64,000 nucleotides of DNA, taken from the NCBI RefSeq assembly GCF_021764745.1, contig NZ_JAETXX010000001.1:372001-436000 (forward strand), given 5' to 3'. The position numbers and the translations under genes are program-made. The notes under the pieces were generated by a model. It worked only from the letters and a program-made list of their open reading frames with translations, was not told the origin of the DNA and did not search any database. Positions 1 to 64,000 of the stretch are shown piece after piece (the stretch's first letter is position 1; every line of letters starts with the position of its first letter). This stretch comes from Joostella atrarenae (GTDB taxonomy: Bacteria; Bacteroidota; Bacteroidia; Flavobacteriales; Flavobacteriaceae).

Positions 1-383
1 GTATGCGTACGGCAGATTCTCTTACAGACGATGCTTCTTATTTTTATGCCGAGTTAAAACGACTAAAACTAATTGTAGATAAGATTAAAACCGACACCTA
101 TTTTGTGGTTTTAGATGAAATTTTAAAAGGTACCAATAGTAAAGATAAGGCTATCGGCTCAAGAAAATTTGTAGAAAAGTTATCGGCTTCTCACTCTACA
201 GGGATTATTGCTACCCACGATTTAAGCCTTTGCGAGGTGGCTAATGTAAACGAAAAAGTAGATAATTATTTCTTCGAAGCCTTTATAAACGGGAAAGAAC
301 TTACATTCGATTATAAATTTAAAGAGGGTATTTGTGAAAATATGAATGCCTCCTTTTTACTTAAAAACATGGGAATTGTATAA
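1..383 (+). CDS. MutS-family ATPase, C-terminal fragment (gene enters from left edge)
   Basis: Only the last ~126 codons are inside the window; the frame is open to the left edge, so the start lies outside. The fragment carries the distal part of a MutS-type ABC ATPase: a Walker B stretch (VVLDEILKGTNS) followed by a switch-like ATHD, both typical of MutS and MutS-related proteins. The protein ends about 60 residues after ATHD with no long C-terminal tail, which fits the short stand-alone MutS-related proteins of Bacteroidota better than full MutS with its dimerising helix-turn-helix. Role inferred: ATP-dependent mismatch or branched DNA recognition. I cannot say whether an intact clamp or lever domain exists upstream. 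Confidence 0.8.
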   Translation, partial: MRTADSLTDDASYFYAELKRLKLIVDKIKTDTYFVVLDEILKGTNSKDKAIGSRKFVEKLSASHSTGIIATHDLSLCEVANVNEKVDNYFFEAFINGKELTFDYKFKEGICENMNASFLLKNMGIV

Positions 384-473
384 TTTATATTGGCAGTTTT
401 ACTCTCGGAGCACAACATAACGCGCGTTTACTCTTTTCCCTGCCAACATACAAACACAACAATTAAAACTCCC

Positions 474-481
474 TATCTTTG
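474..481 (+). promoter_or_regulatory. Bacteroidota -7 promoter element of queD
   Basis: TATCTTTG matches TAnnTTTG exactly and lies 20 nt before the queD ATG at 501. No clear -33 TTG is visible at the expected distance. The position supports the ATG at 501 over any start further upstream. Confidence 0.6.
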
Positions 482-500
482 CAATAAATTATGTGAGGTT

Positions 501-953
501 ATGAGCAACATACGTATTACAAAACAGTTTAATTTCGAAACTGGACACGCCCTTTATGGTTATGATGGAAAATGTAGAAATGTACATGGGCACAGTTACA
601 AGCTTTCCGTTACTGTTATCGGGACACCTATTACCGACACTTCGCATGTAAAACTTGGGATGGTGATCGATTTTGGCGACCTTAAAAAGATCGTAAAAGA
701 AGATATTATCGATGTTTTTGATCACGCTACCGTTTTCAACAAAAACACTCCACATAAAGAGCTGGCCGAAGAACTTTCTGTTCGTGGGCACAATGTTATT
801 TTAGTAGATTACCAGCCTACAAGCGAGAATATGGTGATCGATTTTGCTGAGAAAATACAAAAACGTTTGCCAGAACATATCGATTTACATTCCATAAAAC
901 TCCAAGAAACAGAGACCTCTTTTGCAGAGTGGTATGCATCCGATAATAAATAG
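501..953 (+). CDS. queD: 6-carboxytetrahydropterin synthase QueD / 6-pyruvoyl-tetrahydropterin synthase family
   Basis: 150 residues. It makes 6-carboxy-tetrahydropterin from dihydroneopterin triphosphate, an early step to queuosine or 7-deazaguanine. Zinc-ligand histidines are visible at H16 (FETGHALYG) and at H29 and H31 (NVHGHSY), with the catalytic-type Cys at C25. The C-terminal motifs PTSENM and QETETSFAEW match the family. The open frame continues upstream to a TTG at 390, but homology begins at the ATG at 501, just after an exact -7 box, so 501 is used. The neighbours are unrelated to queuosine synthesis, and a folate-pathway pterin role cannot be excluded. The stop codon abuts an intergenic repeat. 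Confidence 0.9.
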   Translation: MSNIRITKQFNFETGHALYGYDGKCRNVHGHSYKLSVTVIGTPITDTSHVKLGMVIDFGDLKKIVKEDIIDVFDHATVFNKNTPHKELAEELSVRGHNVILVDYQPTSENMVIDFAEKIQKRLPEHIDLHSIKLQETETSFAEWYASDNK

Positions 954-1012
954 GGCGTTCCCTGCGGGCGGGCTTTTCACGCTACACGGTAGCTTGCTAC
1001 AATCCCTAACGC
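954..1012 (+). repeat. REP-like flavobacterial intergenic repeat, copy 1
   Basis: A GC-rich island begins right after the queD stop codon. Terminal arms GCGTT (955-959) and AACGC (1008-1012) are complementary. An inner hairpin GCTAC-acg-GTAGC sits at 981-993. The 3' block CAATCCCT and 5' block with CCC...GGG...CGGGCTTTT are shared, in reverse orientation, with the element at 40644-40732. Elements of this look recur in many Flavobacteriaceae genomes (my recollection, not checked). No protein is encoded. Confidence 0.6.
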
Positions 1013-1041
1013 AAAAAAAATAGTACTATAAAAACCAAAGA

Positions 1042-1803
1042 ATGAAGATCCCTGAGGGTAAAAAAATATATTTCGCATCCGATAACCATTTAGGCGCTCC
1101 TACAAAGGAAGAAAGTATTATCCGTGAGAAAAAATTTGTTGCATGGCTAGATGAAATCAAAACAGATGCCGCAGCTATTTTCCTGCTTGGAGACCTCTTT
1201 GATTTTTGGTTTGAATATAAAACAGTAATCCCAAAAGGCTTTTCGAGAACTTTAGGGAAACTAGCAGAAATTACCGATTCTGGAATCCCAGTTTACTATT
1301 TTGTTGGAAACCACGATCTCTGGATGGATGGTTATTTTGAAGAAGAACTTAATATTCCTGTATACCATAAACCCCAAGAATTCACTTTTAACAATAAGAA
1401 GTTTTTTATTGGCCACGGAGATGGTTTAGGGCCTGGAGACAAAGGATATAAAAGAATGAAAAAAGTCTTTACAAACCCCGTTTCAAAATGGTTTTTTAGA
1501 TGGCTACATCCTGATCTTGGTGTGAAACTAGCTCAATATCTGTCGGTAAAAAATAAGCTTATTTCTGGAGATGAGGATATAAAATTTCTGGGCGAGGATA
1601 ATGAATGGCTCGTACAATATTGTAAAAGGAAACTAGAGAAAGAACACAGAGATTATTTTGTTTTTGGCCACCGTCACCTTCCTATGGAAATCTCTCTTCA
1701 AAAGGACAGCAAATACATAAATCTTGGAGACTGGATACACTATTATACCTATGCCGTTTTCGATGGGGAAATCATGTCTCTAAAAACCTATGAGAAAAAG
1801 TAA
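1042..1803 (+). CDS. lpxH: UDP-2,3-diacylglucosamine diphosphatase LpxH-type metallophosphoesterase
   Basis: 253 residues. Expected reaction: hydrolysis of UDP-2,3-diacylglucosamine to lipid X at the cytoplasmic face of the inner membrane, in lipid A synthesis. All calcineurin-type metal motifs are visible in order: D14-N-H16, GD51 (LLGDLFDFW), GN90-H91-D, GH125GDG and a late GHRH. The LFDFW and the Arg/Lys-rich segment after GHGDGLGPGDKGYK are characteristic of LpxH rather than generic phosphoesterases. Length is close to the usual ~240-260. No signal peptide, consistent with a peripheral inner-membrane enzyme. It probably has its own transcript, since the repeat element separates it from queD. 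Confidence 0.88.
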   Translation: MKIPEGKKIYFASDNHLGAPTKEESIIREKKFVAWLDEIKTDAAAIFLLGDLFDFWFEYKTVIPKGFSRTLGKLAEITDSGIPVYYFVGNHDLWMDGYFEEELNIPVYHKPQEFTFNNKKFFIGHGDGLGPGDKGYKRMKKVFTNPVSKWFFRWLHPDLGVKLAQYLSVKNKLISGDEDIKFLGEDNEWLVQYCKRKLEKEHRDYFVFGHRHLPMEISLQKDSKYINLGDWIHYYTYAVFDGEIMSLKTYEKK

Positions 1804-1903
1804 TTCCTTTTTTCCTCTTAATAAATCCCGTTATTAGAAACTAGCAGCGATTATATCCTGCAAACGCTTACGTTTTTGTATTTTCGTCCTTAAATATAAA
1901 GAT

Positions 1904-2970
1904 ATGGCTCGTACATTAATTATAATTTCTATTCTATTTAGCTTTTTATGCAGCAATGCGCAAGCGGTAAAAGATAGTACCATACAGGTTGGCTACACAG
2001 GTTCGGAACCCTTTTCTATTGCTGGAGAAACCCCAAAAGGTATTGCAATCGACCTATGGAGAGAAATTGCTTTAAAACCGATTTAGAATACAATCTTGTA
2101 CCTTATAAAACCGTAGATTTAGGACTTGCAGCCATTCAAGATAAAAAGATTGATGTACTTATAGGTCCGATTACAATTAACTCCGATCGTGCTTTGCGCG
2201 CAAGCTTCTCACAGCCTTATTTTGATACAGAAATGGCAATTCTAGCGCCCATTTTAGACTTAACAATTTGGGATAGAATCCAACCATTCTTTAGCTCTAC
2301 CTTTTTATATGCTGTACTTGGACTACTCCTTGTTTTAACATTTGTAGGTTTCCTTTTCTGGCTTGCAGAAGGGAAATATATGTCAGAAGAATATGGAAAT
2401 AGCGCCATTAAAGGAATTGGAAACGGAATATGGCTTGCCATTGTAACAATGACAACAGTTGGTTATGGAGATTATGCTCCAAAAACTATACTCGGAAGAT
2501 TTATAATTGGAAGCTGGATGATTATCTCGTTAATTATGGCAACTTCATTTGTAGCAGGGATTGCAACAACATTATCTATTACTAGTAAGGAAGGAAAAAC
2601 AATTACTTCTCTTTCACATTTGGACAATAAAATGGTGGCAATACCCGCAAATCAACGATTAATTAACAATGTAAATCTTGTAGGAGGAAAGCCTGTAATT
2701 GTTTCTAATGCTAAAGAAGGATATTCTAAATTATTAAATGGGGAAGTAGACGCCTTGGTTTACGATGTAATCCCATTAGAATATGTATTTGAAAACAGTA
2801 AAAAATCGGACTTTGTAATCAGCAAGAAAAATATATTCCCTCAACATTATGGTTTTGCTTTCCAAGAAGCAAATGCTCTTAAAAAAAAAATTGACCTTGA
2901 GCTCCTAAAGCTAAAAGAAGGTGATGCCGTTACTAGGATTATAAATACTTGGATAAATAATAACGAATAA
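1904..2970 (+). pseudogene. GluR0-like ligand-gated ion channel (SBP + K+-pore), reading frame interrupted by one base at ~2077
   Basis: Two frames together encode one protein. The first (1904-2086) gives a signal peptide (cleavage near CSNAQA) and the start of a periplasmic solute-binding domain, then hits TAG. The second, in the -1 frame, continues the same domain without loss (TDLEYN..., FSQPYFD). It then has a membrane helix, a pore loop with the K+-channel filter TVGYGD, a second helix and the second lobe of the binding domain. This SBP-TM-P-TM-SBP order is that of prokaryotic ionotropic glutamate receptors (GluR0 type). The junction falls exactly on TTTAAAA (2071-2077), a canonical -1 slippery heptamer. 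It is therefore a decayed gene, a homopolymer error, or a programmed frameshift. A 7-of-8 match to the -7 box (TATTTTCG) lies at 1879-1886. Confidence 0.75.
2071..2077 (+). other. Slippery heptamer T TTA AAA at the frame junction
   Basis: In the upstream frame the codons read GCT TTA AAA CCG ATT TAG. Slipping back one base re-pairs both tRNAs on TTT AAA, and the next codon becomes ACC at 2077-2079, which is exactly the frame of the downstream segment. A weak hairpin TACAA-tc-TTGTA follows shortly after. Such heptamers are common by chance in AT-rich DNA, so function is unproven. Confidence 0.4.
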
Positions 2971-3020
2971 ATCTAATCGATAATGGTTTAACCATACCGA
3001 TTAGATTTAGTTATATTTTT
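2968..3020 (+). terminator. Bidirectional terminator between the channel gene and the sigma-like gene
   Basis: Perfect 12-bp inverted repeat: TAAATCTAATCG (2968-2979) and CGATTAGATTTA (2998-3009). The loop itself contains GGTTTAACC, and a T-rich stretch follows. It lies between two convergent genes and should end the long minus-strand redox operon as well as the plus-strand channel gene. Confidence 0.75.
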
Positions 3021-3035
3021 CAGAAGAAAAAATTA

Positions 3036-3722
3036 TTAATGCATGTGCTCTTTAAACTGCTGCACAGCATCATTTACTACGTTCTCAACTTTCTTAACAT
3101 CTAAATTATAAAGCTTTGCTATTTCTGTTTCTGTAAGCTTCCCAAAAGTTTTAAGATCTATAATACTAGATACACATTCTGGGAGTAATTTATAAAAATT
3201 CCCTACCGTTGCATTATCAGAATGGTATACTTCATTATGAAGATCAAATGTAGAAATCACTTCTGTATTTGCAGTTTCATCTTGATAAACCATATCAAAA
3301 TCATTCTGCTGGTTATAAGAAATATCGTCTAAGTCTTTATAAAGAACAACCTCATTCCCTGCATCAACAAAATATTCAATCTCCAAAGATTGTAATTCCC
3401 CTTTTAAAAAATCATCAGAATTTTCTGTGTTAGAATTTTGAATCTCTTTTGCAAAGACACTTTTTAAAATATCATCTACAACTTTAAACAACAGTAGTTT
3501 TGTATCACCACCTTTTTCCTGAAGGTTATCCTCATAAATTTTTAAAATAGCATCATCTATAATACCAGTAGAATTATATAAGTTTCTCGGAAGAATCCCT
3601 TTGCTTTCTGCTACATATAAACGGTGTTTTACATAAGGATGTAAAAACTCCATATAAGAAAGTATGTCTTTATCAAAAGCCGTTGGGCTATCCTTTTCCT
3701 TTAATTTTTCTAATGATTTCAT
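3036..3722 (-). CDS. Sigma-70-like protein (divergent), last gene of the redox operon
   Basis: 228 residues. The N-terminal third (LPRNLYNSTGIIDDAILKIYE) resembles sigma region 2. The C-terminal part (LPECVSSIIDLKTFGKLTETEIAKLYNLDVKKVENVV) reads like region 4: a conserved LPE, then a helix-turn-helix with the TETEIAK and VKKVE helices. An acidic, poorly conserved linker of about 70 residues lies between. The -10-recognition aromatic cluster of region 2 is not obvious, so it may be a sigma-like regulator rather than an active factor. The gene starts 27 nt after the aldo/keto reductase and ends at a strong terminator, so it is very likely transcribed with the redox genes. Family assignment is my reading of weak motifs; function is unknown. 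Confidence 0.5.
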   Translation of the reverse strand: MKSLEKLKEKDSPTAFDKDILSYMEFLHPYVKHRLYVAESKGILPRNLYNSTGIIDDAILKIYEDNLQEKGGDTKLLLFKVVDDILKSVFAKEIQNSNTENSDDFLKGELQSLEIEYFVDAGNEVVLYKDLDDISYNQQNDFDMVYQDETANTEVISTFDLHNEVYHSDNATVGNFYKLLPECVSSIIDLKTFGKLTETEIAKLYNLDVKKVENVVNDAVQQFKEHMH

Positions 3723-3749
3723 ATAATTGTTTTATACTGTTTTAACTTC

Positions 3750-4712
3750 TTAATGCCAATTTAACTCACTACGCTCCTTCCAATAGAAATCACTTTCTAC
3801 TGATAGCTCATTAAGCTGGGTAGTTTCCTCTTCCGTAAGTTTAAAGTTATACGCTTTTAAATTCGCTTCTAATTGCGAGCTGGATGAAGCACCGCTTAAA
3901 ACTATAGAGGGTGCTAATGCATCCATGCAAAAACGCAACGCTACAGCATCAGCTCCTACATTATATTTCGCAGCTAGCTTTTCTAACAAAGCATACATAT
4001 TTTTATACGCAGGGTAATTCTCATTCTCAAAAACTCTCCCGTTTGCTAAAGCTTCTTTTATAATTACAGTTTTACCATTTGCTAATGCACTCTTTAAAAT
4101 AGCATTGGTACTGTTTTCTAATATATTATAGGTAACCTGAAAGCTATCAAATAATTCTTCTCCATTTACGACAACATCGAGCCCTTTTTGAATAATAGTT
4201 TTTTGATTCTCCCCACTAGAAGTCAGTCCTATTTTTAATCCATATTCAGACTTAATCTCTGCAAGCTTTTCTAAAACTTCTTTATTTTCTAACACCCCGC
4301 TTTCCAGCGTTGCAGAATGTATTTGGTAATATTTAAGATTCGGAAGTAACTTTTTTGATACCTCCCATTGCCCAAATAATTTTGCAAGTGAATGCTCTTT
4401 TATTTCATGCTTTCCATCATACCCCAACTCCCAATCGGCAACATATGTATATCCCCATTTTGTTCCTAAGAAAACACCTTGATGACTTCTTGTATCATTC
4501 CACTCCTGAAGATATTTTTCTCCTTTTCCATACGACGGCGCAGTATCATAATAACGAACTCCCTGCTCATAGGCATCATCTAAAACTTTAAAGGCATTTT
4601 TTTTAAATGTCTCTTCAGATTTATTGCTAACCGCAGTTTGCTTGACATTTATATATTCAGGCCGCCCTAATGCAGCTAAACCGATTCCTATAATAGTTTT
4701 AGCTCCTGCCAT
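3750..4712 (-). CDS. Aldo/keto reductase family oxidoreductase
   Basis: 320 residues, usual AKR length, predicted cytosolic NADPH-dependent carbonyl reductase. The catalytic tetrad is visible: D56 and Y61 (YYDTAPSYG), K85 (GTKWGY) and H132 (YYQIHSA). The barrel continues with GLTSSG and the C-terminal VLSGASSSSQLEAN cofactor loop. Its start abuts the stop of the upstream zinc-ribbon gene with no gap. Substrate unknown; in this redox cluster a role in detoxifying reactive carbonyls or aldehydes is plausible inference. The N-terminal segment between strands 1 and 2 (PEYINVKQTAVSNKSEE) is longer than in canonical AKRs. Confidence 0.85.
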   Translation of the reverse strand: MAGAKTIIGIGLAALGRPEYINVKQTAVSNKSEETFKKNAFKVLDDAYEQGVRYYDTAPSYGKGEKYLQEWNDTRSHQGVFLGTKWGYTYVADWELGYDGKHEIKEHSLAKLFGQWEVSKKLLPNLKYYQIHSATLESGVLENKEVLEKLAEIKSEYGLKIGLTSSGENQKTIIQKGLDVVVNGEELFDSFQVTYNILENSTNAILKSALANGKTVIIKEALANGRVFENENYPAYKNMYALLEKLAAKYNVGADAVALRFCMDALAPSIVLSGASSSSQLEANLKAYNFKLTEEETTQLNELSVESDFYWKERSELNWH

Positions 4713-4988
4713 TTAATCGTATTTAATCTGGCAAGTAGCGCAAGTGTATGTATTTTCATCTATTATAATACCATTGATATGTTTGGTAACTATTTCTTTA
4801 ATGAAACTATTGTAAGTATCGTCCATAGGACTGATATTTTTAGCTCTCATAAGTTCATAGAAATGCCCATCCCATTCTTGGCTCCCCCAACAATTTGGAC
4901 AAACTCCCTCTGGTGCTTTTCCCGTTGCTTCTTTGTTTTCTTTTTTCTTGAAGTACTCTTTTATATTATCTATGATTGTAGCTTTCAT
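4713..4988 (-). CDS. Small zinc-ribbon-like protein, unknown function
   Basis: 91 residues. Two CxxC pairs at C30/C33 (CPNC) and C83/C86 (CATC) could form one zinc ribbon holding together a ~50-residue helical insert. Basic N-terminus with K-rich stretch. No signal peptide or membrane helix. It sits between the OsmC-hydrolase fusion (18 nt upstream) and the aldo/keto reductase (0 nt), so it belongs to the redox operon. I do not recognise a named family. The paired cysteines could bind metal or be a thiol redox switch; the sequence alone does not decide. Confidence 0.75.
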   Translation of the reverse strand: MKATIIDNIKEYFKKKENKEATGKAPEGVCPNCWGSQEWDGHFYELMRAKNISPMDDTYNSFIKEIVTKHINGIIIDENTYTCATCQIKYD

Positions 4989-5006
4989 GTTTATTAAATT
5001 TTTTAT

Positions 5007-6224
5007 TTATATCTCTTCTGTTTCTATAATTACTTCACTTTGTAATGTTCTATGAACAGGACATTTTGAAGCTATTTCTTTTAACTTTTTTCGTTGTGTA
5101 TCATCTAGGTTCCCTATAAACTTTAACTTCTTAGAGAGATGATCTATTTTACCAGATTTCTCAACATCTATCATCAAATCGTCAGAATGCTTTTTAGAAT
5201 GTGTAACATATACATAAACTTCCTCCAGCTCCCATTCTTTTCTCTCTGCATATAATTTAACTGTCATTGCAGAACAAGCAGCTAATCCTGCACTTAAAAA
5301 ATCGTAAGGTCCAGGACCAAAATCATCTCCCCCTATACTTCCAGGCTCATCAGCTATAAAAGAATGTTTTTTGGTTTGTATATTGGTTGTAAAATTATCC
5401 TCTTTAAGGTTTAAATGCGCTACCAACTGCTCTCCATTAGTTCCAAGCATTTCATTTTCTTGAGGTTTGATATATCGCTGCACCCATGTCCCTATAATAT
5501 CACCTACATACTCGCTATCAACAGACTTAGATAAAAGGTGATCTGCATCATCTAGGCTGACAAAACTTTTAGGATGAATTGCATTATGATATAATTCGTG
5601 TGCATTTTCTATACCTACTGTTTTATCAAAAGGAGCATGCATAATTAGCAAGGGTTTTCTTAAAGATTTTACAATCTCAGGAAGATTGGTCTTATCAAAA
5701 TCTTTGACAAACTCTTCATCAATAGCAAATGGCCTTCCACCTATATTCACCTCAACATTTCCTTTGCTTTCTATATCATCAATCTGATGAGAAAACAGAT
5801 GCTTAACATGACTAACAGAAGCAGGAGCTCCTATAGTTGCTACTGCTTTAATATTTTTTAATTTTGATGCTGCTACTAGAACTGCAGCACCTCCTAATGA
5901 ATGCCCTACCAATAATGTTGGTGCTTGAAGGTTTTCTGCCAAATATTCATTTACGGCAATTAAATCGTCCACATTAGCAGAAAAATGGCTTTCTGCAAAC
6001 TCTCCTTCACTCTGTCCTAATCCTGTAAAGTCAAACCTTACAACTCCAAAGCCATGATTTGTAAGCGACCGACTCACATTTCTTACTGCATTAAAACTAC
6101 TATTACATGTAAAACAATGAGCAAAAATCACATAATTATTAGGTTTCTGATTTGCTGGTAATTCTAAATGAGCTTGTAGTTTATATCCCTTTTTATTGGT
6201 AATTTCTAATTTTGAACTTTTCAT
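5007..6224 (-). CDS. Alpha/beta hydrolase - OsmC family fusion protein
   Basis: 405 residues, two domains. Residues ~1-255 are an alpha/beta hydrolase with the nucleophile elbow GHS109LGG, an oxyanion-side HCFTC and a late Asp/His region (DDADHLL). Residues ~275-400 are an OsmC/Ohr-like domain with its two peroxidatic-type cysteines in GLAACSAM and KCPVHRTL. OsmC proteins reduce organic hydroperoxides in the cytosol using dithiols; the hydrolase partner may release or process acylated or peroxidised substrates (inference). The fusion is a known architecture in bacteria. The gene is 11 nt downstream of the MsrA-like gene. Both catalytic sites look intact. Confidence 0.88.
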
Positions 6225-6235
6225 TAGGCGGAATT

Positions 6236-6739
6236 TTATTGTATATGACTTAACTTCTCTTTCCTAGTGTATGCAGAAAAATCGGTTAATAATTTTTTTA
6301 ACTTCGGATTAATATAACTTTTACAAAAAGGCTTTTCCGTATCGTTATAATAATAATTATGGAACATCTCCTCGGAAGCTTTAAAGCTTTCAAATGAGAA
6401 AACGCTGGTAACAATTGGCTCACTGAAATCTTTCTGTAACTTCATTATTGCTTGCGATGCTTCTTTTTTCTGTTCTTCTGAAAAAACATACACAGCAGAT
6501 TTGTATAAATCACGACGACTATGATTAACAGTACATTTATGTGTGTGCAAATGAATTTTAATAAGAACTTCTAGAGAAATTTCGTCTGGATTAAAATGAA
6601 CTATAACCGCTTCCGAGAATTCCTCAGGTGCAGATTGTGAAGCTATAAAACCCTGATCGACTTTCTGAATGCCAATTAAAGATTGATAAATGGCTTCCAT
6701 ACACCAATAACAACTTCCTCCAAAAGCAATTTTTTCCAT
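6236..6739 (-). CDS. Divergent MsrA-like peptide-methionine (S)-S-oxide reductase
   Basis: 167 residues. The MsrA active-site loop is kept as GGSC10YWCMEA, with the catalytic Cys at position 10. The central motif seen in the second MsrA of this window (HDPTTMNRQGADVGSQYRS) is shortened and altered here to [17 protein letters not shown], adding an extra Cys. The AKLxxLH-type C-terminus is also changed. So it is MsrA by fold and active-site loop but likely differs in substrate or recycling. It is encoded 4 nt after a DUF427 gene inside the redox operon, and 5 kb from a canonical msrA. Catalytic activity is probable, not certain. Confidence 0.75.
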
Positions 6740-6743
6740 TACA

Positions 6744-7034
6744 TTAACCCTCTTGTATTTCTATACCTTTCCAAAAGGCAACATAGCCTTCAATATCTCT
6801 TGCTAAAGGAGATGCTTTTGGATAATACCAAGCAGCATCTTCATTCACTTTTCCATCCACCTCAACAGAGTAATAGAAAGCTTTTCCCTTCCATGGGCAT
6901 GTAGTGTGCGTTTCCGTTTCTTTAAAAAACTCTTTACGAATACTATCTTCAGGAAAATAAATATTCCCTTCAATACTCTTTGTTTCGTTGCTTTCTGCTA
7001 AAACTTCATCATTCCAAACTGCTCTGTATCTCAT
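6744..7034 (-). CDS. DUF427 domain protein
   Basis: 96 residues, single-domain DUF427, a small beta-rich cytosolic family of unknown biochemical role. Recognisable features are the opening RAVWNDEVLAES, the central THTTCPWKGKAFYYSVEVDG and the AAWYYPKASP...EGYVAFWKG ending. The conserved CPWKG Cys is present. It lies 5 nt downstream of a CPGC redoxin and 4 nt upstream of the MsrA-like gene, so it is almost certainly co-expressed with them. The context suggests a link to oxidative stress, but that is inference. Confidence 0.88.
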   Translation of the reverse strand: MRYRAVWNDEVLAESNETKSIEGNIYFPEDSIRKEFFKETETHTTCPWKGKAFYYSVEVDGKVNEDAAWYYPKASPLARDIEGYVAFWKGIEIQEG

Positions 7035-7039
7035 CCTTC

Positions 7040-7498
7040 TTAGTTTTGCGTTAATTCTTTTATTTTGAGGTCTAATCGTAATAATGCGTTATTGGGATCG
7101 GAGCCAAAAATAGACTGAATCACAACTCCATCTTTGTTTACCAAAAGCCAATGCGGCGTTCCTCCTGCTTTATATTCATTAAAAGTCTTTGCTTCTGGCA
7201 GATCTCGATAATAAGGGAACCTTATATAAAATTCTTCCTTAGCAGCCATGAGCTCTTCGTCTGAGTAGGTACGACCCTCAAACCGTGTATGAATTCCTAT
7301 TACCTGTACTCCAGAATCTTCATAAACAATTCTATTTGCAAACGGGATTGCTCGGCCTTTACATCCGGGGCATCCCATATAAAAAAACATTATTAACAAC
7401 GGTTTCCCCTTGTAAGACTCTACATTTGGAACTTCATCATTTTCAAAAATTGGTTTAAGCAACCACTCCGGAAGCGGTTTCCCTTCTAATGTTTCCAT
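7040..7498 (-). CDS. Thioredoxin-fold redoxin (TlpA/AhpC-TSA-like) with CPGC motif
   Basis: 152 residues. Thioredoxin fold with the redox motif C43-P-G-C46 (FYMGCPGCKGRA) and the cis-Pro loop as GGTPHWLLVNKDG. No signal peptide is visible, so it appears cytosolic, unlike typical periplasmic TlpA. Likely role: thiol-disulfide exchange, perhaps reducing the Msr or OsmC enzymes encoded in the same operon (inference). It overlaps the upstream membrane-protein gene by one base (TAATG-like coupling). A second CPGC redoxin is encoded at 11125-11616. The pair share the CPGC and GGTP motifs and are probably paralogues. Confidence 0.82.
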   Translation of the reverse strand: METLEGKPLPEWLLKPIFENDEVPNVESYKGKPLLIMFFYMGCPGCKGRAIPFANRIVYEDSGVQVIGIHTRFEGRTYSDEELMAAKEEFYIRFPYYRDLPEAKTFNEYKAGGTPHWLLVNKDGVVIQSIFGSDPNNALLRLDLKIKELTQN

Positions 7499-7887
7499 TA
7501 CATCAAATGGTTATTATCAAATTGAATTCTTCTAATAATTACTGTTCGCGAAGCATATACTATCAAAATAGAAATTCCAATAAACATCAATACAGTTCCC
7601 ACATACAAAATAAGACTAGGTAGGCTCCAAATAGACTCCACTTCATAAATAGCTCCCATAATTCCTGAAAGCACATAACATCCAGTAGCAGTATATAAAA
7701 GAGTGCTTGCTCTGGTTAACAATCCCAATTGCTTGATCTTTCTATTTGCGATATCATGCTGGAAAGAGTTGCATTTTTTTGAAATTAACCCTGCTATTTC
7801 ACTACTTAAACCCATCATTTGGGTAGCCGTTGACAGAATTAGCATTCCTAGCCCAGGCAGTATCGTTATCGGTATATACCAATTCAT
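7498..7887 (-). CDS. Small membrane protein, DUF2721-like
   Basis: 129 residues with three hydrophobic segments (about residues 5-27, 65-85 and 92-112). A polar loop follows the first helix (ISKKCNSFQHDIANRKIKQLGLLTRAS), ending in an amphipathic RRIQF tail. The helix-loop-two-helices layout and the LLTRAS stretch resemble DUF2721 membrane proteins; I am only moderately sure of the family. No function is known. Its place between an AhpD-like gene (4 nt) and a CPGC redoxin (1-nt overlap) suggests a membrane partner for the redox enzymes. Confidence 0.7.
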   Translation of the reverse strand: MNWYIPITILPGLGMLILSTATQMMGLSSEIAGLISKKCNSFQHDIANRKIKQLGLLTRASTLLYTATGCYVLSGIMGAIYEVESIWSLPSLILYVGTVLMFIGISILIVYASRTVIIRRIQFDNNHLM

Positions 7888-7891
7888 TTTT

Positions 7892-8353
7892 TTACTTTAA
7901 AATTGGCGTTTCCCCTTGTGCTAATTTAAGGCGAGTCCACAAATTCATATTAATAACAATTGCAGCTATTTCTGCGATCTCTTCTGTTGAGAAAAATTTA
8001 GCTAAATCATCATGATATTTCTGGAAATTTTTATGAGTTCCCTCAGAAAGTACATCTGTATAAGCAAGAGCTGCTTTTTCTTTGTCAGTGAATAAATCAC
8101 TATTCCACCATGAAGATATATTATCTGTTTTAGTCTCAGAAATACCTATTTCTCTTGAAGTCTTAGCATGTAATATCACACAAAAAGCACATTCATTTTT
8201 TTGAGCAACTCTCAAACGAAGCAATTGTGCTAAATGTTTGTCTGTTTTTAAATCAGCTGTATAACCAAAAGCAGATGCTAATTGTTTTGCTAACCCAAGA
8301 AAAGGTGTTATTTCTGGATCAAATCTTTTGTTTTCGAATGTTACATCTTCCAT
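7892..8353 (-). CDS. Carboxymuconolactone decarboxylase / AhpD-like alkylhydroperoxidase
   Basis: 153 residues, all-helical AhpD-like fold. The redox centre is C55-A-F-C58 followed by H62 (ECAFCVILHAK), the CxxCxxxH arrangement of AhpD-type peroxidases. A second typical helix follows (FTDKEKAALAYTDVLSE). Expected activity is peroxidase with a thiol donor, in the cytosol. In AhpD itself lipoyl-dihydrolipoamide is the electron donor; no such partner is encoded here, so the CPGC redoxins of the operon are candidates (inference). It is 4 nt from both neighbours. Confidence 0.88.
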   Translation of the reverse strand: MEDVTFENKRFDPEITPFLGLAKQLASAFGYTADLKTDKHLAQLLRLRVAQKNECAFCVILHAKTSREIGISETKTDNISSWWNSDLFTDKEKAALAYTDVLSEGTHKNFQKYHDDLAKFFSTEEIAEIAAIVINMNLWTRLKLAQGETPILK

Positions 8354-8357
8354 AAAT

Positions 8358-8606
8358 CTATAGTTTTTTATAATTTTTTAAAAAGTGAATCACCTTCTGC
8401 TGCGGCATTTCACATGGTTTTAAATTCTCTGCAGTACTAGTTATATAATAATTCAAACTTATAAAATCATTACCCCCTAGCTCTTCTGCATATACTTTTA
8501 TACTTTTCCCTGCATTAAAATCTGTTCGCGTAACACCATATTTCTTTAGCTGATATTCCACTTCAGAATAACCCAATGGTAGCTCTTTAATACTTTCGAG
8601 AATCAT
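8358..8606 (-). CDS. Conserved small protein of the msr/selO cluster, unknown function
   Basis: 82 residues, no signal peptide, no membrane helix. Visible pattern: LPLGYSEVEYQLKKYGVTRTDFN, then KSIKVYAEELGGNDFISLNYY, then KPCEMPQQKVIHFL. It shares one base with the DM13 gene upstream and is 4 nt from the AhpD-like gene, so it is tightly co-expressed. I recall near-identical flavobacterial proteins labelled only as peptide methionine sulfoxide reductase, but none of the MsrA or MsrB motifs is present here, so that label looks like name transfer from the neighbourhood. The single Cys in PCEMP is the only obvious reactive residue. Confidence 0.75.
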   Translation of the reverse strand: MILESIKELPLGYSEVEYQLKKYGVTRTDFNAGKSIKVYAEELGGNDFISLNYYITSTAENLKPCEMPQQKVIHFLKNYKKL

Positions 8607-9004
8607 TATTCTTTAATATTAACTCCTCCCCATACAACAGAAAACTTACGGCAATGAATTACTAAGGAATTAAAATCACTTAAATTAGTTCCAGATGGGA
8701 TTTTGTATTTCTGAGCTCCTTTATTTGATGTTAACTCAGCTACAAAAACACCCCCTTCTTGATCTACAGCATCTCTGTTATTAATTTCTTCCATTTTAAG
8801 TGGAGATAAGTAGAGCTTTAAATCTGGGCCTGTTAGCGTGTAAAAATTATCGGCAAGTACAAAATATTTATCATCTCCATCTTCTTCTATGCTCCAGTCT
8901 CCTTTTACATCGTACACCTTGTCCACCCATTCATTTCCACTTTGAGCAATTCCATCTGTGTTTGTCATAACTACCAATAATAACGTTAATAAGATTGTTT
9001 TCAT
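8606..9004 (-). CDS. Secreted DM13-domain protein
   Basis: 132 residues with an N-terminal signal peptide (cleavage near TDGIAQS). The remainder is one DM13 domain: VYDVKGDWSIEEDGDDKYFVLADNFYTLTG, then GPDLKLYLSP, and near the end the conserved Cys strand VIHCRKFSVVWGGVNI. DM13 is a beta-rich module proposed to act in redox or haem-linked electron transfer, usually in larger proteins; here it stands alone in the cell envelope. It lies 14 nt after selO in the operon. It is the only clearly exported soluble product of the cluster, suggesting that the system also acts on the envelope (inference). Confidence 0.82.
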   Translation of the reverse strand: MKTILLTLLLVVMTNTDGIAQSGNEWVDKVYDVKGDWSIEEDGDDKYFVLADNFYTLTGPDLKLYLSPLKMEEINNRDAVDQEGGVFVAELTSNKGAQKYKIPSGTNLSDFNSLVIHCRKFSVVWGGVNIKE

Positions 9005-9018
9005 TTTTTTAAATTTGG

Positions 9019-10599
9019 TTAAGAACTACATGATAACATCGAACATCCAACTTTATGGCGTGCCCAATCTGGACGCTTTGCAAACCATTTTTCTTTGTCG
9101 GGCTGTTCGCTGTATGGCTGTTTTAATAATTGAAATAATTCTTCAATTAAAGAATAATCTCCCTTATCTGCGGCATCTATTGCTAATTGAGCCATATAAT
9201 TTCTAAGAACATATTTTGGATTTACTTGATTCATTCTCTCAGTTCGCTCCCTTTTCGTTAAGGTTTCTTCTTTTAATCGCTTACTGTATAAAACAAACCA
9301 ATCTTTCCATTTCTTTAAAATATCATTTGAAACATCTTCAAAAACATATAAAGCTTCCTTAAGAATTGCATCTCCGCTCTCAACATTCGTAAATTTACTC
9401 AAATTTCTGAAAAAAATCGTCATATCTGTTTCTGATAATTCTAAATTTTCCTCTAATTGTAGAATTAAAGCTGCATCTTGATTACTTTCTTCATACAAAC
9501 CGAGTTTTTCTTTCATCATTTTCAGCGATTTGACTTCAAACGCAGACTTATAATCATTTAATATTTTCTCTAAAGGAGCTGCTTCATCTACCAAAGGATA
9601 AATAGCATTTGCTAATTGATAAAGATTCCATAGTCCAATATTTGGCTGGTTCCCGAAGCGATATCTCTTATGCTGAGCGTCTGTAGTGTTTGGCGTCCAT
9701 CCAAAATCAAATCCTTCCAACCACCCGTATGGGCCATAGTCTATTGTTAATCCTAAAATCGACATATTATCGGTATTTAGAACTCCATGAACAAAACCAA
9801 CCCGTTGCCAATGGAGTATAGTTTCTAATGTGCGATCTGCAACCTCCTTAAAAAATTCAACATAAACTTCTTTAGATGGCGCTCCCAAGTGTGGGTAGAA
9901 GTGTTTAATTGTATAGTCCGCTAATTTCTTTAAATTTTCATGGTCTCCTCTAGCTGCAAAAATTTCAAAACTTCCGAAGCGAATAAAAGAAGGTGCTACT
10001 CTACAAACTACAGCACCCTTTTCATAATCTGGATTTCCATTATAAAGAACATCTCTAAGAACACTATCTCCAGTTAAAGCAAGAGACAACGCTCTTGTTG
10101 TTGGAACTCCTAAATAATACATCGCCTCACTACATAAATACTCTCGGATAGAAGAACGTAAGACCGCCAAACCATCTGCAGATCTAGAATATGGTGTTTC
10201 TCCAGCTCCTTTTAACTGTAATGCCCATCGTTTATCATTATGAACAACTTCACCTAGATTAATAGCACGCCCGTCGCCAAGTTGTCCAGCCCAATTTCCA
10301 AATTGATGTCCTCCGTAACACATAGCGTAGGGTTTGCTGTTAGATAAAACCTCATTTCCTGTAAACACTTTTAAAAATGCATCAGAGTTTTTATCACTCT
10401 CCGATAATCCTATTTCATCCAACATAGCATCAGAAACATGGATAAGTTCCGGATCCGCTGTTTTTTTTGGAGTTACATACGAATAGAAAGACTCTTTTAC
10501 TTGCCTTCTAGAATTTTCCATAATTGGATCTCCTGGAAGCTCTTCGCTAAAGGTATCTTGTATATTTAGTTTTAATTTGCTCACTATATTAATGTTCAA
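9019..10599 (-). CDS. selO: SelO / YdiU family pseudokinase protein adenylyltransferase
   Basis: 526 residues, full length for the family. SelO binds ATP in flipped orientation and AMPylates Ser, Thr or Tyr of target proteins linked to redox homeostasis. Visible motifs: YGGHQFGNWAGQLGDGRA near residue 95-110, QLKGAGETPYSR, the catalytic-loop region HGVLNTDNMSILG, and DYGPYGWLEGFD. It ends in C519-x-x-x-x-C524-S-S; in eukaryotic SelO the equivalent last Cys is selenocysteine. The 5' end overlaps the glutaredoxin-GNAT gene by 11 nt, and DM13 follows after 14 nt. The msr, osmC and redoxin neighbours agree with the oxidative-stress role known for SelO. Confidence 0.95.
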   Translation of the reverse strand: MNINIVSKLKLNIQDTFSEELPGDPIMENSRRQVKESFYSYVTPKKTADPELIHVSDAMLDEIGLSESDKNSDAFLKVFTGNEVLSNSKPYAMCYGGHQFGNWAGQLGDGRAINLGEVVHNDKRWALQLKGAGETPYSRSADGLAVLRSSIREYLCSEAMYYLGVPTTRALSLALTGDSVLRDVLYNGNPDYEKGAVVCRVAPSFIRFGSFEIFAARGDHENLKKLADYTIKHFYPHLGAPSKEVYVEFFKEVADRTLETILHWQRVGFVHGVLNTDNMSILGLTIDYGPYGWLEGFDFGWTPNTTDAQHKRYRFGNQPNIGLWNLYQLANAIYPLVDEAAPLEKILNDYKSAFEVKSLKMMKEKLGLYEESNQDAALILQLEENLELSETDMTIFFRNLSKFTNVESGDAILKEALYVFEDVSNDILKKWKDWFVLYSKRLKEETLTKRERTERMNQVNPKYVLRNYMAQLAIDAADKGDYSLIEELFQLLKQPYSEQPDKEKWFAKRPDWARHKVGCSMLSCSS

Positions 10600-11125
10600 T
10601 TATATTTTTCCACTTATCACTTCTGCTAGCCACTGCTCTTACATACGTACATACAGCAACTGCTTTGTATCCCTCTTCGGTTAATTTTTCAAAAGTTTTT
10701 TCAACCAACTCTTTTCCTATTCCTCTACCTCTAAGCTGTACAGGAACTTCTGAGTGATTTAAATACATTTTTCCATTTTTTAATTGGTATTCAACTTTCG
10801 CTTGTGCTCCATTGATATCCAATATGAATTCATTGTTCTGTTTGTCGTGTTCTATATCCAAAATTGACGGTATTAATTTGTTAATCCACTTATTGAGCTC
10901 TTTTTTATTCGGGTTTCTTAATTTCTTTGTTCCGATGGTGATCGTTGGAAAGTTTAATTTACCCGATTCATATAGACTTCTTAATTCTATTGCGTATTCC
11001 TCATTCTCCTCTACATCGAGAAATAAAAAAGGAAGCCCACGCGCTTCTAGCAATAATTGATAGTAGCGCGTTTTATGACAACCTTCTGCCCCATATAATT
11101 TAATTTCTGGGATATTCTTAATCAT
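10589..11125 (-). CDS. Glutaredoxin-like / GNAT acetyltransferase (YjdJ-type) fusion
   Basis: 178 residues in two parts. Residues ~6-85 look like a glutaredoxin: IKLYGAEGC16HKTRYY for the active-site loop, a central FPTITIG cis-Pro strand and a KKELNKWINKL closing helix. The motif is CHKT, a monothiol type with only one Cys. Residues ~90-178 are a minimal GNAT domain of the YjdJ class: VEYQLKNGKMYLNHSEVP, the acetyl-CoA loop LRGRGIGKELVEK, then AVCTYVRA and SDKWKNII. It overlaps selO by 11 nt and shares a base with the upstream redoxin gene. A protein joining thiol redox sensing to acetyl transfer would fit a regulator or repair enzyme (inference). Confidence 0.82.
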   Translation of the reverse strand: MIKNIPEIKLYGAEGCHKTRYYQLLLEARGLPFLFLDVEENEEYAIELRSLYESGKLNFPTITIGTKKLRNPNKKELNKWINKLIPSILDIEHDKQNNEFILDINGAQAKVEYQLKNGKMYLNHSEVPVQLRGRGIGKELVEKTFEKLTEEGYKAVAVCTYVRAVASRSDKWKNIIEH

Positions 11126-11616
11126 TAAATTGTTTTTAAAAATGCTATTGCATTATCTACATTTACATGAAAATCTGCAAAAACTACATTATCATGCTTA
11201 TCAATAAAAATAAACCAAGGTGTCCCTCCAGTTTGGTAATTGGTTAATATTTTAGATCTATTCCCTGTAGATTCATCTCCAGGATCATGACCAAAAGGGA
11301 TTGCTAGGTTATATTTCTTTTGAGTCTCTATCATTTTCTCATACGTATTGGCATCGTGTCCTTCAAAAACGGTTTGAATCGCTAAAAATTCTACACTTTC
11401 ATTATCTTTTAATGCCTCTACCATCTTTTGCAATGCAGGAAGTCCTTGACTATGACAACCTGGACACCAACTTTGGAAACAATAAATCACCTTAAATTTA
11501 CCATTATAATCCGACAATTTAATAGGAGAAGTCTTATTTCCGTTAGCATCAACCCAAGAATCTACTTGAAATTCTGGAGCTTTAAATATTTCTTTTTCTT
11601 GTTTATCAGTATTCAT
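11125..11616 (-). CDS. Thioredoxin-like redoxin with CPGC motif, first gene of the main redox unit
   Basis: 163 residues, TlpA/AhpC-TSA-like thioredoxin fold. Redox centre C51-P-G-C54 (CFQSWCPGCHSQG), cis-Pro loop TGGTPWFIFIDK. No signal peptide, so probably cytosolic. It shares its last base pair region with the start of the glutaredoxin-GNAT gene. A terminator lies 57 nt upstream (11673-11703), so transcription of the 14-gene unit 11616-3036 probably begins in the short gap here, although no exact TAnnTTTG box is visible there. Likely electron carrier for the peroxidases and Msr enzymes downstream (inference). Confidence 0.82.
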   Translation of the reverse strand: MNTDKQEKEIFKAPEFQVDSWVDANGNKTSPIKLSDYNGKFKVIYCFQSWCPGCHSQGLPALQKMVEALKDNESVEFLAIQTVFEGHDANTYEKMIETQKKYNLAIPFGHDPGDESTGNRSKILTNYQTGGTPWFIFIDKHDNVVFADFHVNVDNAIAFLKTI

Positions 11617-11672
11617 ATATATTGCCTTTCTTTTATTGTCTCTATGGATTTCTTTGAGACGGTTGACTTAAT

Positions 11673-11703
11673 AAAAAAAGCACCTAAGATTACTCTTAGA
11701 TGC
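11673..11703 (-). terminator. Intrinsic terminator after msrA (minus strand)
   Basis: Stem of 10 bp with one mismatch: GCACCTAAGA (11680-11689) against TCTTAGATGC (11694-11703), loop TTAC. Read on the minus strand it is followed by seven T (A-run 11673-11679). It separates msrBA from the long redox operon. Confidence 0.75.
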
Positions 11704-11739
11704 TAATTCATGTTAACTAAGTAATAATCAAAATTTCAA

Positions 11740-12291
11740 TTAAGAAACTGTCTTTTTTAACTTATCAGCATGCATTTTTCGTAGTTTGGCCAACTTTGGT
11801 GTAATAACCGCACTACAATAACCTTGTGCTTGATTGTTTTTATAATAATCTTGATGGTAATCTTCAGCTTCAAAAAACTCTCCTATTGGACTGATTTCTG
11901 TAACTATAGGCCCATCATAAAATGGATCTATTTGTTTTGCAACCTCAGTTGCTATTTTCTTTTGTTCATCAGAATGATAATATATCACTGAGCGGTATTG
12001 AGAACCTACATCTGCTCCTTGACGATTCATAGTTGTTGGATCGTGACTTGTCATAAAAATAACCAACAAGTCTTCATAAGAAATAACACTAGGATCAAAA
12101 CTAATTTGAATAACCTCAGCATGTCCAGTTAATCCAGAACATACTTCTCTATAGGTAGGTCTTCCTGGAGCGTTTCCTCCAGTATACCCAGAAACTACTT
12201 TTTCTACACCATTTACTTCTTGAAAAATGGCTTCGATACACCAAAAACATCCTCCACCTACAGTCGCTAATTCATAATTTTTATTTGTCAT
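11740..12291 (-). CDS. msrA: Peptide-methionine (S)-S-oxide reductase MsrA
   Basis: 183 residues, canonical MsrA. Active site GGGC15FWCIEA, substrate and acid residues in GLTGHAEVIQ and DPTTMNRQGADVGSQYRS, and C-terminal Cys region NQAQGYCSAVITPKL for recycling. Reduces the S epimer of methionine sulfoxide in proteins and free Met in the cytosol. Its start overlaps the end of msrB by 11 nt, so the two are translationally coupled. A terminator follows within 40 nt. A divergent MsrA paralogue is encoded at 6236-6739. Confidence 0.96.
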   Translation of the reverse strand: MTNKNYELATVGGGCFWCIEAIFQEVNGVEKVVSGYTGGNAPGRPTYREVCSGLTGHAEVIQISFDPSVISYEDLLVIFMTSHDPTTMNRQGADVGSQYRSVIYYHSDEQKKIATEVAKQIDPFYDGPIVTEISPIGEFFEAEDYHQDYYKNNQAQGYCSAVITPKLAKLRKMHADKLKKTVS

Positions 12292-12739
12292 TATCTTTCC
12301 TTTCTAATTTAATTGATTCTGAATTTATACAATATCGTAATCCACTTGGTTCTGGACCATCTGGAAATACGTGTCCTTGATGCGCGTCACAAGTATTACA
12401 TAAAACCTCTACACGCACCATTCCAAAAGAGCTATCTTTTATATACTTAATAGCGTTCTCTTTAATTGGTTGTGTAAAACTAGGCCAACCAGAACTCGAG
12501 TCGTATTTTATGGTAGAATCGAACAATGGAGTATCGCAACACACACAATTATATTTACCAGCATCATAAATAGAGCATAGAGCTCCAGAATGTGCCATTT
12601 CTGTTCCTTTTAAACGTGTAATTCTAAACTGCTCTGGAGTAAGTAATTCTTTCCATTCTGCTTCTGTTTTTTCTACACGTCTATCTGGTTCCGGATTCCC
12701 TTTTACAGAGAAATTAATAACATCTTTCCAAGTTAACAT
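12281..12739 (-). CDS. msrB: Peptide-methionine (R)-S-oxide reductase MsrB
   Basis: 152 residues, cytosolic MsrB for the R epimer of methionine sulfoxide. Zinc cysteines C65/C68 (CVCC) and C114/C117 (CNTC), GWPSFTQP, AHQGHVFPDGP, and catalytic C137 in LRYCINS are all present. No signal peptide. First gene of the msrBA pair; with the 14 genes downstream it forms the redox block of 3.0-12.7 kb. Upstream is a 324-bp gene-free stretch likely to hold the promoter. Confidence 0.96.
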   Translation of the reverse strand: MLTWKDVINFSVKGNPEPDRRVEKTEAEWKELLTPEQFRITRLKGTEMAHSGALCSIYDAGKYNCVCCDTPLFDSTIKYDSSSGWPSFTQPIKENAIKYIKDSSFGMVRVEVLCNTCDAHQGHVFPDGPEPSGLRYCINSESIKLERKDNDK

Positions 12740-13063
12740 ACTATAGTGTCCTTTCTTTTTTAGTTAAGTAATAATTTTCTTGAATTTGCACCTCGAAATA
12801 TTTAGATACAAATTAATAGTCGTATTTAGTTTCAATTCCTTACAATTTTGAATTTATACTATCACCACTACGCATCTAAAGTTATAGAATTTAATCCTGA
12901 TAATAAAGGAATAATACTATTTAAATGGTATTTATATTTAAGTGAAGCTTCTATAGCTTACATTTCACATACTATAAACTCCCATATGAATCACAACTAA
13001 TATAATTAAGAGATTGGGAATTATTTAGATTGAAGAAGGAATCTTTAGAAGACAAATAAAATG
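12740..13063. other. Gene-free AT-rich stretch upstream of msrB
   Basis: About 324 bp between the recJ stop and the msrB start, both genes on minus. No open frame with recognisable content, tRNA or strong hairpin. A near -7 box for msrB (minus strand TTAATTTG, 7 of 8) lies around 12812-12819. A short imperfect palindrome (ATACTATTTAAATGGTAT) is visible near 12905-12925. Otherwise I see nothing in it. Confidence 0.4.
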
Positions 13064-14752
13064 TTATTTGATATCCTTTACTTTTAACTGAAGGGAAACT
13101 ACTCCGTTCCACTCATTTTCATCAATAGCATACACGGCAGCAAATGTCTGTTTTCCTTTTATAGCTTCTATTTTACTTCCTAAATTAAATCCAATCCCAC
13201 CGATAGAAGGCCCTCCATTTTGAGATACATTTATTTTAAGGTGACTATTATCCTGACCTACACATTTACTATAGCCTGTATCTTTAAGGTTTTGTGTAAG
13301 AAAAACAGGCGATAAATTTCCTGGCCCAAAGGGAGCAAACTGCTTAAGGATGCGATAAAACTTTGGTGTTATATCTTTTAATTCAATTTCTGTATCGATA
13401 AGAATCTCTGGAGTTAATAGGTTTTTATCTATTGTTGCTGAAACTACTTCTTCAAACTTAGTTTTAAAACCTTGATATTGCGCTGGTTTTAAAGTAAGTC
13501 CAGCTGCATATTTATGACCTCCAAATTGCTCCAGATGATCTTCGCATGCCTCAATTGCATTATAAACATCGAAACCTTTTACCGAACGTGCAGAAGCGGC
13601 TAACTTATCGCCACTTTTAGTAAAAACTAATGTTGGGCGGTAGTAATTTTCAATAAGTCTCGAAGCAACAATTCCTATAACTCCTTTATGCCAAGTTTCG
13701 TTAAAAACAACCGAAGTAAAATTTGTCTCTTCATTATTCTCTTGAATCTGAAGAATAGCCTCTTGTGTAATCTGCTGATCTAAAGTTTTTCGATCCGCAT
13801 TAAAAACTCCAATTTCTTCAGCATAAGCTTTGGCAAGATCTTCATTCTTTTCAGTAAGTAACTGAACAGCATATAACCCATGCTTCATTCTTCCTGCAGC
13901 ATTTATCCTTGGAGCTACCACAAAGACAACATCGGTTATAGTTAGTTCTTTTTTAAGCTGTTCTGTAAAAGCTTTTATTCCAGGTCTAGGATTACTATTT
14001 ATTACCTTTAAACCATGAAAAGCTAAGGCTCTATTCTCTCCAGTAATGGGCACGATATCTGCACCAATAGCTGTTGCTACTAAATCTAAATATGGGATAA
14101 AATCTTCTATAGTTTCTCCTCTACGCGATCCTAAAGCCTGAATCAACTTAAAACCAACACCACAACCACATAATTCATCATAAGGGTAATTGCAATCTTC
14201 TTGTTTAGGATCGAGAATAGCTACAGCATCTGGAATTACATCGCCCGGTCTATGGTGATCGCAAATAATAAAATCAATCCCTTTTTCTTTGGCATAAGCA
14301 ACCTTATCCACAGCTTTTATTCCGCAGTCTAAAGCTATTATCAAAGAAACACCGTTATCATCTGCAAAATCTATCCCTAAAGTAGAGACTCCATAACCTT
14401 CTTTATATCTGTCTGGAATATATGTTGCTACATTAGGGTAAAGCGTTAACAAATAGGACGACATTAATGACACTGCCGTAGTACCATCAACGTCATAATC
14501 GCCATATACCAATATACTCTCTCCATCTGCAATCGCCTGTTCAATTCTAGATACAGCTTTGCCCATATCTTTCATTAAAAAAGGATCATGAAGATCGTTT
14601 AAAGAAGGGCGAAAGAATTTTTTTGCTTCCTCGTAATTTGTAATTCCTCGTTGTATTAACAATGAAGCAATAAGATTATCTACCCCTAAAGCTACAGAAA
14701 GCTCTTGTACAGCTTCCTTTGGCGGCATTGCTTTTACAGTCCAACGAGTCAT
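13064..14752 (-). CDS. recJ: Single-stranded-DNA-specific exonuclease RecJ
   Basis: 562 residues. 5'-3' ssDNA exonuclease of recombination and mismatch repair. DHH-family metal motifs: DYDVDG at 85-90, LDCGIKA, DHH (ICDHHRPGD) and DP (ILDPKQEDCNY), then the DHHA1 region with GRMKHG and GGHKYAAGL, and a C-terminal OB-like domain (FAPFGPGNLSPVF). Length is normal for Bacteroidota RecJ. Cytosolic. 22 nt upstream lies an osmC-family gene on the same strand. Confidence 0.95.
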   Translation of the reverse strand: MTRWTVKAMPPKEAVQELSVALGVDNLIASLLIQRGITNYEEAKKFFRPSLNDLHDPFLMKDMGKAVSRIEQAIADGESILVYGDYDVDGTTAVSLMSSYLLTLYPNVATYIPDRYKEGYGVSTLGIDFADDNGVSLIIALDCGIKAVDKVAYAKEKGIDFIICDHHRPGDVIPDAVAILDPKQEDCNYPYDELCGCGVGFKLIQALGSRRGETIEDFIPYLDLVATAIGADIVPITGENRALAFHGLKVINSNPRPGIKAFTEQLKKELTITDVVFVVAPRINAAGRMKHGLYAVQLLTEKNEDLAKAYAEEIGVFNADRKTLDQQITQEAILQIQENNEETNFTSVVFNETWHKGVIGIVASRLIENYYRPTLVFTKSGDKLAASARSVKGFDVYNAIEACEDHLEQFGGHKYAAGLTLKPAQYQGFKTKFEEVVSATIDKNLLTPEILIDTEIELKDITPKFYRILKQFAPFGPGNLSPVFLTQNLKDTGYSKCVGQDNSHLKINVSQNGGPSIGGIGFNLGSKIEAIKGKQTFAAVYAIDENEWNGVVSLQLKVKDIK

Positions 14753-14774
14753 ATATAATTACGAATTTTGAGTT

Positions 14775-15200
14775 TTATGAGTTATGAAAAATGGTTTCTA
14801 TTTTAACTTCAGCAAAACGACGGAACATTTCCATCACGCCACAATAAGTTTCTACAGATAAATCTACAGCACGTTGTAATTTTTTCTCAGCTAAATCTGT
14901 ACCGTAAAAATGATATTCTACCGTTACTTTATTGTAATATTTAGGGTGCTCATCTGTAAGTTCAGCGTGGATATCGATTCTAAAATCTTCTACATCTAAC
15001 TTCATCTTTTTTATCATTGAAGCTACATCTAAACCTGAACATCCTGCCAAAGCAGATAACATTAAAGCTTTAGGTCTTAATCCATCTCCATTTCCTCCAT
15101 CGTCTGGACTTGCATCGATAATTAATTCTCCTGCTGGATTAGTAGAATGAAATTGCATATTCTTTTTCCAGGTAGTAATTACGGTATTTGTAGTTCCCAT
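14775..15200 (-). CDS. OsmC family peroxiredoxin-like protein
   Basis: 141 residues, single OsmC domain. Conserved cysteines are C54 (LSALAGCSGLDVASM) and C120 (SVETYCGVMEMFRR). The family detoxifies organic hydroperoxides in the cytosol. Second OsmC domain of the window besides the fusion at 5007-6224. An exact -7 box on the minus strand lies 24 nt upstream of the start. It is followed after 22 nt by recJ, which it may drive. Confidence 0.9.
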   Translation of the reverse strand: MGTTNTVITTWKKNMQFHSTNPAGELIIDASPDDGGNGDGLRPKALMLSALAGCSGLDVASMIKKMKLDVEDFRIDIHAELTDEHPKYYNKVTVEYHFYGTDLAEKKLQRAVDLSVETYCGVMEMFRRFAEVKIETIFHNS

Positions 15201-15223
15201 TTATATGAATTTAAAGTGAACCT

Positions 15224-15231
15224 CAAAAATA
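15224..15231 (-). promoter_or_regulatory. -7 promoter element of the osmC-family gene
   Basis: On the minus strand TATTTTTG, an exact TAnnTTTG match, 24 nt upstream of the ATG at 15200. No convincing -33 TTG. Confidence 0.45.
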
Positions 15232-15272
15232 CGCATTCTACTAAGAATACACTTTGTTTTTATAGCTGCTTC

Positions 15273-15842
15273 CTATAAAATTGTTTTTATTTTTTGCTGA
15301 AAAACGGGTAACACAGTGGCTTCAAACCACTTATTTTTTGCCATCCAAAAACGATTGGTAGGTGAAGGATGTGGAATTGGAAAAATCTCTGGAAGGAAAT
15401 CATTATAGTTTCGTACTGTTTCTGTGAGATTCTTATGAAACCTGTCTCCCAAATAATTTTTCTGAGCATACTGTCCAATTAATATTGTTAACGATACATT
15501 TTGCATCTCGCTCAATACTTTGTCATGCCATTGCGGTTTACATTCTGGCCTTGGAGGTAAATCTCCAGTCTTACCTTTGCCGGGGTAACAGAATCCCATT
15601 GGCATCACGGCTACTTTTTTAGTATTATAAAAGTCTTCTTCGCTAATTCCCATCCAAGAACGGAGCTTTTTCCCACTTGCATCATCAAAATCTTTACCGC
15701 TATTATGCGCTTTAATTCCTGGCGCCTGACCAATAATTAATATTTTGGCTTCTTTCGATACTCTAAGAATCGGTTTTGGAGGTAAAGGCAGAAAATCTAC
15801 ACAGACTTGACATTTACTTATTTCATGTAGCAGCTTTTCCAT
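15273..15842 (-). CDS. Uracil-DNA glycosylase family protein
   Basis: 189 residues, UDG-superfamily alpha/beta fold. Motif A as IIGQAPG (38-42) and motif B as PHPSPTNRFW near residue 165 are clear. Between them are KDFDDASGKKLRSWMG and the PGKGKTGDLPPRPEC loop typical of the short UDG-like proteins often found in Proteobacteria and Bacteroidota. A CxxC at positions 11-14 (CQVC) resembles the start of an Fe-S-cluster UDG, but further cluster cysteines are not obvious. Likely excises uracil or a related base from DNA; activity not established for this branch. Confidence 0.82.
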   Translation of the reverse strand: MEKLLHEISKCQVCVDFLPLPPKPILRVSKEAKILIIGQAPGIKAHNSGKDFDDASGKKLRSWMGISEEDFYNTKKVAVMPMGFCYPGKGKTGDLPPRPECKPQWHDKVLSEMQNVSLTILIGQYAQKNYLGDRFHKNLTETVRNYNDFLPEIFPIPHPSPTNRFWMAKNKWFEATVLPVFQQKIKTIL

Positions 15843-15932
15843 ACCCCCAAGGTAAGCATATTATTTATTCTCCCAATGAGTTTAATACTAGGAGATTAAA
15901 TCTAATTATGAAATTACCGTTTTTTTTGGCAA

Positions 15933-16604
15933 CTATTTCTTTCCAGCAACCACCATTACAAACTCTCCTCTTGGTGCATTTTCTTCAAAATGTTGGATAA
16001 GCTCTTTTACGGTTCCCCTTATTGTTTCTTCATGAAGTTTTGTAATCTCTCTGGAAACGGAAGCCATTCTATCTTCTTCTAAATAAGCAGCAAAATCTTT
16101 TAAGGTCTTTAGAAGCTTGTGAGGAGATTCATAAAAAATCATAGTCCTTGTTTCTTCAGCTAAAAATTTAAGTCGTGTTTGACGTCCTTTTTTTACGGGT
16201 AAGAATCCTTCAAAAATAAATTTATCATTTGGGAGTCCGCTATTTACTAAAGCAGGCACAAAAGCTGTAGCTCCAGGCAAACAATCTACTTCAATACCTT
16301 TTTCAATACATGCTCTTGTCAAAAGAAAACCAGGATCGGAAATTGCAGGTGTTCCAGCATCACTAATTAAAGCTACTGTAGTTCCAGATAAAATTTTATC
16401 ACAAATACCATCAACCGTTTTATGTTCATTATGCATATGATGACTTTGCATATGCGTCTGTACCTCCAAATGTTTTAAAAGCTTCCCACTGGTACGAGTG
16501 TCTTCAGCAAGAATAAGATCTGCTTCTTTAAGCACTCTAATAGCTCTTAATGTAATATCTTCTAAATTACCGATTGGTGTTGGAACAATATATAATTTGG
16601 ACAT
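15933..16604 (-). CDS. rsmI: 16S rRNA (cytidine(1402)-2'-O)-methyltransferase RsmI
   Basis: 223 residues. SAM-dependent 2'-O-methylation of C1402 in the ribosomal P site. Opening LYIVPTPIGNLEDIT, AEDTRTSGKLLKHL, ISDAGTPAISDPGFLL and FEGFLPVKKGRQTRL are hallmark motifs of the tetrapyrrole-methylase-type fold. The C-terminal extension of longer RsmI proteins is absent, as common in Bacteroidota. A likely promoter lies ~115 nt upstream at 16718-16725. Confidence 0.95.
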   Translation of the reverse strand: MSKLYIVPTPIGNLEDITLRAIRVLKEADLILAEDTRTSGKLLKHLEVQTHMQSHHMHNEHKTVDGICDKILSGTTVALISDAGTPAISDPGFLLTRACIEKGIEVDCLPGATAFVPALVNSGLPNDKFIFEGFLPVKKGRQTRLKFLAEETRTMIFYESPHKLLKTLKDFAAYLEEDRMASVSREITKLHEETIRGTVKELIQHFEENAPRGEFVMVVAGKK

Positions 16605-16717
16605 AGCGTATCCTACAATGTAGATTTATAATTTACAAACACTCAGATTTAATATTGAGTGCCTTTGTTTCTTGTTTTTACATACTACACAAATTAGTGT
16701 TATGCTGTAAACGATTA

Positions 16718-16725
16718 CAAAGGTA
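16718..16725 (-). promoter_or_regulatory. -7 promoter element upstream of rsmI
   Basis: Minus strand TACCTTTG, exact TAnnTTTG. A TTG (CAA at 16742-16744 on plus) lies 16 bp further upstream, a little closer than the usual 19-21. Leader to rsmI would be about 110 nt. Confidence 0.45.
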
Positions 16726-16751
16726 AAAAGGAATTAAAGAACAATCCTCTT

Positions 16752-17123
16752 TTAATTTTTTATTATCCATGGACGCACTTGCCTTCCTAAAAAATACGAA
16801 GCCATTAAAAGCACCAATGCAATTATAGCTCCCACACCTTCGCCATCTCCTAACACATAATGGGTAATAAAAGCTAATACAAAATTAAAAAACAATCCTG
16901 CATATGCCCATTCTTTAATGGTTCCCTTTATATTCGAAAGGATTGCAATGACTCCTAATACTTTTCCTGTTATTAAGATGTAAATAAGGTATTCTGGGTA
17001 GTTATAACTCGCTAGCATTCCTTGTACCATTTCAAACTTTGAAATGTACATATAAATAGCGTTTATTAATAATAAGGACAGCAGACCTGTGGAAACCCAA
17101 TATAATATTCTTTTAACTTTCAT
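16752..17123 (-). CDS. DoxX family membrane protein
   Basis: 123 residues with four hydrophobic helices (about 8-26, 45-65, 72-92 and 96-115). The LITGKVLGVIAIL and LGRQVRPW segments match DoxX-like proteins. Inner-membrane location. The family is linked to thiol or terminal-oxidase functions in some species, but for this subgroup the role is unknown. It stands alone between rsmI and a conserved hypothetical, all on minus. Confidence 0.8.
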   Translation of the reverse strand: MKVKRILYWVSTGLLSLLLINAIYMYISKFEMVQGMLASYNYPEYLIYILITGKVLGVIAILSNIKGTIKEWAYAGLFFNFVLAFITHYVLGDGEGVGAIIALVLLMASYFLGRQVRPWIIKN

Positions 17124-17184
17124 TTTTTTATAGATCGAATTAAAGACAAATAACGCATTCTTGCAGTTGATTTTAAATGATAAA

Positions 17185-17877
17185 TTACGAAAATTTGTTT
17201 TCTATAATTTCTAAAAAACGATTTTCATAGGCTTCTTTTCCTTCCCAATTATTATAATCTGGTTTTATCATTGTAGTTATAAAACCTCTTGCATCCTCAA
17301 AAGTATCCATGGTACTTATTTGAGAAACTACTCTTATATAATCTTCATTGCTATTATTAAAAAGATGCTTTACAAATGCAAGTTTATCATTTAAACCTAT
17401 TGCCAATCCAGATTTTAACTGATGATTTCTAGAACGCACTTTTTTCTCTACAACCGTAGTTTCTTTAATCTTTGGAGTCACCAAATCCATATCTCTTTTT
17501 ACAAAAGTAGGATCGGGTGTAATTCCAGACAATAACTCTTCCAGAGATTCTGCTTCCGGCATTTCTTGAACAAGATCCCGAATAGAATCTATAACGGGAG
17601 TCATTATAGCATCTTCATGTTCATTAGGGTTTGATTCCGGAACATCGGAATTTCCTTTTAAAACTGAATTTGCTAATACTTCAAACCTATCTGCAACTTC
17701 ACTTTTTACATCAGAAGATTGGAGTTCTCCAAAATGATCTTCCACATATTTTAAAAGTGTAAGTTTTTCGTACAATTTTTGGGCATCCGACTGTAAAGCG
17801 GCTAAATCTCTTTTTCCATTCTGCCTTATTATTCGTTCGGATATACTTATTAATTCTGCTTCTAATTTCTTCTTCAT
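17185..17877 (-). CDS. Conserved Bacteroidota hypothetical protein
   Basis: 230 residues, cytosolic. An N-terminal helical half (ISERIIRQNGKRDLAALQSDAQKLYEKL) is joined by an acidic low-complexity linker (~75-150) to a well-conserved C-terminal block. That block reads GLAIGLNDKLAFVKHLFNNSNEDYIRVVSQISTMDTF, then ARGFITTMIKPDYNNWEGK and ENRFLEIIENKF. I recall this C-terminal block as widespread in Flavobacteriia and unnamed. It is divergently oriented from tdk. No catalytic motif is visible. Confidence 0.8.
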   Translation of the reverse strand: MKKKLEAELISISERIIRQNGKRDLAALQSDAQKLYEKLTLLKYVEDHFGELQSSDVKSEVADRFEVLANSVLKGNSDVPESNPNEHEDAIMTPVIDSIRDLVQEMPEAESLEELLSGITPDPTFVKRDMDLVTPKIKETTVVEKKVRSRNHQLKSGLAIGLNDKLAFVKHLFNNSNEDYIRVVSQISTMDTFEDARGFITTMIKPDYNNWEGKEAYENRFLEIIENKFS

Positions 17878-18092
17878 AGTTAATATTATAATTTAAGTGC
17901 TGTCTTTCAATAGTAAGCACAAATTTTTATAATTATAGTTACTAAACACGCATAAAAGATAGCTATTTTTTTAATATTTTTCGGTGTAAATCCTTTTAAA
18001 AATAAAACTAAATACGAGTAAGTAAATATAAAAAAACTTAATTTTTGTTGATATTATTTCTGCTTTCTTAAATCCAACTTTAAATATTTGCT

Positions 18093-18100
18093 TAAGTTTG
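18093..18100 (+). promoter_or_regulatory. -7 promoter element of tdk-alr
   Basis: TAAGTTTG, exact TAnnTTTG, 54 nt upstream of the tdk ATG at 18155. It lies upstream of, and overlaps, the in-frame extension at 18098, which supports the later start. -33 TTG not clear. Confidence 0.5.
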
Positions 18101-18154
18101 TTTAGTTTTTCTAGAGAAGGGAATTCTTTCCTTCTCAGTATAGAAAATTACAAG

Positions 18155-18838
18155 ATGTTTCTCGAAAATACAGTAAACCATAAAGAGCAATTTGGCTGGA
18201 TAGAAGTCATCTGCGGATCGATGTTTTCCGGTAAAACCGAAGAATTGATTCGTAGGCTCAAACGCGCCCAATTTGCAAAGCAAAAAGTTGAGATTTTCAA
18301 ACCTTCCGTAGATATTCGCTATGATGAAGATATGGTCGTTTCTCATGATTCTAATGAGATCCGTTCTACACCTGTTCCTGCTGCTGCGAATATCCGCTTA
18401 TTAGCCGATGGTTGTGATGTAGTTGGTATAGACGAGGCACAGTTTTTTGATGATGAGATTATATCTGTATGTAACGATCTTGCCAATAAAGGAATTCGTG
18501 TGGTTGTTGCAGGATTAGATATGGATTTTAAAGGAAATCCCTTCGGCCCGATGCCTGCACTAATGGCCACTGCCGAGTATGTTACCAAAGTACACGCCAT
18601 TTGTACACGTACAGGAAATCTTGCTAATTATAGTTTTAGAAAATCTACAAACGATAAATTAGTATTATTAGGGGAAACTGAAGAATATGAACCTTTAAGT
18701 AGAGCTGCTTTTTTTAAAGCAATGTTACGAGAAAAGGTACAAAAATTGGAAGTTAAAGACCCCGAAGAAATTATTTCTAAAGAAGCTGTAAATAACATTA
18801 AGGATGACAAACATTCAGGAGACAACACTGGAAATTAG
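18155..18838 (+). CDS. tdk: Thymidine kinase (type II)
   Basis: 227 residues from the ATG at 18155. Phosphorylates thymidine to dTMP in the salvage pathway. P-loop GSMFSGKT (21-28), catalytic Glu E94 in GIDEAQFFD, and lasso-region [16 protein letters not shown]; zinc cysteines of some family members are partly replaced. The frame extends 19 codons upstream to 18098, but that would overlap the -7 box, and homology starts near [16 protein letters not shown], so 18155 is preferred. The 3' end overlaps alr by 35 nt. Confidence 0.93.
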
Positions 18839-19907
18839 TCTTCCAGCACTTACTAATAATTACAAATTTCTACGTTCAAAATTACAAGAAACTACCAAAT
18901 TAATGGCGGTAGTAAAAGCATATGCCTACGGAAGTGAACCTGCACAGGTAGCTTCTTTTTTAGAAAACTTAGGAGTAGATTATTTTGCCGTTGCATATAC
19001 CGATGAAGGGATAACTTTAAGAAAAGCAGGAGTTACCAAGCCAATTTTAGTGCTGCATCCGCTGCCTGTACATTTTAAAAAAATAATAGATTATAAATTA
19101 GAGCCTAGCATATATAGCTCTTATGTTTTAAATGCATTTTTAAAAGCTGCTGAAAAAGAACATGAGTATCCTGTACATCTTAAATTTAATACTGGATTAA
19201 ATAGACTTGGTTTTACTTTGGATGAAGTCGATGCTATCACTGATACATTATCAGAAAATAAAGAACTTAAAATAGCTTCTATATTTTCCCATTTAGGAGC
19301 TTCAGAAGACCTTTCTGAAAAAGAGTTTACACTGAAACAGATTCATACTTTTAAAAAAATTGCCGAGAAATTACTTTCTAAACTGACTTACAAGCCAATG
19401 CTACATATTCTAAATACTTCAGGAATATTAAACTACGCTGCAATAGCAGAGTTTGATATGGTGAGAAGTGGAATTGGGCTCTACGGTTTTGGAAATGATG
19501 TTCGTTTTAACAAACACCTAACTCCTGTAATCTCTTTAAAAAGTGTCATCTCTCAGATTCACCATATTTCTGCAAATGAAAGTATAGGTTATAATAAAGG
19601 TCATATTGCAAAAACAAACATGAAAACAGCCACCATTCCGATTGGTCATGCAGATGGTATTGGAAGACAATACGGAAAGGGAAAAGCTTTTCTTACAGTA
19701 AATGGCGTTAAATGTCCAATTATAGGAAACGTTTGTATGGATATGCTAATGATAGATGTTTCTAATGTGGATTGTAATGAAGGAGACGAGGTTCTCGTTT
19801 TTGGAGAGCATCCCACTGCTAGTGAATTTGCTGCCACCGCAGGAACTATTTCTTATGAACTTATAACGGCAATTTCGCAACGTGTAAAACGAAAAATTAT
19901 ATTATAG
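18804..19907 (+). CDS. alr: Alanine racemase
   Basis: 367 residues. PLP enzyme making D-Ala for peptidoglycan. PLP lysine K38 in [26 protein letters not shown], the catalytic Tyr region SIGYNKGH and the metal/PLP-side [19 protein letters not shown] are present. [12 protein letters not shown] closes the C-terminal barrel. Its start lies inside tdk (35-nt overlap), so expression is probably coupled to tdk. This is stand-alone Alr, not the MurF-Alr fusion found in many Bacteroidota. Confidence 0.94.
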
Positions 19908-19993
19908 TAGACCTCATTTAATTATAATCCTTACGCATCATAACTATAAAATGATTCATTTTTGGTGTATATTTACATCAAATACATTGAATT

Positions 19994-20233
19994 ATGCCAA
20001 GACAAAGCATCTCATTCACAGAACCGAACGACGAGTGGTTAAAAAATCAAGTGGACAAAAAAGAGTATTCAAGTAAAAGCGAACTCGTAAATGATCTAAT
20101 TCGACAAGCGCGAAAACAACAAATTGAGATAAATTGGGTTCGAGCTAAATTGGAGAACGCTGAAAATAATGGTTTTTCAAATGAAAGTAAAAATGAAATT
20201 TTAGCTGAATCTAAGTCTTTGCTTAATGACTAA
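19994..20233 (+). CDS. ParD-like antitoxin
   Basis: 79 residues. N-terminal ribbon-helix-helix (SISFTEPNDEWLKNQVDKKEYSSKSELVNDLIRQARKQ), then a helical toxin-binding tail. Typical of CopG/ParD type II antitoxins that bind their own promoter. The last 8 nt overlap the toxin gene. A 7-of-8 match to the -7 box (TATATTTA) lies at 19968-19975, just upstream, and would be covered by an autorepressor. Confidence 0.85.
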   Translation: MPRQSISFTEPNDEWLKNQVDKKEYSSKSELVNDLIRQARKQQIEINWVRAKLENAENNGFSNESKNEILAESKSLLND

Positions 20234-20513
20234 ATACAAATTAAGTAAAGAAGCTAAAAATGATTTAATACGAATTCATCATTACGGAGTAAATAAATTT
20301 GGAATGACTCAAGCAGACAAATACTTTGAATCATTTTTTAAATGTTTTGATATTATCACCCAAAGGCCATATTCCTTTGAATCTGTAGACTTCATTAAAG
20401 TAGGCTATAGACGCTGTATTTGTGGGGTTGATAGCATTTACTTCAAAATAAACAAAAATGTTATTGAGATAATGGCAATTGTTGGAAGACAGGATTTAAA
20501 TGAAAAATTATAA
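20226..20513 (+). CDS. ParE/RelE-fold toxin
   Basis: 95 residues. Short ParE-like fold: YKLSKEAKNDLIRIHHYG, then ADKYFESFFKCFDIITQRPY, then YRRCICGVDSIYFKINKNVIEIMAIVGRQD, which matches the conserved Arg-rich core strands and the terminal hydrophobic strand of ParE. Type II toxin; ParE members poison gyrase, which cannot be confirmed from sequence. Overlaps the antitoxin by 8 nt. Complete on both sides with no integrase nearby. Confidence 0.85.
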   Translation: MTKYKLSKEAKNDLIRIHHYGVNKFGMTQADKYFESFFKCFDIITQRPYSFESVDFIKVGYRRCICGVDSIYFKINKNVIEIMAIVGRQDLNEKL

Positions 20514-20621
20514 AAAATAGCTTATTACATACTTTTTAAAATTCTATCATCTCTTTAATCTATACTATTTCGCTTCTTATAACCTTAAAATCATCCGTTT
20601 AAAAACTATTAAAAAAATTTA

Positions 20622-20629
20622 TATCTTTA
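20622..20629 (+). promoter_or_regulatory. Probable -7 element of mscL
   Basis: TATCTTTA, 7 of 8 positions of TAnnTTTG, 28 nt upstream of the mscL ATG. Weak call. Confidence 0.3.
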
Positions 20630-20657
20630 AAAGATACTAATCAAGTAATCAAATAAC

Positions 20658-21080
20658 ATGGGATTTTTTAAAGATTTTAAGTCTTTCTTATTGAAGGGAG
20701 ATATAGTAAACTTAGCCACTGCGGTGATTGTAGGTGGCGCATTCGGTAAAATAGTTACCTCCTTTACAAAAGATGTATTAATGCCACCAATAGGTATGCT
20801 CCTTGGAGGTGTGAAATTTACAGAGTTAAAATATGTACTAAAAGAAGCTGTTGTAAACGGAGACGAAGTCGTTTCTGAAGCTGTTACCATTAATTACGGA
20901 ATTTTTATCCAAACTATTATGGATTTTATAATTATTGGTTTCTGTATTTTTATGATTCTAAAGGCTTACGAAAAGTCTAAAAAGAAAGAAGAGGAAGCTC
21001 CGGCAGCACCTGCAGGACCAACTCAAGAAGAGTTATTAGCTGAAATTAGAGACGAATTAAAAAGACAAAACACTAAATAA
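20658..21080 (+). CDS. mscL: Large-conductance mechanosensitive channel MscL
   Basis: 140 residues. Homopentameric emergency-release channel opened by membrane tension. Amphipathic N-terminus MGFFKDFKSFLLKG, TM1 with the gate-lining NLATAVIVGGAFGKIVTSF, DVLMPPIG, the periplasmic loop, TM2 (FIQTIMDFIIIGFCIFMILK), then a charged and Ala/Pro-rich linker to the C-terminal bundle QEELLAEIRDELKRQ. Length is normal. Monocistronic, with its own terminator. Confidence 0.96.
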   Translation: MGFFKDFKSFLLKGDIVNLATAVIVGGAFGKIVTSFTKDVLMPPIGMLLGGVKFTELKYVLKEAVVNGDEVVSEAVTINYGIFIQTIMDFIIIGFCIFMILKAYEKSKKKEEEAPAAPAGPTQEELLAEIRDELKRQNTK

Positions 21081-21115
21081 TATTTCTTCTATTTCTATAA
21101 AAAGTAACAAGAATG

Positions 21116-21145
21116 CCACCTACTTTAGAAGCAGGTGGTTTTTTT
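21116..21145 (+). terminator. Intrinsic terminator after mscL
   Basis: CCACCTAC (21116-21123) and GCAGGTGG (21131-21138) form an 8-bp stem with one mismatch. Loop of 7, then seven T. Plus strand. Confidence 0.8.
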
Positions 21146-21211
21146 AGTGACAATCTTAAATGTTATTTTTATAACAATCTGTTATATTTTTTTGAAGTTT
21201 TGCATTTTAGC

Positions 21212-21241
21212 TTGTACACATGTGAATATTAATTACTTTTG
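21212..21241 (+). promoter_or_regulatory. Complete Bacteroidota promoter of asd
   Basis: TTG at 21212-21214 and exact TAnnTTTG (TACTTTTG, 21234-21241) separated by 19 bp, the classical flavobacterial spacing. The leader to the asd ATG would be roughly 50 nt. Confidence 0.65.
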
Positions 21242-21297
21242 TCTTTCAGAATGAGAATTAATTAATCGGTTAATACACCATATTAATAAGATAGAAA

Positions 21298-22287
21298 ATG
21301 AAAATAGCCGTTGTAGGAGCAACCGGAATGGTTGGAGAAGTAATGCTTAAAGTTTTAGAGGAACGCAATTTCCCTATTACAGAATTATTAGTTGTAGCAT
21401 CAGAGAGATCAGTAGGAAAAGAACTTTCTTTTAAAGGAAAAACATATAAAGTAATCGGTTTACAAGATGCCGTTGCTGCAAAACCAGACATCGCTATTTT
21501 TTCAGCTGGTGGAGGAACATCTTTAGAATGGGCTCCAAAATTTGCTGAAGCAGGAATTACGGTAATCGATAATTCTTCAGCTTGGCGTATGGATCCAACA
21601 AAAAAATTAGTTGTTCCAGAGATCAATGCTAATGAGCTTACAAAAGAAGATAAAATTATTGCGAATCCAAATTGCTCTACTATTCAATTAGTAATGGCAT
21701 TGGCTCCGTTACACAAACAATATAAAATGAAGCGTGTTATCGTTTCTACTTACCAATCTATTTCTGGTACTGGTGTAAAAGCTGTAAAACAATTAGAAAA
21801 CGAATTGGCGGGTGTAGAAGGAGAAATGGCATATCCTTATCCTATCAATCAAAATGCATTACCTCATTGTGATGCTTTTGAAGAGAATGGATACACTAAA
21901 GAAGAAATGAAATTAGCTCGTGAACCGCAAAAAATATTAGGAGATAAATCTTTTGCTATATCTGCAACAGCGGTAAGAATCCCTACTTCTGGAGGACATT
22001 CTGAATCAGTAAACGTACAATTCGAAAGCGATTTTACATTGGCAGACGTTCGAAGAATATTAAACGAAACTCCAGGAGTCGTAATTCAAGATAATCCTGA
22101 TACAAACACTTATCCAATGCCGATCTACGCACATGATAAAGATGATGTTTTTGTAGGGAGAATCCGTAGAGATGAATCGCAGCCAAACACTATAAATATG
22201 TGGATTGTAGCAGATAACTTGCGTAAGGGAGCCGCTACAAATGCAGTACAGATCGCTGAGTATTTACTAGAAAATAAATTGGTGTAA
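21298..22287 (+). CDS. asd: Aspartate-semialdehyde dehydrogenase
   Basis: 329 residues. NADPH-dependent reduction of aspartyl phosphate to aspartate semialdehyde, the branch to lysine/DAP, threonine and methionine. NADP-binding GATGMVGE (7-14), catalytic C126 in NPNCSTIQ, the Gln/Arg region STYQSISGTG and the His segment RIPTSGGHSESV are intact. Cytosolic. Monocistronic, with a full promoter and a perfect terminator. Confidence 0.96.
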   Translation: MKIAVVGATGMVGEVMLKVLEERNFPITELLVVASERSVGKELSFKGKTYKVIGLQDAVAAKPDIAIFSAGGGTSLEWAPKFAEAGITVIDNSSAWRMDPTKKLVVPEINANELTKEDKIIANPNCSTIQLVMALAPLHKQYKMKRVIVSTYQSISGTGVKAVKQLENELAGVEGEMAYPYPINQNALPHCDAFEENGYTKEEMKLAREPQKILGDKSFAISATAVRIPTSGGHSESVNVQFESDFTLADVRRILNETPGVVIQDNPDTNTYPMPIYAHDKDDVFVGRIRRDESQPNTINMWIVADNLRKGAATNAVQIAEYLLENKLV

Positions 22288-22310
22288 TTAGGATACCATA
22301 AAAATATGTT

Positions 22311-22347
22311 AAAAAAGCCCTTGATATTAAGCTATCAAGGGCTTTTT
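22311..22347 (+). terminator. Terminator after asd
   Basis: Perfect 10-bp stem GCCCTTGATA (22317-22326) / TATCAAGGGC (22333-22342) flanked by A-run and T-run, so it could work in both directions. The next gene starts 38 nt later. Confidence 0.88.
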
Positions 22348-22384
22348 CTTTAAATTATCATCGCTAATTACTAATCTAAACATA

Positions 22385-24547
22385 ATGAAGAAACTCATCA
22401 CTTGTGTGGTGGTTGCAACAAGCATTTTAAGCTCGTGCGACACTACAGAAACTAAAAAAGATTTAACATTGAAATATCCCGCTACTAAAAAGGTAGATAC
22501 CGTAAACACATATTTCGGTACAGAAGTAAAAGATCCATACCGCTGGCTTGAAGACGATCGCTCTGATGAAACTGCAGCATGGGTTAAAGATGAAAATGAA
22601 GTTACCTTCGGATACCTAGAAAAAATTCCATTTCGAGATCAGCTAAAACAACGTTTAGAGAGATTATGGAATTACGAAAAAATATCTGCTCCCTTTAAAG
22701 AAGGAGATTACACCTATTATTATAAAAATGACGGACTACAAAATCAATATGTAGTATACCGCAAAAAAGGAGACAACGGAGCTGAAGAAGTATTTCTAGA
22801 TCCTAATACTTTTTCTGAAGACGGAACGACCTCTTTAGGTGGATTGAGTTTTTCTAAAAGTGGAAAACTAGCTGCTTATTCAATTTCTGAAGGAGGAAGC
22901 GATTGGAGAAAAGTAATTATAAAAGATGCAGAAACTAAAGAGATTGTTGAAGATACTATCGTTGATGTAAAATTTAGCGGACTCTCTTGGAAAGGAGACG
23001 AAGGTTTCTTTTATTCTAGTTACGATAAGCCAGAAGGAAGTGAACTTTCAGCAAAAACAGATCAGCACAAATTATACTATCATAAGTTAGGAACTTCCCA
23101 AAAAGAAGATCAGCTTATTTTTGGAGGTACAGAAGCCGAAAAACACAGATATATTGGAGGGAATGTTACCGAAGACAATAATTACTTACTTATCAGCGCT
23201 TCAATTTCTACTTCTGGAAACAAATTGTTTATTAAAGATCTTACCAAAGACAATTCCCCTTTAGTACCGATTATAGAAACTACGGAAAGTGATACCTATG
23301 TAATCGAAAATGAAGGATCTAAACTTTATTTAGTTACAAATTTAAACGCCCCTAATAAAAAGATAGTTACTGTTGATGCATCAAATCCAACGCCAGAAAA
23401 TTGGAAGGATTTTATTCCTGAAACAGAACATGTTCTAAGTCCGAATACAGGAAGCGGTTACTTTTTTGCTGAATATATGGTAGATGCCGTTTCTCAAGTA
23501 AAACAATACGACTACGAAGGGAAGTTAATCCGCGAAGTTAAGTTACCAGGACTCGGAAGTGTTGGTGGCTTCGGAAGTAAAAAAGAAGACAAAGTAATTT
23601 ACTATTCTTTTACCAATTACAATACACCAGGAAGCACCTATACTTTTAATCCAGAAACTGGAGATTCAGAAGTTTATTGGACTCCAGAAATCGATTTTAA
23701 TTCAGACGATTTCGAATCGAAACAGGTTTTTTATACTTCTAAAGACGGAACTAAAGTTCCTATGATTATCACCTACAAAAAAGGAATTGAGCTTAACGGT
23801 AAGAACCCAACGATTCTTTATGGTTACGGCGGATTCAATATTAGTTTAACACCATCCTTTAGCACGGCTATAGCTGTTTGGTTAGAGCAAGGTGGTGTGT
23901 ATGCTGTTCCAAACCTTCGTGGAGGTGGAGAATATGGTAAAAAATGGCATGACGCAGGAACTAAACTTCAGAAGCAAAATGTTTTTGACGACTTTATTGC
24001 GGCTGGAGAATACCTTATCAAAGAAAATTATACTTCATCAGATTATTTAGCAATACGTGGTGGATCTAATGGAGGTTTATTAGTAGGTGCAACTATGACA
24101 CAGCGTCCAGATTTAATGAAAGTGGCATTGCCAGCGGTTGGTGTTTTAGACATGCTGCGTTACCATACTTTTACTGCGGGAGCCGGTTGGGCATATGATT
24201 ATGGAACTGCAGAAGACAATCAAGAAATGTTTGAATACTTAAAACAATATTCACCTGTCCACAATGTAAAAGAAGGAACCAAATATCCTGCTACCCTTGT
24301 TACGACAGGAGATCATGACGATCGTGTGGTACCTGCTCATAGTTTTAAATTTGCTGCAGAATTACAAGAGAAACAAAGTGGAGACAATCCTGTTCTTATA
24401 AGAATCGAAACCAATGCTGGACATGGAGCAGGAACTCCTGTAAGCAAAACAATCGATCAATATGCAGATATTTTTGGATTTACCCTTTATAATATGGGTT
24501 ATGAAGAATTACCAAATAAAGCTGCATTAAAAGAATTTAAAAAATAA
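22385..24547 (+). CDS. Prolyl oligopeptidase family serine peptidase (S9A), lipoprotein
   Basis: 720 residues. N-terminal lipoprotein signal with lipobox LSSC. The beta-propeller domain opens with [25 protein letters not shown], a signature of S9A prolyl oligopeptidases, followed by the C-terminal alpha/beta hydrolase. The catalytic triad is visible: S561 (RGGSNGG), Asp in [12 protein letters not shown] and His in NAGHGAG. Cleaves after proline in short peptides, here in the envelope. Followed after 11 nt by an M28 peptidase gene, so the two likely form a peptide-degradation pair. Confidence 0.94.
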
Positions 24548-24558
24548 ATATCTAGAAC

Positions 24559-26109
24559 GTGATTAAAAAAATAAATCTATTATCTGCATTCTTTATCATT
24601 ACAAGCGTTTTACACGCACAAACCGATAAAGAAGTTATTGATAAAATTGTAAATGAAGCTTCTCAAAATTCGCAATTAAAAGAACTGGCCTACGAACTCA
24701 TGGACGGTATTGGTCCGCGTTTAGTAGGAACTCCACAAATGCAAGAAGCACACGATTGGGCTATTAAAAAGTTTGATTCTTGGGGGATTTCTGCTGAAAA
24801 TGAAAAATGGGGAGAATGGAAAGCTTGGGAACGAGGAATTACACATATCGACATGGTATATCCTCGTGTAAAATCTATTGAAGGAATGCAATTGGCATGG
24901 AATCCTGGAACTTCTAGTAAAGGTGTGACGGCAGAATTAGTAGTGCTCCCTTCTGTTAAAGATTCGCTAGCTTTTGATAAATGGTTAAAGTCTGTAAAAG
25001 GTAAAATTGTAATGGTTTCTATGAACCAAATTACAGGAAGACCAGATGATAACTGGGAAGAATATGCAACGCCAGAATCTTTCGAGAAAATGAAAGCGGA
25101 GCGAGATGCTTTAGAAGAGGCTTGGCAAACTAATATGAGAAACACTGGCTACACTTCTAGAACACTTCCTGAAGCATTAGAGAAAGCAGGTGCTGTAGGA
25201 ATAGTGCAATCGTATTGGTCTAAAGGCTTTGGAGTAAATAAAATTTTTAGCGCTCGAACTAAAAAAATTCCAATGGTAGATGTAGCTCTTGAAGATTACG
25301 GAATGCTATATAGAATGGTAGAACACGGAGCAAAACCTCAACTTAAAATTGTAGCTGAGGCTAAAGATCTTGGCGTAGCTCCTACCTTTAATACTATCGC
25401 AACAATTAAAGGAACCGAAAAACCTGATGAATATGTTATTCTTTCTGCACATTTCGATTCTTGGGATGGGGGAACTGGCGCTACAGATAACGGAACTGGA
25501 ACTATAACAATGATGGAAACAGCAAGAATCTTAAAGAAACTGTATCCTAACCCAAAACGAACTATAATTATTGGTCTTTGGGGAAGTGAAGAGCAAGGTT
25601 TAAATGGTTCTCGTTCTTTTGTAGAAGACCATCCAGAAATAGTAAAAAATGTACAAGCCGTATTTAATCAAGATAACGGAACTGGAAGAGTTGTTAACCT
25701 TTCCGGACAAGGTTTTTTACATTCTTATGAGTATTTAGGAAAGTGGCTTAAAGCAGTTCCTAATGATGTTACAAAACATATCGATACACATTTTCCTGGA
25801 ACTCCGTCTAGAGGAGGCTCCGATTATGCATCTTTTGTAGCTGCTGGTGCTCCTGCATTTTCATTAAGCTCGTTAAGTTGGTCGTATTGGAATTATACAT
25901 GGCATACCAACAGAGATACTTATGATAAAATTGTTTTTGATGATGTTCAAAATAATGTTATTCTAACTGCTATTTTAACTTATATGGCTAGTGAAGATCC
26001 AGAAAAAACATCAACAGAAAAAAGTGTTTTACCAATTGATGATAAAACCGGAACTCCAAGAGAATGGCCTTCTCAAAAAGAGCCAACTAGAAGAGGTGGT
26101 TTAGATTAA
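24559..26109 (+). CDS. Secreted M28 family zinc peptidase
   Basis: 516 residues, GTG start, signal peptide (FFIITSVLHAQ). A PA-like insert (~120-290) precedes and interrupts the M28 catalytic core. Two-zinc ligands are visible: AHFD (LSAHFDSWDGG), TDNGTG, SEEQG, the NQDNGTG Asp and the late WHTNRDTYD His. Aminopeptidase or carboxypeptidase-like exopeptidase of the envelope. The GTG is the only start giving the signal peptide and lies 11 nt after the upstream peptidase gene. Ends with a Lys/Arg-rich tail (QKEPTRRGGLD). Confidence 0.9.
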   Translation: MIKKINLLSAFFIITSVLHAQTDKEVIDKIVNEASQNSQLKELAYELMDGIGPRLVGTPQMQEAHDWAIKKFDSWGISAENEKWGEWKAWERGITHIDMVYPRVKSIEGMQLAWNPGTSSKGVTAELVVLPSVKDSLAFDKWLKSVKGKIVMVSMNQITGRPDDNWEEYATPESFEKMKAERDALEEAWQTNMRNTGYTSRTLPEALEKAGAVGIVQSYWSKGFGVNKIFSARTKKIPMVDVALEDYGMLYRMVEHGAKPQLKIVAEAKDLGVAPTFNTIATIKGTEKPDEYVILSAHFDSWDGGTGATDNGTGTITMMETARILKKLYPNPKRTIIIGLWGSEEQGLNGSRSFVEDHPEIVKNVQAVFNQDNGTGRVVNLSGQGFLHSYEYLGKWLKAVPNDVTKHIDTHFPGTPSRGGSDYASFVAAGAPAFSLSSLSWSYWNYTWHTNRDTYDKIVFDDVQNNVILTAILTYMASEDPEKTSTEKSVLPIDDKTGTPREWPSQKEPTRRGGLD

Positions 26110-26128
26110 ATAATACCATTTTTAGAAT

Positions 26129-26186
26129 AAAAGGAGGTTTATTAAAGAGATCATAATTAGATTTTTTTAATAAACCTCCTTTTTTA
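26129..26186 (+). terminator. Strong terminator after the peptidase pair
   Basis: Perfect 18-bp inverted repeat (arms 26129-26146 and 26166-26183; core AAGGAGGTTTATT) with a T-run at the end. Symmetric enough to act both ways. Confidence 0.88.
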
Positions 26187-26230
26187 TACAATCCTTCCTT
26201 CTTTAAGCTACACCTCTTTATTCTACTTCT

Positions 26231-26238
26231 TATATTTG
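26231..26238 (+). promoter_or_regulatory. -7 promoter element of the ABC ATPase gene
   Basis: TATATTTG, exact TAnnTTTG, ending 16 nt before the ATG at 26255. No clear -33. Confidence 0.5.
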
Positions 26239-26254
26239 CTAAAACCTAATATCT

Positions 26255-27208
26255 ATGCTCGAAGTAAAAAAGGTATCCTTTCAATATCACGAAACTCCTA
26301 TTTTAAAAAATATAAACTTTACTTTACAAAAGGGAGAACACTTATCTATTATTGGGGAAAGTGGCTCTGGAAAAAGTACTCTTTTAAAGATTATATATGG
26401 ACTTTATCATTTAGAGAAAGGAAAACTCTTTTGGAATAAAACACCAATGTTAGGACCTAATTATAACATTGTTCCTGGAGAGCCTTTTATTAAATATGTA
26501 GCCCAAGATTACGATCTTATGCCTTTTATTACTGTGGAAGAAAATATAGGGAAGTTCCTATCTAATTTTTATCCTCGGAAGAAGAAAAAAAGGATTGCAG
26601 AGCTGTTAGAACTTGTTGGTATGACAGCATATGCTAAGATTAAACCAACAGAATTAAGTGGCGGACAACAACAGCGCGTTGCCTTGGCAAAAGCTTTAGC
26701 AAGAGAACCTGAATTGCTTTTATTGGACGAGCCTTTTAGTAACATTGATAATTTTAAGAAGAATCAGTTAAGGCGCGATATTTTTGGATACTTAAAGCAA
26801 GAAAATATCAGCTGTATTACTGCCACTCACGACAATACCGACAGCCTCTCTTATGCGGATATTACAATGGTTTTAAAGCAAGGAAAATGCATTGCGTTAG
26901 ACAATCCTGAAACGCTTTATAAAACGCCTAAAAATAAATATGTAGCCTCTCTCTTCGGAGAAGTAAATGAGCTTCCTATCAATTTGTTTTCCAAGGAGGA
27001 AACAAGTAGTAAGAAAGTTTTATTATATCCACATCAATTGGAAGTAACTAATTCTTCAGCAATAAAAGTAAAGGTTAAAAAATCATATTTTCAGGGAACT
27101 CACTATTTAATAGAAGGGATTAGAAATAGAACAACAATCCTTTTTAATCACACAAAAGAAATTCCAGTAGATAAGGAAGTAAATATTAAAGCAGTTTACG
27201 AGTTTTAG
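26255..27208 (+). CDS. ABC transporter ATP-binding protein, orphan
   Basis: 317 residues. Complete ABC domain: Walker A GESGSGKST (~34-42), Q-loop VAQDYDL, signature LSGGQQQRVALAKALA, Walker B LLLLDEP and switch ATHD. Residues ~230-317 look like a TOBE-type regulatory beta domain, as in MalK/PotA-like importers. No permease or binding protein is encoded within the window nearby and it sits between terminators, so it is monocistronic. Partner and substrate are unknown; it may energise a permease encoded elsewhere. Confidence 0.88.
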   Translation: MLEVKKVSFQYHETPILKNINFTLQKGEHLSIIGESGSGKSTLLKIIYGLYHLEKGKLFWNKTPMLGPNYNIVPGEPFIKYVAQDYDLMPFITVEENIGKFLSNFYPRKKKKRIAELLELVGMTAYAKIKPTELSGGQQQRVALAKALAREPELLLLDEPFSNIDNFKKNQLRRDIFGYLKQENISCITATHDNTDSLSYADITMVLKQGKCIALDNPETLYKTPKNKYVASLFGEVNELPINLFSKEETSSKKVLLYPHQLEVTNSSAIKVKVKKSYFQGTHYLIEGIRNRTTILFNHTKEIPVDKEVNIKAVYEF

Positions 27209-27225
27209 AAGAGCTTAAAAACAAT

Positions 27226-27265
27226 AAAAAAGCCGACATTTAAAACTTATTAAATGTCGGCTTTT
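27226..27265 (+). terminator. Bidirectional terminator between convergent genes
   Basis: Perfect 12-bp stem GCCGACATTTAA (27232-27243) / TTAAATGTCGGC (27250-27261), A-run before and T-run after. Serves the ABC gene on plus and the lipocalin-like gene on minus. Confidence 0.88.
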
Positions 27266-27289
27266 AACCTAAAACTTACTTATATTTTC

Positions 27290-27832
27290 TTAGTTAGCAG
27301 GCTCTATTTCTGCTAGCTTTTGAGAGTACGTGTACGTAACAACAATTTGGATTTGCTGTCCGCTTGCATCTGTTGCAATCCCAGAAGTTTGAACTGTATA
27401 TTCTGTTTCTTCTGCATTGAACTCAAGAGTTTGAATCGACTCATAACAGTTTGTAACAAGACCAAGCGTTGTTCCTCCTAGCTTCCAACTTCCTGAGAAA
27501 TCTTCAGTAGCTTCACAATCTTCAACTACACCCCCTTGCTCATATGTATAAGTTCTATCAGAATTAAAAGTGTACACTATATCATTCTGACATTCTGTTT
27601 GTTGAGCATAAATATCTGTACTTGGGTTCTCTTCCTCATCATCAGTTAAATCGATCTCTTCATCAGATGTTATTCCTGTTAACTCCCAACTTCCTACAAA
27701 AGTAGTCTCTTCATCAGAAAGAGCTCCTGTGTAATCTGGTGTACAACTTACAGTATCGTCGTCATCACAACTAATAAATAATCCTGTTAGCGCTACAAAT
27801 AATGATGCAGCAATTAATTTTCTTGTTTTCAT
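27290..27832 (-). CDS. Lipocalin-like surface or periplasmic lipoprotein
   Basis: 180 residues. Signal with lipobox FISC and a very acidic DDDD right after the Cys, a pattern that in Bacteroidota can direct export to the outer leaflet. The mature part looks lipocalin-like: FVGSWELTGI, an insert rich in D/E, CQNDIVYTFNSDRTYTYEQGG, FSGSWKLGGTTLGL. Two Cys pairs may form disulfides. Small-molecule binding is inferred from fold type only. Confidence 0.75.
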   Translation of the reverse strand: MKTRKLIAASLFVALTGLFISCDDDDTVSCTPDYTGALSDEETTFVGSWELTGITSDEEIDLTDDEEENPSTDIYAQQTECQNDIVYTFNSDRTYTYEQGGVVEDCEATEDFSGSWKLGGTTLGLVTNCYESIQTLEFNAEETEYTVQTSGIATDASGQQIQIVVTYTYSQKLAEIEPAN

Positions 27833-27955
27833 TAAGGTTTTTGCTTTTATGTTATGCTATATATAATAGAAGCAAAGCTTAAGAAATGGTTGCGTGGAAG
27901 ATTGTTAATTTTTTAAACTAATAGAATGATTAAGGAAAGTTCACTTAGAATTCTA

Positions 27956-28414
27956 CTAATAAATAGCTTGAATTTTTATATTGGAAGTTTGAAAAGTAAC
28001 CTCATCATCAATCCCTTTTCCTAATAAAAGCTTTCCGATTGGAGACTGTGCAGAAATACAATATACATCTGTATTATCTATGGTTATCTGACCTAAAGAA
28101 ACGGATATAAAGTAGTTAACGACATTTGTTTGCACCAAGCTTCCCATTTTTACGGCTTTTTCTGCTGAAGTATTCCCGAAATTAATTCTCGAAAATGCAT
28201 GATGCATCATCTCAACTTCTCGCAAGCGGTTGCCAGCTTTCTCTCTTTCCAACTGAAGCATAGCACGCCCTGTTTCATGCTTATCTCCAGCACTGCTTTT
28301 AGTTTCGGAAGCAAAAGATTCTTCTATAGTTGCAATTGCCTTTTGAACTTGATACAACCGTTCATTTAAAAGTTCTTGGCATTTATTTACTAACTGCTCT
28401 TTAATGCTTTTCAT
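27956..28414 (-). CDS. GreA/GreB-like protein (flavobacterial type)
   Basis: 152 residues. N-terminal coiled-coil half (VNKCQELLNERLYQVQKAIATIEESFASETKSSAGDKHETGRAMLQLEREKAG) and C-terminal GreA-like FKBP-type domain ending with ISAQSPIGKLLLGKGIDDEVTF. This layout is that of transcript-cleavage factors and their competitors; the acidic tip of true GreA is not obvious. Such proteins are often mislabelled 3-oxoacyl-ACP synthase in flavobacterial genomes (my recollection), a name no motif here supports. Own promoter 15 nt upstream. Confidence 0.75.
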   Translation of the reverse strand: MKSIKEQLVNKCQELLNERLYQVQKAIATIEESFASETKSSAGDKHETGRAMLQLEREKAGNRLREVEMMHHAFSRINFGNTSAEKAVKMGSLVQTNVVNYFISVSLGQITIDNTDVYCISAQSPIGKLLLGKGIDDEVTFQTSNIKIQAIY

Positions 28415-28428
28415 TATAAGAATTTATT

Positions 28429-28436
28429 CAAAGATA
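28429..28436 (-). promoter_or_regulatory. -7 promoter element of the GreA-like gene
   Basis: Minus strand TATCTTTG, exact match, 15 nt upstream of the ATG at 28414. Confidence 0.5.
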
Positions 28437-28569
28437 AGGGAACATGGGCATATTATAAACACTATATAACTATCAAAACTCTACAACAAAATATTCCTTT
28501 CTTAAAACTGTAGAATTATTACTATATTCAATATCTTTAAAACTACACCGCCAAAACTAATTTATAAAA

Positions 28570-29553
28570 ATGGAATTCTTACAAACTCTTTACCAGGAGA
28601 TTATAAACTTTCTTGGAGTTACGCAAGCATGGGAAATTCTCCGAGAAGGTAATTACGAAACTCTTAAAACATACAAAGGATTTACGGCTTTTATACATCC
28701 TATTATTCCCATTCTAATAATTTTAGAATTTATACTTGGGCTAATCTATAAAAAACCACAAACAAAAGTATACAAAGTAAATTTCCTAATCTATGTTTTC
28801 AATCGTATAATAGGGAGATTTATAGCCATTGCTATGGTTACACTCATTATAGGGAGTTTACAAAAATATGCTCCTTTCCAAACCTCTTTTACATGGTATT
28901 GGTTTATATATGGATATGTAGTTTGGGAATTCGGTCACTTTTTATATCATTATTGGGGACATAAAGTACGGTTATTTTGGTGCTTACATTCTACACATCA
29001 TGCTCCAGAAAACATGAATCTTTCTGTTACTCATGCGCATTTTTTCTTAGAAGCTCCATATGCAGATGCTATACGTACAACCGTATGTATTCTTGCTGGA
29101 GTACAACCAGAAATGCTATTAATAATTATGCTTATAGATGGAACATATGGTGCTTTTATTCATATTGGAGAGAATTTATTAAGAGACGGTAGACTTGGTT
29201 TTTTAAACAATATTATCTTAACACCATCTCACCATCGGGTACACCACGCTAGAAATCCTTTATACATGGACACCAATTTCTGTAACCTTTTAAACATATG
29301 GGATAAAGCTTTTGGAACATTTCAAAATGAAGAAAAGGAGGTTAAAATTGAGTATGGAATCACTAGAGAAATGGACTCAGGCAACTTTATTGATGTTTAC
29401 TTTGGAGAAATTATTGCACTTTGCAAGGATATTTATAAAGCTCCAGGGATTAAAAATAAAATTCTGTATATCGTAATGCCACCAGGTTGGAGCCATTCTG
29501 GAGAGCATAAAACAGCAAAAATAGTAAGAGAAGCCTATTTAAATAACAAGTAA
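28570..29553 (+). CDS. Sterol desaturase / fatty acid hydroxylase family membrane enzyme
   Basis: 327 residues, several hydrophobic segments (about 40-60, 75-100, 112-130, 165-185). The di-iron histidine boxes are clear: HFLYH, HSTHH and HHRVHH, with HAHFF as an extra box. Integral membrane oxygenase acting on lipid chains or isoprenoids; substrate not deducible. TATCTTTA, near the -7 consensus, lies at 28532-28539. Convergent with the Nramp-like gene. Confidence 0.88.
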   Translation: MEFLQTLYQEIINFLGVTQAWEILREGNYETLKTYKGFTAFIHPIIPILIILEFILGLIYKKPQTKVYKVNFLIYVFNRIIGRFIAIAMVTLIIGSLQKYAPFQTSFTWYWFIYGYVVWEFGHFLYHYWGHKVRLFWCLHSTHHAPENMNLSVTHAHFFLEAPYADAIRTTVCILAGVQPEMLLIIMLIDGTYGAFIHIGENLLRDGRLGFLNNIILTPSHHRVHHARNPLYMDTNFCNLLNIWDKAFGTFQNEEKEVKIEYGITREMDSGNFIDVYFGEIIALCKDIYKAPGIKNKILYIVMPPGWSHSGEHKTAKIVREAYLNNK

Positions 29554-29572
29554 AAAATTCTTATAAATGGGC

Positions 29573-30775
29573 TTAGTTAAAAATATGAATCCCAATTACT
29601 TTTAAAACACTCATTATTCCAAGCCCTAATGTTAGTAATACAATTATGAGTCCCAATACATTTTGAAAAAAGGTATTCTTATATGATTTCAAAATAGAAG
29701 TTCTATTAACTGCCCAAAGTAAAAAAACTGCAATTATTGGTAGTAAAATTCCGTTTGAAATTTGCGCTATCTTTATAACTTCAATTGGCTTGATTCCGAA
29801 TGACATAAAAATAACTCCTAGAATTACAATAAACATCCAAACGGATTTAAAGCGTTTATCTTTCATAGAAGCATTCCATCCAAAGCAACTATTAGCAACA
29901 AAAGCAGCCGCTAAAGGAGCCGTAATTGCAGAAGTTAATCCTGCTGCAAAAAGGCCAATTCCCATAAAATATTTAGCACTATTTCCATAAATAGGCTCTA
30001 AGCCTTTTGCTAAATCTAATACATTTTCTATCTGTAAATTTTGTGTTTTAGCCGCAGTAATCATTATAGCTATAGAAACCATTCCTCCCAAAGAAATAGC
30101 AAGGAAGGTATCTCTCCGAGCATATTTTAAATCGTTCGCTAAATGCCATTTTTTACTCACCAATGAAGCGTGTAAAAACAAATTGTAAGGTACAATAGTC
30201 GTTCCAACCAAAGAAATTATAGTCAAGAGGCTGTCTTTAGGAGCTTTTGGAACGAAGAGTCCGTTAATAATATCCATTATATTTGGCTTGGTAACTATTG
30301 CAGTTAGCATAAATGATATACTCATTAATAACACTAAAGAAACAAGAATTTTTTCTATCGATTTATAGTTCCCTATATAAAGAAATACAAACGCTAAAAT
30401 TCCAATTATTAACGGATAAAAACTTGTATAAGTAGTTCCAAATAATGCTTGAAGGCCTAATGTTGCCCCTCCGATATTTCCGCCTTCATAAGCAGCATTT
30501 CCAATAACGATAGCTCCTAATATTAAAGCTATAACCAACCATTTTAACCAAGGTTTTTTAATTTCTGTAGCCACCACATCTCCCAACCCCTTTTGAGTGA
30601 TGATTCCTATTCTTGCGGCCATTTCTTGTAGAATTATGGTTGCTACAATAGAGAATAGCATTGCCCATAATAGCGAAAAACCAAAAGTATTTCCAGCCAA
30701 CATACAAGCCGTAACTGTTCCAGGCCCAATAAATGCCGCTGCAACTAAAACTCCAGGACCTATTCTTTTAAACAT
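29573..30775 (-). CDS. Nramp-family transporter with non-canonical metal-site motifs
   Basis: 400 residues, about 11 hydrophobic helices, inner membrane. Overall similarity to Nramp/MntH is clear, but TM1 reads GPGT (17-20) where MntH has DPGN, and TM6 reads VPYNLFLHASL where MntH has a MPHNLYLHS-type motif. So the Asp and Asn of TM1 and the Met/His of TM6 that bind divalent metals are changed. It may carry a different ion, or a metal with different ligands. It starts one base after the DUF2891 stop on the same strand, so the two genes form an operon. Confidence 0.85.
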   Translation of the reverse strand: MFKRIGPGVLVAAAFIGPGTVTACMLAGNTFGFSLLWAMLFSIVATIILQEMAARIGIITQKGLGDVVATEIKKPWLKWLVIALILGAIVIGNAAYEGGNIGGATLGLQALFGTTYTSFYPLIIGILAFVFLYIGNYKSIEKILVSLVLLMSISFMLTAIVTKPNIMDIINGLFVPKAPKDSLLTIISLVGTTIVPYNLFLHASLVSKKWHLANDLKYARRDTFLAISLGGMVSIAIMITAAKTQNLQIENVLDLAKGLEPIYGNSAKYFMGIGLFAAGLTSAITAPLAAAFVANSCFGWNASMKDKRFKSVWMFIVILGVIFMSFGIKPIEVIKIAQISNGILLPIIAVFLLWAVNRTSILKSYKNTFFQNVLGLIIVLLTLGLGIMSVLKVIGIHIFN

Positions 30776-31894
30776 CTATTCGCTTACATGGTTTAAAGAA
30801 TACAATGCAAAAGTTCCTAACCAATGCGTTCCGCTATAATTATCATCTACAATATTTGGAAGCGAATAATTTATATGCTGATTTGCAATGTTTTTTAAAT
30901 GCGAATATTCTGGTAAACTCTCTGCAATACCATAAAGACACCAAGCACGACTAAAGTTTAAACCATCTAAATGAACTAATTTACCATCTGCTCTGTCGCC
31001 AACTTTACCTGGTTCTAATTCGAAGTTTCTATCAGCTAATTGAGGTAGGAAATTATCAATCCACACTTTAAAATCGTCCTTGCTATATACTTTTTTTACC
31101 AAGTTTGCTTCCTCTAGACATGGGGAAAGAAAATCATGACCACTAGGCTCCCAAGTAATCGGACAATCAACATCACTTTTATAAAAACGCTTTACAGTTT
31201 CTGTAATACTTTGCTTGAATTGATTATTTCCAAGCGTATTTGCATAATCCCAAGCCAAAGACAATCCGAAGGCTGTATTAGCATGCTCTCCAACACGAAT
31301 TGGATAATTTAATTTTGGCAGAAATGTTATATAAGCATTTACAATATAGTCTGTAAGTGGTTGTAAATTTGCCTCTAGTTCTTTTGCCATAGGATCATTC
31401 CAATTATGTAACTCTTCAACAAGTTTTAGCGTCCATGCCCAACCATAAGTACGCTCAAAAGAAGCGTTCCCTTTCATCTTAAAATAGGCAACCTCAGCTT
31501 CTATATTCTCTTTAGAGATATTTGCTTTTAACTTCTCTCGGATAGAAGATGCATTTTCTAAATTAGGAAACTGCTTAAGAAGCGAAATAAGCGACCAATG
31601 TCCATGAACTGAAGAATGCCAATCGAAGCATCCATAAAAGGCAGGATGCAACTTCTTTGGTGTTGCTAAATGTGTACTATCTTCTAAAGTTTGATTTAGC
31701 TTATTAGGAAACTCAGTTTGCATACATTCCAAAGGTAAAGAAGCAAGTCTATTTGCTTCTTCTATATTTAAAACAGGCGTAGGTGCAGTTTCTATAGTTG
31801 TTTTTTCTGAAGTCTTAGCATCTTTACAAGCAACCGTAAACGCAAGTATAATTAAAAGACAAAAGAGTGGTTTTTTCATTTTAAAAGATTTCAT
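30776..31894 (-). CDS. DUF2891 family lipoprotein
   Basis: 372 residues. N-terminal lipobox TVAC after a hydrophobic stretch; the second Met (MKKPLFC) may be the real start, 15 nt downstream. The mature part is the all-helical DUF2891 domain, with HPAFYGCFDWHSSVHGHWSL, RTYGWAWTLKL, RVGEHANTAFGL and CPITWEPSGHDFLSPCLEEA, resembling alpha/alpha-toroid folds. Function unknown; conserved His, Asp and Trp suggest a hydrolase-like pocket. Immediately followed by the Nramp-like gene. Confidence 0.87.
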   Translation of the reverse strand: MKSFKMKKPLFCLLIILAFTVACKDAKTSEKTTIETAPTPVLNIEEANRLASLPLECMQTEFPNKLNQTLEDSTHLATPKKLHPAFYGCFDWHSSVHGHWSLISLLKQFPNLENASSIREKLKANISKENIEAEVAYFKMKGNASFERTYGWAWTLKLVEELHNWNDPMAKELEANLQPLTDYIVNAYITFLPKLNYPIRVGEHANTAFGLSLAWDYANTLGNNQFKQSITETVKRFYKSDVDCPITWEPSGHDFLSPCLEEANLVKKVYSKDDFKVWIDNFLPQLADRNFELEPGKVGDRADGKLVHLDGLNFSRAWCLYGIAESLPEYSHLKNIANQHINYSLPNIVDDNYSGTHWLGTFALYSLNHVSE

Positions 31895-31944
31895 TATAAA
31901 CTGTTGATTAGTGTCATTATTATATGATTCGTAAATATAAACTT

Positions 31945-32646
31945 TTATTTATAGTTACTTTTATTTTCATTTTGAAGATTGAAAGCACCGTAATATTCCA
32001 TCTGCTTTAAAATCCATTTTTCCCTTTGTTCAATGTAACTTGTAGCTGGAGAAGCCCTTAAAACTAATGGATTTGGTAGTATGGAAGCAATCGCAGCAGC
32101 CTCTAACTTAGACAGCTTGTTAGCGCTTTTATTAAACCAAAATTTTGAAGCAGCTTCAGCGCCATAAATTCCATCCCCCATTTCGATACTGTTCAAGTAT
32201 ACTTCTAGAATACGTTCTTTACTCCAAAGTTGTTCTATTAAAAAAGTAAAATAAGCCTCAAAACCTTTCCGAAGCCAACTTCTCCCAGGCCATAAAAAAA
32301 CATTCTTTGCTGTTTGCTGACTAATAGTACTGGCTCCTCTTAATTTTTTTTCTTCTGAAGTATTTCTTATTACTTTCTCTATGGCTTGTACATCAAAACC
32401 ATTATGCTTTTCAAACTTTTGGTCTTCACTACAAATAACAGCTAATTGAAGATTTTTTGAAATATTATCCATGGAAACCCAATCGTGTTTCCAAACTAAT
32501 TCTTGTTGTTTCTCATTCTGTTGATAAGCACGAATCGCCATTAATGGAGTTACAGGAACAGGAAGCCATTTGTAGAGCAAAACCCAAATAACAGAGATTG
32601 CCACAAACCACAAAAAGCATTTAAAAAGAAAGCGAAATATCCTCAT
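31945..32646 (-). CDS. mtgA: Monofunctional peptidoglycan glycosyltransferase MtgA
   Basis: 233 residues. One N-terminal membrane anchor (about 7-26), then a GT51 domain: CSEDQKFEKHNGFD with the catalytic Glu, GASTISQQTAKNVFLWPGRSWLRKGFEA, and KERILEVYLNSIEMGDGIYGAEAAS. Polymerises lipid II into glycan strands in the periplasm. No transpeptidase domain. A terminator for the upstream acc genes lies just before its start, so it has its own promoter, which I could not place. Confidence 0.94.
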   Translation of the reverse strand: MRIFRFLFKCFLWFVAISVIWVLLYKWLPVPVTPLMAIRAYQQNEKQQELVWKHDWVSMDNISKNLQLAVICSEDQKFEKHNGFDVQAIEKVIRNTSEEKKLRGASTISQQTAKNVFLWPGRSWLRKGFEAYFTFLIEQLWSKERILEVYLNSIEMGDGIYGAEAASKFWFNKSANKLSKLEAAAIASILPNPLVLRASPATSYIEQREKWILKQMEYYGAFNLQNENKSNYK

Positions 32647-32660
32647 ATACCTGTAAAAAT

Positions 32661-32696
32661 AAAAAAACCCGTATCAAATGTATTAAATGATACGGG
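32661..32696 (-). terminator. Terminator after accC (minus strand)
   Basis: CCCGTATCA (32668-32676) / TGATACGGG (32688-32696), perfect 9-bp stem; on minus it is followed by seven T (A-run 32661-32667). Confidence 0.85.
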
Positions 32697-32723
32697 CTTA
32701 TATTATAATAATCTGCAAGAAAT

Positions 32724-34079
32724 TTATTCTTCCTCTACTTTAGGTTTCATTTTGAAATCCTCCATAAATTTAGTTGTATAATTTCCAGCGATATAATCTG
32801 GTTCATCCATTAATTGTCTATGGAAAGGAATTGTTGTTTTTATTCCTTCAATTACAAACTCATCAAGAGCACGCTTCATTTTATTGATAGCTTCTTCTCT
32901 AGTTTGCGCTGTTGTAATCAACTTTGCAATCATAGAATCGTAATTTGGAGGAATTGTATACCCACTATAAACGTGCGTATCTAAACGTACTCCATGTCCT
33001 CCTGGAGCATGTAATGTAGTGATCATTCCTGGAGAAGGTCTAAAATCGTTGTAAGGATCTTCCGCATTAATTCTACACTCTATAGAATGTAACTTAGGCG
33101 TATAATTCTTTCCTGAAATTGGCACTCCAGCAGCCACAAGAATCTGCTCACGGATTAAGTCGTAATCGATTACCTGCTCGGTAATTGGATGCTCAACTTG
33201 AATACGTGTATTCATTTCCATGAAATAGAAATTCCTATGTTTATCTACTAAAAACTCTACAGTTCCAGCTCCTTCATATTTAATATATTCTGCTGCTTTA
33301 ACTGCTGCATTCCCCATTTTTTCACGGAGTTCATCCGTCATAAAAGGAGAAGGAGTTTCTTCTGTTAATTTTTGGTGACGTCTTTGTACCGAGCAATCTC
33401 TTTCTGAAAGGTGACATGCTTTTCCGAATTGGTCTCCTACTACTTGTATTTCTATATGGCGAGGCTCTTCAATAAGCTTTTCCATATACATCCCATCATT
33501 ACCAAAAGAAGCAGCTGCTTCTTGTTTAGCACTTTCATAGGCTTTCTGTAAGTCTTCTTCTTTCCAAACTGCACGCATCCCTTTACCACCACCACCGGCT
33601 GTAGCTTTAAGCATAACAGGATACCCCATTTCTTTAGCTAATTTCTTGGTTTGGTCTAAAGATTCTAAAAGTCCTTCTGATCCAGGAACCGTAGGTACCT
33701 TAGCATCATTCATAGTTCTTTTAGCACTTGCTTTGTCTCCCATTCTTTCGATCATCTCAGGGCCAGCACCAATAAACTTGATACCATGCTCCTTACAGAT
33801 TCTCGAAAAGTTAGCATTTTCAGATAGAAATCCGTAGCCAGGGTGAATAGCATCTGCATTTGTAATTTCTGCAGCAGCTATAATACTAGATATTTTAAGA
33901 TAAGAATCTTTACTAGGCGCTGGTCCTATACAAACAGCTTCATCTGCAAATCTAACATGCAGACTTTCTTCATCGGCCTTAGAATATACAGCAACTGTTT
34001 TGATCCCCATCTCTTTACAGGTTCTAATAACACGAAGTGCTATTTCTCCTCTATTTGCGATCAATATTTTTTTAAACAT
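32724..34079 (-). CDS. accC: Acetyl-CoA carboxylase, biotin carboxylase subunit
   Basis: 451 residues. ATP-dependent carboxylation of biotin on AccB, first step of fatty-acid synthesis. ATP-grasp landmarks: [32 protein letters not shown], the Gly-rich [62 protein letters not shown]. Length and order normal. Last gene of fabH-accB-accC. Confidence 0.97.
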
Positions 34080-34172
34080 CTTCTGAAATTTTAATTTTTG
34101 AATTCTAAATTTTTAGGTTTTGCGAATGATGAGTTATACACCTTCATTCTACAATTTACAATTCTAAATTTC

Positions 34173-34676
34173 TTATGATGGATCTACCAAAAATAATGGC
34201 TGATCAAATTCTACTGGAGAAGATTCATCAGCTAATACTTTAACAATTTTACCTGAAACTTCAGATTCTATTTCATTGAAAAGTTTCATCGCTTCGATAA
34301 TACATAAAACATCACCTACTGCAACTGTATCTCCAACTTCTTTGAAGTTAGGCTTGTCTGGTGAAGGTCTTCTATAGAAAGTACCTATAATTGGCGATTT
34401 TATGGTAATATACTTGCTGTCGTCTTCTGTTGCCGCTGCAGGTGCTTGTCCTGCATCTGCTGCTGCAGGTGCTGGCGCTGCTACAGGCTGTGGTGCCATT
34501 CCCTGTTGCATTGGCTGATTTACAGGTATTTGCTGAACATAAGTAGTGTTGTCACTTCTTTTTTCATCATCTCCTGTTCTAATAGTAATCTTCACATCCT
34601 CCATTTCAAGCTTTACTTCGCTTGCTCCAGATTTTGCCACGAATTTTATTAAACTTTGAATCTCTTTTAAATCCAT
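34173..34676 (-). CDS. accB: Acetyl-CoA carboxylase biotin carboxyl carrier protein
   Basis: 167 residues. N-terminal dimerising part, an Ala/Pro/Gln-rich linker (~48-85), and a biotinyl domain with the target lysine K131 in [12 protein letters not shown]. Carries carboxybiotin between AccC and the carboxyltransferase. Between fabH (30 nt) and accC (93 nt), same strand. Confidence 0.97.
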
Positions 34677-34706
34677 GATTGAGTTTTGTTAGTTTTGAGT
34701 TTATTA

Positions 34707-35702
34707 TTATGAGTTATATGCCCATTTTAAATAAATGGACCCCCAGGTAAATCCACCTCCAAAGGCTGCAAATACTAAGTTATCACCTTTTTTAAGCTGC
34801 TTTTCGTAATCTCTAAGCAACAAAGGTAATGTAGCCGAAGTTGTATTACCATAGTTTTGAATATTAACCATTACTTTAGAGGGGTCTAAATCTACACGAT
34901 TAGCAGTAGCATCGATAATACGCTTATTAGCTTGATGCGGTACTAACCATTGTACGTCTTCTTTAGTAAGGTTATTGCGGGTCATTATTTTTTCTGCAAC
35001 ATCTGCCATATTAGAAACGGCAAATTTAAATACTGTTTTTCCGTCTTGGTAGACAAAATGTTGCTTATTTTTCACGGTCTCTTCGTTTGTAGGAAGGCGA
35101 GAGCCTCCTGCTTCGATTCTTAAGAAATCTCTTCCGATACCGTCACTTCTCAAATATTCATCTTGTAATCCGAGTCCTTCTTCATTTGGTTCAAAAAGTA
35201 CTGCTCCAGCACCATCACCAAATATAATACAAGTTGCTCTGTCTTCATAATCTATTATTGAAGACATTTTATCAGCTCCAATAAGAAGAACCTTTTTATA
35301 GCGTCCGCTTTCAATGTAGCTTGCCGCTGTAGACATTCCAAACAAAAAACTAGAACAAGCTGCTTGCAAATCATAAGAAAAAGCATTTACAGCTCCTATT
35401 TCTGAAGCTACAAATGCAGCAGTAGCAGATACAGGCTGATCTGGAGTTGCAGTTCCTACAATTACCATGTCAATCTCATTAGCATCAACTCCACTTTTTC
35501 TAAGCAGGTCTTCCGCAGCTTTTATAGCCAAGTAAGAAGTTCCCTGTCCTTCTTCTTTTAAAATGCGCCTTTCTTTAATTCCTGTTCTGGAGGTTATCCA
35601 TTCATCATTTGTATCAACTAAGGTTTCTAATTCCTTATTTGTTAATATATAATCGGGCACATATGCTCCTACAGCTGTAATAGCTGCTTTAGGTCTATTC
35701 AT
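34707..35702 (-). CDS. fabH: Beta-ketoacyl-ACP synthase III
   Basis: 331 residues from the ATG at 35702. Condenses acetyl- or branched acyl-CoA with malonyl-ACP to start fatty acids. Catalytic triad C116 (LQAACSSFLFG), His in VPHQANKRI and Asn in YGNTTSA. The frame extends 7 codons upstream, but the family begins at MNRPKAAITAVGAYVP. First gene of fabH-accB-accC; an rpmF terminator separates it from the ribosomal unit. Confidence 0.95.
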   Translation of the reverse strand: MNRPKAAITAVGAYVPDYILTNKELETLVDTNDEWITSRTGIKERRILKEEGQGTSYLAIKAAEDLLRKSGVDANEIDMVIVGTATPDQPVSATAAFVASEIGAVNAFSYDLQAACSSFLFGMSTAASYIESGRYKKVLLIGADKMSSIIDYEDRATCIIFGDGAGAVLFEPNEEGLGLQDEYLRSDGIGRDFLRIEAGGSRLPTNEETVKNKQHFVYQDGKTVFKFAVSNMADVAEKIMTRNNLTKEDVQWLVPHQANKRIIDATANRVDLDPSKVMVNIQNYGNTTSATLPLLLRDYEKQLKKGDNLVFAAFGGGFTWGSIYLKWAYNS

Positions 35703-35751
35703 AATTCGCTTAGTTTTTATCAAAAACGTGCAAAATTCGATGAAAATTAAT

Positions 35752-35759
35752 CAAAACTA
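35752..35759 (-). promoter_or_regulatory. Possible -7 promoter element of fabH-accBC
   Basis: Minus strand TAGTTTTG, exact TAnnTTTG, 49 nt upstream of the fabH start and downstream of the rpmF terminator. No -33 TTG at proper spacing. Confidence 0.4.
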
Positions 35760-35822
35760 CTAATTTTCGATCAAATAGTGGTGCAAAATAGGGTGTTTTT
35801 GACTTATAGAAAAATTTTGAAT

Positions 35823-35852
35823 AAAAAAACTCTCACTTCTGTGAGAGTTTTA
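35823..35852 (-). terminator. Terminator after rpmF (minus strand)
   Basis: AAACTCTCAC (35827-35836) / GTGAGAGTTT (35841-35850), loop TTCT, followed on minus by seven T. Perfect stem. Confidence 0.88.
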
Positions 35853-35873
35853 ACTTTTTACTAAAATTTTGCT

Positions 35874-36071
35874 TTACGCTACTTCTTCTACAGTGTTATC
35901 AATAAGAACTTGACCTCTGTAATAAAGTTTACCTTCATGCCAGTGAGCTCTGTGATACACGTGTGCTTCACCCGTTGTAGGGTCTGTAGCGATCTGAGGA
36001 GTAGTAGCTTTGTAATGCGTTCTTCTTTTATCTCTTCTTGTGCTGGACTGTCTTCTTTTAGGATGTGCCAT
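35874..36071 (-). CDS. rpmF: 50S ribosomal protein L32
   Basis: 65 residues. Begins [22 protein letters not shown] as bL32 does; the zinc-cysteine motif of some L32 proteins is absent, as usual for this group, and replaced by a [15 protein letters not shown] segment. 8 nt after the DUF177 gene. Part of the large ribosomal subunit near the peptidyl-transferase exit side. Confidence 0.97.
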
Positions 36072-36079
36072 TTTAAATA

Positions 36080-36616
36080 TTATTTATCCGTTAATAGTTT
36101 TTTCAATTGATCCCATCTTGGATCTGTTTCTCCGTCGTTACTTTCTTTTTCTTCTTTTGGTTGAAACGCTTCCAGTTTCTTTAAAGTCTCTGTTGCCAAT
36201 GTTCCGTCTTCTACTCCCGGATGAATCCTTTTATTAGGAACCGAAAGTACAATCATCTCATAAATGTATTGTGCTACATTTATTTGATGTTCTGAATGTG
36301 GTATAATAAGGATCTCTTCATTATCATCATTATACTCTTCTCCAAACTGAACCAACAGATGCAATTTCCCTTTTACTTCTTGATCGTAAGGCTCATTGGA
36401 TAAATCACAATAAACATTTACAGACCCATTTGCTTTAAAGGTTAATTCCAACATATTACTCTTTTTGTCTAAAGTAAATTTAACAGCTACTGCTGCATCA
36501 TTAAAATCTTCAAACTCAAAAGCATCAAAGAACTTTTTGTCTATTTCAAAGTTGAACTGGTGTTTCCCTTCCTTTAATCCTATAAAAGGAATGTCAAACT
36601 CCTTTAATTTCTTCAT
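36080..36616 (-). CDS. DUF177 (YceD-like) protein, upstream partner of rpmF
   Basis: 178 residues from the ATG at 36616. Family linked to 23S rRNA processing and always near rpmF. Features: [54 protein letters not shown] with the conserved Cys (second Cys lost), and the C-terminal [11 protein letters not shown]. The frame opens 11 codons earlier, but the family starts at [11 protein letters not shown]. Promoter at 36664-36671. Cytosolic. Confidence 0.88.
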
Positions 36617-36663
36617 TTTGAACATCAGTTTTAAAAGCCTATACCTCAAGTATAAGGCGGGTG

Positions 36664-36671
36664 CAAAGATA
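36664..36671 (-). promoter_or_regulatory. -7 promoter element of DUF177-rpmF
   Basis: Minus strand TATCTTTG, exact TAnnTTTG, 48 nt upstream of the ATG at 36616. Confidence 0.5.
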
Positions 36672-36909
36672 TAAATTTTTATTTATGATAATAATGTTAT
36701 TAACTTTTTTTTGTTTATAACTATTATTTCTCTCAACGCTATAGCTCATTCACTTTTAGAACACTAGAAAACACTAGCGTTTAGAGATGATTGGCTGATA
36801 TAAATGTCATCTTAAAATAGGACTGTAATTTACATACATCCTTTTTAATAATTGGTTTTCTTACAATTATTTATCAAAATAATTGGTTTAAAAATCCCTT
36901 TAAAAGCAA

Positions 36910-37968
36910 CTAGTTCCTGTCTGGAGTTTTTCTACTTAACTTTTTTAATGGATTTGCTGTTAACTCCTTATATTCTTCTCTATTTTTAAAGATAGTTATT
37001 GCCGTGAACACAGCCTCTTCAAACGATTTATGATTTGCTTCTCCCTTTCCTGCTATTTCAAAAGCAGTTCCATGATCTGGTGATGTTCTCACTTTAGAAA
37101 GTCCCGCAGTGTAATTAACTCCTTTACCAAAAGAAAGTGTTTTAAAAGGAATAAGGCCTTGGTCGTGATAAGAAGCTAAAATAGCATCAAAATTAAAGTG
37201 CTGACCTGAACCAAAAAAGCTATCGGCAGCATATGGCCCATAAACCAATTTTCCTGTATCGTTAATTTTGGTAATAGCTGGACGTAAAACCTCATCATCT
37301 TCTTTTCCTATTACTCCGTTATCTCCCGTATGTGGATTTATCCCTAAAACAGCAATTTTCGGTTTACGCACTTTAAAATCTTGCACTAAAGAGTTGTAAA
37401 TCTTACTGACTTTTGTTTCTACTAACTTAGCTGTGATTTTTTTACTGACGTCTTTTACTGGAACGTGGTCTGTTAACAAGCCTACTTTTAGAGTATCCGT
37501 TACCATAAACATTAACGCTTCTCCTTCTAGTTCTTTAGCTAAATAATCTGTATGCCCTGGGAAATTAAATTCTTCCGATTGTATGTTGTGTTTATTAATA
37601 GGCGCTGTAACCAATACATCTATTTCATCATTTTTTAAAGCTTCGACAGCTGCTTTTAATGATAAAAACGCATATTTCCCACCTTCTTCTGTTTCTTTAC
37701 CTGGCTCTATATTTGGGGTTTCCTTCCAAACATTAACAACATTTATTTTCCCTTCCACTGCTTTATTAACAGCATCTATCCCATTATAAGCCAGCTCCAT
37801 TTTAAGCATTTTACGCTGGTAGTTTATAACCTTTGTAGAACCAAAAATTACAGGCGTACAAAATTCTAACATTCTACTGTCTTCAAAAGTTTTAAGAATT
37901 ACTTCGCAACCTATACCATTTAAATCTCCAATGGAAATTCCTACTCTTATGCTGTTATCTGCTTTCAT
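36910..37968 (-). CDS. pdxA: 4-hydroxythreonine-4-phosphate dehydrogenase PdxA
   Basis: 352 residues. NAD-dependent oxidation in de novo pyridoxal phosphate synthesis. Landmarks: ISIGDLNGIGCEVILK, TAPINKHNIQ, FPGHTDYLA, LLTDHVPVKDV, GINPHTGDNGVIG and SYHDQGLIPFK, including the three metal-binding His regions. Divergent from ribE. The 293-bp gap to the DUF177 gene holds its promoter region and nothing else recognised. Confidence 0.95.
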   Translation of the reverse strand: MKADNSIRVGISIGDLNGIGCEVILKTFEDSRMLEFCTPVIFGSTKVINYQRKMLKMELAYNGIDAVNKAVEGKINVVNVWKETPNIEPGKETEEGGKYAFLSLKAAVEALKNDEIDVLVTAPINKHNIQSEEFNFPGHTDYLAKELEGEALMFMVTDTLKVGLLTDHVPVKDVSKKITAKLVETKVSKIYNSLVQDFKVRKPKIAVLGINPHTGDNGVIGKEDDEVLRPAITKINDTGKLVYGPYAADSFFGSGQHFNFDAILASYHDQGLIPFKTLSFGKGVNYTAGLSKVRTSPDHGTAFEIAGKGEANHKSFEEAVFTAITIFKNREEYKELTANPLKKLSRKTPDRN

Positions 37969-38012
37969 TTTGCTTGCTTTGTACTTGTAACAATTAGTTT
38001 ATAAAACACCTA

Positions 38013-38043
38013 TTGCGGATTATCGTTATCTTTAGTAGGTTTG
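38013..38043 (+). promoter_or_regulatory. Complete Bacteroidota promoter of ribE
   Basis: TTG at 38013-38015 and TAGGTTTG (exact TAnnTTTG) at 38036-38043, spacing 20 bp. Leader to the ribE ATG about 50 nt; too short and unstructured for an FMN riboswitch. Confidence 0.6.
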
Positions 38044-38098
38044 TTTAATTGTATTCGACTATAAGGAATACATGCAAATTTAATTAATAAATATACAA

Positions 38099-38689
38099 AT
38101 GTTTACGGGAATTATAGAAGAGTTGGCACGAGTTACAAATATTGTACAAGAAGCAGATAATTTACACCTTACTATAAGGAGTACAATTACAAACGAACTA
38201 AAAATAGACCAAAGTGTAGCTCATAATGGTGTATGTCTTACTGTAATTGCTATTAATGGCGATGAATATACAGTTACTGCTATTAAAGAAACCCTAGACA
38301 AAACTGCTATCGGTAAACTTGCTATTGGCGATGAAATCAATTTGGAGCGTGCCATGAAAATGGGAACACGCCTCGACGGACATATTGTACAAGGCCATGT
38401 TGACCAAACTGGGATTTGTAAAAATATCTCTCAAGAGAATGGTAGCTGGAGATTTACTTTTACCTACGATACTTCTAAAAATAATGTAACCATAGAAAAA
38501 GGCTCCATAACTATAGACGGTACTAGCCTCACAGTTGTAGATTCTAAAACCGATGAATTTAGCGTTGCAATAATTCCTTATACTTTTGAACATACCCGTT
38601 TTAAGAATTATAAAATTGGAGATGAAGTAAACCTTGAGTTTGATGTGATTGGGAAATATGTATCTCGATTAATGGGATTACAGAAATAA
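38099..38689 (+). CDS. ribE: Riboflavin synthase, alpha subunit
   Basis: 196 residues. Dismutates two 6,7-dimethyl-8-ribityllumazine into riboflavin. Two lumazine-binding repeats: MFTGIIEELARV with NGVCLTVIAI, then GHIVQGHVDQTG with GTSLTVVD. C-terminal helix ends YVSRLMGLQK. A second copy of the DNA for this C-terminus lies 736 bp downstream at 39391-39425, beyond a toxin-antitoxin module. Confidence 0.96.
   Translation: MFTGIIEELARVTNIVQEADNLHLTIRSTITNELKIDQSVAHNGVCLTVIAINGDEYTVTAIKETLDKTAIGKLAIGDEINLERAMKMGTRLDGHIVQGHVDQTGICKNISQENGSWRFTFTYDTSKNNVTIEKGSITIDGTSLTVVDSKTDEFSVAIIPYTFEHTRFKNYKIGDEVNLEFDVIGKYVSRLMGLQK
38655..38689 (+). repeat. Direct repeat A: ribE 3' end (left copy)
   Basis: 35 bp ending exactly at the ribE stop codon. 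Identical at 33 of 35 positions to 39391-39425. Start AATATGTATCTC, end GATTACAGAAATAA. Confidence 0.85.
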
Positions 38690-38737
38690 GCGTTTTATAT
38701 TCATTCTTATTAAATATACACACCAATTTAGACTCTA

Positions 38738-39049
38738 TTATTTATTCTTTTTTGGGTGTTGTCTCGTATCAAAAACTCTAACTATATAAATATGAGTGTT
38801 CCCTTCCCTGTAAGTTATCTTACAATGGTGACTTATAAGTTTACGATAATCGAACTTTAGATGCGTAAAAGTTTCATCTACTGCACCTATTTTTAAAGTA
38901 TCTACATTATTATTTTGTAATATCTCCGTGCTTTTACGTAGTTCAGTAGCTATTTCCCTTGCTTTACCACGCCCATATATACCGATATAGAATTTTGTTA
39001 TTTTTTCTAAATCTTTAATGGCCCTTAGAGACCAAACAACAGACTTCAT
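38738..39049 (-). CDS. ParE/RelE-fold toxin
   Basis: 103 residues. VVWSLRAIKDLEKITKFYIGIYGRGKAREIATELRKSTEIL, then DYRKLISHHCKITYREGNTHIYIVRVFDTRQHPKK: the two helices, the Arg/Lys core strands and the terminal RVFDTRQHP of RelE/ParE toxins. Overlaps the antitoxin by 4 nt. It reads toward the ribE 3' end. Confidence 0.85.
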   Translation of the reverse strand: MKSVVWSLRAIKDLEKITKFYIGIYGRGKAREIATELRKSTEILQNNNVDTLKIGAVDETFTHLKFDYRKLISHHCKITYREGNTHIYIVRVFDTRQHPKKNK

Positions 39050-39258
39050 TCTTTAGTCCAGTCTTCAATCATTTTTTGAACATCACCCTGACTATGCACC
39101 CGATTAGATGCAATGTCATCTTCACCTTCTACAATCATCTCATCAAGTTGATTTTGCTCTATATATGATTTTGCTGTTTTATATAAAACGTCCAAGAGAT
39201 TTTTATCTCCTTTTTCTATATATTTTTGGAGCTCTTCTCTTAATTCTAATACTCCCAT
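39046..39258 (-). CDS. Antitoxin of the RelE/ParE-type pair
   Basis: 70 residues from the ATG at 39258 (MGVLELREELQKYIEKGD); the frame opens 16 codons earlier without family support. Helical, acidic C-terminus GDVQKMIEDWTKE of the kind that wraps RelE toxins. No ribbon-helix-helix visible. Four-base overlap with the toxin. The pair is bracketed by repeats of the ribE end, so it looks like a small inserted module. Confidence 0.75.
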   Translation of the reverse strand: MGVLELREELQKYIEKGDKNLLDVLYKTAKSYIEQNQLDEMIVEGEDDIASNRVHSQGDVQKMIEDWTKE

Positions 39259-39390
39259 AACTTTTGTTTTTAGAATGTATAAAGATACAATTTCTCTATC
39301 ACACACTTAAATTACAACATTGATTGTTAGCAGGGATGCTTTTAGATACATTTTATAAGGCATGACAAATATTACTTTACACTATTAATT

Positions 39391-39425
39391 AATATGTATC
39401 TCAATTAATGAGATTACAGAAATAA
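39391..39425 (+). repeat. Direct repeat B: duplicated ribE 3' end (right copy)
   Basis: 33 of 35 bp identical to the ribE end at 38655-38689. The frame is kept: it would still encode YVSQLMRLQK and a stop. Weaker similarity continues about 20 bp past the stop (TTC and ATTAAATA blocks). Upstream of AATATG similarity stops sharply. Confidence 0.85.
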
Positions 39426-39477
39426 TTATTCTTCATTAAATAGAAAAAATCGGTATTTTAGTTTTAAACGACTGACT

Positions 39478-40644
39478 ATGCGCTTATTTCTATTTTTTGT
39501 ATTGATTTCTGAAGTATTATTTGCTCAAAACCAACTCCAGGCTGTAATTTTGGATAGCGCCACGAAGGCTCCTTTAGAATTCGTAGATGTATATAACCAC
39601 TATAATTACACGTCTACCAATGCAGACGGTTCCTTTTTATTTACTTCTGAAGGAGATTCGGTTTTTATAAAACACCTTGGATATAAACCTCTGCGGACGA
39701 CTTTTAATAAACTTTATAATAAAGAAAACATCTTTTTAGTTGAAGAAACTATTGTTTTAGATGCAGTCGTATTGACCAAAAAGAACGATGTTTATAGCAG
39801 GATAGTTAAGAGCATAGAAAGCAATTATCCATTTTTTCCTTATGAAGAGCGTTTTACATTGCGCGCTTTTTTAAAGAAAAACGATTCCGTTTTAAAACTC
39901 CAAGACCTTACAGGTAAGTTGAAACGAAAACAACTCTTTGCTACCAAAGAACATTCTATGCCTAGAAGAAATTACGAGGTAGAGCTTTCTAATATGCGAA
40001 AAGCAGGGATTAAAGAAGAGGATATAGAGTTTATGTTAGGCGATTTTACAAAAATCTTAGATTGGTGTATCCTTCATGCTCCACTGAAAAAAGACAAATA
40101 CGATGTTAAATCGGGGGTTATAAATGACACCGTAAGCGTTGTGGAGTTTACTGTTAAAGACTCTATTGTCAAGGCAACCAACAGCAATAACAGTGGTTAT
40201 TTAAAAATTAATACTAAAAACAATGCTATTTTAGAGAATTATTTGGTTTTAGAAAGAGACTCTGTTGACTACGAAAAATCTGGTCCATATAAATACAGAA
40301 CTAACTTTATGAAAATTAACGCCTTTTTTGAGCAGGCAACCAATAAAAAGTATTTTTTGAAAAACGCCAAAGTGGAAGCAGTTTTAGAGGTTATAAACAT
40401 AGAAACTTCAAAAAAGGACATATATAGTTGTTCGTATATTTTAACTACTCAAGACAATTTCAAAGAATTAAACATCAAAAAGAATGCGTCGGTTAAGAAA
40501 GATATTTTTAAGCTGAAATATCCTTATAATTCTGTTTTCTGGGAGAAACAGAATCAGTTGTTGCTTACCAATGAAATGCTTGATTTCTTGAAAACAGTTA
40601 ATGATGAGAATAATGAATATCGTGCTATTTCTAACTTAAATTAG
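39478..40644 (+). CDS. Secreted CarboxypepD_reg-like domain protein
   Basis: 388 residues. Signal peptide (SEVLFAQ) followed by a carboxypeptidase-regulatory-like beta domain at ~22-100 (LQAVILDSATKAPLEFVDVYN, NADGSFLF, HLGYKPLRT). The remaining ~280 residues are of unknown fold, rich in beta-prone and charged stretches. Likely an envelope protein of Bacteroidota type. The stop codon overlaps the second REP-like element. Function unknown. Confidence 0.78.
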   Translation: MRLFLFFVLISEVLFAQNQLQAVILDSATKAPLEFVDVYNHYNYTSTNADGSFLFTSEGDSVFIKHLGYKPLRTTFNKLYNKENIFLVEETIVLDAVVLTKKNDVYSRIVKSIESNYPFFPYEERFTLRAFLKKNDSVLKLQDLTGKLKRKQLFATKEHSMPRRNYEVELSNMRKAGIKEEDIEFMLGDFTKILDWCILHAPLKKDKYDVKSGVINDTVSVVEFTVKDSIVKATNSNNSGYLKINTKNNAILENYLVLERDSVDYEKSGPYKYRTNFMKINAFFEQATNKKYFLKNAKVEAVLEVINIETSKKDIYSCSYILTTQDNFKELNIKKNASVKKDIFKLKYPYNSVFWEKQNQLLLTNEMLDFLKTVNDENNEYRAISNLN

Positions 40645-40732
40645 CATGAGGGATTGAGCGGTATGTTTGAGCTCTCCAGAAAACAACGTGTCTGGAAGCG
40701 AGTAGCGAAAGCGCGACCCAAAGGGGCATGCC
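40644..40732 (-). repeat. REP-like flavobacterial intergenic repeat, copy 2
   Basis: 89 bp in reverse orientation relative to copy 1 (954-1012). Terminal arms GCATG (40644-40648) / CATGC (40727-40731). Inner hairpin CCAGA (40676-40680) / TCTGG (40691-40695). Shares on minus the blocks CCC..GGG.CG.GCTTT, CGCTAC and CAATCCCT with copy 1. It starts at the last base of the stop codon of the gene at 39478-40644. Confidence 0.6.
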
Positions 40733-40748
40733 ATAAAAACACTTATCG

Positions 40749-42623
40749 TTATTTAGAAATTTTAAATTCTGACCTACGATTTAACTTATAAGATGACTTG
40801 CTACAAGGGCCGTTGCTAAAGCAGTCGTTTGAAAGTTGTGCCTCCCCTTTTCCAACGGCAGTGATTCTACTGGTAGAAATTCCTTGAGAAACAATATAAG
40901 CAGCTGTTGCCTGCGCTCTTCTCTTGGAGAGTTGTAAATTATAACTTTCGTTCCCAATACGGTCTGTAAATGCAGCTATTTCTAGCTTATAATCAGAATG
41001 ATTTTTTAAATACGCTGCTATTTTATCGAGTTCTATTTTAGCTGATTCTTTGATTGTACTCTTGTCGAAATCGAAGTAAATCTCTTTTAACGTTAGTAAT
41101 TCGTCTAAACTTTGCGAAGTTAATGTGTAATTAAATATGTTTTTAGCCGTATCAACATCGGTTTCTGTTGTAGGGATATAACCCTCTTTTTCTATTTGAA
41201 GCGTAACTTCTTTCTCACAAGAAACGTAATCTTTAAATCGGTAAGCTCCCGAAACATCTGTATTTGTAGTTGCCACAGAAATTCCGTTCACCAATAGCGT
41301 AACAGAAACATTTTGCAAAAGTTCTCCTTTCTGATTCGTAATAGTTCCTGCAACTTCTGTAACACAATTTTCAGTGAATTTATAGATATTGCTATTTCCG
41401 TTTTTTGTAGATGCGAAGTAACCAATGTTCCCGTTTTCTACGATAGAGATACTAAAATCGTCTTGAGAAGAATTGATACTCGACCCTAAGTTTGTGATTT
41501 TTCCAATCTCTATATTAGAGTCTATTTCTGCTGAAAATATATCGAAGCCTCCCAAACCTGGGTGTCCATCACTAGAGAAATAAAGGATTCCATTTTTACC
41601 AATAAAAGGGAAACTCTCGCGAGCTTCTGTATTAATTTTATCTCCTAGGTTTATAGGTTCTGTATACGAGCCATCTTCAAGAATGGAAACGGCATATAAA
41701 TCTGACATCCCTTTTGTTCCTGACATATCTGAAGCGAAGAATAATGTTCTACCGTCTGGTGTTATTGCAGGGTTTGCCACAGAATATTGATTGCTATTAA
41801 AAGGTAATTTATTTATGTTCTCCCAATTACCATCTGCATTTATAGCTGCCTGATATAATTGAAGTCTATTTATTTTATCATCTCCTTTTATAAGTTTATT
41901 TTTTTCTGAATTACTTCTTGTAAAATATACCTTTCTATCTTTCTCGATAAAAATAGCCGCCGATTCGTTGAATTTAGAATTAATATTTTTAGAGAACTTA
42001 GTTGCCTTATTTCCACTTTTAGGGTCTGCAATATATAGGTCTGTAAAAGGTTTATAATTCCACCGTTGTATATTTTTAGCTAAAAATCCTGTGTCTCGGG
42101 CAGAAGTAAAAACTATTTTGTTTTTATAAATAGAAGGCGCATAATCTTCATAAGGAGAATTAAAATTTACAGGAGCTACTTTATATTTAACGGCATCTTT
42201 ATAAATGGCATTTAAATATTCAGGATTTTTACTGTATAAAATTCCTCTAATATCTTCTGGATACTTTTTATGCAAGTCTTTTAAAACAATATTAGCCTGC
42301 TCATAATATTCATTTGCTTTTAAAGAAAGGGAATATCTGTAGTAATATACTGACTCAAGAATGCTGTCTGAATTTACTAACTTCTTGTACCATTGCATCG
42401 CCTTTTTGGAATCGCCCATATAATAATAGGTGTCTCCTAATTTTTTATATAATTCTGGCGAAGTATACCCATTGTTTGCAATTCCTTCATAAATCTTTGC
42501 CGCCTTTACATAATCTAGTTGCTCATAAGATTTATTAGCCTTTTTTAAGGCCCTATTTTGCGCAAACAAGCTCGTTGAGAACAGTAAGAATAAAACGGTA
42601 ATATTGGCAAGCAGAAATTTCAT
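40749..42623 (-). CDS. PorE-like OmpA family protein (TPR, PD40, CarboxypepD_reg, OmpA_C)
   Basis: 624 residues. Signal peptide ending SLFAQ; TPR-like repeats at ~25-120; a WD40/PD40 beta-propeller region with FFASDMSGTKGMSDLY and YFSSDGHPGLGGFDIF; a CNA-B/carboxypeptidase-regulatory domain at ~425-500; and a C-terminal OmpA peptidoglycan-binding domain (YFDFDKSTIKESAKIELDKIA, YNLQLSKRRAQATAAYI). This is the architecture of the type IX secretion component PorE and its paralogues. No PorP/SprF gene is adjacent, so which paralogue this is remains open. An 18-bp palindrome overlaps its leader. Confidence 0.88.
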   Translation of the reverse strand: MKFLLANITVLFLLFSTSLFAQNRALKKANKSYEQLDYVKAAKIYEGIANNGYTSPELYKKLGDTYYYMGDSKKAMQWYKKLVNSDSILESVYYYRYSLSLKANEYYEQANIVLKDLHKKYPEDIRGILYSKNPEYLNAIYKDAVKYKVAPVNFNSPYEDYAPSIYKNKIVFTSARDTGFLAKNIQRWNYKPFTDLYIADPKSGNKATKFSKNINSKFNESAAIFIEKDRKVYFTRSNSEKNKLIKGDDKINRLQLYQAAINADGNWENINKLPFNSNQYSVANPAITPDGRTLFFASDMSGTKGMSDLYAVSILEDGSYTEPINLGDKINTEARESFPFIGKNGILYFSSDGHPGLGGFDIFSAEIDSNIEIGKITNLGSSINSSQDDFSISIVENGNIGYFASTKNGNSNIYKFTENCVTEVAGTITNQKGELLQNVSVTLLVNGISVATTNTDVSGAYRFKDYVSCEKEVTLQIEKEGYIPTTETDVDTAKNIFNYTLTSQSLDELLTLKEIYFDFDKSTIKESAKIELDKIAAYLKNHSDYKLEIAAFTDRIGNESYNLQLSKRRAQATAAYIVSQGISTSRITAVGKGEAQLSNDCFSNGPCSKSSYKLNRRSEFKISK

Positions 42624-42629
42624 AGTATT

Positions 42630-42647
42630 TATGAACGTATGTTCATA
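42630..42647 (-). promoter_or_regulatory. 18-bp palindrome just upstream of the OmpA-family gene
   Basis: TATGAAC-gtat-GTTCATA, perfect 7-bp arms, 7 to 24 nt before the ATG at 42623. Could be an operator or an mRNA leader hairpin. Confidence 0.4.
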
Positions 42648-42780
42648 TACGTTTCATCTTCATTAGGTTAAATCCACCCTAAAGATTGAATAAAATCTTT
42701 TTCTTTTTACGTTTTATTAGTCAAAAGACAATTTTTTAAGTTAAAATGTAAAATATGTATTGTTCGGATATGTAAAACAT

Positions 42781-43008
42781 TTAATCTTCCCATCCACAAA
42801 GTGTTCTTTTCTTTTGAATAGCAACATCTAACGTCACTTTTTCTATTGCTGTAGAGCAGTTTGACAAACCTCTACATGTTTTAGTATAATGGTATTTTTT
42901 ACTGTAATTTCCATTACATATAAAAACTGATCTCTCTATTGAAAATACACTAGAAAGGCTCAGAAATATATATAATGAGCAGGTTATTATTATCCAAAAA
43001 GTCTTCAT
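42781..43008 (-). CDS. Small secreted Cys-rich protein
   Basis: 75 residues. Signal peptide (~22 residues), then FICNGNYSKKYHYTKTCRGLSNCSTAIEKVTLDVAIQKKRTLCGWED. The pattern YH-x-x-x-x-CRGL...A...TLCGW resembles the small zinc-binding motif found after nuclease-like and competence-like proteins (YHxxxCRxL...A...C). Four Cys in the mature part could bind zinc or form disulfides. I recall similar unnamed flavobacterial proteins. Function unknown. Confidence 0.65.
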   Translation of the reverse strand: MKTFWIIITCSLYIFLSLSSVFSIERSVFICNGNYSKKYHYTKTCRGLSNCSTAIEKVTLDVAIQKKRTLCGWED

Positions 43009-43035
43009 AAGTCTTAATTATTATTTTATCAGTTT

Positions 43036-43090
43036 AAAAAAGCAAAGGCCATCCAAAAAATGTAATAAAACATGTTTTTAGACAGCCTTT
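43036..43090 (-). terminator. Probable terminator after the 43114 gene (minus strand)
   Basis: AAAGGC (43044-43049) pairs with GCCTTT (43085-43090), with ACATGT-rich inner pairing and, on minus, a T-run at 43036-43041. Imperfect stem. Confidence 0.45.
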
Positions 43091-43113
43091 AAGAAACAGT
43101 ACCGAAACAAGTT

Positions 43114-43479
43114 TTAGTTACCAGTAAATTCAATTACTTGACCTGATGCAAAAACTTCGTATGTTCTTACAAACGGAAAAGCAGTGTGTTTTAACTCTAC
43201 AGTTTGGTTTATAACAGCGCGAGAAGCTCCTTCTGTGTCTGCATTTTCAAACATCTCAGCTTTGGCTTCATTAATCATTCCTTGTTTAGAAAGCCCCCCA
43301 ATTCCTAGAATATAAGTAACTCGAGAGTATCCTTTCGCATTACCAATTACTTTGAAATTGTTTTTTGATAATACCACTTCTGTAGTTGTATTGTTTGTGT
43401 TTGAGGTAAGTCCGTTATGCAAAGCACAACTAGAGCATAAAATGGAGAATAATAGCATTGCTATTCCCGCTTTTTTCAT
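43114..43479 (-). CDS. Small lipoprotein (DUF6567-like)
   Basis: 121 residues, lipobox CSSC at about residue 18. Mature part: TEVVLSKNNFKVIGNAKGYSRVTYILGIGGLSKQGMINEAKAEMFENADTEGASRAVINQTVELK. The LGIGGLSKQ...A.A.M..NA.. segment matches a Bacteroidota lipoprotein family that I believe is DUF6567; the number is from memory. Envelope location; function unknown. Monocistronic. Confidence 0.7.
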   Translation of the reverse strand: MKKAGIAMLLFSILCSSCALHNGLTSNTNNTTTEVVLSKNNFKVIGNAKGYSRVTYILGIGGLSKQGMINEAKAEMFENADTEGASRAVINQTVELKHTAFPFVRTYEVFASGQVIEFTGN

Positions 43480-43526
43480 AATAGTTAGGGTTTTAAATTA
43501 GAGCTGGCGAAGCTAAGTTTTCTAAT

Positions 43527-43557
43527 AAAAAAATCCTTACGGAAAACCGTAAGGACC
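43527..43557 (-). terminator. Terminator after the response regulator (minus strand)
   Basis: TCCTTACGG (43534-43542) / CCGTAAGGA (43547-43555), perfect 9-bp stem with AAAA loop; on minus seven T follow (43527-43533). Confidence 0.85.
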
Positions 43558-43626
43558 ATTTTCTCCTCAAAATATTTAGCCAAAATAATCTAAATATATC
43601 TTTCAATGTTATTAAAAACCAATACC

Positions 43627-44292
43627 TTATATGATTCCCAAATCTTTAGAAATAGCAACCAAATGAGTGGAATTTTTAGCTTTAAACGAAATTCTTAAAC
43701 CACTTATACGTTTTTCAATAGCACTCAGGCTACATGGTTTTATATTTTCATTTATAAATTTCTTTCTAATATCTTCTTGAGAATTCCCTTGAGATAGCGC
43801 TTCTAGTAATAGAATATCATAATCTTCAATCTCTAAATTCTGAGTTTCCTTGATAGCATATTCTAAATCTGAAGAAACAAATCTTTCCTTATTATACACA
43901 CTTTCTATGGCAGTAACCATTTCTTTAGTGCTATTTCTCCCCTTACACACATAGCCATCAATTAAAATAGTATCAAAGAAAGATTTTATTAATTGCGGTC
44001 TGTCTTCCACAGAATATATAATTACGGAAATGTCTGGCTGCTCCAATTTTACTTTTGCTGCCAGCCGCTCTCCAGAATCGATTAAGGATTCTCTATGGTC
44101 TTGCTTAAAAGAAAGGTCCGTAATTAAAAGATCATAAGGTGTATTGTTTAGCAATCCGCTTTTTATCTTTAAAAAAGCATCATCACAATATTTAGCATGA
44201 TCTATTTCAAAATCATAAAACGCTCTCAAAGTATTTACCAACCCTAAGTTAATACTATCAATATCTTCTGCAATAAGTACTTTTTTAAACAT
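43627..44292 (-). CDS. Two-component response regulator, LuxR/NarL-like
   Basis: 221 residues. Receiver domain ~1-125 with acidic pocket E9/D10, phospho-acceptor D59 (YDLLITDLSF), a Ser/Thr-type IIYSVED strand and K117 (GYVCKGRN). C-terminal domain (~150-221) is a divergent helix-turn-helix (LEALSQGNSQEDIRKKFI, then SLSAIEKRISGLRISF). Coded 3 nt after the histidine kinase, its evident partner. Targets unknown. Confidence 0.88.
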   Translation of the reverse strand: MFKKVLIAEDIDSINLGLVNTLRAFYDFEIDHAKYCDDAFLKIKSGLLNNTPYDLLITDLSFKQDHRESLIDSGERLAAKVKLEQPDISVIIYSVEDRPQLIKSFFDTILIDGYVCKGRNSTKEMVTAIESVYNKERFVSSDLEYAIKETQNLEIEDYDILLLEALSQGNSQEDIRKKFINENIKPCSLSAIEKRISGLRISFKAKNSTHLVAISKDLGII

Positions 44293-44295
44293 TGA

Positions 44296-46248
44296 TTAAA
44301 CTGGTATTGTTATGTTTGCTTTAAATCCTTTTCCAAGTGATGAGTCAAAAGTAAAACTTCCTTTAATGCCATCAATACGGTTTTCCACATTTACCAATCC
44401 ATTTGTCACAAAATCTCTCGTAAGGTCGACTCCACAACCATTATCAGAATAAGAAATTTGTATATCTTTTTTTTCAGAAGTAAAATTTAACACTACAACA
44501 GATGCTTTACTATGCTTTTTCATGTTTACTAAAAGCTCTTGCAGTGATCTATAAATCACTCTCTTTTTATAGGTAGGAACTTCTTCCCAAACAATTCTCG
44601 ATAAACCACGATTTAATATATTCACAGTATCATTTCGATAACTATTTATGAGTCCTATAATTTTTTCTGAAAATTGCTCATCGATATCTAACCTTGCATT
44701 ATCCCGAGCTATATTTCTGGTTTTCTCGTAAACTCCTTCCAATTGATAAAGAATATCATCCTTTGTCTTATTTTCTAAAGTAGAATTCTCGGTATAAGCA
44801 ATAATATTAAACATATCATTAGCAAGCTCATCGTGTACTTTTTTAGAAATCAGCATTTCTGTTTGGTAAGCTTGATCTGCCTTTTCCCGTTGGTGTTTAG
44901 CTCTTAAAAGCAAATAAAAAATATAGCTAGCTATGACTATTATAACAATAACAACTCCCAAAGCTATATTGTTATTATGCTGCTTTTCTATACGGAGCTG
45001 ATTAATTTTAGCCTCATTAAGGAGCTTTAAATTTTCTTCTCGGTTTTTATCACTTTCGTATCTAATTTTTGCAAATGTATTTTTTAATCGGCCTTGAGAA
45101 GTTGTTATACTATCGTTTAGCTCCTTGTAAACCATAGCATATGTCCTAGGATTATTTGATGAGGCTATCAACAAAGACAAGGCCTCCATAGTATCTTCAT
45201 TACTTTTTGTTTGCTGCGCTAATTTAAACCCCAACAATGCCATGGAAGATGCTTTATGTATTTGATTATTCTTTAAGTAATGATTAGATAGATGCAAATA
45301 ACTAGTTGCTTGCCCAGAAACGTCATTAATATCTCTCCTGATTTCAAGCGCCTTTTTTAAACCTTCTTCTGCATCAGGATACTCTAAAAAACTAGCTACA
45401 TTGGCCTTATTATCTATATTTCTTGCTTTCAGTTCTAAATTATCTTCATCTTCAATAATGTCTTGCTTAGATAATTCATCTAACAATTTATACGCCTTTT
45501 TATAAGCTCCTTGCTCTGTATATACAACCGCTATGTTATTTTCTACTTTTGACTTTGTAATAGAATCGCTTGCCACATTTAAAGCTTTATTATACCAATG
45601 GAGGGCATCTCCATATATTTTTTGCTTTTTTGATGCTATAGCAAGAGCATTATAAATTCCTGCTACATACTTTCTATTCTTAGTATTCTCCAAATATTGT
45701 AATGCTCTAACACCAGTCTGTTCTGCCTCATTATAGTTACCAATTGCATTTAAAAGATTAGTAAGGTTTAATAATTTCATACCTGCTTCAATAGTATCTT
45801 TTACGCTTTCATAAGTTTTTATAGAATTATAATAAGCAGCTAGCGATTTATCGATTTTATTATTCTTTCTGAAATAAAATCCTAGTCGGAAATAAGCATC
45901 TGCAATAGCTAAGCTATCTTTTCTTTTTTGCTGAAGCTGAAGTAATTTCTCAGTGTAGTAAGTAGTGCTATCTAAATTTGTTTTACGAAAAAGAGAAGCT
46001 CTTTGCATTAATAAATCAGCTTCCAGAGAATTATCATAATCACGAACATCTTCGAGTAATTTTTTATTCAATTGAAGCGCACTATTTAAAGAGCTCTTTT
46101 TTAAGATGTTTACCTCTTCAAATTTACTATAGAGACTGTCTTTTTTAGGAAATTCATGTGTAGTCTCTTTTGTTACTTTTTTATCACAACTGATAAAACA
46201 ACAACTTATAAAAAAGAAAAAAGGGAATGAAACTAGTAGCTTTTTCAT
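44296..46248 (-). CDS. TPR-containing sensor histidine kinase (HisKA_3 / DesK-like)
   Basis: 650 residues. N-terminal hydrophobic stretch with a lipobox-like FISC (C21), ~350 residues of tetratricopeptide repeats placed outside the membrane, one transmembrane helix at about 423-446, a coiled linker, a HisKA_3-like helix with phospho-acceptor H472 (KKVHDELAND), and a HATPase domain (LQELLVNMKKHSKAS, YSDNGCGVD, GLVNVENRI, SSLGKGF). Senses an envelope or cytosolic signal via TPRs, as common in Bacteroidota. Pairs with the response regulator 3 nt downstream. Confidence 0.92.
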   Translation of the reverse strand: MKKLLVSFPFFFFISCCFISCDKKVTKETTHEFPKKDSLYSKFEEVNILKKSSLNSALQLNKKLLEDVRDYDNSLEADLLMQRASLFRKTNLDSTTYYTEKLLQLQQKRKDSLAIADAYFRLGFYFRKNNKIDKSLAAYYNSIKTYESVKDTIEAGMKLLNLTNLLNAIGNYNEAEQTGVRALQYLENTKNRKYVAGIYNALAIASKKQKIYGDALHWYNKALNVASDSITKSKVENNIAVVYTEQGAYKKAYKLLDELSKQDIIEDEDNLELKARNIDNKANVASFLEYPDAEEGLKKALEIRRDINDVSGQATSYLHLSNHYLKNNQIHKASSMALLGFKLAQQTKSNEDTMEALSLLIASSNNPRTYAMVYKELNDSITTSQGRLKNTFAKIRYESDKNREENLKLLNEAKINQLRIEKQHNNNIALGVVIVIIVIASYIFYLLLRAKHQREKADQAYQTEMLISKKVHDELANDMFNIIAYTENSTLENKTKDDILYQLEGVYEKTRNIARDNARLDIDEQFSEKIIGLINSYRNDTVNILNRGLSRIVWEEVPTYKKRVIYRSLQELLVNMKKHSKASVVVLNFTSEKKDIQISYSDNGCGVDLTRDFVTNGLVNVENRIDGIKGSFTFDSSLGKGFKANITIPV

Positions 46249-46359
46249 TCCCCAAAATTAAAAATTTATCGCACTTAGAAACATAATTTGATTAAGGTTT
46301 TATGATCAGCTACCTTTTTGTCATTCCTTATAATTACATCCAAAGTATGATTCTTAAAA

Positions 46360-46545
46360 TTAGTCGTTCTTTGTTGGTGTTTCAGGTTCATCAGGCTCAT
46401 CTGGATCTTCATTAATTTCAGCATCTTCTCCAGTAGAACTTTGTTCATTATAAAGAGCATCTGTAGTTGCTACGCTCTCTTTTGTACAAGACTGTAAAAC
46501 GGCATTTAAAGAAATAATGGTAAGTATTAAAAATATTTTTTTCAT
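46360..46545 (-). CDS. Small acidic lipoprotein
   Basis: 61 residues. Signal with lipobox LQSC, then a short, highly acidic, Pro-containing mature tail (DAEINEDPDEPDEPETPTKND). 111 nt upstream of the histidine kinase gene on the same strand, so probably co-transcribed and possibly its ligand or accessory (inference). A second frame, 46275-46460, overlaps it and is judged spurious. Confidence 0.6.
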   Translation of the reverse strand: MKKIFLILTIISLNAVLQSCTKESVATTDALYNEQSSTGEDAEINEDPDEPDEPETPTKND

Positions 46546-46645
46546 GATTTAATGTTTTAAAAATTAAACAATAGTGCTGCTGTCCGCTCTTGCAGATATC
46601 ATTTTTCAGCAACTGGAATGGTTAAGGAGAAACTCCTTTGCTTTT

Positions 46646-46689
46646 TGGGAAGTAGAAATCCAAATGCGATACTAAATAGTTACTTCCCA
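46646..46689. repeat. Inverted repeat in the structured intergenic region
   Basis: TGGGAAGTA (46646-46654) / TACTTCCCA (46681-46689), perfect 9-bp arms around a 26-bp loop. A smaller hairpin AAGGAG-aaa-CTCCTT sits at 46624-46638. Confidence 0.5.
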
Positions 46690-46726
46690 GCTACTATATT
46701 TCTCACATTGTGGATTCCCGTAAGAA

Positions 46727-46781
46727 AAGTTGATGCGCTTTAGTTATGTTAGCTATACATAACCTCCACTTTTCTTACAGG
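46727..46781. repeat. Nested stem-loop in the structured intergenic region
   Basis: Outer arms CCCGTAAGAAAAGT (46727-46740) and ACTTTTCTTACAGG (46768-46781), 13 of 14 paired. Inner perfect stem GTTATGT (46743-46749) / ACATAAC (46757-46763). May form a structured RNA, a terminator of unusual type, or a cruciform. Confidence 0.55.
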
Positions 46782-46810
46782 CAAATTAAGCGTGGATTTA
46801 CTGTTTAATT

Positions 46811-46852
46811 GTGGACAAAACACGGAAAAGAATGTCCGACAAAAATGTCCAC
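46811..46852 (+). promoter_or_regulatory. Operator-like inverted repeat upstream of the 46901 gene
   Basis: GTGGACA (46811-46817) / TGTCCAC (46846-46852), with a further TGTCCGACA at 46833-46841 in between and TGTC at 46857. It lies just upstream of a near -7 box (TACTTTTA, 46871-46878), 49 nt before the ATG at 46901. Candidate regulator site. Confidence 0.4.
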
Positions 46853-46900
46853 TCTTTGTCTAAATATTTTTACTTTTAAAGACCTGAACTTAATACAATT

Positions 46901-47581
46901 ATGAAGAGTCCACATGAAGAACTTATAATGTGTGTTTTTGATAAAGCAAAATCCAAAAGCGGTAGTGATACCAAAAATGGGCAAGCAACACATCTAGCGG
47001 CAACTTTCTCAGACGATTTCCATCATTCTATTTCAGTAAAAACACTAACTACCATTTATAACATCTATATTTTAAAAGACACGAGCAGATCAGCTACTTT
47101 AAAGCCAGAGTTGTTAACTGTTATGGCTCGCTATATTGGATATAATAATTATGAAGAATTTGTAAACGAGACCAATATTGTAGTTCCACCAAAGAAAATA
47201 AGAGTGAATAAACTTGAACGAATAACACTTATTTCTTTAGTGATATTATTATTTATAGGACTCTCTTATACATTAGTTTTTAGTTCTGAAACAGAGAAAT
47301 GTATGAGTTGGAAAAAAGTAAATTATGAAATCGTTTCTTGTGACATTAGTGAAGCTGAAACTCCTAATCAGATTATTATTTACAATAAGGCTTTGTATAA
47401 AAAGCAACGTAAAATTTCTCCTGCAGATGTAAAAATAGGAGAATCATACTATTGCAAAATGAATGATGATTCTATTGAATATTTCTCTTATTACGGGCAG
47501 CATCCAATTACCAAAAAGCACCTTAAGCCTGTTACGGAATATATCTATAAAAAATATGTGACTCCATTATTAGAAAAGTAA
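46901..47581 (+). CDS. Membrane-anchored protein with flavobacterial N-terminal HTH-like domain
   Basis: 226 residues. Residues ~1-90 match a helical domain I recall at the N-terminus of many unnamed flavobacterial proteins (HLAATFSDDFHHSISVKTLTTIYNIYI, then KPELLTVMARYIGYNNYEEFV). It is followed by one transmembrane helix (~108-128) and an extracytoplasmic domain of ~95 residues containing three Cys (EKCMSW, VSCDIS, YYCKM). The topology suggests a cytosolic helix-turn-helix-like module linked to an external sensing part. Function unknown. Confidence 0.72.
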   Translation: MKSPHEELIMCVFDKAKSKSGSDTKNGQATHLAATFSDDFHHSISVKTLTTIYNIYILKDTSRSATLKPELLTVMARYIGYNNYEEFVNETNIVVPPKKIRVNKLERITLISLVILLFIGLSYTLVFSSETEKCMSWKKVNYEIVSCDISEAETPNQIIIYNKALYKKQRKISPADVKIGESYYCKMNDDSIEYFSYYGQHPITKKHLKPVTEYIYKKYVTPLLEK

Positions 47582-47590
47582 GCAAATAGA

Positions 47591-47623
47591 AAAAGCCGCT
47601 CTAAAGTTACTCTAGAACGGCTT
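47591..47623 (-). terminator. Terminator after the 47649 lipoprotein gene (minus strand)
   Basis: AAGCCGCTCTA (47593-47603) / TAGAACGGCTT (47613-47623), 10 of 11 paired, T-run on minus. Convergent plus gene ends 10 nt before it and may also use it. Confidence 0.7.
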
Positions 47624-47648
47624 CGTTGGTTAATGCATCATTGCTTGG

Positions 47649-48413
47649 TTAGTCTTTATAGGTGTATATTACTTTATATGTATTAGTTTCCCCTTCTTTA
47701 GCATCTGAAGTAGTAATATCTGCTGATAATGGATACCTATCCTCATCATAGTCATATTCAGCATTATATATGTATATTATCTCATTATTCTCATTTTTAT
47801 AAGTAATTCTTGTAGGGTTATTATTTGGAAAAAGAGTTCTTGCTGCTACAACTTCTGAAGCTTGTGGACTCATACTAAGATTAAGCTGAACTTTATCCAT
47901 AGCCTCAACAAATCCTGCCGCTTCTAATGTATAGAAATAAGGGTTTGGAACATCGTCATAAGTTATTTCAGCAGTATATTGCTCATAAGTATAATCTTGA
48001 GTATTGTAATTATACTCTTCCTCTATAAATGATACTATTTTTGGATTCTTATTTTCATCATACTCTTCTACAGTTGCTACTTCAAAAGCGTCATAAGGCG
48101 ACTTATAAAGTTCATTTACATCAAAAGCATCACTACCTCCTCCAGTAATGTCAGATAAACTACCATTTTCATAAACAAAAATGCTACTTTCTTCTCCGTT
48201 AGAAACAGTAGAAACACGACCATCTGCATCATAACCTATTGTAATATTTCTGTTGTAATATTCATCTTTAGGTGAAAATGTAGAAATAGATTTTAATAGT
48301 TTCACTTTTACATCTCCATTAACTTCTTCAAATTCATCAGAAGCTGAATCACTACAACCAACCATAAGAAAGGCTATTGACATTGATAAAATAGATAGAT
48401 TTCTAAAATTCAT
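47649..48413 (-). CDS. Lipoprotein with YD-repeat-like beta structure, unknown function
   Basis: 254 residues. Lipobox MVGC. Repeated short beta motifs: ITIGYDADGRVSTVSNGEESSIFVYENG, TYDDVPNPYFY, ITYKNENNEIIYIYNAEYDYDEDRYP, resembling the YD-type (DUF4595-like) lipoproteins of Bacteroidota. Very acidic and Tyr-rich. Surface or periplasmic. -7 box at 48440-48447. Confidence 0.72.
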   Translation of the reverse strand: MNFRNLSILSMSIAFLMVGCSDSASDEFEEVNGDVKVKLLKSISTFSPKDEYYNRNITIGYDADGRVSTVSNGEESSIFVYENGSLSDITGGGSDAFDVNELYKSPYDAFEVATVEEYDENKNPKIVSFIEEEYNYNTQDYTYEQYTAEITYDDVPNPYFYTLEAAGFVEAMDKVQLNLSMSPQASEVVAARTLFPNNNPTRITYKNENNEIIYIYNAEYDYDEDRYPLSADITTSDAKEGETNTYKVIYTYKD

Positions 48414-48439
48414 TTTTGTTTATTTAAAATTATTTAGAG

Positions 48440-48447
48440 CAAAAGTA
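48440..48447 (-). promoter_or_regulatory. -7 promoter element of the 47649 lipoprotein gene
   Basis: Minus strand TACTTTTG, exact TAnnTTTG, 27 nt upstream of the ATG at 48413. Confidence 0.45.
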
Positions 48448-48540
48448 AATTTCCTTTATCGGCATTCCTTACGGAAAACCTCAATCCAGTGTTTTTTATA
48501 TCCTTTTTAAAAACATCAATGGGATTCCATGAGAATAAAT

Positions 48541-48548
48541 TAGATTTG
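48541..48548 (+). promoter_or_regulatory. -7 promoter element of the DUF1508 gene
   Basis: TAGATTTG, exact TAnnTTTG, 44 nt upstream of the ATG at 48593. Confidence 0.45.
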
Positions 48549-48592
48549 TAGCTCGGAAAAAATTAAGAATCTTAAAAAACTACAACTTATAT

Positions 48593-48958
48593 ATGGGAAT
48601 GTTCGTGATTAGCAAACGATCTAATGGAGATTATAAATTTGTATTTACTTCGAGAAGAGGTAAAACTATTTTTACTAGCATTGGTTGTAAGCAAAAATCA
48701 GATTGCGAATTAATAATAGCTGCAATTAGAGAACATATCGAGCAATTTACTTTTACAAAGAAGAGCACTCCCTCCCGAAAACATTTTTTTAGACTCTCTA
48801 AAAATGGCCTTGTGTTGGCTACCAGCAGAAAGTACTCTACAGAATTAAGCCTTGAAAAAGGGGTTAATGAAATTCTAACCTATATTAAAGAAGCCGAAAC
48901 ATTGGATTTTTCTGAAAATGAAAATGTTTTTAAAGATGAAGCTGCTGTTTTTGGATAA
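48593..48958 (+). CDS. DUF1508 (YegP-like) protein with two repeats
   Basis: 121 residues. Two tandem YegP-like units: FVISKRSNGDYKFVFTSRRGKTIFTS at the start and HFFRLSKNGLVLATSRKYSTELSLEKGVNEI from ~67. Each has the F-x-L/I-x-x-x-x-G...S...Y/F.S pattern, although the second is degraded. Small cytosolic beta protein of unknown role. Acidic tail. Stands alone. Confidence 0.78.
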   Translation: MGMFVISKRSNGDYKFVFTSRRGKTIFTSIGCKQKSDCELIIAAIREHIEQFTFTKKSTPSRKHFFRLSKNGLVLATSRKYSTELSLEKGVNEILTYIKEAETLDFSENENVFKDEAAVFG

Positions 48959-49046
48959 GATCATTTTTTTGGGGATTGATTAAATATAGCTTAACCCTGG
49001 TTGTATATAACATACAAACCCAAATTTTATATTAATTCGATAAATA

Positions 49047-50306
49047 CTACTGACACCTATTAAACGCAGAAGCTTTTAGTTCTTGTTCTCTTCTAGACAA
49101 ACCGTATTTGTTAGCTATTATTTTCCAATTGCTTACAACATGGGTTATTTCTTGTATTATTTGTGAAGCCTCTTTTTTTTCTATTCTAAAATAAGGAGCA
49201 ACTTCAAAAACCAAATCAAAATCCAAAGCATTATCATCTTCAGATATATTTAATTTTAAACCCGTTCCCGTTTCTACTGGATTTATATCATAAGCAGGAG
49301 ATAAAACCCAACCTTTATCTGTCAATAAAAAACCATGGTTTCTTAAATGATCATCGGTATTTGACACGCAAATACTAAAAACGATTCTTCGCCATAATTG
49401 TTTTAAATCATTTTCTGGGCTTGCGCCGTGCTTTGCTATAAAATCTACCAATTCTAGATAACTAGCTCCCGAAGATGCATCTGTGCCATCTGTATAACCT
49501 AATAATGTCATGGCAGATGCAAAATGAATTCTTTCACCAGCAATAGTTCTATCGAAACGCTTAGTTAAAAATGTATGTTGATTACTACTAAATTTTTCAG
49601 CTTTAGATTCTGCCATTTGTATACCAGACTGAATGGCTAATTCGTAAGTTACCATTTCCCATCCACCAATATCATCGCCGTCATTCTTACTTGGGAATTT
49701 AGCAATCCATAACCTCCCATCGTTATCTAGAACACTTGCTTTTGGTCTTGCACCTCCCAAAGAAGATCCTGGAGAAACAAGCAGCTGCAACCACTTTAAA
49801 TAATCCGGATTATCTAGACTATCATCTTCTTCTAAACGCAAACTTATTTGCTCTAACTCTTTTATTGATGTCCACGGCGGACTTGCTAACACTTTATTAT
49901 CATTCAAAAAAGGTCCCTCTTTATCCAATTTAAAACGTAAAGCTCCCATTCTATATCCATCAAAAACACCTAATAAAAAATCTGTTTCGAATAATTTATC
50001 AGTTTTTCTTTTTTCTTTTCTAGCTAGTGCAGCTTCTCTTCTTTTCATTAGCACCCTACCCCATCGATCTGGAGAAGAATCTAAAAACAGCCCAAAATTC
50101 GACTTCTCATCATTCAAATATTGTATCCCTTCAAACAAGCCCAAATCGGGGTCTAGTTGATAGACGTAATCAGACTGTAACCATTCTTTATGATAAGCGA
50201 AAGAAAATATTTCTTTCCCCCTTAAAGTCTCTGAATATAGTTCACCAACTAATACAGGAACACCTAGCTCCAACCAATCGGCATAAACATATATAGTCCT
50301 TTTCAT
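49047..50306 (-). CDS. HipA-family serine/threonine kinase toxin
   Basis: 419 residues. N-terminal beta subdomain (VYADWLELGVPVLVGELYSE), then a HipA-type kinase fold: SSPDRWGRVLMKRRE, the Gly-rich PGSSLGGARPKA loop, ATP lysine in LWIAKFPS, catalytic loop SNTDDHLRNHGF and DINP in LSPAYDINP. HipA phosphorylates glutamyl-tRNA synthetase or other targets to induce persistence. Coded 2 nt after the HipB-like antitoxin gene. Complete. Confidence 0.92.
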   Translation of the reverse strand: MKRTIYVYADWLELGVPVLVGELYSETLRGKEIFSFAYHKEWLQSDYVYQLDPDLGLFEGIQYLNDEKSNFGLFLDSSPDRWGRVLMKRREAALARKEKRKTDKLFETDFLLGVFDGYRMGALRFKLDKEGPFLNDNKVLASPPWTSIKELEQISLRLEEDDSLDNPDYLKWLQLLVSPGSSLGGARPKASVLDNDGRLWIAKFPSKNDGDDIGGWEMVTYELAIQSGIQMAESKAEKFSSNQHTFLTKRFDRTIAGERIHFASAMTLLGYTDGTDASSGASYLELVDFIAKHGASPENDLKQLWRRIVFSICVSNTDDHLRNHGFLLTDKGWVLSPAYDINPVETGTGLKLNISEDDNALDFDLVFEVAPYFRIEKKEASQIIQEITHVVSNWKIIANKYGLSRREQELKASAFNRCQ

Positions 50307-50308
50307 TT

Positions 50309-50623
50309 TTAGTTTCTTTTTGGAGCGCGTTCTTTAGTTGTTAAACCAATATCTTGCAGTTTTCGTCCTAGAACATCATCTTTTGCGATGTTTAAAACGT
50401 CCTTTTCTAAACCAAGCACATTTAAAACTTTAATATAAATACCAATGCTAACCGAGCTTTTCCCTTTCTCGATGGAATATAGTGTTTTTCTACTAGTACC
50501 TGCCCGTTCCGCTACTTGATCTGTACTTAGTTTTCGTCTTAGACGTGCTAACTTTATTTGCTCGCCCATTTCTTCCAACAAACGCTCTAACTTTGGTAAT
50601 AATATTGAATTGTTTTTAGACAT
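50309..50623 (-). CDS. HipB-like antitoxin, XRE-family repressor
   Basis: 104 residues from the ATG at 50623. HTH_3 fold at ~25-80 (GEQIKLARLRRKLSTDQVAERAGTSRKTLYSIEKGKSSVSIGIYIKVLNVLG), basic tail. Represses its own operon and neutralises HipA. The frame opens 7 codons earlier, inside the operator, so 50623 is preferred. Operator 50622-50678. Confidence 0.88.
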   Translation of the reverse strand: MSKNNSILLPKLERLLEEMGEQIKLARLRRKLSTDQVAERAGTSRKTLYSIEKGKSSVSIGIYIKVLNVLGLEKDVLNIAKDDVLGRKLQDIGLTTKERAPKRN

Positions 50624-50678
50624 AATGTGTAATATAATATACAAATATACATATTTTGAGTAATATAATACACATTAT
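50622..50678 (-). promoter_or_regulatory. Promoter and operator of hipBA
   Basis: Inverted repeat ATAATGTGTA (50622-50631) / TACACATTAT (50669-50678). Nested direct repeat GTAATATAATATAC (50629-50642) and GTAATATAATACAC (50660-50673), 31 bp apart. The exact -7 box (minus TATATTTG, 50642-50649) lies between them, as for an autorepressor site. Confidence 0.6.
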
Positions 50679-51053
50679 AAAGCTAACAATTAAATGTGGA
50701 ATAATAAATAAAAAGAGTAAATAGCTGGCCATATAAAGTTAAAAAGACGAAATAGAAGGTGTGACTTGAGTAAGTGTTATTTTCCAAAATGGAAAATGAG
50801 GTAGAGGTATTATTGGTTTAATTATGCATTTCCAAAATTAAATGAAGAAAAGCATTAAATAAGCTAATCTTTAAAGTAAATAGGAGATGTCTCAGAAATT
50901 CTCAACCCCCTAATCAGCCCCTTAAAAAATGATGACCCAATTTTATTTTATGGTAACCTAATTAGGAACCTTTTTTCTTATATAAACTTGACAAGTTGAC
51001 TTTTTAGGAAAATGCATGGAATGTAGCTAAACATGCACTGTATATAGTTTTAA
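50679..51053. other. Gene-free stretch between hipBA operator and tRNA
   Basis: About 375 bp. One palindrome TTTTCC-aaaat-GGAAAA at 50780-50796 and a TGCAT...ATGCA pair near 51013-51036. Otherwise no frame or RNA is recognised. Could be remains of an insertion. Confidence 0.4.
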
Positions 51054-51087
51054 ACTAAAAAATCCAGCCTAAAATATAGACTGGATT
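51054..51087 (-). terminator. Terminator after the tRNA (minus strand)
   Basis: AATCCAG (51061-51067) / CTGGATT (51081-51087), 7-bp perfect stem, T-rich stretch follows on minus. Confidence 0.65.
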
Positions 51088-51097
51088 CGTATAAAAG

Positions 51098-51171
51098 TGG
51101 TCCCACATGGGCTCGAACCATGGACCCCCTGATTATGAGTCAGGTGCTCTAACCAGCTGAGCTATGGGACC
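51098..51171 (-). tRNA. tRNA with CAT anticodon (elongator Met, or Ile2 after lysidine editing)
   Basis: 74 nt on minus, from 51171 (5') to 51098. Acceptor GGTCCCA/TGGGACC, D arm GCTCAGCTGGTTAGAGC, anticodon arm CTGA-CTCATAA-TCAG, variable GGGGTC, T arm with GGTTCGAGCCC, discriminator A. CCA is not encoded. Both tRNA-Met and tRNA-Ile2 carry CTCATAA loops, and the identity elements visible do not decide. Confidence 0.92.
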
Positions 51172-51290
51172 TGCAAATTGCGGATGCAATATTACTATAT
51201 ATTTTTATATTCTGCAAGTAGATCCCTTAGTTTTTATAACTTTAAAGTTCTCTACATTTATATCGTTCAGGTTAAGAGCTCTTTATTACA

Positions 51291-51692
51291 TTAATCTATC
51301 TCTTGGCAAAGCTCTATTAACACACCATTTGTAGTTTTAGGGTGTAAAAAAACCACCCACTTATTATCAGCTCCACGTTTAGGTTTTTCATTTATAATGG
51401 TAAATCCTTCTTCCTTTAAGCGCTTTACTTCCGACAGGATATCTGCTACTTCAAATGCTATATGGTGAATTCCTTCTCCTTTCTTTTCTATAAATTTCGC
51501 AATAGCGCTATCACTATTTGTAGCCTCTAATAGCTCAATTTTACTTTCTCCCGTCTGAAAAAAAGATGTTTTTACTCCTTCAGAGGCTACTTCTTCCATT
51601 TTATAATGTGCAACACCAAGCAACTTATGAAAAAGCGTATTCGAAGCCTCCAAGTCTTTTACTGCAATCCCTAAATGTTCAATCTTATTCAT
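51291..51692 (-). CDS. mce: Methylmalonyl-CoA epimerase
   Basis: 133 residues from the ATG at 51692. Interconverts (2R)- and (2S)-methylmalonyl-CoA in propionate metabolism. VOC fold: KIEHLGIAVKDLEASNTLF, EGIHHIAFEVADI and VLIELCQ contain the metal His, His and Glu. The frame opens 23 codons earlier without homology. Divergent from rbfA. Cytosolic. Confidence 0.92.
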   Translation of the reverse strand: MNKIEHLGIAVKDLEASNTLFHKLLGVAHYKMEEVASEGVKTSFFQTGESKIELLEATNSDSAIAKFIEKKGEGIHHIAFEVADILSEVKRLKEEGFTIINEKPKRGADNKWVVFLHPKTTNGVLIELCQEID

Positions 51693-51834
51693 CTTATAGC
51701 TTTTTTCATTAAAAATAGTGTTCAGATGCCTTTTACAGCTTTCATATACATAAATAACCATTAGAAACTACCTAAAAGTTATCTCTTATGGATACCATCA
51801 AAAATAATACTTTAAATTGTAATAATTATTCTCG

Positions 51835-51842
51835 TACTTTTG
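51835..51842 (+). promoter_or_regulatory. -7 promoter element almost touching the rbfA start
   Basis: TACTTTTG, exact TAnnTTTG, ending 4 nt before the ATG at 51847. A TTG lies at 51817-51819, 15 bp upstream. If used, the transcript would start at or just past the ATG. Confidence 0.4.
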
Positions 51843-51846
51843 CATT

Positions 51847-52239
51847 ATGGAAACAAACAGACAGAAAAAGATTGGTGGCGTTATACAACGCGATTTGGCA
51901 GAGATTCTACAGAAAGCTGCAAAGGAAGGTGGAATGTCTGGAACTCTAATTAGTGTTACCAAAGTAAATGTTACTACAGACCTTTCTAGAGCAAAGGTGT
52001 ATGTAAGTATTTTCCCTATAGCGAAGGCCGATGAGCTAATTGTTGGGATTCGTTCTAATCAACCGCTTATAAAGCACGAATTATCTCAGCGCACAAAAAA
52101 TCAGCTGCGTAGAGTGCCAGAGTTAGAATTTTTTATTGATGATTCTTTAGAATACATCGACCGTATCGATAAATCACTAAAAGGAGATGATAACCCTATA
52201 GACAATCCAGATTTATTAGATAAAAGAAAGAAGTCTTAA
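51847..52239 (+). CDS. rbfA: 30S ribosome-binding factor RbfA
   Basis: 130 residues, KH-like fold. METNRQKKIGGVIQRDLAEILQK opening, VTKVNVTTDLSRAKVYVSIFP, RTKNQLRRVPELEFFIDDSLEYIDRIDKSL. Late 16S maturation and cold adaptation factor. Followed 3 nt later by an ABC permease gene. A -7 box sits unusually close to its ATG. Confidence 0.95.
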   Translation: METNRQKKIGGVIQRDLAEILQKAAKEGGMSGTLISVTKVNVTTDLSRAKVYVSIFPIAKADELIVGIRSNQPLIKHELSQRTKNQLRRVPELEFFIDDSLEYIDRIDKSLKGDDNPIDNPDLLDKRKKS

Positions 52240-52242
52240 TTT

Positions 52243-53460
52243 TTGAATATCTCCCTTTACATAGCCAAAAGATATCTGATTTCTAAAAGTAGTCAGAATG
52301 CTGTTAACATCATTAATTTTGTTACGTTCTTGGTGATTGTAATCGGTGCGGCATCTTTATTTATAGTACTTTCTGCTTTTGACGGCTTGAAAACATTAAG
52401 CTTGTCTTTCTCTAATTCTTTTGATCCTGATTTGAAAGCAGTTTCCGCTGGTGGAAAATTCTTTGAATTTACAGAAAACGATAAACAAAGTCTTCTTAAT
52501 ATTGAGGGAGTAGCTGATTATTCCAAAGAAATCGAAGAACGAATTTTCCTGACTTTCAAGCAGAAAAACCATATTGCATATATAAAGGCTGTAGACAGTA
52601 ATTACACGAATGTTACAGGCGTAGATAGCCTTCTTTATTACGGGAGTTGGATAGGGAAAGATCCTTATCAAGTAGTTACTGGAATTGGAATTGCAAACCT
52701 CTTGGGACTCGGAATAAATGATTACCGAAATCAACTCAAAATTTTAGCTCCCAAGCCAGGGAAAGGAAGTGTTACAAGTGGCATTTCAGGGTCTAATAAA
52801 CCATACAACGAACTTTCGGTAAGTGTTTCTGGTGTGTATGCTGTAAATGATGAATTGGATAAAAAGTATGTTTTTGCTCGCTTATCTACCGTGCAGCCAT
52901 TATTAGAGAAAAACGAGAATCAGATTACAGGAATCAATTTCAAAATAAAACCAACTGCTACCCCAAGTGTTGTAGGGGCTGAAATCGAAAAGGCATTAGG
53001 TGGAAAAGTGAAAATTAAAACACGTGCTCAGCTTAACGACACCCTTTATAAAATGCTGAACACCGAAAATCTAGCTATTTACCTCATCTTTACATTGGTA
53101 TTAATTATTGCCCTTTTTAATGTTGTAGGTGCAATTATTATGATGATTTTAGATAAGAAAAGTAATGCCGCTACTCTTTATAGCATGGGGGTTTCTATAA
53201 AAAATTTAAAAAGGATATTTTTCCTCCAAGGACTTCTCGTTACTACTGTTGGTGGAATCACAGGGATTGTACTTGCCTCTATTTTAGTATGGTCTCAAAT
53301 CTCCCTTCAATGGATCAAACTTACTCCTAGCCTAGCTTATCCTGTGGAATATAACCTAATGAACGTAGCGGTTGTATTTATTACCATTTTTGTATTAGGA
53401 TTCTTAGCTTCTAAAATTGCTGCTAATAGAGTAAATAAAGACATTATAGCCTTCAACTAG
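52243..53460 (+). CDS. LolC/E-type ABC transporter permease (FtsX/MacB fold)
   Basis: 405 residues, TTG start chosen because the family opens NISLYIAKRYLISKSSQNAVNIINFVTFL. Four transmembrane helices (~22-45, ~275-300, ~325-350, ~370-392) with a large periplasmic domain between the first two and the FtsX-type VGAIIMMILDKKSNAATLYSMGVSI coupling region. Likely part of lipoprotein release to the outer membrane. No ATPase is adjacent; the ATPase is presumably encoded elsewhere. 3 nt after rbfA. Confidence 0.88.
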   Translation: MNISLYIAKRYLISKSSQNAVNIINFVTFLVIVIGAASLFIVLSAFDGLKTLSLSFSNSFDPDLKAVSAGGKFFEFTENDKQSLLNIEGVADYSKEIEERIFLTFKQKNHIAYIKAVDSNYTNVTGVDSLLYYGSWIGKDPYQVVTGIGIANLLGLGINDYRNQLKILAPKPGKGSVTSGISGSNKPYNELSVSVSGVYAVNDELDKKYVFARLSTVQPLLEKNENQITGINFKIKPTATPSVVGAEIEKALGGKVKIKTRAQLNDTLYKMLNTENLAIYLIFTLVLIIALFNVVGAIIMMILDKKSNAATLYSMGVSIKNLKRIFFLQGLLVTTVGGITGIVLASILVWSQISLQWIKLTPSLAYPVEYNLMNVAVVFITIFVLGFLASKIAANRVNKDIIAFN

Positions 53461-53588
53461 GAATAGTGAAATGGATAACTAGGTGACGCCTGACGCCTCT
53501 TAGGGAAAAACTTTTCTGGTTTCAAACTTACAACTTCAAAATTCTGCAAACTTTCTACTTTAAAAGCTATTCGCTTTACAAAGCTTCA

Positions 53589-54581
53589 CTACACAAACTG
53601 GAAATCGGCAAATTTCTCTTCTACCTCATCAAAAACAGCAAAAACATCTGGAGATTCATCACTGATAACCATTTTCATACGGTATTCTTTAAAATGTGGA
53701 ATCCCTTTAAAGTAATTGGTATAATGCCTTCTTGTTTCAAATACTCCAAGCTTTTCTCCTTTCCAAGCTATAGACATTTCTAAATGCCTACGTGCTGCGT
53801 CTACACGCTCTTGAATCGTTGGCGGCGTTAAATGTTCTCCAGTTTTAAAAAAGTGCTTTACTTCTTTAAAAAACCAAGGATATCCAATAGCAGCTCTTCC
53901 AATCATAGCACCATCAAGACCAAATTCATCACGCATTTTAACAGCCATTTCTGGAGTATCTACATCCCCATTTCCAAAAACGGGAATATGCATTCTTTGG
54001 TTGTTTTTAACTTCAGCAATAGGAGCCCAATTTGCATTTCCTTTATACATCTGTACACGCGTACGTCCGTGGATAGAAATTGCTTTTATTCCCACATCTT
54101 GAAGTCGCTCTGCAACCTCAACAATTTTTATAGAATCGGCATCCCAACCTAATCGGGTTTTTACGGTAATAGGAAGATCGGTACGCTTTACCATCTCTTC
54201 GGTAAGTTTTACCATAAGAGGGATATCCTTTAAAATTCCGGCACCAGCATTTTTACTAACTACCTTTTTTACAGGACATCCAAAATTAATATCGATAATA
54301 TCTGGCTTCGATTTCGCAACAATATCTATAGATTCCAACATAGAATCTAGATTCGCACCGAAAATTTGTATCCCTACGGGACGTTCTTTTTCATAAATAT
54401 CGAGCTTCATCACACTTTTAGCAGCATCACGAATAAGTCCTTCCGAAGAAATAAACTCCGTATATACTACATCTGCTCCCTGCTCTTTACATAACGCACG
54501 GAAAGGAGGGTCGCTCACATCTTCCATAGGCGCTAATAAAAGCGGAAATTCTCCTACATCTATCGTTCCAATTTTTGCCAC
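53589..54581 (-). CDS. dusB: tRNA-dihydrouridine synthase, DusB-like
   Basis: 330 residues. FMN enzyme reducing uridines in tRNA D loops. LAPMEDVSDPPFRALCKEQGADVVYTEF, IQIFGANLDS, INFGCPVKKVV with catalytic Cys, GAGILKD, KTRLGWD, SIHGRTRVQMYKG and GNGDV are all in place. -7 box at 54608-54615. Confidence 0.93.
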   Translation of the reverse strand: MAKIGTIDVGEFPLLLAPMEDVSDPPFRALCKEQGADVVYTEFISSEGLIRDAAKSVMKLDIYEKERPVGIQIFGANLDSMLESIDIVAKSKPDIIDINFGCPVKKVVSKNAGAGILKDIPLMVKLTEEMVKRTDLPITVKTRLGWDADSIKIVEVAERLQDVGIKAISIHGRTRVQMYKGNANWAPIAEVKNNQRMHIPVFGNGDVDTPEMAVKMRDEFGLDGAMIGRAAIGYPWFFKEVKHFFKTGEHLTPPTIQERVDAARRHLEMSIAWKGEKLGVFETRRHYTNYFKGIPHFKEYRMKMVISDESPDVFAVFDEVEEKFADFQFV

Positions 54582-54607
54582 AGCTTTTCTTTATTAATTT
54601 TAAGTTG

Positions 54608-54615
54608 CAAAGATA
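54608..54615 (-). promoter_or_regulatory. -7 promoter element of dusB
   Basis: Minus strand TATCTTTG, exact TAnnTTTG, 27 nt upstream of the ATG at 54581. Confidence 0.5.
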
Positions 54616-54622
54616 CGGATTT

Positions 54623-54647
54623 AAAAAAAACCCGCTAAGCGGGTTTT
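54623..54647 (-). terminator. Terminator after the C40 peptidase gene (minus strand)
   Basis: AACCCGC (54629-54635) / GCGGGTT (54639-54645), loop TAA, eight A upstream on plus give a T-run on minus. Confidence 0.8.
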
Positions 54648-54704
54648 AGAATTTCTGCTATTTGTAAAGCTAATGCTTAAAGCAGTTATATATTTAAAAT
54701 ATCC

Positions 54705-55904
54705 TTAGAAAATATCTTTCTTATCTAAGTAAAGAAGTCCTTTAGAATCTTCGTTTAAAATACGTTTTGTTCTTAAGTAACGATTGTAATTATACGCATC
54801 ATAATTATCAGCATTTTTATCCATACTACTAATATGCACACTACCAGCAGAATGAATAAACTCATTGTTTCCAATCCACATTCCTACATGAATAATACGT
54901 TCTTTAGAAGTTTCCGTTGCCTTTTTTCCAAAGAAAAGTAAATCTCCCGGAATCAGCTTATCAAAATCTTTAGTATCGTCTATTAAAACCCCTTCGTTAA
55001 TCTGCTGCGAAGCATCTCTAGGAATTACCATTCCGTTTAAAAAATAAACGGTTTTCGTAAACCCACTACAATCTACTCCTTTTGGAGACGTTCCTCCCCA
55101 TAAATAAGGCAATCCCATAAGCGACTTTGATGTAGCCACCAAACTCTCTTTGGTATGTGCTAAAGAACTTAACCACTCTTTATACGGCTTCGCCTCTTCC
55201 TTTATAAGGTATGCAATTCTTCCATCAGGATATTCAACCTCATAAAAAGCACCTTTATCTGCTACAAGCTTTAAAATATTACCCGCAACAAGATCAGAAA
55301 CTACTTGCGAGCTCTTATCTGCTTCTGTGAAAGAACTTCCAGATGTTTCTGTATATATTATTTTTTCTGACGCCTTCCATGCTTCAAACTCTTCATTATT
55401 CATTGGAGCAACACCGCCATAATCTACCCAGGCAATATATTTATCTGGAGTTTGAATTAAATACCAACTCCCTTTCTTATCAAAAATATTTACTGGCATT
55501 CCAAGTGTTCCTTGCGTTACCAATTCTGCAGAATGTTTAGGATTTCCTCTTAAATTTGCTGCTGAAATTTTTAAAACTCCTTTTGTTTTACCTTCTAATT
55601 CTTCAGCAGGTAAAATCTTTATACTGTCTATAAAACTAATATTTTCGGCCTCTAGTTTCTTCTGAAAAGCACTTACAGCGTCTGGAAGATTAGAATTCCC
55701 CTTTACCACATAACCATCTTTAGTAGCAAAAGCTTCAACATCAAAAAGAGCTACACGTTTATCTGGCGCAAATTCTTCCTTTACAGATGTAATTATCGGA
55801 TCTACTTTATTATCTGCAGCTTCCTTTTTTGAAGCTTGCTCACACGAAATAAATACTGCTGAAACTCCTAGAAGTAAAAGTGCATTTCTTTTTATAAAAT
55901 TCAT
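54705..55904 (-). CDS. NlpC/P60 (C40) lipoprotein with SH3-like domains
   Basis: 399 residues. Lipobox FISC. Two bacterial SH3-like segments at ~115-255 (AANLRGNPKHSAELVTQGTLGMPVNIFDKKGSWYLIQTP and TEADKSSQVVSDLVAGNIL), then an NlpC/P60 peptidase with catalytic Cys in GVDCSGFTK, His in HVGMWIG and a final polar residue near FIHSAGS. Cleaves D-Glu-DAP-type bonds in peptidoglycan stems. Envelope lipoprotein. Confidence 0.92.
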   Translation of the reverse strand: MNFIKRNALLLLGVSAVFISCEQASKKEAADNKVDPIITSVKEEFAPDKRVALFDVEAFATKDGYVVKGNSNLPDAVSAFQKKLEAENISFIDSIKILPAEELEGKTKGVLKISAANLRGNPKHSAELVTQGTLGMPVNIFDKKGSWYLIQTPDKYIAWVDYGGVAPMNNEEFEAWKASEKIIYTETSGSSFTEADKSSQVVSDLVAGNILKLVADKGAFYEVEYPDGRIAYLIKEEAKPYKEWLSSLAHTKESLVATSKSLMGLPYLWGGTSPKGVDCSGFTKTVYFLNGMVIPRDASQQINEGVLIDDTKDFDKLIPGDLLFFGKKATETSKERIIHVGMWIGNNEFIHSAGSVHISSMDKNADNYDAYNYNRYLRTKRILNEDSKGLLYLDKKDIF

Positions 55905-56133
55905 AACTAAAATTATTTAGAATTCCACTGAGGGGATTTGTTATTCAATTGAAAATGATAAATTAACGTAGTATTTTTCAACCACTTTTTGTAATTCTGA
56001 AAATAAAGTTCGAAAATACAAAATCAACACCCTTGGAGCAAGTCTCCTCGTTATCTATTTTATAATATTTAACCATTCGAAATAAACAAGAGAACTTAAT
56101 CCATTAATTCATAAAGTAGCAATAGAAGTGTTA

Positions 56134-58548
56134 TTAAAATTCAGCTTCTTCATTTAAGCGCTCTTCTTCTTTAAAATCTATATTTCTCTTATTATCTGCA
56201 AGTCTAAAGTTTCCAAACTTATAAATAAAACCAAGACTAAAAGTTCTTTTCTCTGGCTTTGCAAGGTATCCGTTATCTTGATTTAAATAGCGCGAAGTAA
56301 ATGGAACATTAAAAGTATTAAAGACATCGCTTAAATTCATATTTAAACTAGCTCTCCCGTTCCATAATTTTTTTCTTAGTCCGATGTTTGTCTTAAATCT
56401 ATCCTTCATTAAATAACTCCCATTATAAAACCTCGAAACATACTCCAAGTATAAATCTGCAGAAAGCGATCTGTCTTTAGAAATAGTAAAAGAATTGTAT
56501 AACTGTCCGAAGTAGCCTACTGTATTTTTTGTTTGCCTAACATCATTACTTTCTCTAGCTATAAATTCAATTTCATAGAAAAATCCAGACATATACGTAC
56601 TCAAATACCACCATTTAGTTACAGACCTATAATGAACAAAATCAATACTGTATTGATATGATTCTTCAACATTAAAAATAGAATTATAAAGTATCTGATC
56701 TTCATTTCGCTGAAAAGTAAGATTCGTTAAATCATTTTTTTCTTGCTGATAATAAATTTCAAAAATGTAATTCCCATTAAATGTATAATCAAATCCTATT
56801 TTACTTTCTATGGAAGGTTTTAAAAATGGATTCCCAGCGACAAAATTATTTTCATTTATATAATATCTAAATGGATTTAAACTTTGATAACGAGGTCTCT
56901 CAATAGCCCTTTTATAACTTACTCCAACTTGGTGTTTTTCTGAAATTTGATGCTGTAAACTAAACGTTGGGAATAACTCAAAATAATCCTGCTTATTAAC
57001 TTCACCTAAAACAATAGAATTACCTATTGCAGTTGTATATTCTCCTCGTAAACCAGCCACAAAAGACCATTTACCCCAATCGCGATTCATATTAACATAA
57101 GAAGCCCAAATATCTTCATCGTAACTAAAGTTATCATCAGTAGAAAAATCTGGCATATAATCTCCAGAAAAAACAACCCTACTATTGCTACTAATATTAG
57201 AGTATTTAGCTCCAAATTCTATATTACTTTGCCACAAAGAGGCTGTATAATCTAACTGTCCAGTAAAAATGTTATTTTTCTGCCTTGATTCTGTATCAAA
57301 TGCATTTGTATAATCGTATGCGTTATTTGCATCGTAATAATCGGTTTCCAAAACTTGCTGTTCCTCATCATCATAGTAAACAAAATTTGTTTGGATACTT
57401 AAATTTGCTCCGTTGTCGCCTATTTCTCGATTGTAAGTAGCATTTAGGGCAATATTTGTATTGTCATTCTCTAAATTACTATCTGTAATAAAGCTACCCT
57501 CTTTTATCTCTTCAGTAGAAAAAATATTGGTATCTACAGTATTATCAATGCTTTTATTCGGACTATAAGAAATATTAGAAGTAAAGCTCAACGTATTTTT
57601 ATCGTCTAGAGTAAAGTCAAAAATCGTATTGAAATTATGTGCTTTTGAACGTGTTGTTTTATAAAGTGAAGTTTCCCACTCATCGCTTGGGGTATTCCCA
57701 TCAAAGAAATTTACATAGCTGTCACTTCGTTTATAATCTTTCCTTGGGCTATAAGAATAGCCTGCATAGAGATCTAAGAAATTATTTTTGTAATAATGAC
57801 TAGTTCCAAGCAAATATTTAGGGAAAATTGCTTGCTCAAAAGTTCCGTTTACGGCTCCTTTATAGCCAATAGAAATATTCTTAGAGGTTATAATATTTAG
57901 TACGGCGCCACCTTCCGCATCGTATTTTGCAGATGGATTAGAAATCACTTCTATAGATGCAATATTTTCTCCCGAAAAATTCCCTAAAAGGTCTTTTAGC
58001 TCATTTGCAGCTAAGTAAACCTTCTTGTCGTTTATATAAACCGTAGTTTTTAAGTTTTTTACTGAAATCTCATCATTTATAGAAATCACCCCAGGTGTTC
58101 TTTGAAGGATTTCAAATGTATTCATTGAAGAGAGCGTAGAGTTTTCAACTTCAAAAATAAGCTTCCCTCCCTTTTTATGTAACTTAGGTCGCTGTTGTGT
58201 TACTGTGACGCCATCTAAACTTTCTATATTCTCCATCAGAATAATGGTTCCTAAATTAAAATTGCTGTCTAGTGTAATTTCTCTATAAACACTATTGTAA
58301 CCTATGTAAGATGTTTTAATAAAATAAGTTCCTGGATTGATATTATTTAAAGTAAAATATCCATTGCTTTCTGTAGAAGTTCCAGCAATAGAAGTAGAAT
58401 CTGAATGCTTGAGAAGCATTATGTTTACATAAGATAAGGGCGTCTTGTCCACATCTTCTACAATCCCTTCAATCTTATAATCTTGAGAGAAAATAAAATG
58501 GACTGTAAAAGACAGAATTAAAAGAAGTCTATATCTACAAATAGGCAT
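56134..58548 (-). CDS. TonB-dependent-receptor-like outer-membrane beta-barrel protein (OMP_b-brl family)
   Basis: 804 residues. Signal peptide ending IFSQ, a CarboxypepD_reg-like domain (~25-105: SYVNIMLLKHSDSTSIAGTSTESNGYFTLNNINPGTYFIKTSYIGYNSV), a plug (~115-215 with GVTVTQQRPKL, FEILQRTPGVISINDEISVKN, IEVISNPSAKYDAEGGAVLNIIT), then a large barrel ending in FSLGFIYKFGNFR. No SusD partner adjacent. Outer membrane; ligand unknown. Confidence 0.9.
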   Translation of the reverse strand: MPICRYRLLLILSFTVHFIFSQDYKIEGIVEDVDKTPLSYVNIMLLKHSDSTSIAGTSTESNGYFTLNNINPGTYFIKTSYIGYNSVYREITLDSNFNLGTIILMENIESLDGVTVTQQRPKLHKKGGKLIFEVENSTLSSMNTFEILQRTPGVISINDEISVKNLKTTVYINDKKVYLAANELKDLLGNFSGENIASIEVISNPSAKYDAEGGAVLNIITSKNISIGYKGAVNGTFEQAIFPKYLLGTSHYYKNNFLDLYAGYSYSPRKDYKRSDSYVNFFDGNTPSDEWETSLYKTTRSKAHNFNTIFDFTLDDKNTLSFTSNISYSPNKSIDNTVDTNIFSTEEIKEGSFITDSNLENDNTNIALNATYNREIGDNGANLSIQTNFVYYDDEEQQVLETDYYDANNAYDYTNAFDTESRQKNNIFTGQLDYTASLWQSNIEFGAKYSNISSNSRVVFSGDYMPDFSTDDNFSYDEDIWASYVNMNRDWGKWSFVAGLRGEYTTAIGNSIVLGEVNKQDYFELFPTFSLQHQISEKHQVGVSYKRAIERPRYQSLNPFRYYINENNFVAGNPFLKPSIESKIGFDYTFNGNYIFEIYYQQEKNDLTNLTFQRNEDQILYNSIFNVEESYQYSIDFVHYRSVTKWWYLSTYMSGFFYEIEFIARESNDVRQTKNTVGYFGQLYNSFTISKDRSLSADLYLEYVSRFYNGSYLMKDRFKTNIGLRKKLWNGRASLNMNLSDVFNTFNVPFTSRYLNQDNGYLAKPEKRTFSLGFIYKFGNFRLADNKRNIDFKEEERLNEEAEF

Positions 58549-58682
58549 ATTTAGGTAAACTTAGGGAGATAAATATAGCTTTTTTTTTATTCATTGCTAC
58601 TTTCAGCTCCTATATTTACATCATCGTAGGTATAATCTTTCTAATAATACTCAATATCTTATTTAGGCGTGTTAAAATAGTT

Positions 58683-58690
58683 TATATTTG
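58683..58690 (+). promoter_or_regulatory. -7 promoter element of lepA
   Basis: TATATTTG, exact TAnnTTTG, 30 nt before the ATG at 58721. Confidence 0.5.
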
Positions 58691-58720
58691 CTGATTGAAA
58701 ATTTGCATTGATATACGGCT

Positions 58721-60517
58721 ATGAAGCACATAAGAAACTTTTGCATAATCGCTCATATTGACCACGGAAAAAGTACGTTGGCAGATAGATTATTGGATTT
58801 TACCGGATCGGTTACTGAGCGAGAAAAAAAAGCACAACTTTTAGATAGTATGGATTTGGAGCGTGAACGTGGGATAACCATTAAAAGCCACGCTATCCAG
58901 ATGGAATATATCTATAAAGGGGAAGAATACATTTTAAATCTTATTGATACTCCTGGACACGTAGATTTCTCTTATGAAGTTTCGCGTTCTATCGCTGCCT
59001 GTGAAGGAGCATTGCTTGTTGTAGATGCTGCTCAAAGTATCCAAGCACAAACAATTTCTAATTTATATTTAGCTTTAGAGAACGATCTTGAGATTATCCC
59101 TGTACTTAATAAAGTGGATCTTCCGAGTGCAAATCCTGAAGAAGTTACTGATGATATTGTAGATTTATTAGGTTGTGATGCTTCTGAAGTAATTCCTGCA
59201 AGTGCAAAAACAGGAATTGGAATCGAAGAAATACTTTCTGCTATTATTGAAAGAATTCCTGCGCCAAAAGGAAATCCAGACGAACCATTACAAGCTTTAA
59301 TTTTTGACTCTGTTTATAATCCATTTAGAGGAGTTGAAACTTATTTTAGAGTTATTAATGGAGAGATTTCTAAAGGACAAAAGATAAAATTTTTAGCTAC
59401 TGGAAAGACGTATGATGCTGATGAAGTAGGAACCTTAAAACTTATTCAACACCCAAGAAAAGTTGTTAAAACTGGAGACGTTGGATATTTAATTACAGGA
59501 ATTAAAGACGCTAGAGAAGTTAAAGTTGGAGATACGATTACAGATGCTGTAAATCCAACTCAGAATATGATTGCAGGTTTTGAGAATGTAAAACCTATGG
59601 TATTTGCGGGGGTTTATCCTGTAGATACAGAAGATTATGAAGAGCTTAGAAGTGCAATGGAAAAGCTTCAATTAAATGATGCTTCTTTAGTTTTTACTCC
59701 TGAAAGTTCTGCTGCACTTGGTTTTGGTTTCCGTTGTGGGTTCTTAGGAATGCTTCACTTGGAAATTATTCAAGAGCGTTTAGAGCGTGAGTTTGACATG
59801 ACGGTTATTACAACGGTACCAAACGTTAGTTACCATGCTTACACTAAGAAAAATCCAGATGAAAAGATAATATTAAACAATCCTTCTGATCTTCCTGATC
59901 CTTCTAGTATCGATCGTGTTGAAGAACCTTATATTAAAGCAACGATTATTACTAAAGCCGATTTTGTTGGTCCTGTAATGTCATTGTGTATAGAAAAAAG
60001 AGGGATTATTACCAATCAAACTTATTTAACGCCTGAGCGTGTTGAACTTTCATTTGATATGCCATTAGCAGAAATTGTTTTTGATTTCTATGATCGCTTA
60101 AAAACAGTATCTAAAGGATATGCTTCTTTTGATTATTCGCCTATTGGAATGCGCGAATCTAAATTAGTAAGAGTAGATGTTCTTTTAAATGCAAATTCTG
60201 TAGATGCGCTTTCTGCATTAATCCATGCCGATAATGCTTATAATATCGGTAAGAAAATGGTAGAGAAATTAAAAGAATTAATTCCAAGACAGCAATTTGA
60301 TATTCCTATTCAAGCGGCAATTGGAGCTAAGATTATTTCTAGAGAAACGGTAAAAGCATTAAGAAAAGATGTAACTGCAAAGTGTTACGGAGGAGATATT
60401 TCTCGTAAAAGAAAACTTTTAGAGAAACAGAAAAAAGGTAAAAAACGAATGCGTCAAGTAGGGAATGTAGAAATCCCTCAACAAGCATTTATGGCTGTAT
60501 TAAAGCTAAATGATTAA
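58721..60517 (+). CDS. lepA: Elongation factor 4 (LepA), ribosome back-translocase GTPase
   Basis: 598 residues, the usual length. G1 AHIDHGKST (11-19), G2 region [10 protein letters not shown]3 DTPGHVDF, G4 NKVDLP, G5 SAKTG; EF-G-like domains and the LepA-specific C-terminal domain ([24 protein letters not shown]). Membrane-associated or ribosomal. Monocistronic with a strong terminator. Confidence 0.97.
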
Positions 60518-60518
60518 A

Positions 60519-60553
60519 TAAAAAAAGGCTGTCTAAAGTAGACAGCCTTTTTT
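60519..60553 (+). terminator. Terminator after lepA, probably bidirectional
   Basis: AAGGCTGTCTA (60525-60535) / TAGACAGCCTT (60539-60549), perfect 11-bp stem with 3-nt loop, A-run and T-run on either side. Also downstream of the minus-strand lipoprotein at 60572. Confidence 0.88.
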
Positions 60554-60571
60554 ATGCTTTTTCTCTATTTA

Positions 60572-60838
60572 TTATTCCGAACCTAAGAAATCGAAATCAA
60601 ATTCTCCTGCTGAACATAGTGCATCTGCAACAGTTTCAAAACTTTCTCCTTCGAGGTCAACCTCTTGAGATTCTCCGCCAGCAATAATACTTAATGTCCC
60701 GTTACCGTTATTACGAATTACAACTTCTTGTCCTAAGAAATTACATTCCCTTTCATTACTTGCTCCATCATCATCATTAGAACATGCAGTTAAACTTAGG
60801 GCAAGAAAACATACGCATACGTAGATTAATTTTTTCAT
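60572..60838 (-). CDS. Small acidic lipoprotein, unknown function
   Basis: 88 residues. Lipobox LTAC followed by SNDDD, an outward-sorting-type acidic stretch. Mature part CNFLGQEVVIRNNGNGTLSIIAGGESQEVDL...FETVADALCSAG with two Cys likely joined. Unknown family. Confidence 0.68.
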   Translation of the reverse strand: MKKLIYVCVCFLALSLTACSNDDDGASNERECNFLGQEVVIRNNGNGTLSIIAGGESQEVDLEGESFETVADALCSAGEFDFDFLGSE

Positions 60839-60927
60839 ATTTTAAATATATTTAAAGATTATTTACTATAAATATATGTAAAATAAACCACACATGGTTA
60901 AATCATAAAAAACTTTCAGTAATAGCT

Positions 60928-61476
60928 TTAGACACGCTCTATATAATAATCTCCACTCTTGTCTACGATAAGTTCATAATCAAAAAAGGTTTCTTTAGTG
61001 GGATTGTAAAAAACTACAGAAAATACAACTCGATCATTTACAGAAGCAATTTCATTAAGTTGAAAATATTGCATCTGCGCATTTTTTAAAAACTCATCTT
61101 TATCATTTATAAAAGTATCTCTTTCGATTCGCTTTTTAAAAATAAGCTTCTCATCATAGCAAATAGAAACATCTGAATGAAACTGCTTATAATCAGTTTT
61201 ATTTAATACGCCTCTTCCTGTCTTTTCTAACTTCAGAATTTTATCGTTTGTAGAATGGTAAAGAGAACTCACCACAAAATTAGTAGTCAAAATAGTATCG
61301 GTAGCAACTTCCACATAACCAGAAGGTATCTGTTTACTTTCTATATCTGTTGTGGAAGTATATGAGTTTCCAAACAACTTATTCCCTTTGTTGCGTAAGC
61401 GCGTTTGATCGCATCCCGAAAGCCATAAGACTGCCGCAAATAAGAGGAATACTTTTAAAAACATATTAGATTTCAT
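60928..61476 (-). CDS. Lipoprotein next to the antiporter, unknown function
   Basis: 182 residues. Lipobox LSGC. Mature domain of ~160 residues, mixed beta strands (SGYVEVATDTILTTNFVVSSLYHS, ASVNDRVVFSVVFYNPTKETFFDYELIV). Starts 3 nt after the antiporter stop, so the two are one operon. Possible envelope accessory of the antiporter (inference). Confidence 0.72.
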   Translation of the reverse strand: MKSNMFLKVFLLFAAVLWLSGCDQTRLRNKGNKLFGNSYTSTTDIESKQIPSGYVEVATDTILTTNFVVSSLYHSTNDKILKLEKTGRGVLNKTDYKQFHSDVSICYDEKLIFKKRIERDTFINDKDEFLKNAQMQYFQLNEIASVNDRVVFSVVFYNPTKETFFDYELIVDKSGDYYIERV

Positions 61477-61479
61477 AGT

Positions 61480-63357
61480 CTAACGGTTTTCGCTTACTTT
61501 CTCTTCTTCAGGTTTACTACTTTTTACATCCATCACATCTTTAGGCTTTCCTAAATACACCAATTTATCATCTTCTTGGATTTCTCTTTCTTTGGTATAA
61601 GAAGCTATAATATGTAGATTTCCTTTCCCGTCTTTTATAAAGATTGGAATAGCATCTTTTTCTTTATTAAGCATTTCAATCTCTTCAAAGAAATGTTGTT
61701 TAGATGTAATATTAACTTCATTAATCTTAGGATAATCTCTTGCAACTTCACTTAAATTAATAAAGTCATCTTTTCTAGAGAATAGTAATTCTACCATCTC
61801 TAAGTGGTCACTCTTCATTTCATCAGTAGTAATTAAACGGAAAGCACCGTTCTCTCCCAGCTGGTCTCTAAAGCGCTCGATGGCATGTTTGTTTACCTCT
61901 TCACTTCCTGTAAGTGCCATTAAATATCCAATATCGTTAAGCTCTATATTATTAGCTAAATCATCAGAAAAAATATTAGCTTCTTCTGCATCTAGATCCA
62001 TTCCTCGAGCTCTTTCTATATTCTCCTTATTGCTATCTATAAGCACTACATGGCGACCATTTTTCTGTAAATATTTAGCAATAATTCTAGAAACATTCGA
62101 AGCACCAACAATCAAAATCCCTGTAGACTCTTTTAAGAAAACTCCAGATATTTTTGCAAACATTCTTGCCGTTGTTGCATTAAGAAGTACCGTTCCTAAA
62201 ACAATCATGAATACTAATGGTGTAATATATTCTGCTCCTGGCTCTCCTTCCAATACCAATCGATTTCCAAAAAGAGATGCGATTCCTGCCGCAACAATAC
62301 CACGAGGTCCCACCCAGCTTATAAATGCCTTTTCATTAATTTTTAATCCAGAGCCAATGGTACTTAAAAGAACTCCAATTGGTCTTATTAAGAAAACTAC
62401 ACAAACAAAAAGTATTAATGTATTCCAATTATAAATCAATTCTAAGTCTTGCATATTGATATTTGCAGACAGAAGAATAAAGAGAATTGAAATAAGAAGT
62501 ACACTTAATGATTCTTTAAAATATAGTAATTCTTTGATGTTTGGAAGGTCTATATTTCCTAATACCATTCCCATTACCACAACAGAAAGTAACCCCGACT
62601 CATGAGCAAATTGTTCTGATAACACATAAACACCCAATACAAATGAAAGTGAAACTACATTCATTAAAAAATGTGGGATTGCATTCTTTTTAATAGCAAA
62701 ATACAATGCATAGGCAAAAGAAAATCCTATGGAAAATCCAACAACTACTGTCTTTCCAAATTCTATAAATGCTTGTTGTGTATATTCTGATCCTTGTCCT
62801 ATGGATATAAATTCAAATACCAAAACCGCAGCAACAGCTCCAATTGGATCTATTAAAATTCCTTCCCATTTTAATACTGCTGAAATATCTTTTTTAAGTG
62901 GGATATTTCTTAATATTGGCGTAATTACTGTTGGTCCAGTAACGATTATTAATGCAGAAAACAAGAAAGATACTGGCCAACTAAGACCAAATAAAAAGTG
63001 AGAAGCTATACCTCCTCCAAGAAAAGTAACAATAGCTCCAACCGTAATTAATTTAAAAATCACGGGACCTACGGTTAAAACTTCATTCTTTTTTAATGTT
63101 AATCCTCCTTCAAAAAGAATCACACTAATAGCGAGTGATACAAAATGAAATAAAGATTCCCCTGGAAACAACCCTTTTTTTAATTGTGGATTCCAAATAG
63201 GTTCTATAAGCTTAGTCCCATCTTCCGTAAACAATGTAGAAAAAGGTCCTACGAACATCCCAATAAGGATAAGCGGTAGGATTGCAGGGATCTTAAATCT
63301 CCAAGCTACCCATTGGGCAATGATACCCAAAATCACAATTCCAGCAAGTTCTATCAT
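61480..63357 (-). CDS. CPA1-type cation:proton antiporter with RCK/TrkA-N domain
   Basis: 625 residues. 12-13 transmembrane helices in the first ~390 residues. Landmarks LILIGMFVGP, FEGGLTL, LIDPIGAVAAVLVFEF (DP motif of CPA1) and SWVGPRGIVAAGIAS. Then a TrkA-N nucleotide-binding domain (ILIVGASNVSRIIAKYLQKNGRHVVLIDSN, ~412-530) and a TrkA-C-like tail. K+ or Na+/H+ exchange gated by nucleotide. Inner membrane. Confidence 0.92.
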   Translation of the reverse strand: MIELAGIVILGIIAQWVAWRFKIPAILPLILIGMFVGPFSTLFTEDGTKLIEPIWNPQLKKGLFPGESLFHFVSLAISVILFEGGLTLKKNEVLTVGPVIFKLITVGAIVTFLGGGIASHFLFGLSWPVSFLFSALIIVTGPTVITPILRNIPLKKDISAVLKWEGILIDPIGAVAAVLVFEFISIGQGSEYTQQAFIEFGKTVVVGFSIGFSFAYALYFAIKKNAIPHFLMNVVSLSFVLGVYVLSEQFAHESGLLSVVVMGMVLGNIDLPNIKELLYFKESLSVLLISILFILLSANINMQDLELIYNWNTLILFVCVVFLIRPIGVLLSTIGSGLKINEKAFISWVGPRGIVAAGIASLFGNRLVLEGEPGAEYITPLVFMIVLGTVLLNATTARMFAKISGVFLKESTGILIVGASNVSRIIAKYLQKNGRHVVLIDSNKENIERARGMDLDAEEANIFSDDLANNIELNDIGYLMALTGSEEVNKHAIERFRDQLGENGAFRLITTDEMKSDHLEMVELLFSRKDDFINLSEVARDYPKINEVNITSKQHFFEEIEMLNKEKDAIPIFIKDGKGNLHIIASYTKEREIQEDDKLVYLGKPKDVMDVKSSKPEEEKVSENR

Positions 63358-63494
63358 ATATTATTTTTGATTGATAAGCGAATATAGTTTCTAAAAAGTA
63401 TAAAAATGTTAAAAAACATTTAATAAAACAAGTGTTTCTAATGATTGTTATTCCCTTTTCTTAATTTGCGAAGCTTTATAACTATAGTATTTAC

Positions 63495-64000
63495 ATGAAA
63501 TTATATACAATTGAAACAGGAAATTTTAAATTAGACGGAGGAGCAATGTTTGGCGTTGTCCCAAAATCGATTTGGAATAAAACAAATCCTGCCGATAATA
63601 ATAACATGATAGATATTGCCGCAAGGTCTTTATTAATCGAAGATGGCGACAAACTCATCCTTATAGATACAGGCTTAGGAAATAAGCAATCTGATAAGTT
63701 TTTTGGGTATTATTTCCTATGGGGAAATGATAATCTAGACGATTCATTAAAGAAACATGGCTTCCACCGAGATGATATTACAGATGTATTTTTAACACAT
63801 CTACATTTTGATCATTGTGGAGGATGTATTCAGCTAAATAAAGAAAAAGGCATTTATGAGCCTGCATTCAAAAATGCACGCTTTTGGAGTAATGAAGATC
63901 ATTGGCAGTGGGCTACAAAACCTAATGCCCGCGAAAAAGCTTCCTTTTTAAAAGAGAATATCCTGCCTATTCGAGAAAGTGGTCAGTTACATTTTCTTCC
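63495..64000 (+). CDS. MBL-fold metallo-hydrolase, N-terminal part (runs off right edge)
   Basis: At least 168 codons, open to the edge. MKLYTIETGNFKLDGGAMFGVVPKSIW opening, LLIEDGDKLILIDTGLGNKQ and the zinc motif THLHFDHCGG typical of quorum-quenching-like or general MBL hydrolases. The rest, with further His/Asp ligands, lies outside. Cytosolic. A 7-of-8 near -7 box (TTAATTTG) lies at 63461-63468. Confidence 0.88.
   Translation, partial: MKLYTIETGNFKLDGGAMFGVVPKSIWNKTNPADNNNMIDIAARSLLIEDGDKLILIDTGLGNKQSDKFFGYYFLWGNDNLDDSLKKHGFHRDDITDVFLTHLHFDHCGGCIQLNKEKGIYEPAFKNARFWSNEDHWQWATKPNAREKASFLKENILPIRESGQLHFL

Follow-up and report, generated by a model that had tools for sequence, protein, structure and literature searches.

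What joins sixteen consecutive genes that lie on one strand of the Joostella atrarenae genome, and around which of them is the group organised? The genes occupy positions 3036-12739 of the window, by which we mean the whole 64,000-nt stretch analysed (NZ_JAETXX010000001.1, positions 372,001 to 436,000), and an initial annotation had read them as one coordinated protein-repair system around SelO and the methionine sulfoxide reductases. Our analysis leads to the conclusion that the block is a real and recurrent, but patchwork, operon built round two methionine repair enzymes, and not an accident of one strain.

All sixteen open reading frames are present on the minus strand as had been claimed (Table 1), and the tight spacing is borne out. 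In transcription order the distances (nt; negative values are overlaps) are msrB -11 msrA 123 rdx1 -1 grx-gnat -11 selO 14 dm13 -1 p82 4 ahpD 4 duf2721-like -1 rdx2 5 duf427 4 msrA2 11 osmC-hydrolase 18 Zn-ribbon 0 aldo/keto reductase 27 sigma-like. Within the 123 nt between msrA and rdx1 lies a predicted hairpin (-13.0 kcal/mol), which from its sequence we take to be a strong, convincing terminator that separates msrBA from the remaining genes in this genome; Galbibacter orientalis has a predicted hairpin of -15.4 in the corresponding position. Terminator-like sites in the block number 7, compared with 4.3 in shuffled sequence, and sigma-70 consensus promoters show no excess (41 vs 41.8 in shuffles). 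TAnnTTTG is an element of the Bacteroidetes promoter consensus; on the minus strand it matched 4 times where 6.2 were expected, and the full pattern 0 times where 2.2 were expected (mononucleotide shuffles). Rfam gave no match at its gathering threshold in window positions 1-16000. Because of the strong terminator after msrA and the lack of a promoter-consensus match on this strand, co-transcription of all sixteen genes is unproven.

Table 1. Features of the block (window coordinates; profile scores in bits vs cut-off)
Feature	Coordinates	Strand	Evidence
msrB, methionine-R-sulfoxide reductase	12281..12739	-	PF01641 157.6 vs 24.9
msrA, canonical (GGCFWC ... GYC)	11740..12291	-	PF01625 212.3 vs 23.7
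Predicted intrinsic terminator between msrA and rdx1	11679..11704	-	11-pair stem + T7
rdx1, ResA/TlpA-like redoxin with CPGC	11125..11616	-	PF00578 48.6 vs 26
grx-gnat, monothiol Grx-fold domain (CHKT) fused to CG-type GNAT	10589..11125	-	PF14542 68.7 vs 30
selO, pseudokinase-fold adenylyltransferase family	9019..10599	-	PF02696 434.1 vs 22.8; NF000658 580 vs 431
DM13 protein, signal-peptide-like N-terminus (by eye)	8606..9004	-	PF10517 58.5 vs 25
p82, uncharacterised 82-aa protein (KYGVT, FN, KPCEM)	8358..8606	-	structure model
AhpD-like carboxymuconolactone-decarboxylase-fold protein, CAFC...H	7892..8353	-	PF02627 38.2 vs 23
Small DUF2721-like protein	7498..7887	-	PF11026 18.0 vs 28.3, below gathering score
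rdx2, second CPGC redoxin	7040..7498	-	PF08534 36.3 vs 26.6
DUF427 protein	6744..7034	-	PF04248 108.6 vs 22.1
msrA2, divergent MsrA (GSCYWC here)	6236..6739	-	PF01625 77.1 vs 23.7
Alpha/beta hydrolase fused to OsmC	5007..6224	-	PF12146 61.3 vs 27; PF02566 59 vs 27.5
Zinc-ribbon-like protein (CPNC ... CATC)	4713..4988	-	homologues in 24 loci, window counted
Aldo/keto reductase	3750..4712	-	PF00248 87.4 vs 24; within 3 kb of selO in 21/88 loci
Weakly sigma-factor-like protein, unnamed in the initial annotation	3036..3722	-	TIGR02985 23.4 vs 126.4

The redox and repair labels hold for most products, with Pfam scores over cut-off for MsrB, MsrA, MsrA2, both redoxins, SelO, DM13, CMD/AhpD, DUF427, OsmC and its hydrolase, the aldo/keto reductase and the CG-type GNAT. 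For two labels the support is thinner than claimed: the glutaredoxin half reaches 20.4 bits against the PF00462 gathering score of 22.9 and the DUF2721-like protein also falls short. PDB relatives of the AhpD-like protein include 2ijc, and no Pfam or NCBIfam family scores over cut-off for the zinc-ribbon-like protein.

Recurrence across Flavobacteriaceae

We compared the block with 88 selO loci (the window and 87 genomes of the same family), a family sample of 249 genomes and a named set of 80 loci, which overlaps with the unnamed loci, at least 9 of the 80 having an identical protein in one of those. On the same strand and within 3 kb of selO, msrA occurs in 59 of the 88 loci and msrB in 53, while the flanking recJ does so in 5. 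Linkage is therefore not confined to this strain but recurs in many relatives, and G. orientalis (L089) keeps 12 of the 16 genes in the same order. The place given to selO as the fixed centre of the block, however, did not survive the comparison. A glutaredoxin domain with CHK(T/S) has a strong match in 24 of the 249 family genomes, all 24 of which encode msrA and msrB within 3 kb, whereas selO lies that close in 11 of the 24 (and in 35 of the 80 named loci), and only 11 of the 88 selO loci have the glutaredoxin within 3 kb. Even in loci away from selO, a Msr gene is found within about 4 kb of the glutaredoxin in 13 of 13 cases and of p82 in 14 of 20, the other 6 p82 loci having no Msr gene nearby. 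It is msrB-msrA that is fixed, and selO is an optional guest.

Not all sixteen genes can be considered as one set either. Eleven kinds recur (msrB, msrA, rdx1, grx, gnat, p82, DUF427, msrA2, OsmC-hydrolase, Zn-ribbon and aldo/keto reductase), with the OsmC-hydrolase in 28 of the 88 selO loci, DUF427 in 10 of them and rdx1 within 3 kb of the glutaredoxin in 17 of 24 family genomes. Four are rare or private, namely the AhpD-like protein (8 loci) and the DUF2721-like protein (6 loci, window counted in both), DM13, which among the fetched loci occurs besides the window only in L002 and L064 of the same genus and in G. orientalis, and the sigma-like gene. We rejected the last as an established member, its profile matches being weak (18.5 vs 42.9 for TIGR02937) and the gene being seen in no other fetched locus; it probably lies outside the conserved system. 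In a FastTree phylogeny of 118 msrBA pairs, drawn from loci picked by selO, glutaredoxin or p82 and with a few records in twice, the fewest changes required were 22 for selO nearby, 16 for the glutaredoxin, 13 for p82 and 8 for fused versus single forms, which suggests repeated gains and losses of the parts. A conserved neighbourhood alone is no proof of shared function, because a gene with an F4 phosphoesterase domain (30/88) and TesB (19/88) are also conserved within 8 kb of selO. For the selO loci we left out the GrxTR label, whose FAD part may also hit flavoproteins that are unrelated.

The divergent MsrA, p82 and the glutaredoxin-GNAT fusion

MsrA2, found in 85 of the 249 family genomes (E <= 1e-30), belongs to the MsrA family by its score and by a catalytic cysteine in G(G/S)C(H/Y/F)W; of the 80 ORFs labelled MsrA2, 72 carry GGCHWC. 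The canonical MsrA loops GGNAPGRPTYREVCSGLTGHAE and NRQGADxGxQYRS are shortened and replaced in it (17 of the 80 rows aligned). Its probable partner is p82, an uncharacterised small family with 32 representatives among the 249 genomes, for which MsrA2 is the best co-occurring gene (27 of 32 genomes vs 10.9 expected, p 4.8e-10, 19 within 10 kb; the test ignores phylogeny). The p82 model is alpha-beta5-alpha (pLDDT 95.6), and p82 had no Pfam or NCBIfam match. Searches of the PDB gave nothing credible by sequence (best E 0.43) and only weak Ivy-like matches by fold (E 0.17, query TM 0.60). Under tests with the same disregard of phylogeny, MsrA2 also co-occurs with SelO (45 genomes vs 30.0 expected, 28 within 10 kb) and with the glutaredoxin (19 of 24 vs 8.2 expected, 17 within 10 kb).

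Foldseek matched the structure model of the fusion protein (pLDDT 93.8) to several glutaredoxin folds (e.g. 3ic4, TMt 0.69, E 1.1e-4) and to At1g77540/YjdJ (At1g77540-CoA, 2il4, TMt 0.82), in agreement with the CG-type GNAT score. Classical glutaredoxin active sites are CPYC or CGFS; here the site is CHKT or CHKS in 93 of 94 distinct domains and CHKC in one, in a set gathered in part with a pattern containing the CHK(T/S) motif itself. The NCBIfam mycoredoxin cut-off is not reached (TIGR02200, 25.5 bits vs 89.5). Of 27 fusions that we aligned, 26 retain the GNAT cysteine. The glutaredoxin and the small CG-type GNAT share one slot, as separate genes or fused, and fusion and shared slot together support a link between the two. 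The wider link of AMPylation, acetylation and methionine reduction drawn in the initial annotation would go beyond this and stays conjectural.

Which thiol would serve such a protein? The genome encodes BshA (568.9 bits) and BshC (478.4) of bacillithiol synthesis, both over cut-off, and its best glutathione synthetase match falls under it (85.9 vs 299 bits; of the glutathione genes the synthetase alone was searched, and uptake is possible). From this we infer that the glutaredoxin is probably bacillithiol- or CoA-linked and serves the Msr enzymes.

Possible roles of the block

The explanation we prefer, and hold with about equal measures of confidence and doubt, is that msrB-msrA nucleates a modular operon for methionine-sulfoxide/thiol repair in Flavobacteriaceae, of which the block is one assembled version. 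Oxidised methionine would be reduced by MsrB, MsrA and MsrA2; the CPGC redoxins, together with the CHK(T/S) glutaredoxin and its single cysteine, would return electrons to the Msr enzymes once these are oxidised and would also remove mixed disulfides, there being precedent for an MsrA that is reduced by glutaredoxin and not reducible by thioredoxin (available text of PMC4479559). Bacillithiol may in turn resolve the mixed disulfide of the glutaredoxin, a task that could fall to GNAT-bound CoA where the two domains are fused. Organic peroxides would be removed by the OsmC-hydrolase (and AhpD), and SelO, which on precedent AMPylates redox proteins, would add an optional layer of regulation.

Could SelO instead be the centre, AMPylating the neighbouring glutaredoxin so that protein mixed disulfides are held during stress, with the other genes as clients? 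The SelO of the window is a family member, over its family profiles and below the equivalog cut-offs (NF040880 413.5 vs 900; NF045949 443.5 vs 850), which aligns with Pseudomonas syringae SelO (6eac, 359.9 bits) and keeps the HGVxNTDNMSI...(F/Y)GP segment that we take to be the active site; AMPylation activity is predicted. SelO AMPylates GrxA, SucA, SodA and AcnA, and in Escherichia coli modification of GrxA Tyr13 inhibits deglutathionylation, according to the available text of PMC12663964 and PMC8097203. Of the sampled genomes, 14 have both genes, and in 11 of these glutaredoxin and selO are no more than 10 kb apart; the two often overlap or abut, and the active cysteine is followed by T/S at C+3 and tyrosine at C+5/C+6. 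However, the position of Tyr13 (C+2) is lysine here, and 10 of 24 glutaredoxin genomes have no selO match. We had considered greater conservation of AMPylatable residues beside selO, which found little support: the tyrosines of CHK(T/S)xYY are kept in 44 of 45 glutaredoxins with selO in the locus and in 44 of 49 without, and there is therefore little sign of SelO-driven selection. Co-occurrence is modest (14 genomes vs 8.5 expected, p 0.014, ignoring phylogeny), and a tree-based independent-pairs test of glutaredoxin and SelO, which lacked power with its 4 supported pairs, gave no positive association. A switch centred on SelO thus seems unlikely to us.

A looser arrangement, in which stress genes converged under common oxidant induction with no shared mechanism, deserves a little more credence, if still less than we would need to adopt it. 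It would account for the great differences in content among relatives and for the F4 gene and TesB as conserved neighbours, but it leaves unexplained the invariable Grx-Msr linkage, the fusion and alternation of glutaredoxin and GNAT in one slot, and a co-occurrence of p82 with MsrA2 far above expectation. A chance run of redox genes in one strain we regard as barely credible: the rare or private genes would fit it, but the recurrence of the core across the family and the order kept in G. orientalis contradict it.

Within the modular operon that we prefer, the best lead, which deserves testing, is the unusual fusion of a glutaredoxin-like protein with a domain that binds coenzyme A. We regard it as a candidate CoAredoxin, though this reading is a long shot: its GNAT would no longer acetylate but would hold CoA, the CoA thiol would resolve the mixed disulfide formed at C16, the single glutaredoxin cysteine, and C159 of the GNAT, which is nearly invariant, would act as relay; CoA could then reduce Msr and other proteins that are oxidised or CoA-protected, and SelO, where present, might tune the process by AMPylation. 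CoAredoxins (deCoAlases) are still to be identified, as far as the available text of papers up to May 2026 indicates. The block thus bears on which proteins are CoA- or bacillithiol-linked redoxins and on which reductant serves Msr enzymes in Flavobacteriaceae; it also gives p82 a strong genomic partner and provides a lineage-specific, testable setting for the role of SelO in bacteria that seemingly use bacillithiol.

Comparison with known systems

The SelO-msrB neighbourhood was published in 2012: around SELO/ydiU, msrB was significantly over-represented and msrA showed a trend, oxidative-stress genes lay nearby and aquatic bacteria were over-represented among the hosts (Dudkiewicz et al., 2012, PMC3281104, available text). 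The glutaredoxin/GNAT, p82, MsrA2 and OsmC-hydrolase parts are not described in that text, and the fixed point here is msrBA, not selO. In Flavobacterium johnsoniae, msrA and a gene of the SELO family have neighbouring locus numbers; the available text of PMC12817932 lists them in one table entry, both with the same correlation of 0.97 to another species' biosynthetic cluster.

As is proposed for the block, the Clostridium oremlandii MsrA system has glutaredoxin, rather than thioredoxin, as reductant, but its MsrA is a selenocysteine-containing 1-Cys enzyme (PMC4479559, available text); in our case the host has bacillithiol genes, and a CHK(T/S) glutaredoxin is genomically tied to both MsrA and MsrB. 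The PF14542 family (At1g77540, E. coli YjdJ) matches the GNAT half in sequence and fold, and what differs is that here this domain, its cysteine kept in nearly all fusions, is joined to a glutaredoxin-fold domain or takes that domain's slot next to msr/selO genes. Mycoredoxin and bacilliredoxin have active sites of the CPxC and CGC types. With them the present protein shares a glutaredoxin-fold redoxin in a host that seemingly uses a non-glutathione thiol, whereas its own active site is CHK(T/S).

The Msr operon and its linkage to selO

The block of 16 genes is a real, conserved and modular Msr operon, and it lies on the minus strand with the spacing that the initial annotation had described. 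Most of the gene names proposed there also stood by Pfam and NCBIfam, the exceptions being the glutaredoxin-fold (Grx) half of the Grx-GNAT fusion (20.4 against a Pfam cut-off of 22.9) and the DUF2721-like protein (18.0 against 28.3). Searches of the same two collections gave no family match for the 82-residue protein (p82) and none above cut-off for the zinc-ribbon protein. Within the 123-nt gap 3′ of msrA, a strong hairpin followed by a T run resembles a terminator, and a similar hairpin occupies the equivalent position in Galbibacter orientalis; no convincing promoter was found in the block sequence 3′ of the terminator. The G. orientalis locus (L089), whose Grx domain is the closest (90% identity, among the best 80 of 146 loci), holds 12 of the 16 block genes in identical order, lacking the sigma-like gene and those for the second redoxin, AhpD and the DUF2721-like protein. 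The window's source genome is 4.0 Mb in 71 contigs.

Features with coordinates (window positions unless a locus is named)
Feature	Position	Strand	Remarks
Sixteen-gene block	12739-3036	-	
Terminal gene of block	3036-3722	-	weak resemblance to sigma factor, below cut-off
recJ, second OsmC-like and uracil-DNA-glycosylase-family (UDG) genes	13064-15842	-	just upstream of block; conserved mainly inside the genus
Ligand-gated-ion-channel-like gene	1904-2970	+	seemingly split between two ORFs that differ in frame; the gene may be disrupted, or the sequence may contain an error
First ORF of channel-like gene	1904-2086	+	
Second ORF of channel-like gene	2056-2970	+	Lig_chan, Ion_trans_2 and SBP_bac_3 matches
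DUF427-profile proteins of greater length (188-239 aa)	L091:12761-13480; L094:7663-8229	opposite operon	loci from the Grx scan

Matches to selO occurred in 89 of 249 same-family (Flavobacteriaceae) genomes; that in G074 (E 7e-4) was set aside as spurious, leaving 88 loci including the window, and for the 87 others about 9-10 kb was taken per side, some shortened by contig ends. Counting neighbours on the same strand within 3 kb, we found msrA at 59/88 loci and msrB at 53, against 5 for recJ and 1 for UDG, the flanking genes that served as internal control, so that the expected linkage beyond one strain is upheld. The gene for a divergent MsrA (msrA2) and that for the OsmC-hydrolase followed (28/88 each), then aldo/keto reductase (21), p82 (11), DUF427 (10), the CPGC redoxins rdx1 (9) and rdx2 (5), and DM13 (3); AhpD, the DUF2721-like gene and the zinc-ribbon gene were each counted at one locus. 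Guilt by association is tempered, however, because unrelated genes are also conserved near selO: one whose product, some 1230 residues long, has a calcineurin-like phosphoesterase domain (19/88; 30/88 within 8 kb) and TesB (19/88 within 8 kb). Also within 8 kb, at 7/88 loci, are genes that by their Pfam domains are EgtB- and EgtD-like, which we take to be of ergothioneine-type biosynthesis. The OsmC-hydrolase gene is followed by such genes in the selO run of L017, L020, L040, L053, L056, L061 and L074; the window's genome carries an EgtB-EgtD-like pair away from the block, on contig 2 (EgtD model 269.5 bits, cut-off 290.9).

The Grx-GNAT slot and the centre of the cluster

Grx neighbourhoods show that the true centre of the conserved cluster is msrB-msrA. 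A profile of the CHK(T/S) Grx domain matched 47 of the 249 genomes at 1e-3, 24 of them strongly (<1e-30), the weaker matches including stop-containing remnants and fusions of a double-CPDC Grx with a thioredoxin-reductase-like flavoprotein. On the same strand within 3 kb of Grx, all 24 strong-Grx genomes have both msrA and msrB, while rdx1 is present in 17, msrA2 in 15, OsmC-hydrolase in 14 and selO in 11; in all 13 without nearby selO, msrB-msrA lies upstream of Grx. Among 296 phylum-sample genomes, p82 occurred in two and strong Grx in two, in both cases the window's genome and same-family G029, with weaker Grx matches in three more, within far longer open frames.

From a genome scan with the Grx alignment we took the best 80 of 146 loci, among which motif conservation is partly by construction because motif patterns were used; at least 9 of the 80 also belong to the family-sample sets, so the two are not independent. 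selO is present in 35 of these best 80, and an AraC-family gene, a candidate regulator, lies directly 5′ of msrB in 13 (L090, L091, L093, L094, L096, L100, L105, L107, L110, L111, L114, L122, L129), a position taken in the window by recJ, not by an AraC-family gene. Five of the best 80 (L101, L114, L122, L142, L154) carry, in the same run as msr-grx, a 468-485-residue protein that joins a pair of CPDC glutaredoxin domains to a flavoprotein part resembling thioredoxin reductase, plausibly the electron source of the run; in L129 it is on the other strand. The window's genome, searched with this fusion, gave no match over both parts, the best flavoprotein match beginning past the Grx part. XdhC/CoxI-like and MobA-like genes, of the kind involved in maturing molybdenum enzymes, occur later in the run in L104, L113, L121, L123, L132, L139, L140, L144, L148, L150, L157, L158 and L160.

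Depending on the locus, the slot 5′ of selO or 3′ of msrA holds Grx alone (10/88 selO loci, same strand within 3 kb), GNAT alone (6/88) or the fusion (1/88, the window). Full-length fusions number 28 among the best 80 of 146 Grx-scan loci and, judged by open-frame length, 4 among the 24 strong-Grx genomes. G181 has a Grx remnant with three stops beside intact GNAT and selO, and in L115 the fusion is broken into two frames. Together these cases indicate that Grx and GNAT belong together, yet that either half can be kept alone.

Candidate functions of Grx-GNAT, SelO, MsrA2 and p82

What, then, might the fusion do? One reading, of low probability, is a CoAredoxin, in which a CoA thiol held by GNAT would resolve the Grx mixed disulfide. 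The GNAT half belongs to the CG-type family (PF14542) and keeps its Cys in 26 of 27 aligned fusions, its predicted fold matches At1g77540 with CoA, and the two-domain model reaches pLDDT 93.8 and pTM 0.83. In GNA1, of the GNAT family, a disulfide between the conserved active-site Cys and CoA is described as possible in the crystal, and was not observed in yeast cells (PMC3413214). That either half can be kept alone counts against the strictest form of this reading. A glutathione role for the CHK(T/S) Grx seems unlikely, since in the window's genome BshA (568.9 against 273.7 bits) and BshC (478.4 against 265.8) exceed their cut-offs, the glutathione synthetase model falls below its own (85.9 against 299.05), and bacillithiol is reported in Bacteroidetes (PMC10950700). 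Could Grx be a target of SelO? The window's SelO aligns with that of P. syringae over nearly its full length, active-site segment included, and SelO is described as AMPylating GrxA at Tyr13 and SucA at Thr405, the AMP being taken off by RNase Z (PMC12663964, PMC8097203). From the alignments, AMPylation of the CHK(T/S) Grx is possible but not indicated, because the Tyr13 position (C+2) is Lys, and the near-universal T/S at C+3 and the Tyr at C+5 plus C+6 are retained nearly alike with selO in the locus (44/45 distinct Grx for Tyr) and without it (44/49).

MsrA2 retains the catalytic Cys and the Glu-containing segment, with a C-terminal Cys in most aligned rows; two loops of canonical MsrA are shortened or replaced, which suggests that it probably acts on a different substrate. 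p82, modeled as a small alpha-beta5-alpha protein for which PDB sequence and fold searches gave no convincing relative, is present in 32/249 genomes, in 12 of them within 10 kb of selO; an Msr gene lies within about 4 kb in 14 of the other 20 loci but not in the remaining 6. Across the 249 genomes (hypergeometric, phylogeny ignored), p82 co-occurs with MsrA2 in 27 of its 32 genomes (10.9 expected, p 4.8e-10) and Grx with MsrA2 in 19 of 24 (8.2, p 2.7e-6), followed by MsrA2-SelO (45 against 30.0, p 3e-5), p82-SelO (20 against 11.3, p 7.5e-4), Grx-p82 (8 against 3.1, p 0.005) and Grx-SelO (14 against 8.5, p 0.014). How Grx, GNAT, p82 and SelO would carry out their steps is inferred.

Relation to known systems

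Independent backing for co-regulation of selO with msrA comes from F. johnsoniae. There, one entry in the table of a co-expression study pairs msrA with a gene of the SELO family whose locus number neighbours its own, each with a correlation of 0.97 to a biosynthetic cluster from another species (PMC12817932). Among the mainly open-access papers listed by literature searches, no title or opening abstract describes the Grx-GNAT fusion, p82 or this Flavobacteriaceae operon, a result that falls short of proving novelty. Enrichment of msrB in SELO neighbourhoods is already published (PMC3281104). SelO beside Msr is already known in outline, and the Grx-GNAT, MsrA2-p82 and OsmC-hydrolase parts of the operon are apparently new.
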